IMG/VR virus record: IMGVR_UViG_3300033047_000008
Span: 1-29,922 of that record
Length of the DNA stretch: 29,922 nt
From: a virus
Reading direction: 5' to 3' (one strand)
Position 1 is the first letter of the stretch. The number at the start of each line of letters is the position of its first letter. A program made the position numbers and the translations under genes. Shown here piece after piece: positions 1 to 29,922 of the stretch. The notes under the pieces are model-generated. The model did not search any database. It was not told the origin of the DNA and was given only the letters and a program-made list of their open reading frames with translations.

Positions 1-270
1 TGCTTCCCGCATAGGGCGGCTCAGGTGATCGATCTGTCGGAGATAATCCAGCATGGCTCCACGCACTTTGTATCGAGCATAGGTGTCAAAGCTGGCTCCC
101 CTGTCTCCGCGATACTTTAGAGAGGCGGTGAAAAGTCCGACCAATCCAGCTGCATGAAACTCCTCTGCTGTTCTGCTTGCTGGCATCCGGTCAGTCATTC
201 GGGTAGCGATACCCCACAACCTTTTCTCCCATCCACCAGCCAAAAGCTCCTCTATTGTTCTCTGCTGCAT
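1..270 (-). CDS. Sigma factor, FliA/sigma-28 type (3' end outside window)
   Basis: The frame is open from an ATG at 270 to base 1 (90 codons, no stop), so only the N-terminal part is present. It reads as sigma70-family regions 1.2-2.4. Residues 23-46 (WEKRLWGIATRMTDRM then PASRTAEE) match region 1.2/2.1, HAAGLVGLF is the usual AGxxGL segment, and RGASFDTYARYKVRGAMLDY is the highly conserved FliA/SigB-type -10 recognition helix, followed by LRQIDHLSRPMRE. The family binds core RNA polymerase and directs it to class-specific promoters. The gene starts 9 bases after the stop of the probable virion protein upstream, so the two are likely co-transcribed. Regions 3 and 4 lie beyond the edge. That it is a sigma factor is close to certain; that it is active, and its promoter targets, are inference. 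Confidence 0.88.
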   Translation of the reverse strand, partial: MQQRTIEELLAGGWEKRLWGIATRMTDRMPASRTAEEFHAAGLVGLFTASLKYRGDRGASFDTYARYKVRGAMLDYLRQIDHLSRPMREA

Positions 271-279
271 TCAAGCATC

Positions 280-1072
280 TTACATATCCTCAAGCGAAAA
301 CGAGAAGCCTACGGAAATATCTCCAGTAGATGCAGCCATTTTTGCGCAGAAGATAATGTCAGTCAGCTCTTCAAACACAACAGGCACATCAAAGTGAAGC
401 TCGTGGAAGCCAGAGATCTTTGTGAACTCTAGGTTGTTGCGCAAAGCTGGGAAAGGAGCAGAGTCAATCAGGATTCCCACACGGGAAGCGATGATTACGT
501 TTGCATCCTGGGGGCTGTCAATGTTCAAGTACCCATCTTTGATGAGAATCCGCTTTCCTTTTGGAACAGTGTAAGCACCGATGTTTGTTTGAGCGCGTGC
601 GAAATCGGTATCCAGGATGATTCCCCAGTCCTGAGTGCCAGCAGCATTCTCAATCGTAATCGTGTCTTCGTGAGAAGGTGTATCCAGATCTCCGTAAACA
701 CCACTACCAGTGACAAACGCGCGGAGGAGCCGAAGGAACTTTCTTGAAGTAGGCTGACTGGCTGAAGCACCAGCGGTAGCGACCTTATCAACAGCGAAAA
801 ATCCATCTTCGCCAATGCCGTGAAACTCAACCTCTGTGGCTCCAGAGCCAGCGGCAGTATCATTTGCATGTCCTCCGGCTTTCACGCGCAATGCCACAGC
901 TCCACCGGGAGGGGGGCATCCGGAAAAGGTTGTTTAGGGACAAGACTTCGTAGCCAGATGAGCCTACTGCTTGATTTCTTCCAAACTTATGAACAGGGCG
1001 AGCGCCTGGAACACGACCGGAAGAAACTTCATGTCCATAATCAAGAGGCTTGGGGGTTTCAGTGAGAACCAT
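280..1072 (-). CDS. Probable virion structural protein, apparent frameshift near 911-916
   Basis: Two overlapping minus-strand frames appear to be one gene. The first begins at ATG 1072 and encodes a typical N-terminus (VLTETPKPLDYGHEVSSG, then GARPVHKFGRNQAVGSSGYE) before going out of frame. The second, open to the stop at 280, continues with a beta-rich Gly/Ala/Thr segment (ALRVKAGGHANDTAAGSGA) and the remaining 200 residues. The join lies at a run of six G (plus strand, 911-916), where a one-base change gives a continuous protein of about 263 aa. The layout (short basic head with KFGRN, then AGG-NDTAAGSGA, then ITIENAAGT) resembles phage virion proteins of unassigned role; this is recalled, not searched. 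Without a frameshift, the 3' part would start at GTG 897 with no well-placed ribosome site. It is followed at 9 bases by the sigma gene. Confidence 0.6.
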
Positions 1073-1076
1073 GTGG

Positions 1077-1105
1077 CTTATACCCTATCACTCCCATCTG
1101 GCTAA
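1077..1105 (-). promoter_or_regulatory. Possible sigma70-like promoter of the virion protein gene
   Basis: On the minus strand a weak -35 (TTAGCC, 1105-1100) is followed after 17 bases by a good -10 (TATAAG, 1082-1077). Only 4 bases remain before the ATG at 1072, so initiation would fall in or at the start codon. The -35 match is poor and there is no experimental support. The repeated motif at 1115-1130 lies just upstream and may be the actual control element. Confidence 0.3.
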
Positions 1106-1114
1106 CGTACTAGT

Positions 1115-1130
1115 TAACGGTGTTAAGTTA
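1115..1130 (-). repeat. Copy 1 of a 16-bp motif TAACTTAACACYGTTA
   Basis: Minus-strand TAACTTAACACCGTTA, matching the plus-strand copy at 5866-5881 at 15 of 16 positions. It overlaps the stop codon of the gene above and lies about 43 bases upstream of the virion protein start. Both copies are in non-coding or gene-border DNA and point towards downstream genes on their own strands, so a phage-polymerase promoter or protein-binding site is possible. Function is inference. Confidence 0.45.
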
Positions 1131-1463
1131 CCCGAAGATCATCCACACTAGAATGCCGACTGCAGCAACACCACAAAAGATTCCAGTGAAGAGCCACCAC
1201 TGTAATCCTTTAGTTAGCTTTGGTGTACTGAATGGAAGGGGGTCAGGCAAAATCAAATGGGAGAGATTCAGGCGTTTGTTCCCCTCAAACTGAGCAAGAA
1301 TCTCACCGGAAAACGCCCTGAAAAATGTCCTCTCTGCTTCCGTGTATGGCTCGGTCCTTGGGGGGTAAAGCCTTGAGATAGCTGCATCGTTTTCTTCCAT
1401 CTGCTCATGCAGCCAAGTGCGCCGAGCCATGTGCAACTCCATTAGTTTTTCTTTCTTACCCAT
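1128..1463 (-). CDS. Unknown small protein with C-terminal membrane segment
   Basis: 111 aa from ATG 1463; a GTG at 1466 is an alternative start. An AGGA about 10 bases upstream can serve the ATG. The body is charged and probably helical (EKLMELHMARRTWLHEQMEE). The last 24 residues form one strongly hydrophobic helix (WWLFTGIFCGVAAVGILVWM), so the product is likely tail-anchored in the membrane. The start overlaps the end of the preceding gene (stop at 1456), which indicates translational coupling in the leftward small-gene operon. No family recognised. Confidence 0.65.
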   Translation of the reverse strand: MGKKEKLMELHMARRTWLHEQMEENDAAISRLYPPRTEPYTEAERTFFRAFSGEILAQFEGNKRLNLSHLILPDPLPFSTPKLTKGLQWWLFTGIFCGVAAVGILVWMIFG

Positions 1464-1728
1464 CACGTTGTTTCCTAAATCTTAGGTAGGTGGCAATCAG
1501 TCCTTCGCGCAGCGTTATGAACTCTTCATTTGACAACACCTTGCTATCGCAAACGGATGTTGCATGGAAGATGTTATTAGGCATCATCAATATCTGCCTC
1601 CGGTGAACGAAGAACCCTGTTGATTCCCCGTCCGGAGCGTAATGCTCGCACAGCATTTCAATCTTGCCGCGCCGCCGTTCGATCTCCTCTGGTGAAGGCC
1701 GCTTAACTTTGAAGTGCCAATCATCCAT
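1456..1728 (-). CDS. Unknown small protein
   Basis: 90 aa from ATG 1728. The frame is open nine codons further (to 1755), but the ATG at 1728 overlaps the stop of the upstream gene (1721-1723) and has GGAG upstream, in keeping with the overlapping style of this operon. The sequence is mixed, with a basic N-terminal part (RRRGKIEML) and a C-terminal helix (TLREGLIATYLRFRKQ). No catalytic motif or membrane segment is visible. No family recognised. Confidence 0.6.
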   Translation of the reverse strand: MDDWHFKVKRPSPEEIERRRGKIEMLCEHYAPDGESTGFFVHRRQILMMPNNIFHATSVCDSKVLSNEEFITLREGLIATYLRFRKQRDG

Positions 1729-1966
1729 CCCGTTTCTCCAGCTGGGTTTTTGCAAACTGAAGCCATTTTATTAGTTCATCAATGCACTCTGTAGGAATAT
1801 GCACGCACTTCCCCGGCGCATCTTTTCCCGGAAGAGGCACGCTTGTTATTTCTACACATTCAGACAGGATGTTGATTGAAGCCCCATATCCGTAAAAGGT
1901 TGGGTTAGCGATCAGGATTGGCGAAGTCCGTTCATGCATTGGCCATTCTTCAGGGAGTGGTGACAT
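1721..1966 (-). CDS. Unknown small protein
   Basis: 81 aa from ATG 1966, which overlaps the previous stop as TGATG and is preceded by GGGGGAG, so the longer frame to 1987 is unlikely to be used. It has an N-terminal segment rich in Pro and Gly, a central stretch of likely beta strands (SINILSECVEITSVPLPG) and a C-terminal helix (ECIDELIKWLQFAKTQLEK). No recognised family. Its role can only be guessed from its place among small left-arm genes. Confidence 0.6.
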   Translation of the reverse strand: MSPLPEEWPMHERTSPILIANPTFYGYGASINILSECVEITSVPLPGKDAPGKCVHIPTECIDELIKWLQFAKTQLEKRDG

Positions 1967-2343
1967 CAAAGCACTCCCCCATGCCAACCATTAGTAATCG
2001 CAGTAACGATCTCCTCCACTTGCTTCTTAACACGCAAAAGCCATAGCTCATGGTTATCAACACTCGTAGCACACTGATGCACAATGTCAGGCAGCGTGAT
2101 TGACAGAAGGACCGGAGGAGAATCCGTCCAATCATCCGCATCGGTGTACTTCTGTAAAGCTACACGCAAAATGTAGGTTGTGCCTTGGTAATCGTGCGGA
2201 CGTTGCTCTCTCCACTCCAACCTGATTACTTGCATTACTTTGATATCACGAGTCCTGCTGTAAGCGCAGAGCTGTGTAACAAAGTTTTTAACCAAGACAG
2301 TAACGAAACGGCTGGTCCCCACTAGGTCGAGGTCGTGACTCAT
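1966..2343 (-). CDS. Unknown protein
   Basis: 125 aa starting at ATG 2343, whose ATGA overlaps the stop of the upstream gene at 2340. The predicted product alternates likely strands and helices (MQVIRLEWREQ, TTYILRVALQKYTD, VLLSITLPDIVHQ) and ends with a helix (LLRVKKQVEEIVTAITNGW). There is no signal peptide, membrane segment or recognisable motif. It belongs to the leftward run of overlapping small genes. Confidence 0.62.
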   Translation of the reverse strand: MSHDLDLVGTSRFVTVLVKNFVTQLCAYSRTRDIKVMQVIRLEWREQRPHDYQGTTYILRVALQKYTDADDWTDSPPVLLSITLPDIVHQCATSVDNHELWLLRVKKQVEEIVTAITNGWHGGVL

Positions 2344-2531
2344 TTGCCCAGCCTCGTAAGAATCTCAGTTAGTTTAGCTCGCTGATTACTCGACAAGAAA
2401 AACATTGAAGAGTCAAACCGTTCCGATTTCTCGTAAAGGTCTTCAACAAAATCCAGTTCCCAAGTAGTTAGCCCTGATGGAATGTCGAGCGCGGCTTGGA
2501 TGTCTTGCACGTCTTGGTTTAGTTCACTCAT
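2340..2531 (-). CDS. Unknown small protein
   Basis: 63 aa from ATG 2531, which overlaps the upstream stop as ATGA and has GGAAG at a suitable distance; an in-frame ATG at 2543 is the alternative. The C-terminal two thirds (LTTWELDFVEDLYEKSERF, then LSSNQRAKLTEILTRL) is helical and resembles a short motif common in phage proteins (WExxFxxDL...LSxxQxxxLxxI). That resemblance is from memory and no function is attached to it. Confidence 0.6.
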   Translation of the reverse strand: MSELNQDVQDIQAALDIPSGLTTWELDFVEDLYEKSERFDSSMFFLSSNQRAKLTEILTRLGK

Positions 2532-2731
2532 GTTATCTTCCATGCAACGGTTACAACAGCGTAGCTCTCATACTTAAACATTTTTCCCGCGCTATTACGA
2601 ACGGTAATAGCAGCGCCATCAACATCCCCATGCGACGATACTCTAATCTCTTTTAAGGCCGCGAGCTTCGGGCTGGTAGCTTCAACCGCTACTTCCGTGC
2701 TTTCGTCTATCGACACTTGGTAAATGGCCAT
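2528..2731 (-). CDS. Unknown small beta-rich protein
   Basis: 67 aa from ATG 2731, selected because GGAGGAG lies 6 bases upstream and the ATG overlaps the upstream stop (TAATG). The frame remains open to 2770. The sequence looks like alternating beta strands with Val/Thr/Ala (YQVSIDESTEVAVEATSP, AAITVRNSAGKMFKYESYAV). No catalytic motif. It sits between the membrane zinc-ribbon gene and another small gene. Confidence 0.62.
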   Translation of the reverse strand: MAIYQVSIDESTEVAVEATSPKLAALKEIRVSSHGDVDGAAITVRNSAGKMFKYESYAVVTVAWKIT

Positions 2732-2970
2732 TAGAACTCCTCCTGCCAGTTTGAATGGCACTCTGAACAAAAGTAAAAGTCTAACCGTAACTCCATAGAG
2801 CGATCATGGCCGAGATGCTTTGACCCGCATTCGCATTGCACTCTTGGATCGGATTCTCTCTGCCTCCTCTTTAATCTCCAATCGATCCACTTGGACCGTA
2901 GTACGGGAATCAAGATGGCGAGGAGGAGGAGGGCAACGAAGAGGATGTCTTCTAGTGTGAAAATGAACAT
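2731..2970 (-). CDS. Membrane-anchored small zinc-ribbon protein
   Basis: 79 aa. Residues 8-24 (DILFVALLLLAILIPVL) form one membrane helix, followed by a strongly basic stretch (RSKWIDWRLKRRQR). A probable zinc-binding domain follows, with CxC at residues 46 and 48 and CxxC at 68 and 71. By the positive-inside rule the zinc domain should be cytoplasmic. Start ATG 2970 overlaps the preceding stop (TAATG). A membrane-tethered metal domain in a phage early-type operon suggests an action on a host membrane process; this is inference and no family is recognised. Confidence 0.65.
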   Translation of the reverse strand: MFIFTLEDILFVALLLLAILIPVLRSKWIDWRLKRRQRESDPRVQCECGSKHLGHDRSMELRLDFYFCSECHSNWQEEF

Positions 2971-3404
2971 TAGATTTTTATCAATCCTGAGTCAATCAAA
3001 TGGTGGTCGATCAGAACTACGTCTGCATGTTTGCCACCGGAAAGTTGGAAGACAGGCGGACCCGTTACAGGATCACTCCCAAGGAAGACGGAAGCGCTGA
3101 TGCTGTTTACTCGATGAGCCGTGATATTTTTATGCACGTCTTTCACCTGTATGCTGTTTGCATGTGCCACATACTCTTCCCAAACATTAAACATTCCTGC
3201 AGGCAGAATGAGTGCGACAGTTTTCCCTTCAAACGCAAGCGTTGCCGCTTTGCGAAACATCCCAGTAGTCCGGCCAGTGCAGCGGTAAGAATGCTCGGCA
3301 GCTTTTTGCACTGCCATGTATTGACGAAGACTTGTTTCGACCTTCTGCACAGTTAGCTTTGCTTTATCTAGCTCTTTAAGGATCTGTTGAAGTGGTGTAA
3401 GCAT
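2970..3404 (-). CDS. P-loop-like protein with GRTT motif
   Basis: 144 aa from ATG 3404, which overlaps the upstream stop (TAATG); the frame extends to 3470 but without a better start. After an N-terminal coiled-coil-like region (LQQILKELDKAKLTVQKVE), TGRTTGMFRKAATLAFEGKT looks like a modified Walker A loop. ADVVLIDHH near the C-terminus looks like a Walker B strand. Small GRTT-type P-loop proteins are common and mostly uncharacterised in phages. Nucleotide binding is likely; hydrolysis is not shown because the classical GKT/S lysine is absent. It lies two genes after the RNA ligase. Confidence 0.6.
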   Translation of the reverse strand: MLTPLQQILKELDKAKLTVQKVETSLRQYMAVQKAAEHSYRCTGRTTGMFRKAATLAFEGKTVALILPAGMFNVWEEYVAHANSIQVKDVHKNITAHRVNSISASVFLGSDPVTGPPVFQLSGGKHADVVLIDHHLIDSGLIKI

Positions 3405-3850
3405 TACAGAATCTCCAAAAGAGTGCTGGTTACTTCCTGAGAGTTGACCATCACGTAGCCTTCCATCCAAGGAATGATTACGACCTTCAGACCGAAGATG
3501 CGATGTGCTTTCTTATTCCCTATCTGCATTTGCACAGTGCCATCAATCACTCCCATGTATTCGTCGTGAACACGCGGCCCCATGAGAAGAACGTCTACCT
3601 TTGCACTATAGAGCGCTTCTAAATCGTCTAAGCCAAGGGGGAGATCATCGATCAGACTCTTACCGTTAAACCTAGAAGTGTGGTAAGCATTAGTGCGTTC
3701 CTCAAGGGAAGCGGGAGTCTTCGTGTTACGAAGCAACCATCGTGCAGCTTTAACCAGCCAGGAGTCACCGATGATACGCGAGACATCTAACGGTATAGCA
3801 CGCATAGCGTACTCTACGTTGATGTGGACTTGTTGAGCTTTGTGGTGCAT
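3404..3850 (-). CDS. Unknown protein downstream of RNA ligase
   Basis: 148 aa from ATG 3850, which overlaps the RNA ligase stop (TGATG); a GTG at 3853 is less likely. The N-terminal half is helical with charged residues, and the C-terminal half is strand-rich (VDVLLMGPRVHDEYMG, AHRIFGLKVVIIPWMEG). Phage proteins with a related 'FGLKVVIIPW' segment seem familiar, but I cannot attach a name or role. Strict coupling to the ligase suggests a related function or at least equal expression. Confidence 0.62.
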   Translation of the reverse strand: MHHKAQQVHINVEYAMRAIPLDVSRIIGDSWLVKAARWLLRNTKTPASLEERTNAYHTSRFNGKSLIDDLPLGLDDLEALYSAKVDVLLMGPRVHDEYMGVIDGTVQMQIGNKKAHRIFGLKVVIIPWMEGYVMVNSQEVTSTLLEIL

Positions 3851-4482
3851 CACTGGAAGTCCCTATGCTTAATCTTCGTGATGACCCGATCACCAAACTG
3901 GTTAAGCAGTTCAATGTTATGTGGTCGTGCAATAAGCCCTTCAGCAGTGAAATCGCCAAACTGGCTTTTGAAACCTTGTCTTACAAAATCAAGGCCATAC
4001 GCAAGAGAACCAGTCCCGATTTTAGGAGCAGTATTCACATCCAAATAAGCAGCAGTATGGCCAACATCACTCTGTAAATGCCATGCACCATTTGCTGCAC
4101 GGATGTCAAACAGAATGAAAGTTTGCCCTTTGCCATCCGGCATGTAGCTTCCTCCTTTCTGGATTCCAGCACCAACGCCTTCACCATAAAGAGTATCACC
4201 AACCTGTAAAAACTCACCTTTGCTAACAGGGAACATCTCAATCAGAGCGTTCATCAAACCTGCAGGAATCTGTGCGTTGTTGGTACGACCACCAAAGATG
4301 AACTTCTCGCCATCCCAGTGTACGCGGATGTTGGTTCCGTCCAGCTTCTCAGCGAACTGCCAGTTGTTTTCAGCAAGGAACTTAAACGCTGGATCAGAGT
4401 ATTCCCCTATGAGGAAAGTCTTGTGATTGTTTTTCGGATCTCTCTTGAAGATCGACTGAATCTTGTGGTAGGTGTGGTTCAT
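3850..4482 (-). CDS. RNA ligase (Rnl2-like nucleotidyltransferase)
   Basis: 210 aa. It carries the covalent nucleotidyltransferase motifs in order: motif I EKLDG with the lysine that would be adenylated (K46) followed by TNIRV; motif III LYGEG at about 99-102; motif IIIa FILFDIR at 122-128; motif IV EGLIAR at 181-186; and motif V VITKIK with K203 and K205. The enzyme would seal RNA ends with ATP. Proteins of this size consist of the adenylyltransferase domain with little or no C-terminal domain. The gene has its own promoter with the -10 box 6 bases before the ATG, no ribosome site, and tRNA genes immediately upstream. This fits repair of cleaved tRNAs, as with T4 Rnl1, although the physiological substrate is inference. 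It heads the overlapping leftward operon. Confidence 0.88.
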   Translation of the reverse strand: MNHTYHKIQSIFKRDPKNNHKTFLIGEYSDPAFKFLAENNWQFAEKLDGTNIRVHWDGEKFIFGGRTNNAQIPAGLMNALIEMFPVSKGEFLQVGDTLYGEGVGAGIQKGGSYMPDGKGQTFILFDIRAANGAWHLQSDVGHTAAYLDVNTAPKIGTGSLAYGLDFVRQGFKSQFGDFTAEGLIARPHNIELLNQFGDRVITKIKHRDFQ

Positions 4483-4488
4483 GCTGAC

Positions 4489-4516
4489 AGACTACCTTAT
4501 CTTTCCGGCCTGTCAA
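4489..4516 (-). promoter_or_regulatory. Promoter of RNA ligase, predicted leaderless
   Basis: Minus strand: TTGACA (4516-4511), 16-base spacer, TAGTCT (4494-4489), then 6 bases to the ATG at 4482. The expected transcription start is therefore the start codon or within a base or two of it, and no ribosome-binding site is present. The element is nearly identical to the integrase promoter at 7480-7507 (shared TTGACAGG, AGATAAG and TAGTCTGTC blocks). TGACAG and CTGTCA form an inverted repeat flanking the promoter. Confidence 0.7.
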
Positions 4517-4526
4517 ATAGAATAAG

Positions 4527-4601
4527 TGGCAGGGGTAGAAGGACTCGAACCTACAACTCTCAGAATCAAAGTCTGATGCTCTACCATTGAGCTATACCCC
4601 T
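4527..4601 (-). tRNA. tRNA-Gln (UUG)
   Basis: A complete cloverleaf of 75 bases with encoded CCA. Acceptor AGGGGTA pairs with TACCCCT, D-arm GCTC/GAGC, anticodon stem TCAGA/TCTGA around loop CTTTGAT (anticodon TTG), T-arm with loop TTCGAGT. It reads CAA and, by wobble, CAG. The first pair is A-U rather than the U-A usual for bacterial tRNA-Gln. A terminator hairpin on the same strand abuts its 5' end, and the RNA ligase promoter begins about 10 bases beyond its 3' end. Confidence 0.93.
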
Positions 4602-4634
4602 AAAAATAGGAGCCACGGCCTACCCGTAGCCCCC
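4602..4634 (-). terminator. Rho-independent terminator between tRNA genes
   Basis: On the minus strand GGGGCTACGG and CCGTGGCTCC form a 10-pair stem (two G-U pairs) with a 5-base loop, followed by TATTTTT. It lies downstream of the 103-nt tRNA and directly upstream of the tRNA-Gln 5' end, so tRNA-Gln would depend on read-through of this site. The 65 bases between it and the 103-nt tRNA hold only a small ATCTTC/GAAGAT hairpin. Confidence 0.7.
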
Positions 4635-4698
4635 GAAACGCATTCATCTTGGTTAACTTATCTTCCGGTAGCAGAAGATCTTAGATGGAGTAGTTCCC

Positions 4699-4801
4699 TG
4701 GTTCCCCGTCCCGGACTTGAACCGGGATTGCCACCAGCCTTTACCCCATAGTTGATTACAGGGCGGTTCCGGAGGTGTGCTACCAATTGCACCAACAGGG
4801 A
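4699..4801 (-). tRNA. Aberrant tRNA-like gene, isotype undetermined
   Basis: The outer parts are those of a normal tRNA: acceptor TCCCTGT/ACGGGGA (one G-U), D-arm GTGC/GCAC around AATTGGTA, T-arm CCCGG/CCGGG around TTCAAGT, discriminator A and encoded CCA. Its length, 103 bases, exceeds even class II tRNAs. In the roughly 50 bases between D- and T-arm I find no 5-pair stem with a 7-base loop and U33. The best pairing is ACCGCC with GGC(T)GGT enclosing 22 bases, or a weak CCTCC/GGTGG stem around 35 bases. An insertion, an intron-like segment or a decayed anticodon arm would explain this. Confidence 0.55.
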
Positions 4802-4918
4802 TTACAGGAAAATGAGAAGTGCGAAACGTGTACGTTGAGCTTTTGGGTCAGGGAGTCGAACCCAAGGCCACCAAGCCACCCGCTTAACCTCTCCGCACTT
4901 CTCTAGTACACCGTACAT
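4802..4918 (-). other. tRNA-like element that is also a 38-codon leaderless ORF
   Basis: Two readings compete. As RNA, GAGAAGTGCG and CGCACTTCTC (4902-4893 and 4820-4811) form a 10-pair closing stem 92 bases long overall. It contains a D-arm-like GAGAGGTTAAGC, a textbook T-arm sequence GGGTTCGACTCCC and three small hairpins (GGC/GCC, TTGGGT/ACCCAA, AACG/CGTT), but the T-arm is in the wrong place for a functional tRNA and there is no CCA. As protein, ATG 4918 lies 6 bases after a TAGTCT -10 box and opens 38 codons (MYGVLEKCGEVKRVAWW, then PWVRLPDPKAQRTRFALLIF) ending at TAA 4802. A relic of a host tRNA, such as an attachment-site core, is a third option. Confidence 0.4.
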
Positions 4919-4924
4919 GATGAC

Positions 4925-4953
4925 AGACTAGAATCTCTGTCCAGGATTGTCAA
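4925..4953 (-). promoter_or_regulatory. Promoter for the tRNA block
   Basis: Minus strand TTGACA (4953-4948), 17-base spacer, TAGTCT (4930-4925), within the last codons of the 100-aa gene. The -10 and the following bases to ATG 4918 match the RNA ligase promoter at 14 of 15 positions. The start site would be at about 4918, just upstream of the tRNA-like element and the 103-nt tRNA, with the terminator at 4602-4634 closing the unit. Confidence 0.65.
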
Positions 4954-5230
4954 GAGCGACCTCCAAGGTTTTAGAAACCAGAGTACGCATATCACTAAGG
5001 TGCGCTTGCAGTGCCGAGCGTTCTCCATCAGTAGAAAACTCATGCGTGCGCCGGATGCCTGCTGCATGAAGTTCGTCCATGAGGCGTTGCGCATCGCTAT
5101 CACTCATAATGAGGGATGCACCTGCAGCTAATGCCCCTGGTGCTACTTCAACCATTTCAGGATTCTCCATGCCTGCATCGAAACGAAGAAGCTTAGTGTT
5201 GCCTTCATCAATGTTTAGGGCGAACACCAA
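4928..5230 (-). CDS. Unknown phage protein, start codon uncertain
   Basis: 100 aa if started at TTG 5230 or GTG 5227. The C-terminal half (SDAQRLMDELHAAGIRR, ALQAHLSDMRTLVSKTLEVA) is helical and resembles uncharacterised small phage proteins. The same frame continues upstream with plausible coding sense (FIAVQRTIEHQGISVLVF) back to the TGA that ends the preceding gene. The ATG that should start it (5281, with GGGAG upstream, overlapping that stop as ATGA) is one frame off and ends after 9 codons. Either the real start is a weak TTG/GTG or one base is missing or extra near 5230-5280. The 3' end carries the promoter of the tRNA block. Confidence 0.55.
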   Translation of the reverse strand: MVFALNIDEGNTKLLRFDAGMENPEMVEVAPGALAAGASLIMSDSDAQRLMDELHAAGIRRTHEFSTDGERSALQAHLSDMRTLVSKTLEVALDNPGQRF

Positions 5231-5275
5231 AACGCTGATGCCTTGGTGTTCAATGGTGCGTTGTACGGCGATGAA

Positions 5276-5782
5276 TCATCCTTCTCCCTCCGTCATCGTC
5301 ATGCCCCAACGGACTAGGCTCTCGCGTGTTCGACGTAAGTGAACTGCAGTAACTTTGTCTTGTTCAATGTCATGTAACTCTGCAGCAAGTACCGGAAGAT
5401 CCTCTTCGCAAAAAGTTCCTAGTTTAACTAGATCTATAGACGTAGCTTTACGGGAGGCGCTATACATTTCTTTCGCTTCCTCTAACTCTGTCTGTAGGTT
5501 TGCAATCACCACATCTTTTTGATTATTGGCTTCCATCAGCCCAGCAGTATGTAAATCCTCTTGGCGTTTCCATTCCGTTGCGGTGATGGCATAAACGTGA
5601 TCCATTACATTCTTTCGGATCTCAAGTGAAAGGCCGCGACCTCCAAAGGGGACATCATTTCCTACTTGGTGTCCGCGAGTCCGCAAGATGTCGAGCCTTA
5701 CGAGTCGCATTCCCCAAAGAAAGCAACCAGCTGAACAAGCTACCAGGATGGCTAAAAAAACTAGAACTGTGGTTTGTGTCAT
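5276..5782 (-). CDS. Membrane-anchored coiled-coil protein
   Basis: 168 aa from ATG 5782, the first gene of the leftward arm. An N-terminal hydrophobic helix (residues 5-24, TVLVFLAILVACSAGCFLWG) is followed by a mostly helical domain with a long coiled-coil-like segment (EWKRQEDLHTAGLMEANNQ, NLQTELEEAKEMYSASRK). Inner-membrane spanins have this layout, but the position far from lysis genes and the missing partner make that a weak guess. There is no ribosome-binding site; a -10-like TAACGT ends 8 bases before the ATG, so the message may be leaderless. Confidence 0.65.
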   Translation of the reverse strand: MTQTTVLVFLAILVACSAGCFLWGMRLVRLDILRTRGHQVGNDVPFGGRGLSLEIRKNVMDHVYAITATEWKRQEDLHTAGLMEANNQKDVVIANLQTELEEAKEMYSASRKATSIDLVKLGTFCEEDLPVLAAELHDIEQDKVTAVHLRRTRESLVRWGMTMTEGEG

Positions 5783-5790
5783 GGTGGCTG

Positions 5791-5819
5791 ACGTTACTCG
5801 ACTTCCAGCAGATTGTCTA
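5791..5819 (-). promoter_or_regulatory. Probable promoter of the leftward operon
   Basis: Minus strand TAGACA (5819-5814), 17-base spacer, TAACGT (5796-5791), 8 bases before ATG 5782. The -10 is weaker than at the sister promoters, but the geometry matches. The -35 region overlaps an inverted copy of the TAGTCTG block (plus strand 5818-5824) that recurs in the other early promoters. Confidence 0.45.
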
Positions 5820-5865
5820 GTCTGTTTCCTGTTTATCTTTACTATCTACCCTGGACCTCACGGCC

Positions 5866-5881
5866 TAACTTAACACTGTTA
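5866..5881 (+). repeat. Copy 2 of the 16-bp motif TAACTTAACACYGTTA
   Basis: Plus-strand TAACTTAACACTGTTA, one mismatch to the minus-strand copy at 1115-1130. It lies at the head of the rightward arm, in non-coding DNA. Its placement facing downstream genes in both copies makes it a candidate phage RNA polymerase promoter or operator; two copies are too few to define a consensus. Confidence 0.45.
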
Positions 5882-5963
5882 TTCGCTCCGCTGCAGTTTC
5901 CCCCCTTAGGTATACTTTAGGTTTGCTTCATTTCTCCTTTCTCGGTTTCCTCCCTAAAAAATG

Positions 5964-5986
5964 CCTTCTTGGTTTTGAAGGTTTTT
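5964..5986 (+). terminator. Weak terminator-like hairpin
   Basis: CCTTC and GAAGG form a 5-pair stem around an 8-base loop, followed by TTTTT. Part of an upstream A-run could extend the stem. The stem is short, so termination would be inefficient. It lies in the divergent control region after the 16-bp repeat. Confidence 0.3.
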
Positions 5987-6275
5987 CAGAAAGGAATACG
6001 GAACATGTGTTCTCGTCCTCCTCGTCTGACAATCCCCCTGAGTACCCCTACCCCGCCGAAGCAAAGCAGTTAACTCAGGCGTGTAAGAACAAGCGTGTTC
6101 TTCAGCCAACGAACCCCTTTGCACGATCTTGCTCAGGTGGCCCCCGGATCCATCATCGGCATTACCCGCGTGTATCCGCTACAGGACATAAATACGTTTC
6201 TTCTCATAGGTAAAAGGTTTGCGCAGATTCTCTACCGTGACTGCTTCAGTTAGATAAAACATCTGCATAGCATTC

Positions 6276-6304
6276 TTGCGCTCTAGAGTATTTCGCGCTA
6301 TGCT
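6276..6304 (+). promoter_or_regulatory. Promoter of first rightward gene, predicted leaderless
   Basis: TTGCGC (6276-6281), 17-base spacer, TATGCT (6299-6304), then 7 bases to ATG 6312. This spacing places transcription initiation at the ATG and explains why no ribosome-binding site precedes it. It also argues for the start at 6312 rather than the TTG at 6276 (inside the -35 box) or the ATG at 6300 (inside the -10 box). Confidence 0.6.
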
Positions 6305-6311
6305 CCCGCCC

Positions 6312-7424
6312 ATGCAAACCACTCACACCATTTCGCTGGAACGTCTGACTGAGTTAGTCATGGCGCATGTCCGTCGTCTTGCCGAAGCTCTTAGCCTTAG
6401 CACCTCTGTCTCAGCATTCGTGCATGACAACAACACGATGCCAGCTGAGTTTTGGAAAGCGTTGACTGCTGCTGCAGTCCGTAGCCAGACCAGCGCTGAT
6501 ATTGCAAAACCGTACAATGCGGTTTATCAGTGTCTCCAGCATAATGCAGTTGAGTCTCCTTGGAGTCGTCCGTGGGAAGCATTGAACAGCGATGAGAAAG
6601 TGTTGATCCATGCTGCTGTTGGTGTGGTTGCTACGAATGGTTTACTTCTAAGCGGAGATGAACGCTCGCTTGCTCAATCCTATGAGATTTGTGCGCCAAC
6701 TCCATCTGTCGTTTCTGGTGGGGAGCATGTACCTGAGCAAGATCGTGCAGTAATGGATCGCGGCGGCGCTGCTACCGGACTTGTTGCAAGCCCTGAACTT
6801 GGTGCAGCTCGTATGCGCTTGAATAAGATGGAAAGCCGTCGTGAGCATTTGAATCGAATGTTGATGACCAGTATTGCCTCTGGCGAACGTCAAGGCTATG
6901 AAGCGGAGAAGCGTGATCTCTTGCATAGCATTGGCAAACTTTCTGAAGAGGTTGGACGGATGGAAGCACAGCCTGACCATTCGCAGCATCGTGATGGTCC
7001 CGCTGCAGGCCAAGGCCCAACAGATGCACCTCCTGTCGATGGTGAGACTGAAGCACCAGATGCACCCCCTGTTGATGAGAATGCTGAAGCACGCCAAGCA
7101 CTTGTTGACAAGATGGACAACCTCAAAACTCAAATCGTCAGTGATGACATCAGCCCTGAATATGCTGAAGAGTTACGTGTAGAGTTGGGGAATCTTCAGA
7201 TCGAGTTGGCAGATCTTGACGGTGTGCCAGATAGTATTTTGGCGCAGAAGATTGCAGCACTCATCGTTGAGGTTGAAGAGTTGAAAGAGATTCTTGAAGC
7301 CGATGATCTCAACAAAGATGAACGTGAGTCTTACATCAACGATCTATCTGTGGCAGAGGCAAAGCTCGCTGAGCTGAAAGGCGAGCCGGTGGCTGATTCG
7401 GTAGCTGAACGCACTACTGAATAA
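6312..7424 (+). CDS. Unknown early protein with acidic repeat and coiled coil
   Basis: 370 aa from ATG 6312, the first rightward gene. The N-terminal 110 residues are helical (SLERLTELVMAHVRRLAEAL, WKALTAAAVRSQTSADIAK). The middle contains two DAPPVD repeats in an acidic, proline-rich linker. The C-terminal 130 residues are a strongly acidic, heptad-like coiled coil (EELRVELGNLQIELADL, VEELKEILEADDL). There is no catalytic motif or membrane segment. It has its own promoter upstream and a strong terminator 20 bases downstream, so it is expressed as a separate early message, suggesting a host-takeover or regulatory role; that role is inference. No family recognised. Confidence 0.72.
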   Translation: MQTTHTISLERLTELVMAHVRRLAEALSLSTSVSAFVHDNNTMPAEFWKALTAAAVRSQTSADIAKPYNAVYQCLQHNAVESPWSRPWEALNSDEKVLIHAAVGVVATNGLLLSGDERSLAQSYEICAPTPSVVSGGEHVPEQDRAVMDRGGAATGLVASPELGAARMRLNKMESRREHLNRMLMTSIASGERQGYEAEKRDLLHSIGKLSEEVGRMEAQPDHSQHRDGPAAGQGPTDAPPVDGETEAPDAPPVDENAEARQALVDKMDNLKTQIVSDDISPEYAEELRVELGNLQIELADLDGVPDSILAQKIAALIVEVEELKEILEADDLNKDERESYINDLSVAEAKLAELKGEPVADSVAERTTE

Positions 7425-7443
7425 GTACGACGACTTGTGGTTT

Positions 7444-7477
7444 CTGGGGATCTACTTCGGTAGGTCTCCAGTTTTTT
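7444..7477 (+). terminator. Strong Rho-independent terminator with UUCG loop
   Basis: CTGGGGATCTAC and GTAGGTCTCCAG form a 12-pair stem (two G-U pairs) closed by the very stable TTCG tetraloop, followed by six T. It ends the 6312-7424 message. The integrase promoter begins 3 bases after the T-run. Confidence 0.9.
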
Positions 7478-7479
7478 AT

Positions 7480-7507
7480 TTGACAGGGAGAATAGATAAG
7501 TTAGTCT
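7480..7507 (+). promoter_or_regulatory. Promoter of integrase, predicted leaderless
   Basis: TTGACA (7480-7485), 16-base spacer, TAGTCT (7502-7507), then 7 bases to ATG 7515. With the RNA ligase promoter it shares TTGACAGG, AGATAAG and TAGTCTGTC in the same register. GACAG and CTGTC half-sites lie at its two edges. No ribosome-binding site precedes the ATG. Confidence 0.7.
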
Positions 7508-7514
7508 GTCCACC

Positions 7515-8525
7515 ATGTCAGTAAAACAACGAGGAAACCCCTGGACGGTATCCGTCAATCGTGAGGGGAATCGCTACCGGAAGGGTGGCTTCGATACAAA
7601 GAAAGATGCGCTCACTTGGGAGCAGACTATTAACCGTATGCTCGACCGTGGCCTTACACCAGACGTGGATGCAATCCGTATTGGTGTTCCAACCACGCTT
7701 AGCCAGCTGCAGATAATGACGGAGAAGACCGTATGGCGTGGGCAGAAAGGAGAGCGCACTGCTGTTACAAACAGTTTGCATGTTGTCCGCATCCTGGGGG
7801 ATAACTTCTCTGTTGCTGATTTGGATACTCCGGTCATTATAGGTTTAACTGCTGCGCTTCGTTCTGAAGGATTAGACAATGGAACGGTCAACCGTAAGCT
7901 GGCTGCGCTTAGCCGGATGATTACTTTGGCGTTGGACACTGGAGCGCTAAACCGTCGCCCAAAGATTACTCGCCTCAAAGAGAAGGAAGGGCGCTTGCGT
8001 TTTCTTTCCACTTCGGAAGAGAAGGAAATGCTTTATACCTTATTCAAGTTGGATAATGACATTGGAGATTTATGTCAGTTCTTGCTTGAGACTGGATGCC
8101 GTTCCGGTGAAGCCTTAAAACTTCGTTGGTCAGACGTGCTTAAAGATAGCATCGTGTTGAAGAAAACGAAGTCTGGAAAACCCCGCACTGTTCCTATGAC
8201 GGTGAATGCTTCTGCTGTTCTGCGTCGCCGGAAGAAGAGAAGCCCGAATGTTGGTCCTTTCAACTTGGTAATCCAGTCCCGTCTTAATGCTGTGTGGAAC
8301 ACGGCAAAGGCGTGCCATGACTGGGCAAAGGATGATGTGGAGGTTGTACCGCACTGCTTGCGTCACACTTGCGCTTCCCGTTTAGCAATGGCAGATGTTC
8401 ACTTGATTCGCATAATGCGTTGGATGGGACATAGTTCAATCACGCAGACGATGCGTTACGCTCACCTTGCTCCACAGGAACTTGAAACTGCACGCGAGCA
8501 ACTAGAACACTTTAAGCCGGAGTAG
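7515..8525 (+). CDS. int: Tyrosine recombinase (phage integrase)
   Basis: 336 aa, usual length for a phage integrase. The N-terminal part has arm-binding/core-binding features (TVSVNREGNRYRKGGFDTKK; SAM-like helices at about 75-140). The catalytic domain shows the full set of residues: R196 (ETGCRSGEALKL), K219 (KTKSGK), H280 and R283 (HCLRHT), H306 (MGHSS) and the nucleophile Y315 (MRYAHL). It would catalyse site-specific integration or excision at a phage attachment site. Its presence between the first early gene and the RNA polymerase follows the pattern of integrase-bearing T7-like phages. It has its own promoter; GGAG in its last codons serves the next gene. The attachment site is not proven; tRNA-like sequences at 4699-4918 are candidates. 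Confidence 0.95.
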   Translation: MSVKQRGNPWTVSVNREGNRYRKGGFDTKKDALTWEQTINRMLDRGLTPDVDAIRIGVPTTLSQLQIMTEKTVWRGQKGERTAVTNSLHVVRILGDNFSVADLDTPVIIGLTAALRSEGLDNGTVNRKLAALSRMITLALDTGALNRRPKITRLKEKEGRLRFLSTSEEKEMLYTLFKLDNDIGDLCQFLLETGCRSGEALKLRWSDVLKDSIVLKKTKSGKPRTVPMTVNASAVLRRRKKRSPNVGPFNLVIQSRLNAVWNTAKACHDWAKDDVEVVPHCLRHTCASRLAMADVHLIRIMRWMGHSSITQTMRYAHLAPQELETAREQLEHFKPE

Positions 8526-8527
8526 TC

Positions 8528-8728
8528 ATGCCACTTCTTAGGGAGACAGCTACTCACGAGTGGCACGCGGTACAGTGTGCGAAATGCACAACGAAGATGG
8601 AGATTCGGATTAAGGCTGGATCTCTCTCCACGAGCAAACAGTTCAATGCCGCGCATGAGTTTGTGTGCAAAGACTGCAGGGAAACGAAACCTACACAACA
8701 CCTAGTCCATTCGATTTTTGGCACTTGA
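8528..8728 (+). CDS. Small zinc-ribbon protein
   Basis: 66 aa. Two CxxC knuckles (C17/C20 and C47/C50) separated by 26 residues form a probable zinc ribbon. The ATG is preceded by GGAG at 6 bases inside the integrase end, so it is coupled to integrase. Its 3' end overlaps the RNA polymerase TTG start by 11 bases. Nucleic-acid or protein binding is likely for such a fold, but no specific role can be assigned. Confidence 0.68.
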   Translation: MPLLRETATHEWHAVQCAKCTTKMEIRIKAGSLSTSKQFNAAHEFVCKDCRETKPTQHLVHSIFGT

Positions 8729-11105
8729 TGAAGAAACAATCCAGGGACTAACCCGCAACCGCTATTGGTCCGCTGTTCATCGTGCGCGAGCAGATGGGAA
8801 AGAAACTAATACGCTTGCTGGGCGGTTCCTTCTTTCTCATACAGTTGCATCACTCTCTGAAGTGATTACGCTTTGGTGTGAGAAGGCATGTAAAGGTGCT
8901 GGGCGAAAGCATGGCTGCTTACCTCAGATGCGTTTACTTGAGCCTTCAATCGCGGCTTTAATCGTTTCCAAGATTGTGCTGGACGGTGTAGCGACAGTCC
9001 GATCCCGCACAGAGATTGCAACAGAAGTTGGTCGCCGCATGGAGGATGAATACCGTTTCCGGTTACTAAAGAAACATAAGCCGAAATACTGGAAGACCAT
9101 TCTTCGGGATCGTCGTCACGCAAACGAGGCGCACCTTACGAAGATCCTCACTACACTTTGTCTGAAGGAAGCGGGAGCAATCTCTTACAAATCGTGGAGT
9201 AAAGTACAACGCGCTCGTGTAGGTCTCCTTCTTATTGAGCTGCTTATTTCTTCAACTGGTTTGGTGGAGATGGAGCGCCGCCCAAAAACACGAGGCAAGA
9301 AAATCAGGATGCAGTCCTTTTTGGTTCCTGCTGAAGATACTTTAGATTGGCTAGAGAAGTCTCACGAGCATCACCAAGCCCTTGCTCCCTTCTACCTACC
9401 GATGACAACTCCTCCTCTGGATTGGTCGGATACGGATCGTGGTGGTTATGAAGGTGATGTGATTAGCCGTTATCCCCTAGTCCGGTTGCGGCACGCAGAC
9501 AACGACAAGTTGCTTGATGAAGATATGCCTATGGTGTATGACGCTGTGAACACATTGCAGAAAACAGGGTGGAGAGTAAATCGAAAAGTATACGACGTGT
9601 TTCTTCAGCTTTGGGAAGAAGGGGGTGGAGGAGTTTTACCTAGCCGCAACTCTGAACCATTGCCGGAGAAGCCAGAAGACATTGGCACAAATGAATCAGC
9701 TTTAGCAGACTGGAAGAGACAGGCTGCTCCTATCCATGAACGAAATGGAGTCGTCAAGGCTCAGCGTTTGCGGACTCTCAAAATGGCATTTGTCGCCAAA
9801 GAGGTATCAGAGAATGAAAAAATCTACTTCCCTTACCAGCTCGACTTCAGAGGAAGAGCGTACTGCGTCCCTCAGTTCTTCAACCCACAAGGACCAGACC
9901 TTGCACGCGGTTTACTTGAGTTCTCCGATGGCCACATTGCGACCGACAGCCGCTATCTCTTTCACTGGGCCGCCAACTGTTTCGGAGTCAAAGGAACTTT
10001 TACTGAGAGGGAAGCATGGGTGGAATCGAACATGGCACAGATTCTTGCTGTGGTGCGCGACCCTTTGGAACAGCGATTCTGGGTTGAAGCTGATGATGCT
10101 TGGCAGTTTCTTGCTTGTTGTTTTGCTATCGATGATTTTCGGAATGCACGTCCTTTACACCTACCTGTTCACATCGACGGCACTAACAATGGTCTTCAGA
10201 TTTACGCGCTGATTCTTGGGGATGAACGCTTAGCAAAGATGACTGGATGCACTCGTTCAGATGTTCCAGCCGATGCGTACATGTCAGCGTTTGCACATCT
10301 CCAAGATAAGTTATCCACGATGGGGGAACGCATGGCTGATAGATGGTTAGTGTTCTTCCAAGGAATCGGACCAAAGAAGTGTCGCACGCTTATGAAGCGA
10401 CCATTGATGACTTTAGCTTTTGGCCTCACGAGCTGGGCATTGCGCGATCAGTTGGATAAATGGTTCAATGATTTGTGCCGAGATGATGCAGCAGATCCTT
10501 GGGATATGTCTATTCGCCGTGATGCTTTGGATTTGCTTAGTGAAGCAGTTTGGCAAGTCATCCAACGGTATGCGGGAAAAGCTCTTGGTGCAATGGACTG
10601 GTTGCAAGAGGTGTCGCAAGCAGCACTGGAAACATCAGCAGTGTTATCTTGGAAATCACCTTCTGGTTTTCGTGTTATTCAAGATTACAGAAAACGAGAG
10701 AAGAGACAAATCCAGCTTGTACTTGGTGAGTGCGTGCGGAACATGACACTGCGTTTAGATAATGATGAGCCGAGTTGGCTCGACCATAAGAAAGCTGTCT
10801 GCCCAAACTTTGTTCATAGTCTAGACGCTGCTGCTTTGATGGAAACGGTGTGCAGAATGAGTGCGTTGGGTTGCACGTCATTCGCTGCTGTGCATGACAG
10901 CTATGCAGTTCATCCTCATTTGGTTGGCCACCTGCACGCAGAGGTTAGGCAGGCGTTTCATGGTCTAGCATTAACCAACCCTCTAAAAAGTTTCCAGGAG
11001 GAGGTGCTTGAACTTGCCCCTGGTGCTGATAGAGTGCCTTGTCTGCTTCCGAAAGGGGCATACCAATCGAGTGAGCTGCAAACTGCCGCCTACTTTTTTC
11101 ATTAA
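8718..11105 (+). CDS. T7-type single-subunit RNA polymerase
   Basis: 795 aa (T7 gp1 is 883). It transcribes phage genes from phage-specific promoters without accessory factors. The palm/fingers motifs are clear: IDGTNNGLQ with catalytic D487 (T7 D537), MKRPLMTLAFG with K560 (T7 K631), FVHSLD with H700 (T7 H784) and VHDSY with catalytic D727 (T7 D812). The residue at T7 Tyr639 is Phe (F568). DFRGRAYCVPQFFNPQG matches T7 DWRGRVYAVSMFNPQG. The only in-frame start before conserved sequence is TTG 8718; a TAG lies at 8703. The ATG overlapping the previous stop (8728) is in another frame and ends after seven codons, so the start is unsettled. The first conserved N-terminal helix (DEETIQGLTRNRYW) begins at residue 4, so little is missing. 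Confidence 0.95.
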   Translation: MALDEETIQGLTRNRYWSAVHRARADGKETNTLAGRFLLSHTVASLSEVITLWCEKACKGAGRKHGCLPQMRLLEPSIAALIVSKIVLDGVATVRSRTEIATEVGRRMEDEYRFRLLKKHKPKYWKTILRDRRHANEAHLTKILTTLCLKEAGAISYKSWSKVQRARVGLLLIELLISSTGLVEMERRPKTRGKKIRMQSFLVPAEDTLDWLEKSHEHHQALAPFYLPMTTPPLDWSDTDRGGYEGDVISRYPLVRLRHADNDKLLDEDMPMVYDAVNTLQKTGWRVNRKVYDVFLQLWEEGGGGVLPSRNSEPLPEKPEDIGTNESALADWKRQAAPIHERNGVVKAQRLRTLKMAFVAKEVSENEKIYFPYQLDFRGRAYCVPQFFNPQGPDLARGLLEFSDGHIATDSRYLFHWAANCFGVKGTFTEREAWVESNMAQILAVVRDPLEQRFWVEADDAWQFLACCFAIDDFRNARPLHLPVHIDGTNNGLQIYALILGDERLAKMTGCTRSDVPADAYMSAFAHLQDKLSTMGERMADRWLVFFQGIGPKKCRTLMKRPLMTLAFGLTSWALRDQLDKWFNDLCRDDAADPWDMSIRRDALDLLSEAVWQVIQRYAGKALGAMDWLQEVSQAALETSAVLSWKSPSGFRVIQDYRKREKRQIQLVLGECVRNMTLRLDNDEPSWLDHKKAVCPNFVHSLDAAALMETVCRMSALGCTSFAAVHDSYAVHPHLVGHLHAEVRQAFHGLALTNPLKSFQEEVLELAPGADRVPCLLPKGAYQSSELQTAAYFFH

Positions 11106-11125
11106 AACAAAAAGAAAACGTAAAG

Positions 11126-11836
11126 ATGTCACAACTGATTCTAAAGGATAAGCCGACGAAAAAAGGTCCACGCACCTACGTCACAACTGGAGTTGGCAAA
11201 GCCAGCTACCCTCGTCTGGATAAGCCAGATGACAAGTACAAAGCGGACGGCGAGTACAAGTGTGGAATCGTCGTTGAGAAAAAGGAGCCTTGGGCGAAAC
11301 AACTCATCAAACATATTGATGAGATGCACGCTGAGAATATCAAAACCCAGAAGAAACTTCTGAAAAAGAAGAAGGTTGATATCTGCAATGATCTTCCTTA
11401 CCGGGATGTCTTTGAAAAGACTACTGATGATGACGGGGATGAAGTCTTGGTCCCTACTTCTCTTGTTGAGTTCCGCTTCAAGATGGATGCGGTTGTCCGC
11501 CCGAAAGGAAAGAAAGCCTGGACGCAGAAGCCAAATGTTTTTGATGCGAAACAGAAGCCTGTTACTGCCAAAGTTGGCGGAGGCTCTTCTGTTCGCGTAG
11601 CTGGTGAACTGTTCCCGTTTTACAACGATGCACTTGGCTGTGGTTTGTCCATGCGTCTAAGCGCTGTTCAAGTTCTTGAGCTGGTTGAATACGGTGCAAG
11701 CGCTGAGACTTACGGTTTCGCTGAAGAGGATGGTTTCGATGGGAGCCAAGGTGGCCGGACTTCTGATGAGTTTGAAAACGGCGAAGGTGGTCCGGGTGAT
11801 GACTCTAAAGACGGAGGAAGCGGCGACGACTTCTAA
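11126..11836 (+). CDS. Single-stranded DNA-binding protein, gp2.5-like
   Basis: 236 aa (T7 gp2.5 is 232). The N-terminal part has the family features (GKASYPRLDKPDDKY, EYKCGIVVEKKEPWAKQLI), and the C-terminus ends in a long acidic tail (GGPGDDSKDGGSGDDF). In T7 the corresponding tail contacts DNA polymerase and helicase. A lysine-rich loop (KKLLKKKKVDI) may contact DNA. It follows the RNA polymerase by 20 bases and is followed at 2 bases by the RusA-type gene. No strong ribosome site precedes it. It coats ssDNA during replication and recombination. Confidence 0.88.
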   Translation: MSQLILKDKPTKKGPRTYVTTGVGKASYPRLDKPDDKYKADGEYKCGIVVEKKEPWAKQLIKHIDEMHAENIKTQKKLLKKKKVDICNDLPYRDVFEKTTDDDGDEVLVPTSLVEFRFKMDAVVRPKGKKAWTQKPNVFDAKQKPVTAKVGGGSSVRVAGELFPFYNDALGCGLSMRLSAVQVLELVEYGASAETYGFAEEDGFDGSQGGRTSDEFENGEGGPGDDSKDGGSGDDF

Positions 11837-11838
11837 CG

Positions 11839-12246
11839 ATGGAGTTTACTCTTCCCTTCCCGATTTCTGAGAATAAGTACCGTCGTGCGTGGCCAGTTTT
11901 ACTTGGCTTCGGCAAGAAAGGTTCACTCAAATGCCCATGTGGGCGTGCGTGGACTGCGCGGCAAATAATCAGTCGGGAAGGGAAGCAGTACAAACAGGAT
12001 GTAGTGGATGCGATTAGGCGTATGGATAACCCTCCAAGGTTCACCGTCCCTGTCAAGGTCCGCTACATCTTCCACCGCCATGACCGCCGGGGATACGACA
12101 TTGGTAACTTCATCAAAGCACTTGATGATGGACTGGAAGAAGCCAAAGTATTTACGGACGATCGCTTGATTGATGATGAGCATTTGATTCGTGGAGAAGT
12201 CCGCCCAAAGAAAGGGTGTGTGCGGGTCTTTATCGAAGCCTTGTAA
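11839..12246 (+). CDS. RusA-type Holliday junction resolvase
   Basis: 135 aa, typical size for RusA. The diagnostic segment RRGYDIGNFIKALDDGL followed by AKVFTDDRLIDD contains the acidic residues used for metal-dependent cleavage (D in YDIGN, D in ALDDGL, D in TDDRLID). An extra CxC pair (KCPCGRAW) lies near residue 36. It would resolve branched DNA before packaging and takes the genomic position of T7 endonuclease I (gp3), a non-homologous replacement. It sits 2 bases after the SSB and 5 bases before the primase-helicase. Confidence 0.88.
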   Translation: MEFTLPFPISENKYRRAWPVLLGFGKKGSLKCPCGRAWTARQIISREGKQYKQDVVDAIRRMDNPPRFTVPVKVRYIFHRHDRRGYDIGNFIKALDDGLEEAKVFTDDRLIDDEHLIRGEVRPKKGCVRVFIEAL

Positions 12247-12251
12247 CCACA

Positions 12252-13943
12252 ATGAAAACTACCGACGAACATTCTAGTGAGCTGAAAGAAGCTCACCGAC
12301 CTTGCACCACTTGTGGATCAAGTGATGCCGAATGCCTTTATGATGACGGGCATACTTACTGCTTTTCTTGCGGTGTGAATATACCTGGAGATGGGGAGGC
12401 GGCTGTCGTTGAGAAAGAAGACGAAGCCGCTCCACCAGAGCCGACTAAAGGCGAGTTTGTTCGCATGTCTGCAAAGGATCTAGGGAAGCGAAAACTGAAA
12501 AAAGCCACCCTGGAAAAGCTGGGCTATGGTGTTGGCAAGTTCTCTAACAAGGCAGTTCAGGTTGCGGCTTACACAGATTCACAAGGAACACTTACCGGAC
12601 AGAAGATTCGCTTCGCAAATAAGGAGTTCCTTTGGCTTGCAGATAAGACAAAAGAAATCACTCTGTTTGGGCAGCACGCTTGGCGGGAAGGAGGCGAGAC
12701 AGTCATCGTCACAGAAGGGGAGATCGATGCACTTAGCCTTGCACAAGTCCTCAGCTTAAAGACTCCTGTTGTTTCGATTCGTCGTGGCAGTAAAGGTGCG
12801 CGAAAGGATCTTGAAGAAAACTTTGAATGGCTTGATTCTTTCAAAAATATCGTTCTGTGTTTTGACATGGATGATCCTGGGCGTGAAGCCATGTTCGAGT
12901 GTGCTGACTTGTTCAGCCCAAACAAATGTTTCATAGCGCAGCTCCCACTTAAAGATGCGAGCGATATGCTTGTTGAGGGTCGAGAGAAAGAGCTGATTGA
13001 TTCGGTTATGACGGCAAAGCCATACCGTCCTGATGGTTTAGTTTCCGGAGAAGTTGTCTGGAATGAGATTATCAAAGAAGATAATGTCCCCCATCTGGAG
13101 TACCCTTGGTCCGGTCTGCAGGAAAGTACCCGTGGAATCCGTGGAGGCGAAATCGTTACTTGGTGCGCTGGTTCCGGCATTGGCAAGAGCGCTGTTTGTA
13201 AAGAGATTGCTGTGTGGATTCGCTCTCATGGTGAGAAGATTGGCTATATCGCTCTGGAGGAATCAGTCAAGCGAACTGCCATTGGTTTGATAGGTATCGT
13301 TATGGATAAGCCGCTTTGGCTATATCTGGAAGAAGAGATGCCCGAAGAGAAAGATCTTCGCAGTGCGTTTGATGAAGTGATTGGTGGTGATGGTGTAACT
13401 TTCTACGACCACTTTGGTTCAACAGAAGGGGAGACGCTTTTGGCAAAAATCCGCTACATGGCGAAAGCCTGTGGAATCAAATACATTTTCCTTGACCACT
13501 TGAGCATTGTTGTTTCAGGAATGACTGAAGGGGATGAACGCCGCCGCATCGATAACTTGATGACCAGTCTTCGCTCATTGGTTGCTGAAACTAACTGCTC
13601 ACTGCATGTAGTAAGCCACTTGAAGCGACCGGAAGGCAAGGGGCATGAAGATGGCGCACGTACTTCGCTTGCGCAGTTACGCGGCTCTGCTGGCATTGCT
13701 CAGCTGTCTGATATCGTCATTGGACTAGAGCGCGACCAGCAAGATCCAGAGACGCGAGAAGTTACAACTATTCGCGTCCTTAAAAATCGATTCACTGGTG
13801 TTTGTGGTTTAGCAGGTGCATTGCGTTACTCTGCTCTAACTGGTCGTCTGAAAGAAGTTGATAGCTTTGATGAGATGAGTGGCCGTGGTGATGGAAATCC
13901 GATGGATAGTTCTGATGATAAAGGAGCAGGCGATGAGTTTTAA
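12252..13943 (+). CDS. Primase-helicase, T7 gp4-like
   Basis: 563 aa (T7 gp4A is 566). N-terminal zinc ribbon with C18, C21, C37, C40; TOPRIM primase core with EGE (E155, E157) and CFDMDDPG (D205, D207); then a RecA-type DnaB-family helicase with Walker A GSGIGKS (307-313), a Walker B-like YIFLDHLS and the LRGSAGIAQLSD region. The acidic C-terminus (SSDDKGAGDEF) matches the polymerase-binding tail of T7 gp4. The start at 12252 was chosen because the zinc ribbon begins shortly after; the frame extends to 12216. It unwinds DNA and makes RNA primers at the fork with the polymerase encoded next. Confidence 0.95.
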   Translation: MKTTDEHSSELKEAHRPCTTCGSSDAECLYDDGHTYCFSCGVNIPGDGEAAVVEKEDEAAPPEPTKGEFVRMSAKDLGKRKLKKATLEKLGYGVGKFSNKAVQVAAYTDSQGTLTGQKIRFANKEFLWLADKTKEITLFGQHAWREGGETVIVTEGEIDALSLAQVLSLKTPVVSIRRGSKGARKDLEENFEWLDSFKNIVLCFDMDDPGREAMFECADLFSPNKCFIAQLPLKDASDMLVEGREKELIDSVMTAKPYRPDGLVSGEVVWNEIIKEDNVPHLEYPWSGLQESTRGIRGGEIVTWCAGSGIGKSAVCKEIAVWIRSHGEKIGYIALEESVKRTAIGLIGIVMDKPLWLYLEEEMPEEKDLRSAFDEVIGGDGVTFYDHFGSTEGETLLAKIRYMAKACGIKYIFLDHLSIVVSGMTEGDERRRIDNLMTSLRSLVAETNCSLHVVSHLKRPEGKGHEDGARTSLAQLRGSAGIAQLSDIVIGLERDQQDPETREVTTIRVLKNRFTGVCGLAGALRYSALTGRLKEVDSFDEMSGRGDGNPMDSSDDKGAGDEF

Positions 13944-15858
13944 GGCATACATCGTTGACATTGAAACTAACGGACTCCTTCCGCCCCAGCTGGAGAAAAC
14001 AATCGTTAGCGAGATTCACTGCATTGTTTTACGCAATCAGAAGGGCGTAACAAAGGTTTTCATTGACCCGGCTAAAGCCAAGCAAGCTAAGTGGAAAGCA
14101 GATGGCACTCTTGAAGATGCTGCAAATATCTGCGCTGCAGCCGATGTTCTGATTGGCCATAACGCGCAAGAGTTTGACATCGGAATCCTGTTGAAGTTCT
14201 TTCCTAATAACATGCGTGAGTGGAAAGATTGTTGGACTAGGAAGAAGCACGGGAAACTTGTGCGTGATACGCAAATCATGGCACGTCTCATTTGGCCTGA
14301 TATTAAGCCCTACGACTTTGCGTTGAAAGGTAAGCTACCAGGGCGACTTAAAGGGGCGCATAGTCTGGAGGCATGGGGCTACCGTCTTGGTGAGAAAAAA
14401 GGAGAGTATGGAAAGCAAACTGATTGGAGCCAGATCGATCACGAGATGGTTTCATATTGTGTGCAAGATGTCGCTGTCACCGCGAAGCTGTTTCGCCGTT
14501 TAACTGGGCGGCTAAAGACATGGCCGAATGGTGGTGTAATCGCAGAACGTCTTGAACATGAGTTTGCTGAGTGCATCTCAGAGCAGATGCGGAATGGCGT
14601 GCATTACGACCGTGTGGCGCACGACAAACTTTACAAAAAGATCTGCACTGAGCGGGATAAGCAGCGTGAGTTCATTCGTACCTCTTGCCCCCCTTGGGAA
14701 GAGCAGCTTAAAACCAAAGTTAAAATCACACCATTCAACCCAAATAGCCGGATGCAGATGGAGAAGTTTCTGCGTCAGCGCTATGACTGGGTTCCACAAG
14801 AAAACGAGATGACTCCAACAGGGCGTGCAGAAATGAATGAAGCTGTGCTGTCTCACCCAAGGATGTCGGAGTACAAGGAGGCAGAGTGGTTCCATCGTTA
14901 CCTGTACCTACAATCGCGTGCAGCTGAGATTGAAGAAGGCAAGCAGTCCTATCTCAAGCACTACAACGAAGACACTGGCTGTGTTCATGGTTACGTGAAT
15001 CATAACGGTGCAGTTACAAGTCGATGTACGCACAGCAAACCTAACAAGGCGAATGTGGTTGCGATTGACAAAGAGTACGGTCCTGAAACTCGCGCACTGT
15101 TTTGCACTCCTGGAGCTGACTGGCATTTCCTTGGTTGGGATGCAAAAGGAATCGAGTTCCGTGGTCTAGCTCATTACACTGTTCCTTACGATGATGGAGA
15201 ACTAATCGACATCGTTTTGAATGGCGATATTCACTGGAAGAATACGCAAGCGCTTCTACATGTGCTTGGACATCCAGAGTTTATTGGAGCAGTCTACGAC
15301 TCAACAAACAAAACTATGGTGGAGTGTCGAGACTTCGCCAAGACGTTTATCTACGGCTACATGTACGGTGCGCGTGATCCAAGATTAGGCAGCATCATCC
15401 AACCAAAGGCTAGTGAACGTAAGCGGAGATCAATCGGAAAATCTCTTCGCAGTGTATTTGAGAAAAATATACCAGCACTACCTCTCCTTCAGGCAGACAT
15501 CATTGAAGAAGCTAGGAAGAATCATAAAAAGATTGTTGGCCTAGATGGCCGTATGCTCGACATTCGTTCAGACCATAGTGCGCTGAACACAAAGTTACAG
15601 GGCTTCGGTGCAATCGTGATTAAGCAGGCATCTGTTCTTGTTCGGGAATGGGCAGGTGAGCGTTGGACCTACGGCAAAGATTTTGCACAAGTGCTTCATG
15701 TTCACGACGAAGCGCAATCGCAAGTGAAGATTGCCATCGCTGAAGAGTATGCGCAACTTGCATGTAAAGCTGTCGAAGAGACAGGAAAAATGTTCGGTGT
15801 TCTTTGCCCTCTTGGGGCAGACACTAAAATCGGAACCAACTGGGCGGAGACCCATTAA
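13933..15858 (+). CDS. Family A DNA polymerase with 3'-5' exonuclease
   Basis: 641 aa. Exonuclease motifs: VDIETNG (D9, E11), LIGHNAQEFDI and YCVQDVAV. Polymerase motifs: A, WDAKGIEFRGLAHY (D403); B, RDFAKTFIYGYMYG (K470, Y474); C, HVHDEAQ (D592, E593). Y474 corresponds to T7 Tyr526, so this enzyme has the tyrosine form of the nucleotide-selection site, as in T7, not the E. coli Pol I phenylalanine. ATG 13933 has GGAG at 6 bases and overlaps the helicase gene by 11 bases. Shorter than T7 gp5 (704 aa); whether the thioredoxin-binding loop is present cannot be decided here. Confidence 0.96.
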   Translation: MSFKAYIVDIETNGLLPPQLEKTIVSEIHCIVLRNQKGVTKVFIDPAKAKQAKWKADGTLEDAANICAAADVLIGHNAQEFDIGILLKFFPNNMREWKDCWTRKKHGKLVRDTQIMARLIWPDIKPYDFALKGKLPGRLKGAHSLEAWGYRLGEKKGEYGKQTDWSQIDHEMVSYCVQDVAVTAKLFRRLTGRLKTWPNGGVIAERLEHEFAECISEQMRNGVHYDRVAHDKLYKKICTERDKQREFIRTSCPPWEEQLKTKVKITPFNPNSRMQMEKFLRQRYDWVPQENEMTPTGRAEMNEAVLSHPRMSEYKEAEWFHRYLYLQSRAAEIEEGKQSYLKHYNEDTGCVHGYVNHNGAVTSRCTHSKPNKANVVAIDKEYGPETRALFCTPGADWHFLGWDAKGIEFRGLAHYTVPYDDGELIDIVLNGDIHWKNTQALLHVLGHPEFIGAVYDSTNKTMVECRDFAKTFIYGYMYGARDPRLGSIIQPKASERKRRSIGKSLRSVFEKNIPALPLLQADIIEEARKNHKKIVGLDGRMLDIRSDHSALNTKLQGFGAIVIKQASVLVREWAGERWTYGKDFAQVLHVHDEAQSQVKIAIAEEYAQLACKAVEETGKMFGVLCPLGADTKIGTNWAETH

Positions 15859-15860
15859 CA

Positions 15861-16631
15861 ATGTTTGAAAAGACTGACAGAGTTCTTTTGCTTGATGGCG
15901 ACGTGTTCGCCTTTCGCTACTGCGCAGCAAGTGAAGAAGAGATTGACTGGGAAGATGATTTCTGGACACTTCATACAAATCTAGGACAAGCGAAAGCACG
16001 TATCCTAGATTCGGTTGCAGAGTGCATGGAGATTGCTGGCTGTAACAAGATGGTTTGGGCATTCTCTGCACCGGGTAACTGGAGGAAGCAAGTGATGTCT
16101 TCATACAAAAGCAATCGTAAAGGTAAGCGGAAGCCACTCGGCTACGTTGCTGTGTGTGAGTTTTTTGCACAGTTCTTCCCTTCGTTTGTTTGGCCAACAT
16201 TAGAAGCTGATGATGTCCTTGGTGTTCTGATGACGGAGCCAAAAGATGTAAAGCGTCCGCTTGTTACTGGTGAGCGGTTTGTTTGTTGCTCCATTGATAA
16301 AGACATGCGGACTATTCCAGGGCTGCATCTCAATCCACAGAAACTTGAAGAAGGTGTTGTGGAAGTGACAGAAGAGGAAGCAGATTTTGCACACCTAAAA
16401 CAAGCCTTGATGGGGGATTCAACTGATGGCTATTCTGGTTGTCCTGGTGTGGGGCCAGTAAAAGCAGAGAAGCTGCTAAGCGAGAATGTAAGCTGGGAGA
16501 CTGTTCTGAAATCTTACAAAGCAGCTGGGCTTGGCGAAAAGGTTGCGTTGCAAAACGCGCGAGTAGCCCGTATCCTCCGCTATGGTGAGTACATGCCAAG
16601 GAAACGGGAGGTAAAGCTATGGACCCCATGA
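15861..16631 (+). CDS. 5'-3' exonuclease, T7 gp6-like
   Basis: 256 aa. The flap-endonuclease/5'-exonuclease fold is indicated by acidic clusters in the expected order: LLLDGDVFAF, TLEADDVLGVL, CCSIDKDMR and GDSTDGYSGCPGVGPVKAEKLL, the last being the helix-hairpin-helix-type DNA-binding element. In T7-like phages it removes RNA primers and processes recombination and host DNA. It starts 2 bases after the polymerase gene; its last codons overlap the next gene by 13 bases and supply that gene's GGGAGG. Confidence 0.9.
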   Translation: MFEKTDRVLLLDGDVFAFRYCAASEEEIDWEDDFWTLHTNLGQAKARILDSVAECMEIAGCNKMVWAFSAPGNWRKQVMSSYKSNRKGKRKPLGYVAVCEFFAQFFPSFVWPTLEADDVLGVLMTEPKDVKRPLVTGERFVCCSIDKDMRTIPGLHLNPQKLEEGVVEVTEEEADFAHLKQALMGDSTDGYSGCPGVGPVKAEKLLSENVSWETVLKSYKAAGLGEKVALQNARVARILRYGEYMPRKREVKLWTP

Positions 16632-16927
16632 GAGATGAAAACGGAAGGACTGTTTACGAGACTTTGCGCGGACAAGTTGGGGCGGATTCAGATGGTCCTG
16701 CCCCTGACGATATGCCAACAGCTGTTGGTGTAGAACCAACTACTGAGGCGGATGCAGCATTTCCTGGATGCTCTGAAGCGCTCATCCGCCACTTAGCTCA
16801 TCAGTTCCCAAATAGATGTCCTGGACTTGAAGACCCAGACCGCGTAATCTGGGCGAGTTCTGGTGCTGCTTTTGTAGTCACCTACCTTCGTCAAGCCTTA
16901 ACCGTCTACCAAGAAGAGCATAAATAA
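16619..16927 (+). CDS. Small conserved-type protein before portal
   Basis: 102 aa, with GGGAGG 8 bases before the ATG. The N-terminal 55 residues are low-complexity and acidic. The C-terminal half (ALIRHLAHQFPNRCPGLEDP, VIWASSGAAFVVTYLRQAL) resembles small unnamed proteins often found between exonuclease and portal in T7-like podoviruses. No catalytic motif. Function unknown. Confidence 0.65.
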   Translation: MDPMRDENGRTVYETLRGQVGADSDGPAPDDMPTAVGVEPTTEADAAFPGCSEALIRHLAHQFPNRCPGLEDPDRVIWASSGAAFVVTYLRQALTVYQEEHK

Positions 16928-16930
16928 GCC

Positions 16931-17116
16931 ATGTGTCTAAGCGCTCCTGATGTGCCGGATCTCCCTGAGCCACCTCCGCCACCTCCGCCACCTCCTGCAC
17001 CAACTGCAACTACTCCTCCAAGGAGATCTGCAGCAGCAAGGGAGCGCAGTCGTTCAACTTCACTTGGTACGGGCCAGTTTCGTATTCCTTTAGGGCAAGT
17101 GAACTTGCCTACTTGA
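16931..17116 (+). CDS. Small proline-rich protein before portal
   Basis: 61 aa beginning MCLSAPDVPDLPEP, followed by a run of nine prolines, then a basic Ser/Arg region (PRRSAAARERSRS). Short MC-start proline-rich proteins in this position are recurrent in T7-like podoviruses, with no known function. It starts 3 bases after the previous stop; the portal ATG follows its stop directly. A ribosome-binding site is weak. Confidence 0.6.
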   Translation: MCLSAPDVPDLPEPPPPPPPPPAPTATTPPRRSAAARERSRSTSLGTGQFRIPLGQVNLPT

Positions 17117-17117
17117 A

Positions 17118-17804
17118 ATGGAACATCCGCTTAAACACACGTTCAGCGCTAAGTCTAGATATGACATGGCTGCTAAGGAGCGTCAACCGATCTTAGATCG
17201 GGCAAGGGATGCCGCGCTGTTGACTCAACCCTCTCTTCTACCTCCGGAGAGTTGGACAATATCGCAGCGGCTCCCGACCCCTTTTCAAAGCATTGGTGCA
17301 AGAGGACTGAATAACATTTCAGCGAAGCTCGGCCTTACCTTGCTTCCTGCAAATACTTCTTTTGTCAAGCTAGAGCTGGACACGTTTCAAGCGGAAAATG
17401 TTGGAGTAGACGAAACACAAAAGAAGCAGATTGAAGGTAACTTACAAAAAGTAGAGAAAGCCTTAGTCAATGAACTGGAAGTTGGCGGATATCGCATCGT
17501 TGGTTATGAAGGAATCAATCACGCTGTCTTTGGTGGCAACGCACTGTTTGAGTCTACTGATGATGAGCGGAAACCTCTCCGCTTTTTCCGTCTCGACCAA
17601 TACATCATCGTGCGTGATGCGTTAGGAAATCTCGACCTCATCATCATTGAGGAGAAGATTAGTCCAGCCAACATTCCGGAGGATTTGCACGAGTTACTTA
17701 AACGCAGTGAAGAGACAAAAACGCTGTTTGAGGCAGGAAAGGACATTTGGCTTCACACAGTTATTGAACGAGTCTCTGACACTGAGTTTGAATCGTGGCA
17801 ATAA
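17118..17804 (+). CDS. Portal protein, N-terminal part (frame ends at in-frame TAA)
   Basis: 228 aa corresponding to the N-terminal clip/wing portion of the T7 gp8-type head-tail connector: KSRYDMAAKERQPILDRARD, the usual portal N-terminus, and RGLNNISAKLGLTLLPANTS, typical of the family. It ends at TAA 17802-17804 directly after EFESWQ. The same frame continues without further stops as YAGVMDPESV and then the rest of the portal. Read through, the protein would be 534 aa, against 536 for T7 gp8. A single G-to-T change (GAA to TAA) would explain it. In family members this site reads approximately YQExxG. Confidence 0.85.
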   Translation: MEHPLKHTFSAKSRYDMAAKERQPILDRARDAALLTQPSLLPPESWTISQRLPTPFQSIGARGLNNISAKLGLTLLPANTSFVKLELDTFQAENVGVDETQKKQIEGNLQKVEKALVNELEVGGYRIVGYEGINHAVFGGNALFESTDDERKPLRFFRLDQYIIVRDALGNLDLIIIEEKISPANIPEDLHELLKRSEETKTLFEAGKDIWLHTVIERVSDTEFESWQ

Positions 17805-17816
17805 TATGCTGGAGTT

Positions 17817-18722
17817 ATGGATCCTGAATCTGTTTCGGTTCACGCAGAAGAAACTCTCCCGTGGTTCCACACGCGCTGGAAGCATGTCAGTGGCTCTGCT
17901 TACGGCACTGGGTATGTTGAAGAATACTTAGGTGACTTGACCAGCCTTGAGGGCTTGTCGCAAGCAGTCGTGGAAGGCTCTGCAGCTATTGCTCGCATTC
18001 TCTTCCTTACCAATCCTAACGGAATGACTAAACCGCGCATTCTTGAAGAAGCACCTAACGGTGCAGTGCGGACTGGTCGTGCAGAAGACATCACAGTAAT
18101 GCAAGCGGACAAGGCAGCAGATTTGGCTGTTGCTCAGTCAACCATTCGGGATATTCGTGACCGACTTGGTTTTGCTTTCTTGCTTAACAGTTCTGTTGCG
18201 CGTGATGCTGAACGAGTCACTGCAGAGGAGATCCGCTTTATTGCGCAGGAGCTAGACGACCAACTTGGAGGAGCGCACGCGATGCTGGGACAAGAGTTCC
18301 AACGTCCGTTAGCCATGCGTCTAATCGATAAGCTACAGGCACAAGGCCGCATTCCAAAAGTTAGCTCAAAGGCGATTCAAATGAAGGTCGTTACCGGAGT
18401 GGAAGCACTCGGAAGAGCGCACGAGCTTAATCGAATCCGCACTTTCATCAGTCTTGTTACAGAAGCATTCGGCCCAGAAGTGGCACACGAATACTTGAAG
18501 ACTGAAGACCTCATCCAGCGCATTGCAAACATGTCACAGCTGGATGAACCAAACACGGCGCTACGTACGGAAGAAGAGCGAAATCAAATCAGCCGAACTG
18601 CTCAGGTAATGCAACTTGTAGAGCAGCTTGGCCCTAACGCTGTCAATGTCTTGGGCCAACTGGTCCAGCAGCAGCAAAACACAAACCCGGCGCAACCAAC
18701 AGCGCCACAACCTCAGCAGTAA
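17817..18722 (+). CDS. Portal protein, C-terminal part
   Basis: 301 aa from ATG 17817, in the same frame as the preceding gene and separated from it only by TAA and four sense codons. It contains the conserved LPWFHTRWKHVSGSAYGTGY and EEYLGDLTSLEGLSQAV segments of T7-type portals and ends in a Gln-rich tail. GGAG lies only 2 bases before this ATG, which is too close for normal initiation, so independent translation is doubtful. Without a join to the N-terminal part, a functional dodecameric connector is hard to imagine; see the matching finding. Confidence 0.85.
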   Translation: MDPESVSVHAEETLPWFHTRWKHVSGSAYGTGYVEEYLGDLTSLEGLSQAVVEGSAAIARILFLTNPNGMTKPRILEEAPNGAVRTGRAEDITVMQADKAADLAVAQSTIRDIRDRLGFAFLLNSSVARDAERVTAEEIRFIAQELDDQLGGAHAMLGQEFQRPLAMRLIDKLQAQGRIPKVSSKAIQMKVVTGVEALGRAHELNRIRTFISLVTEAFGPEVAHEYLKTEDLIQRIANMSQLDEPNTALRTEEERNQISRTAQVMQLVEQLGPNAVNVLGQLVQQQQNTNPAQPTAPQPQQ

Positions 18723-18725
18723 AAC

Positions 18726-19523
18726 ATGGGTGATTTTCAACGAGTGCAGCATTCTGGTGATGCAGCCCCTCCCGCTGATCCTTCCGGGGATCAGTCTCCT
18801 CCAGCCGATCCGACCGCTTTACCAGATGGCGATCCACCTGTTATTGATGCCCCTGCTGGTTCGCAGGATGGCTCACAACTTCCTACGGAAGATCCGCAAA
18901 CTCCTGAAGAGAAAGCAGCAGCGTGGGATCGTCACGTAGCTGGGCAAAATGCAGATGAAGGGGGTGACGGCAATGATCCTCCCGCTGCGGGAGAGAACGA
19001 TTACTCTGCAGCACTTGCAGAAGTTCCAGAGAATCTTCGTCCATTCGTTGATAAGTTTACGAAAGGCGAGGAGATCACTCAGGAAGATTACGCTACGCTG
19101 GAAGCAGAAGGCTTCTCTAAGTCGATGGCTGATTCCTGGATGGCAGGGCAGAATGCTCTTGCTGCGCAGCGAGTCTCGTTCATTCACGAACAAGCCGGAG
19201 GCGAGACTAACTATCAGAAGATGGCAGAGTGGACCATTACGGGGCTGACTAAAGAAGAACGCGCAAGCTACAACACGGCGATTAAAGTCCAAGATCAAAA
19301 AGCTGTGAAGACCGCTGTAAGCGGCATGTGGGCGCGATACTTGCAAGCTAATCCCACACCAGGACGGCGCAACAAAGGTGGCCATCGTCCTCCTGCTGCG
19401 CCTTCCGTTACGCCTTACGCATCCTCTGCTGAAATGACGAAAGCAATGGGTGATCCGCGTTACCAAACTGATCCTGCTTACCGTGATGAAGTCGCTCGCA
19501 AGGTCAACGTCTCTACGTTCTAA
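18726..19523 (+). CDS. Capsid assembly scaffolding protein
   Basis: 265 aa, acidic and proline-rich in its first 100 residues (PADPSGDQSPPADP), with a helical middle and the C-terminal signature of T7 gp9-like scaffolds (AEMTKAMGDPRYQTDPAYRD then EVARKV). It guides capsid shell assembly between portal and major capsid protein and is then lost. It starts 3 bases after the portal stop in the expected gene position. Confidence 0.87.
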   Translation: MGDFQRVQHSGDAAPPADPSGDQSPPADPTALPDGDPPVIDAPAGSQDGSQLPTEDPQTPEEKAAAWDRHVAGQNADEGGDGNDPPAAGENDYSAALAEVPENLRPFVDKFTKGEEITQEDYATLEAEGFSKSMADSWMAGQNALAAQRVSFIHEQAGGETNYQKMAEWTITGLTKEERASYNTAIKVQDQKAVKTAVSGMWARYLQANPTPGRRNKGGHRPPAAPSVTPYASSAEMTKAMGDPRYQTDPAYRDEVARKVNVSTF

Positions 19524-19528
19524 CTAAC

Positions 19529-20119
19529 ATGAAACTACACTTACACTTACTTCTTTTGGCGGTCATGCCATTTCTCTTTTCCTGCAGCACTGTCGAGCAA
19601 ATGTTTGGCATAGCTGAAGACCCTGAGATTGTCGCGCTTGGTGCTGAGCTTCTTACCTTGGAAGATGATTACGCCGATATCAAATCAGCGTATGATGCTC
19701 AGTATGATGATTACCTTACACTTCAAGCGCAGCTTGCAGTAGAGGGACTTAATCTGGACACAGCAAATGATGTGATGGCTGCTTTAGTATCTGCCTCTGG
19801 TCGGATTACTGCACTAGGCATGAATCTTGATTCTGTTGGAAGCAAAATCTCGTTGGTGAAAGACAAGATTGAGGAGAAGCAGACTGAAGAAGGTGTGCCT
19901 TGGTATGTGACTCTCGGAGGAATCCTGCTTGCTGCTGCTGCTCCAACGATGAACGGAATCCCGATTATCGGCCCATTGATGGCGAGGTTTGCTCGTCCAC
20001 TTGAGGCAGCTGGCTTGCGGAATGCTGCAGGTAGGGTAGCTGAACATCAGGCAGATAAGGTTGCTGGTGTGTCTGGCTATGCTGGACCAGGGGATACGGT
20101 CCCTGCTCGTCCTACTTGA
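19529..20119 (+). CDS. Predicted lipoprotein between scaffold and capsid genes
   Basis: 196 aa. An N-terminal signal (MKLHLHLLLLAVMPFLFSC) ends in a lipobox-like LFSC with C19, although Phe at -2 is not ideal. A mature acidic helical region follows (EIVALGAELLTLEDDYADI, LVKDKIEEKQTEEG), then a hydrophobic segment (WYVTLGGILLAAAAPTMNG) and a Gly/Ala-rich end. Export and lipid attachment would place it in the host envelope; superinfection exclusion or a lysis role are possible, but unsupported. It is unusual in this position, interrupts the scaffold-capsid pair, and is followed at once by a strong terminator. Confidence 0.72.
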   Translation: MKLHLHLLLLAVMPFLFSCSTVEQMFGIAEDPEIVALGAELLTLEDDYADIKSAYDAQYDDYLTLQAQLAVEGLNLDTANDVMAALVSASGRITALGMNLDSVGSKISLVKDKIEEKQTEEGVPWYVTLGGILLAAAAPTMNGIPIIGPLMARFARPLEAAGLRNAAGRVAEHQADKVAGVSGYAGPGDTVPARPT

Positions 20120-20144
20120 CATAAGACAGCTGTCTGTTTACGCT
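20116..20144 (+). promoter_or_regulatory. Promoter-like element with GACAGCTGTC palindrome
   Basis: TTGACA (20116-20121), 17-base spacer, TACGCT (20139-20144). The spacer contains the perfect palindrome AGACAGCTGTCT. The -10 has the same TAnnCT form as the early promoters, and the GACAG/CTGTC half-sites recur there. A terminator starts immediately afterwards, so any transcript would be very short unless termination is controlled. Confidence 0.35.
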
Positions 20145-20187
20145 GTGAGCGCTGGTGGTCGAAAGGCTGTCAGCGCTCCAGCTTTTT
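20142..20187 (+). terminator. Strong terminator before the capsid gene
   Basis: Stem GCTG-(bulged T)-GAGCGCTG with CAGCGCTC-CAGC, extended inward through G-U-rich pairs to a GAAA tetraloop (20161-20164), followed by TTTTT. It ends the unit containing the lipoprotein gene. The capsid gene must then have its own promoter in 20188-20300 or rely on read-through. The remaining 110 bases before the capsid ATG show no sigma70 promoter I would defend. Confidence 0.8.
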
Positions 20188-20300
20188 CTGGTTGATTTGA
20201 AGGCGAAGACTCCCCGTTACGGCGCGGTTGTTGAGGCTCCACTTCTGGTAGATGGATAAGAAATAACTTCTCTACCTACTCCTTCTGAGGAATCAACAAA

Positions 20301-21305
20301 ATGGTTTTTACCAACAACGCCGCGCCCAACCGTTCGGGCCAAATCAACGCAACTGGTGATCCGGTTGCTCTGTTTCTTAAACTCTTTTCAGGAGAAGTCC
20401 TGACTCAGTTTGAGAAGAATACCGTGATGAAGGATCTTCACATGATCCGCACCATCTCTAACGGTAAGTCTGCACAGTTCCCTGTACTTGGTACTGCGGA
20501 TGCTGTTTACCACACTCCAGGTGAATCTCTCTTGGAGGCAGATAACTCTTACCTGCAAACCATTCGTCACGGTGAACGGATCATCAGCATCGATAAGTTG
20601 CTGGTTTCTCCAGTCTTCATCGCAATGATTGATGAGGCACGTAATCATTACGATGTCCGCGCTCCTTACGCTGAGGAGATGGGCCGTGCGCTCGCGCAGA
20701 AGTTTGATAAAGCTGCTTTGCAGATTATGATTCTTGCTGCTCGTACTGCGGCTGATGACATCTTCACTGGTTCTCCTGGCGGTAGTGTAATCACCAACGC
20801 AAACTTTGGTGTGACTGTTGCTGCTACCATCGATTCCTTGTTCACTGCAAGTGAGACCTTGGATAACAAGAACGTAGGTGAGGAGCGCCATTGCGTGCTT
20901 CCTTCTGGTGCATACAACAAGCTGATTCAAAGTGGAAATAGCGCTTGTATCGCCATTGATCGTGATGTCAGTCCAGACAACGGCTCGGTTGCGAAAGGAA
21001 CCGTGTTTGAAGTCGCTGGCTTCCGTTTGCACAAGAGCAACAACATCGCCAACCTGGGCAACCAGACTGGTGTTGTAGATAACCAAGAGACTAGCTCTTC
21101 TTCGGTTAACAGTTACGCAGGTAACTTTTCCACTACTGTTGCTGCTTGCTTCCACAAGTCTGCAATGGGTACGGTTAAGTTGCTCGATCTTGCAATGGAA
21201 TCGGAATACCAGATTGAGCGCCAAGGCACTCTGATGGTTTCCAAGTTCGCTCTCGGCCACGGTATCCTCCGTCCGGAAGCTGCAATCGAAATCAAGACTG
21301 CCTAA
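20301..21305 (+). CDS. Major capsid protein, T7 gp10-like
   Basis: 334 aa (T7 gp10A is 345). HK97-fold capsid family features include DPVALFLKLFSGEVLTQFEK near the start, RTISNGKSAQFPVLGTADA, and HGERIISIDKLLVSPVFIA followed by DEARNHYDVRAPYAEEMGRA, all characteristic of T7-like capsids. It has GAGGAA about 9 bases before the ATG, the clearest ribosome site in the late region, fitting high expression. It forms the icosahedral shell around the scaffold. Confidence 0.95.
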   Translation: MVFTNNAAPNRSGQINATGDPVALFLKLFSGEVLTQFEKNTVMKDLHMIRTISNGKSAQFPVLGTADAVYHTPGESLLEADNSYLQTIRHGERIISIDKLLVSPVFIAMIDEARNHYDVRAPYAEEMGRALAQKFDKAALQIMILAARTAADDIFTGSPGGSVITNANFGVTVAATIDSLFTASETLDNKNVGEERHCVLPSGAYNKLIQSGNSACIAIDRDVSPDNGSVAKGTVFEVAGFRLHKSNNIANLGNQTGVVDNQETSSSSVNSYAGNFSTTVAACFHKSAMGTVKLLDLAMESEYQIERQGTLMVSKFALGHGILRPEAAIEIKTA

Positions 21306-21383
21306 TCTCTTTGGTTCTCTGCTGAGTACCATTACCGGGGGGCTGGGGGTGTCACCTTCTTCCAGCTCTCCACCTTTACCAAA

Positions 21384-21998
21384 ATGCCAAACGCCTTCCT
21401 GACTGAACTAGATGCTGTAAACGACATGCTTTCAGCGATTGGTGAGCAACCTGTCAACTCATTGACCGGGACTCTTCCAGCAGATGCGCTGATGGCTAAG
21501 ACGCTTCTTAATAGAACTAGCCTACGCACACAAAGCCAAGGCTGGTTTTTTAACACTGAGCAAAACGTTGAGCTTACTGCAGATTCTTCTGGGATTATTG
21601 CTCTACCTCCAGAGATAATCCGAATAGACGCGCTACTTGGCGACCACTCCGGTTCTGACTTTATTATTAAAGACCGGAAGATTTACGATCTCCTGAAGCG
21701 TAGTTTCGATCTCGGAGCTAACAAGACTTTGACGTTGACCGTCATCTACTTTTACGAGTTCAGTAACTTGCCTGTAGAGGCACAAGGTTACATCATTGCT
21801 CGTGCATCGCGCTTGTACCAAACTCATGCCATAGGCTCACCACGGCTTGATGGGTTACTTCTCCGTGATGAAGGGATGGCGAAAGCTGAGCTGGAGACTT
21901 ACGAGACTGAGCAAGGAGATTACAACACGCTGCGCAGTCCAGGTGCATCCCGCGTCCTTGCCTACCGGATTTCTCCGCTTAACCGGATGCACTTTTAA
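21384..21998 (+). CDS. Tail tubular protein A, gp11-like
   Basis: 204 aa (T7 gp11 is 196). TELDAVNDMLSAIGEQPVNS at the N-terminus and GWFFNTEQNVELTADSSGII are typical of the family, which forms the dodecameric ring connecting portal and nozzle. It ends in the TAATG that starts tail tube B. The 78 bases upstream (21306-21383) contain a GC-rich patch with a weak GCTGG/CCAGC hairpin but no T-run, so I do not call a terminator there. Confidence 0.9.
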   Translation: MPNAFLTELDAVNDMLSAIGEQPVNSLTGTLPADALMAKTLLNRTSLRTQSQGWFFNTEQNVELTADSSGIIALPPEIIRIDALLGDHSGSDFIIKDRKIYDLLKRSFDLGANKTLTLTVIYFYEFSNLPVEAQGYIIARASRLYQTHAIGSPRLDGLLLRDEGMAKAELETYETEQGDYNTLRSPGASRVLAYRISPLNRMHF

Positions 21999-24520
21999 TG
22001 ACGCTTGTAACGCATGACGTTCCGAATCTAATCGGAGGTGTTTCACAGCAGCCGCCAGCTACTCGTTTCGCTACGCAGTTGGAGAAGATGGATAATGCGT
22101 ACCCATCTCCGATTGATGGGATGGTTAAACGGATGCCTTCTAAGCATCTGGCTAAAGTAATCAGTGGAGCAGCTGGAGATCAATACGTCCATATTGTTCA
22201 CCGGGACGAGACAGAGCAATACGTTGCACTTTTTAACGCTACCGGAATCCAGGTTTTCGACATTGCAGGGAACAGTGTGCAGGTCCACAAGCCGGGAGGC
22301 GGTGCGCCTGTCGTCACTTATTTAGGTGGAGGCTCTGCTACACCAAGCGCAGATTTTCGTGCGCTAACTATTGCAGACTTCACGTTTCTTCTTAACACGA
22401 AACAGAAGGTCGAACTTGATGCAGCACTCAGCCCAAACTTCAATGACCTCCACGCCACCAATGACTATGGCTTTATTTTCGTGCGTCAAGCGGCTTACGA
22501 AACTCGTTACAAAGTAATCATTCGATTGAATCATGGTGGAGGATTCCCTAGCGGAGAGTATTTCGTCGAGTACACCACGGCTGGTACAGGCAGAGAGGAT
22601 GGAGTAAAGATTGCTACGCAGTTGGCTTCGTTGATGAATGGAGCAAACTGGTCGCGGACAGGTGGTGGCTCTGGGCTTAGTTTGGTTGGTTACATGAGTG
22701 CGTCTACTCGTGGATCTGTTGTCCGCGTTGCTTACAACTTATCGCGAGGAGGTGTGTTTGATTATCTCCAATCAGAGGATGGAAGGAGCAACACTGCGCT
22801 GGTGGCATTCTTTAAGAACGTCTCTCGATACACCGACCTTCCTTTGACTTGCTATCAGGGTGACTTGTTTGAAGTAAAGGGAGATGCCGATGTGGATGTT
22901 GATAACTACTGGATTAAGTTTATCCCAAATGATGCTAGTCGTCCTTTTGGAGAAGGACACTGGGAGCAAACTGTAGAAGTAAACGCACAGTTCAAGCTCG
23001 ATGCGTCCACCATGCCACACCAACTGGTTCGGATGCAAGATGATGGTGTCGGCACAATCACCGGGATACCTAATGCCATTTATTTTGAATGGGGAGAAGT
23101 GGCTTGGGTGGATAAAGAGGCAGGTGATTCAATCACTAATCCTCAACCAAGCTTTGTCTCAACTGCAACAGAAGATCGGTTCATTACCAACCTGTTTCTG
23201 CACAAGAATCGATTAGGTTTCTTGAGCGGGGAGAACATCATCTTTAGTGGGGCAGGTAACTTTTTCAACTTTTGGAGAACTACGGTGCTGAATCTTCTCG
23301 ATGGGGATCCTATTGACATCGGTGCGTCACACACGAAAGTTGCTGTCCAAAAATCTGCTCACCCATTTAACGAGCGGCTTATCACTTTCTCTGGTAGGAC
23401 ACAGTTTGTTGCAGACGGCTCACCAATCTTGACTCCCACAACTGCACAAATCACTCCGGTAACGGAGTACGAAAGCAACACTGTGGCGCTACCAGTATCA
23501 ACTGGGCGTGGAATCTATTTCGCTTACAAGGAAGGGGACTTTAGCGGACTGCGCGAGTTGTACCAGTTGGGAGATTCAGCGTTGTTTGACGCTTCGGATG
23601 CCTCTTCCCATGTCCCGCACTACATCCCCGGAAACATCACCCAGATTGCAGCCAGCTCGCTAGTCGATGTTGTTATCTGTCTGACTGATGATGCCGCTTC
23701 ACGTAATGCACTTTACGTTTACAAATACTTTTGGAGAGGCCAGGAGAAAGTCCAGTCTGCTTGGGGTCGTTGGCTGTTTAGTGAGGATGCCCAGATTATC
23801 CAGATCAGTTTCATTGAGGATGAGTTGGTTGTCGTTGTGCAACGCAATGAGGGTCTGTTCCTAGAGAAGATTCAGATTGGAGACGGGTTGATTGATCCTG
23901 GTTCTACTTATCTGACGCATCTCGACCGCCGTGTTTCTGAGAATGACTGCGTGACCACTTACGACGGTGCGCTTGATATCTCAACCATCACACTTCCCTA
24001 CGATACTGCAGCAGCAGAAGTCTACCAAGTAGTTGATCGTGCAGTAGCCGCCCCGATGTCTTACACCATCCTGGAGGTTGGTTCCAACTACCTCAAAGTT
24101 AGCGGAGATTTCACTAATGGGAAAATCCCATATTTTGCAGGTGTCCAGTACACCATGACAGCTGAGCTAAGTAAGCCATTACTCCGCACATCTAAAGGTG
24201 GTCGCTCGTCTTCTCCAGTTTCCGCTGGAAGGCAGCAAGTGAAATACGGTATCCTGCAATACTCTGACTCGCGCTCATTTGTTGTCCGTGTTCAACCGGA
24301 CTTCCGTGATGCGTTAGATTCAGTGTTCACTCCGGAGAATGTCGGCATGGCAACAGTGGATAGCTTCCTTGTCCCAGACGGCTTCTTTCGGTTCCCGGTC
24401 TTTGCGCGTGCGCGTGAGGCCACCATCACCATCATTAACGACACCCCTTGGCCGTGCAAACTGAGCAGCCTGGAATACGAGACGAACTACGTCAATCGCG
24501 CACAGCGTTGGCAGGGTTAA
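21998..24520 (+). CDS. Tail tubular protein B, gp12-like (nozzle)
   Basis: 840 aa (T7 gp12 is 794). The N-terminus VPNLIGGVSQQPPATRFATQ is a hallmark of this family, as is NRLGFLSGENIIFSGAGNFF in the middle. The protein forms the nozzle at the end of the tail through which DNA leaves the particle. Its ATG overlaps the tail tube A stop (TAATG), and its 3' end overlaps the next gene by about 13 bases. Confidence 0.95.
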   Translation: MTLVTHDVPNLIGGVSQQPPATRFATQLEKMDNAYPSPIDGMVKRMPSKHLAKVISGAAGDQYVHIVHRDETEQYVALFNATGIQVFDIAGNSVQVHKPGGGAPVVTYLGGGSATPSADFRALTIADFTFLLNTKQKVELDAALSPNFNDLHATNDYGFIFVRQAAYETRYKVIIRLNHGGGFPSGEYFVEYTTAGTGREDGVKIATQLASLMNGANWSRTGGGSGLSLVGYMSASTRGSVVRVAYNLSRGGVFDYLQSEDGRSNTALVAFFKNVSRYTDLPLTCYQGDLFEVKGDADVDVDNYWIKFIPNDASRPFGEGHWEQTVEVNAQFKLDASTMPHQLVRMQDDGVGTITGIPNAIYFEWGEVAWVDKEAGDSITNPQPSFVSTATEDRFITNLFLHKNRLGFLSGENIIFSGAGNFFNFWRTTVLNLLDGDPIDIGASHTKVAVQKSAHPFNERLITFSGRTQFVADGSPILTPTTAQITPVTEYESNTVALPVSTGRGIYFAYKEGDFSGLRELYQLGDSALFDASDASSHVPHYIPGNITQIAASSLVDVVICLTDDAASRNALYVYKYFWRGQEKVQSAWGRWLFSEDAQIIQISFIEDELVVVVQRNEGLFLEKIQIGDGLIDPGSTYLTHLDRRVSENDCVTTYDGALDISTITLPYDTAAAEVYQVVDRAVAAPMSYTILEVGSNYLKVSGDFTNGKIPYFAGVQYTMTAELSKPLLRTSKGGRSSSPVSAGRQQVKYGILQYSDSRSFVVRVQPDFRDALDSVFTPENVGMATVDSFLVPDGFFRFPVFARAREATITIINDTPWPCKLSSLEYETNYVNRAQRWQG

Positions 24521-24996
24521 CTCTGCGTGTTGCCTGTCTTGAGGACAGTGACATCATCGGAGAAAACCTACGTGATAGCGATACAGATGAATGTCTGTCA
24601 TCGTGTGGGATCTCTGGTACTCGCGCTGTTAAAGCATCCTTCCTTCGCAGCCATGAGGCATGGGTTTATCTTTTGGAGGGAGAACCTATTGCTATGTTTG
24701 GTTGGTCTACTCGACCTACGGAGCATGACATGCGTATTGGTTGGTTGCTCGCTTCTAAGAAATCAGAGAAAGTGTCGGCATCAGTTTGGGCAGCTGCATC
24801 AAAGGAGGGTTTAGCTCTTCTTCTATCCGGCTGTGTTGGTCGCGTGCAGTTAGTCAACTGCGTAAAAGTGGACAACATAAAAACGATTCGCTGGCTTGGT
24901 TGGCTCGGCGCACGCTTCTTTCCTCCGATACCTTTCGGAGTCAAGGGGGACTTCTTTCAGCAGTTTGTAATCACGAAGGAGACAGGAAATGTGTGA
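24508..24996 (+). CDS. gp13-like internal virion protein (GNAT-like fold)
   Basis: 162 aa from TTG 24508; the frame is open to 24448 inside the nozzle gene, but similarity to T7 gp13 begins only at about VACLEDSDIIGENLRDSD. The layout (HEAWVYLLEGEPIAMFGWST, RIGWLLASKK, NTIRWLGWLGARF-like end) resembles the acetyltransferase-like gp13/DUF2833 group. In T7, gp13 is required for correct assembly of the internal core. The start codon is uncertain since no ATG is available near the nozzle stop. The last bases overlap the next gene. Confidence 0.72.
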   Translation: MAGLTLRVACLEDSDIIGENLRDSDTDECLSSCGISGTRAVKASFLRSHEAWVYLLEGEPIAMFGWSTRPTEHDMRIGWLLASKKSEKVSASVWAAASKEGLALLLSGCVGRVQLVNCVKVDNIKTIRWLGWLGARFFPPIPFGVKGDFFQQFVITKETGNV

Positions 24997-25549
24997 ACCT
25001 ACTACTTGGTTTCTAATCGCGTCTACACTTGTATCTGGTGCAGGTGTTGCGCAGCAATCTTCTAACGCTCGCGCACAAAGTAAGTACCAGAACCAGATTC
25101 ACGAGGCAAACAAACAGAATGCAGATGAAAATGCTAAGCGAGCTTATGCCCAAATCGGTGCGCGAGTTCTGCAAGAGCGCGAGTCTGCTGCTGCTGCTTT
25201 GTTAGATGTATCTACTCGTGCAGAGCAGGCACGCTCTACCGCTTTAGTCACCGCTGGAGAAACTGGAACTACTGGAATAAGTGTGAACTTGCTTCTCGCT
25301 GACTTCACTGCAAATGAGGTACGCCATGCAGATGTGACCAGACGGAATCTTGAGAACACTGAGGCACAGTTAGAACTGCAGGGAGAAGCTATCCGGGCAG
25401 GACAGCAAGCGCAGGTGTTACAAACTCTGCCGCAACCAGTTGCAACTCCAAACTTCTTTGGTGCTGCAGCTCGCATTGCAACACAGTCTTTAGGCAGCTA
25501 CCTCAACCTGAGTGAAGCACTACCTGAAGGTGGGAGAGCATTTACATAA
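24989..25549 (+). CDS. Internal virion protein gp14-like
   Basis: 186 aa (T7 gp14 is 196). A short hydrophobic N-terminus (MCEPTTWFLIASTLVSGAGV) is followed by a long Ala/Gln/Glu-rich helical region (QQSSNARAQSKYQNQIHEAN, RVLQERESAAAALLDVSTRA), as in gp14-type ejection proteins, which enter the host outer membrane during infection. AGGA and GGAG precede the ATG. The gene ends in TAATG, coupling it to the next. Confidence 0.85.
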   Translation: MCEPTTWFLIASTLVSGAGVAQQSSNARAQSKYQNQIHEANKQNADENAKRAYAQIGARVLQERESAAAALLDVSTRAEQARSTALVTAGETGTTGISVNLLLADFTANEVRHADVTRRNLENTEAQLELQGEAIRAGQQAQVLQTLPQPVATPNFFGAAARIATQSLGSYLNLSEALPEGGRAFT

Positions 25550-28314
25550 TGGCTGCACGTAGACGAGTACAAGATCCAAATGCAGGGATAGCGCAGATTA
25601 CTCCGCAAGCTGCTCCTGTTGATCTATCAGTGATCCCGCGTGGTCGTGCGCCGCGCTTGGACACTATGTTCATTGAGCTGGCTGAGCTTTCTCCACGCAT
25701 TTCGGATATCGTCAGCACGCTAAACGAAGAAGAACGTGCGCGTGAGAAGAAAGCAGGTGTTGCTGCAGCAAACGATCCAGCTGTGCAAAGAGCTTTCCAA
25801 GAGAAAGGCTTTGGTGAGTTAGTACGTTCCGGCGCAATCCGCGAAGCGTCTAATCCGTTCTTTCAGATTGGTTTCTTAGAATCAAGTGCGCGTCAAGTAG
25901 TCTCGCAGTATCAGACGAATGTTCGTTCCAAGCTAACGGAAGCTGCTCGTGTTGAGGAGGCTGACGGCACTATCCGCACTCCGGAAAATCTAGATGCTAT
26001 CCTTCAGCAAGAGTGGGCGTTGTTGGCAAAGCAAAATGGAACTACTCTAGGAAACTTCTACGGGAATCAACAAGCACAGATTCTACGTGGACAGGTAGAC
26101 ATCGATTCTCGCGGCGTGTACGCAGAGGCAGTTGCAACTAATACTGAGCTTGCACATCGTCGTGCAAAAGACCGCGACTTAACTAATCAGATGCTCGGTG
26201 TTTCTGAGGCGGAAGACACAGACCAAGCGCTGACTAATCTTTCTAGCTTCATCACGAATAAAATCTGGCAGCAGTTTGAAGACCCTGTTGGAAAGGTTGC
26301 TGATGTCGTGGTGGCTACTTCCGAAATCATTGCCTCTAACAAAGGAGCAACAGCTGCTCTTGCTTTCTTGGATGATGCAGATGGGTTGATGCTTGGCACT
26401 ACTCCTTTATCTAAATCTCGTTCAGAGATTCGGGAGAAGCTGGTAACGCAGCGTGAGTCGATGGAGCGCCAAGAGAAAATGGAGCAGCAGGAAGAGGATA
26501 CTCGCCGCCCTGTTGCACAACGAAATGCAGTAGATGACCAGCGTGTAGATTACGTTCCTCGTTTGTTTGAGGCGCGTAACCAAGGCTTTGCTGCTCTGCG
26601 TGAAACCTACAATCAAGTTACTACTGAAATCCTTAGCGAACGTGTAATCACAGAGGAAGGATTCGATGTTACTGCTGATGTTCTGGAAGACTTAACCCGC
26701 GTCTACAGTGGCATGACTTCGCCTGATCCAATCGAAGAATCAGATGCCATTGCGCAGGTACGTAGAGCAATGCGTGATCCGGCTATCGATGCGAAAGCGC
26801 TTATCCGTACACTGGAAGGTTCTTCGTTTAACAGCACTACTGCACTTGAGCTAGAAAAAGAAGTAGAGGCAGCGGAGAATATCCAGCGCTTCACTTTTGG
26901 AAATCAGAACTACACTGAGTTCCGTAGTACAGAGCTGCGTAAAGGTATCGAAGTGTCATCGTATTCTCCAGCTGGAAGGAAGGAGCTGTCAGAAGAGATG
27001 TCGCGCATCACTTTGGATTTTGACTTATCCTTTGAAGCTGAACTAACTACCGTGATTGATGAGCTTGGCCCAGGTGATTCGGCTGCAATCAATCGTCGTA
27101 TGAATGCGTGGGTTCGCTCTGATGAAGGTGGCCGTTCTTTCCTCCGCGAGCGTCAAGAGCTTCAACGCAAGCTGTCTGAAGCAGCACAACAATCTCAGGA
27201 TAAGATTGCGTCTGGTATTGCCAGTGGTCAGGACATGACGCAGACAATCAATGATGATTTCCGCGCTGGAAAGATTACTGCAGTACAGAAGCATTCTATG
27301 CTTGGGAAGCAGAGCGCTGTGCTTAATGAAGTAGGTGGTGCAGAGCGTTTTGTTGCTGACTTGTCTAGGGAACTTGACCAGATGACGTTGGCGCTTCGTG
27401 AATCTGATCCTGTCTCTGATCGTTTAATCCTTGATCCAGCAAAAGCACAAATAACTGAAGATGCAAAGACTGCCTTACGGGAAGAAGCGCAAGCCGCTTT
27501 CACTGAACTACGGACTGGAAAAAGTCCGCTTGAGTTTGCACGTCTTTGGGATGCGAAGAAGCAGGAACTACGTACAAAGTTTCGTGGAAAGATTGAGTCG
27601 GAAGACCAGCAACTTGCCCGTCGTTTCTCTGAGCAAGCTGGAGATGTAAAGCCAGATGATTTAGAAGAGAACACTAACCGCCATATTCAGTTGCGTAAAG
27701 CCGCTGATACTGTGATTGCGTTTGATGACTGGGAAAACATTGGCCCAGCTAGTCCGCCAATCCTCCGCTCGGAAACTGTTGGTGGATTAGATCCGATGTA
27801 TAACCAGTTGGCTAATCATTACGCAGTTGCTCACCGCATTGATAATGGAACAAGTGGTGTTCCTGATTTTGTGGAGAGCTACTTACAGAGTGCAGTTAAC
27901 TCTGCAACAGAGGACATGAAGCCAGAGCAGCGCAACGCCTGGATAAGTAATGTCCTGGCTAACGGTGCTTTCACTATGGGTGACATCACGAGTGGAGAGC
28001 TGAAGCTGCAGACTTTTCCAGTTGGCAGCGACGATTTAGAAGTAGCACTTTCTGATTTAGCGCTAGATCCTTACTTCACGCCTATGGCTAAAGATCCCTT
28101 CCGTTTGCAGTCCCGTTTGAACCGGGATTACGCTGTAGATGTGGAAGGTGTGGGCAAGCTAGATAAAGCTGAGATGGAATCCTACTTCAAAGCTATTGGA
28201 ATCCCTTGGGATAGCTCGGCGTATCCTGTACCCTTGGATGACCCAGAAGTAGAGGTGTTCTTCAACTACCAAATGTCTGCCTTTGACCGCATGGGAATCA
28301 AGAGACCGAAATAA
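25549..28314 (+). CDS. Internal virion protein gp15-like
   Basis: 921 aa (T7 gp15 is 747). Long, mostly helical, rich in Glu, Gln, Ala and Arg, with DLSVIPRGRAPRLDTM near the N-terminus, a segment common in this family before the helical body. The protein is part of the ejected core that forms the periplasmic channel for DNA transfer. The larger size is ordinary in environmental T7-like phages. The start overlaps the gp14 stop (TAATG). Assignment rests mainly on composition and gene order. Confidence 0.83.
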   Translation: MAARRRVQDPNAGIAQITPQAAPVDLSVIPRGRAPRLDTMFIELAELSPRISDIVSTLNEEERAREKKAGVAAANDPAVQRAFQEKGFGELVRSGAIREASNPFFQIGFLESSARQVVSQYQTNVRSKLTEAARVEEADGTIRTPENLDAILQQEWALLAKQNGTTLGNFYGNQQAQILRGQVDIDSRGVYAEAVATNTELAHRRAKDRDLTNQMLGVSEAEDTDQALTNLSSFITNKIWQQFEDPVGKVADVVVATSEIIASNKGATAALAFLDDADGLMLGTTPLSKSRSEIREKLVTQRESMERQEKMEQQEEDTRRPVAQRNAVDDQRVDYVPRLFEARNQGFAALRETYNQVTTEILSERVITEEGFDVTADVLEDLTRVYSGMTSPDPIEESDAIAQVRRAMRDPAIDAKALIRTLEGSSFNSTTALELEKEVEAAENIQRFTFGNQNYTEFRSTELRKGIEVSSYSPAGRKELSEEMSRITLDFDLSFEAELTTVIDELGPGDSAAINRRMNAWVRSDEGGRSFLRERQELQRKLSEAAQQSQDKIASGIASGQDMTQTINDDFRAGKITAVQKHSMLGKQSAVLNEVGGAERFVADLSRELDQMTLALRESDPVSDRLILDPAKAQITEDAKTALREEAQAAFTELRTGKSPLEFARLWDAKKQELRTKFRGKIESEDQQLARRFSEQAGDVKPDDLEENTNRHIQLRKAADTVIAFDDWENIGPASPPILRSETVGGLDPMYNQLANHYAVAHRIDNGTSGVPDFVESYLQSAVNSATEDMKPEQRNAWISNVLANGAFTMGDITSGELKLQTFPVGSDDLEVALSDLALDPYFTPMAKDPFRLQSRLNRDYAVDVEGVGKLDKAEMESYFKAIGIPWDSSAYPVPLDDPEVEVFFNYQMSAFDRMGIKRPK

Positions 28315-28316
28315 TC

Positions 28317-29922
28317 ATGGCCTTCCGTCCAGTCCGTAGTCGAGGAGAAATCCTTAAAGAACAGCGCCAAGTTGGCCAGTTTGATCCTAACTCTTTTCGT
28401 CCTGTTAAGCAGGAAGAAGAGGAGGACTCTGGTTTCTTTAGTGCAGCACGAGATTTTGCTTTTGGAAAAGACTCTACGTTCGGTGATGCCTTTGGTGATT
28501 TTCTTATGGCTCCTCTTCGGGGAGCGGAAGGATTCGTAAAGAGCGTTTACGGTTTGGGCGATACTCTCCTTGGGGATATCCTGCCTGACTATGACGACCG
28601 TTTACTGGGCCAAAGTAAAACTGGTCTAGGTGGATTCGTTGAAGGCACGAGTGAGTTCCTTTTGGGATTCATTCCGATAGTCGGCTGGGTTGGTCGTGGC
28701 GCGAAGCTGAAGCAGCTCGGACAGTTTGGCTTAAAGGCCACCAAGACTGGACAAGACTTCGGACGTGTTGGGCGTGCTGGGCAGGCTATCGGATTGGTTG
28801 ATGATGCCGGACGCATACGCGGCACTCGCCATGCAGTAGATGCTTTGGACAAAACAGGAAGGAAGCTAGGCTTTGCTGATGGTGCAGGTGGATTCAAGCC
28901 ACTTAAAGGACTGTCTGATGAAGCTATTGGCGCAGCTGAAGGTAGAGGATTCTTTGGGTTCTCTCCTCTGAAACGCTCCACTCACTTATCACTTCGTCGT
29001 GCTGCTGTTGCTGGAGCAATCACAGACTTCGCTGCATTCGATGGACATGAAGAGCGTCTGTCAAATCTTGCACAACAGTTTGGCATTGAAACTGAAATCA
29101 CTGATTTCCTTGCTGCAAAAGAGGATGACCCGGAACTACTTGGCCGCTTAAAGAATGCGATTGAGGGTGTGTTCCTTGGTGTTGCGCTTGACGTAGGAAT
29201 GTCAGCCATCAAAGGTGGCTACCATGCGCTTAGCAAGACCGTTGACCAAGTAGCGCAAGGTGTCGTCGCCGTGAAGCGAGGACGCGAAGCTAAAGACCTT
29301 GGCGCATCTGCTCAGGAAGTGGATACCATTGTTAACGAGACTGCATCAGCAGGCATTCGTAATAGCAATGCAGACTTCTCTGCTTCAGGGAATGATGCCC
29401 GACAGTTTGTTGGTGAACGCGAGCGCAACCTGTTTTCCGGAGAAGACGGAAAAGATCTTACAGAGCTGCGTAAGTTTCTTGATTTAGGTGCAGCACAAGA
29501 CGACTCGCCCGAATGGTTCAACGCAGCCAGCCGCGCAATCGGTGATGTCACCAAGGGCAATGTGGATGATGCTGAGCGCTTGGCACATGCTATCGCTTTG
29601 CTCGATGGTAACTTTGATGCAGGTGTGCGTGCTTACTCAAAAGCGAAGTCCGGCGCGTCTCGTGAAGCGTTTGTCAGCCCCCCTCCCGGTCATGCTGACA
29701 ACTTCGGCACTCCTGAGAAAATGGAGGAGCTGGCTAAAGGACTGTTCGATAACGCACCATTCTCCGGTAACAACAAAGCGCTGTACGATGGCCTTGTTGG
29801 TGGTGTAGATCCAGGACGTGTGAGGGGCGCTCCTGTGGAGCCTCTGTTGGCTCGCGCTATGGGAATGGAATCTGATGCGCTTGGCGTAGGTGGCGCACGC
29901 GAGGCACTGCAGGAGACCGTAG
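28317..29922 (+). CDS. Internal virion protein gp16-like (3' end outside window)
   Basis: ATG 28317, 2 bases after the gp15 stop, opens a frame with no stop to the window edge (535 codons). Gene order (gp14, gp15, then a very large gene) and composition fit the gp16-like ejection protein that spans the inner membrane. Segments such as GAEGFVKSVYGLGDTLLGDI, GFVEGTSEFLLGFIPIVGWV and LKNAIEGVFLGVALDVGMSA are Gly-rich amphipathic or membrane-active stretches common in these proteins. T7 gp16 begins with a lytic transglycosylase domain; I do not see its catalytic motif in this part. Confidence 0.8.
   Translation, partial: MAFRPVRSRGEILKEQRQVGQFDPNSFRPVKQEEEEDSGFFSAARDFAFGKDSTFGDAFGDFLMAPLRGAEGFVKSVYGLGDTLLGDILPDYDDRLLGQSKTGLGGFVEGTSEFLLGFIPIVGWVGRGAKLKQLGQFGLKATKTGQDFGRVGRAGQAIGLVDDAGRIRGTRHAVDALDKTGRKLGFADGAGGFKPLKGLSDEAIGAAEGRGFFGFSPLKRSTHLSLRRAAVAGAITDFAAFDGHEERLSNLAQQFGIETEITDFLAAKEDDPELLGRLKNAIEGVFLGVALDVGMSAIKGGYHALSKTVDQVAQGVVAVKRGREAKDLGASAQEVDTIVNETASAGIRNSNADFSASGNDARQFVGERERNLFSGEDGKDLTELRKFLDLGAAQDDSPEWFNAASRAIGDVTKGNVDDAERLAHAIALLDGNFDAGVRAYSKAKSGASREAFVSPPPGHADNFGTPEKMEELAKGLFDNAPFSGNNKALYDGLVGGVDPGRVRGAPVEPLLARAMGMESDALGVGGAREALQETV

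Follow-up and report, generated by a model that had tools for sequence, protein, structure and literature searches.

A FliA/WhiG-type sigma factor fragment at the edge of a putatively temperate T7-like virus record that also encodes a T7-type RNA polymerase

What could a sigma factor offer to a phage that has an RNA polymerase of its own and can express its late genes without the host polymerase? The classical example of transcription shared between the host polymerase and a single phage enzyme is provided by the T7-like phages, and a member of this group with an alternative sigma factor would show that such a division leaves room for a further component, namely a factor that steers the host polymerase. 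The virus record analyzed here, which encodes the beginning of a FliA-type sigma factor at its left edge and a T7-type RNA polymerase further to the right, would provide a system for asking this question, and the leading answer is that the phage would gain control of host genes.

The window, that is, the whole stretch of DNA that was analyzed, comprises an entire virus record, a linear fragment of 29,922 bases that lacks end repeats. Comparable complete phages have genomes of 37-46 kb, and therefore about 7-16 kb are absent from the record. Judged by its gene content, the phage is a putatively temperate T7-like virus, with an integrase, a single-subunit RNA polymerase, and T7-type replication and virion genes. 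The rightward arm starts at about 6.3 kb, and its gene order matches that of the temperate T7-like phage LUZ100. Its plus-strand genes include a tyrosine integrase gene (7515..8525; Pfam Phage_integrase, 76.9 bits; phrog_1, 188 bits) and the gene for the T7-type single-subunit RNA polymerase (8718..11105; Pfam RNA_pol, 223 bits; phrog_414, 616 bits), the presence of which had been claimed in an earlier note on this DNA and is confirmed by these matches and by a tree. No relative found exceeds 36% identity to the polymerase, and in the tree, which has long branches, the polymerase falls into a 12-row clade, one member of which is a Verrucomicrobiota MAG contig. The remainder of the arm (within 11126..29921, plus strand) encodes T7-like replication proteins (gp2.5-type SSB, RusA, primase/helicase, DNA polymerase, and exonuclease) and T7-like virion proteins (portal, scaffold, capsid, tail tubular proteins A and B, and internal virion proteins, the last gene of which runs past the right end of the record). 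The SSB, primase/helicase, DNA polymerase, exonuclease, portal, scaffold, capsid, and tail tubular proteins A and B are homologous to those of LUZ100 and are encoded in the same order, with the capsid being 52% identical. Thus, two characteristics of Autographiviridae-type phages, a single-subunit RNA polymerase of their own and the T7-type gene order with its virion proteins, are both found in this record.

It should be noted that the portal gene (17118-18722, plus strand) contains an in-frame TAA at 17802-17804, and an ATG preceded by GGAG is located 12 nt further; an error, reinitiation, or a split portal is possible. Most genes of the window have no clear Shine-Dalgarno motif upstream, and the host may be one that rarely uses such motifs.

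The sigma factor gene is located on the minus strand at the extreme left of the record (1..270). As described in the earlier note, its frame has no internal stop: it extends over 90 codons from an ATG at 270 and is still open at base 1. These codons encode a short N-terminal helix and the complete region 2, the part of known sigma factors responsible for binding to the beta' clamp of the core enzyme as well as for melting and reading the -10 element. Because the gene runs into the end of the record at base 1, regions 3 and 4 are outside the available sequence. The fragment scored 33.7 bits (E 3e-8) with Pfam Sigma70_r2, for which the cut-off is 24 bits, and 68.3 bits (E 8e-19) with the NCBIfam FliA/WhiG model TIGR02479, in which it covers positions 12-80 of 224, so that the full-model cut-off of 189.6 bits is out of reach for a fragment. 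Models of other subfamilies gave far lower scores (16 bits for SigB/F/G and 13 bits for RpoS), solved FliA/WhiG chains matched with E values from 2e-12 to 3e-4, and the best single relatives, bacterial flagellar FliA proteins and FliA-type sigma factors in phage contigs, were 40-43% identical. An AlphaFold2 model (mean pLDDT 85), built from the window and viral sequences, matched region 2 of Pseudomonas sigma28 (9wsm_F) with 1.6 A over 83 columns. The match to sigma region 2 is not due to chance, and the proposal of a sigma70-family protein with a FliA-type region 2 is borne out by Pfam, by TIGR02479, by the solved chains, and by the predicted fold, with FliA/WhiG as the best of the sigma families searched with the 90 residues.

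At the level of single residues, the 6pmi alignment, in which the numbering differs by 6, pairs D75, R78, and R85 of the fragment with D81, R84, and R91 of E. coli FliA, which we take to be the residues that read the -10 element; these positions are invariant in both sequence alignments (A1 and A4). In the DLxQAG motif, the Q, presumably the residue that faces beta' in known sigma factors, is replaced by A, and DDL is replaced by EEF. The Q is also absent from SigD and from one phage sigma factor. When the sigma fragment, its neighbor, and the RNA polymerase were scanned individually against IMG/VR, no close relative and no overlapping or sister contig emerged. The closest sigma matches listed in INPHARED were Cyanophage PSS2 and metagenomic records; one of the closest, MT835480.1, was rejected, since this supposed gut bacteriophage proved to be a flagellar operon of a bacterium, including fliA.

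The sigma gene is the last gene of a divergent minus-strand arm that runs leftward from about 5.8 kb and comprises small open reading frames, a tRNA-Gln, an RNA ligase gene, and a gene matching phrog_8198. The latter gene (280..1072), of unknown function, lies directly upstream of the sigma gene and is broken into two frames by a shift close to six consecutive C (about 906-911); the shift may reflect an error in sequencing, a programmed event, or decay of the gene. The phrog_8198 match is clear in the downstream half and weak in the upstream half, and no confident structure model was obtained for the product (pLDDT 32). The gene had been regarded as encoding a probable virion protein, which is not supported, since phrog_8198 is its only match. 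The small, largely overlapping open reading frames of unknown function in 1128..3853 are part of the leftward transcription unit and had no homologues among the 384 loci compared. They are preceded by the RNA ligase gene (3850..4482; Pfam RNA_ligase, 33.7 bits), the product of which is 49% identical to the ligase of the Manatee Spring podophage, and by the tRNA-Gln (TTG) gene (4527..4601). Two degenerate tRNA-like stretches on the same strand (about 4700-4800 and 4830-4900) were rejected by ARAGORN and Rfam; together with the tRNA-Gln and the RNA ligase gene right behind it, they possibly form a tRNA repair set (4527-4930).

The only motif of the window that occurred above chance was a bipartite 15-base motif, of which three exact copies of the form TTGACA-N16/17-TAGTCTGTC are present. 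One of them (4486..4516, minus strand, N16) abuts the ATG of the RNA ligase gene and might serve as the promoter of the unit containing the sigma gene, the second (4922..4953, minus strand, N17) lies ahead of the tRNA region, and the third (7480..7510, plus strand, N16) abuts the ATG of the integrase gene. Hence, two of the three sites are on the strand that carries the sigma gene and point toward it. The integrase and RNA ligase sites have the same geometry, with the ATG about 7 nt past the -10 element, and the respective transcripts look like leaderless messages. The -35 element and the T-A-N-N-N-T frame of the -10 element resemble promoters of primary sigma factors, and the TTGACA/TAGTCT sites are therefore read as putative early promoters for the host polymerase; the two that point toward the sigma gene, 4-5 kb downstream, may drive it. 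In the two copies abutting gene starts, GACAG...CTGTC forms an inverted repeat, and therefore a repressor operator is also a possible reading.

How unusual is the combination of a sigma factor and a T7-type polymerase? Sigma70_r2 was found in none of 137 T7-like records, a sample of nearest relatives and not a random one, in which many records are fragmentary (117 had been reached by the RNA polymerase and 20 by the capsid, and 50 are at least 30 kb long); control genomes were positive as expected. In bacterial genomes, a profile built from FliA sequences revealed no sigma factor within the flanks compared of 40 T7-like loci. FliA-type sigma factors themselves are common in other phages, with at least 109 IMG/VR contigs encoding one; 83 of these contigs were tested, and all lacked a T7-type polymerase in a search that does detect the polymerase of the window. 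INPHARED contains 2,592 records with a relative of the RNA polymerase, and the INPHARED records listed for a protein related to the present sigma factor or to that of contig L018 (see below) are of other kinds. The survey shows that the combination is rare, not that it is absent elsewhere, in agreement with the earlier view that a sigma factor is unusual in such a phage. In the open-access literature, we found no description of a T7-like phage with a sigma factor (subscription journals were mostly outside the scope). Neither a phage sigma factor nor a temperate T7-like phage is novel by itself; within the material searched, it is the combination of the two that is new.

The FliA consensus has been described as TAAAGTTT-N11-GCCGATAA (PMC2859248). 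In the 29.9 kb, its 15-base form with up to three mismatches did not occur (0.6 sites expected), GCCGATAA with at most one mismatch occurred nine times (15.5 expected), and a looser scan gave the expected count. Thus, the scan for sigma28 promoters, which had been proposed together with the sigma factor, was negative, without any excess of FliA-type sites in the 29.9 kb. Likewise, no repeated promoter of the phage polymerase stood out above shuffled sequences upstream of the rightward genes.

On balance, this putatively temperate T7-like phage probably encodes a genuine FliA/WhiG-type sigma factor that redirects the host core polymerase to targets beyond the 29.9 kb or in the host. Such a factor is favored by the family assignment, the predicted fold, the conserved residues, the evidence for a common genome (see below), and the precedents in other phages, which include FliA-type sigma factors with regions 2 to 4 and the sigma factor gp47 of phage 7-11, which directs the host RNA polymerase (PMC8948821). 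The case is weakened by the replacement of Q by A in the DLxQAG motif and by the lack of a FliA-type promoter excess, as well as by the facts that no relative shares the arrangement, that the gene is confined to the edge 270 bases of the record, and that regions 3 and 4 lie beyond base 1. The host RNA polymerase would produce the sigma factor from the leftward unit, and the factor would then bind to the host core polymerase, a fraction of which it would direct to promoters whose -10 element is FliA-like, while the phage's own polymerase would transcribe the replication and virion genes. As there is no excess of FliA-type promoters in the 29.9 kb, the targets would be located in the missing 7-16 kb or on the host chromosome, and both the missing phage region and host genes, possibly those for motility or another FliA regulon, are likelier targets than late genes. 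More tentatively, three transcription programs might exist, namely one of the host primary sigma factor for the early/lysogeny arm, one of the phage polymerase for replication and virion genes, and one of the FliA-type sigma factor for a set of host genes, e.g. the motility regulon. In this three-program scheme, the FliA-type factor might, equally tentatively, act during lysogeny or infection; a role in lysogeny fits the presence of the integrase.

A late role had been suggested for the sigma factor; in this case, it could recruit the host RNA polymerase to late promoters of the phage, with the T7-type polymerase working beside it. The sigma factors of phages 7-11 and phiEco32 act on late promoters in this way, the factor of phage 7-11 being gp47 (PMC8948821). 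One phage whose terminase is of the lambda GpA type (L018:9965-13053) has a FliA-type sigma gene directly before the TerS, TerL, and portal genes, and this factor is a good candidate for a late-gene switch; in another contig (L025), such a gene is located about 5 kb before TerL. However, across 54 phage loci the genes downstream of FliA-type sigma genes were mixed, without a general link to late genes. Moreover, the virion genes of the present phage form one rightward unit behind the T7-type polymerase gene, as in LUZ100, and FliA-type promoters were not above chance in 29.9 kb that hold most of them. Therefore, a late role is unsupported, and we regard this explanation as improbable.

It is similarly improbable that the gene has decayed or encodes a protein restricted to region 2, which would be either a truncated sigma factor unable to start transcription or a decoy that ties up the core polymerase. 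The frameshift in the upstream gene and the in-frame stop in the portal gene indicate that errors or decay occur in the record, beta'-facing residues of the fragment are altered, and the sequence past base 1 lies outside the record. Nevertheless, the 90 codons are free of stops, the region 2 residues are conserved, and the fold is predicted with confidence. In addition, all viral FliA-type relatives with frames read continue beyond region 2.

An assembly chimera, with a left end that belongs to a different phage or to a bacterial FliA gene, would agree with the position of the 270 bases at the extreme edge, with the unique combination, and with left-arm genes that, the RNA ligase excepted, have no homologues in the compared T7-like loci, but it is quite unlikely, because the sigma start codon follows the intact stop codon of the upstream gene at a natural distance of 9 nt, which a random join would rarely produce, the neighbor of the sigma gene is not flagellar, whereas bacterial FliA loci have flagellar neighbors, the GC content is even along the record, the codon usage of the two arms matches (correlation of 0.95), and the exact 15-base motif is found both in the left arm and before the integrase gene, which ties the left arm, down to at least 4.5 kb, to the core. 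Between 1 and 4.4 kb, chimerism is possible, because the left-arm proteins other than the RNA ligase and the sigma factor had no homologue in the 384 loci.

A genuine sigma factor of the phage can be compared with several known systems. With members of the FliA/WhiG family (TIGR02479; PDB 9wsm, 6pmi, and 6pfv), it shares region 2, at 36-43% identity, the predicted fold, and the residues equivalent to D81, R84, and R91 of E. coli FliA; it differs in being encoded by a phage, outside of a flagellar operon, in having A instead of the beta'-facing Q, and in lacking FliA-type promoters nearby. The FliA-type sigma factors of IMG/VR phages (e.g. L018, L022, L024, and L027) also resemble it in region 2 (31-40% identity in A4), and their contigs differ in that 0/83 carry a T7-type RNA polymerase. 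Several viral contigs of 38-51 kb (L217-L224) encode divergent FliA-like proteins, the similarity of which to the L018 sigma factor is confined to region 2. The likeness to gp47 of phage 7-11 and gp36 of phiEco32, which are also phage-encoded sigma factors with the host core polymerase as the proposed partner, is strictly a functional analogy, and in those phages the factor serves middle and late genes read by the host RNA polymerase. The phages most similar in overall organization are Pseudomonas phage LUZ100 and Mesorhizobium phage Lo5R7ANS, which share the integrase gene before the T7-type polymerase gene, the order of replication and virion genes, and capsids that are 42-52% identical to that of the window. 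These two phages have no sigma gene and an early region that runs in the same direction, whereas the phage described here has a divergent leftward arm with an RNA ligase, a tRNA, and a sigma factor.
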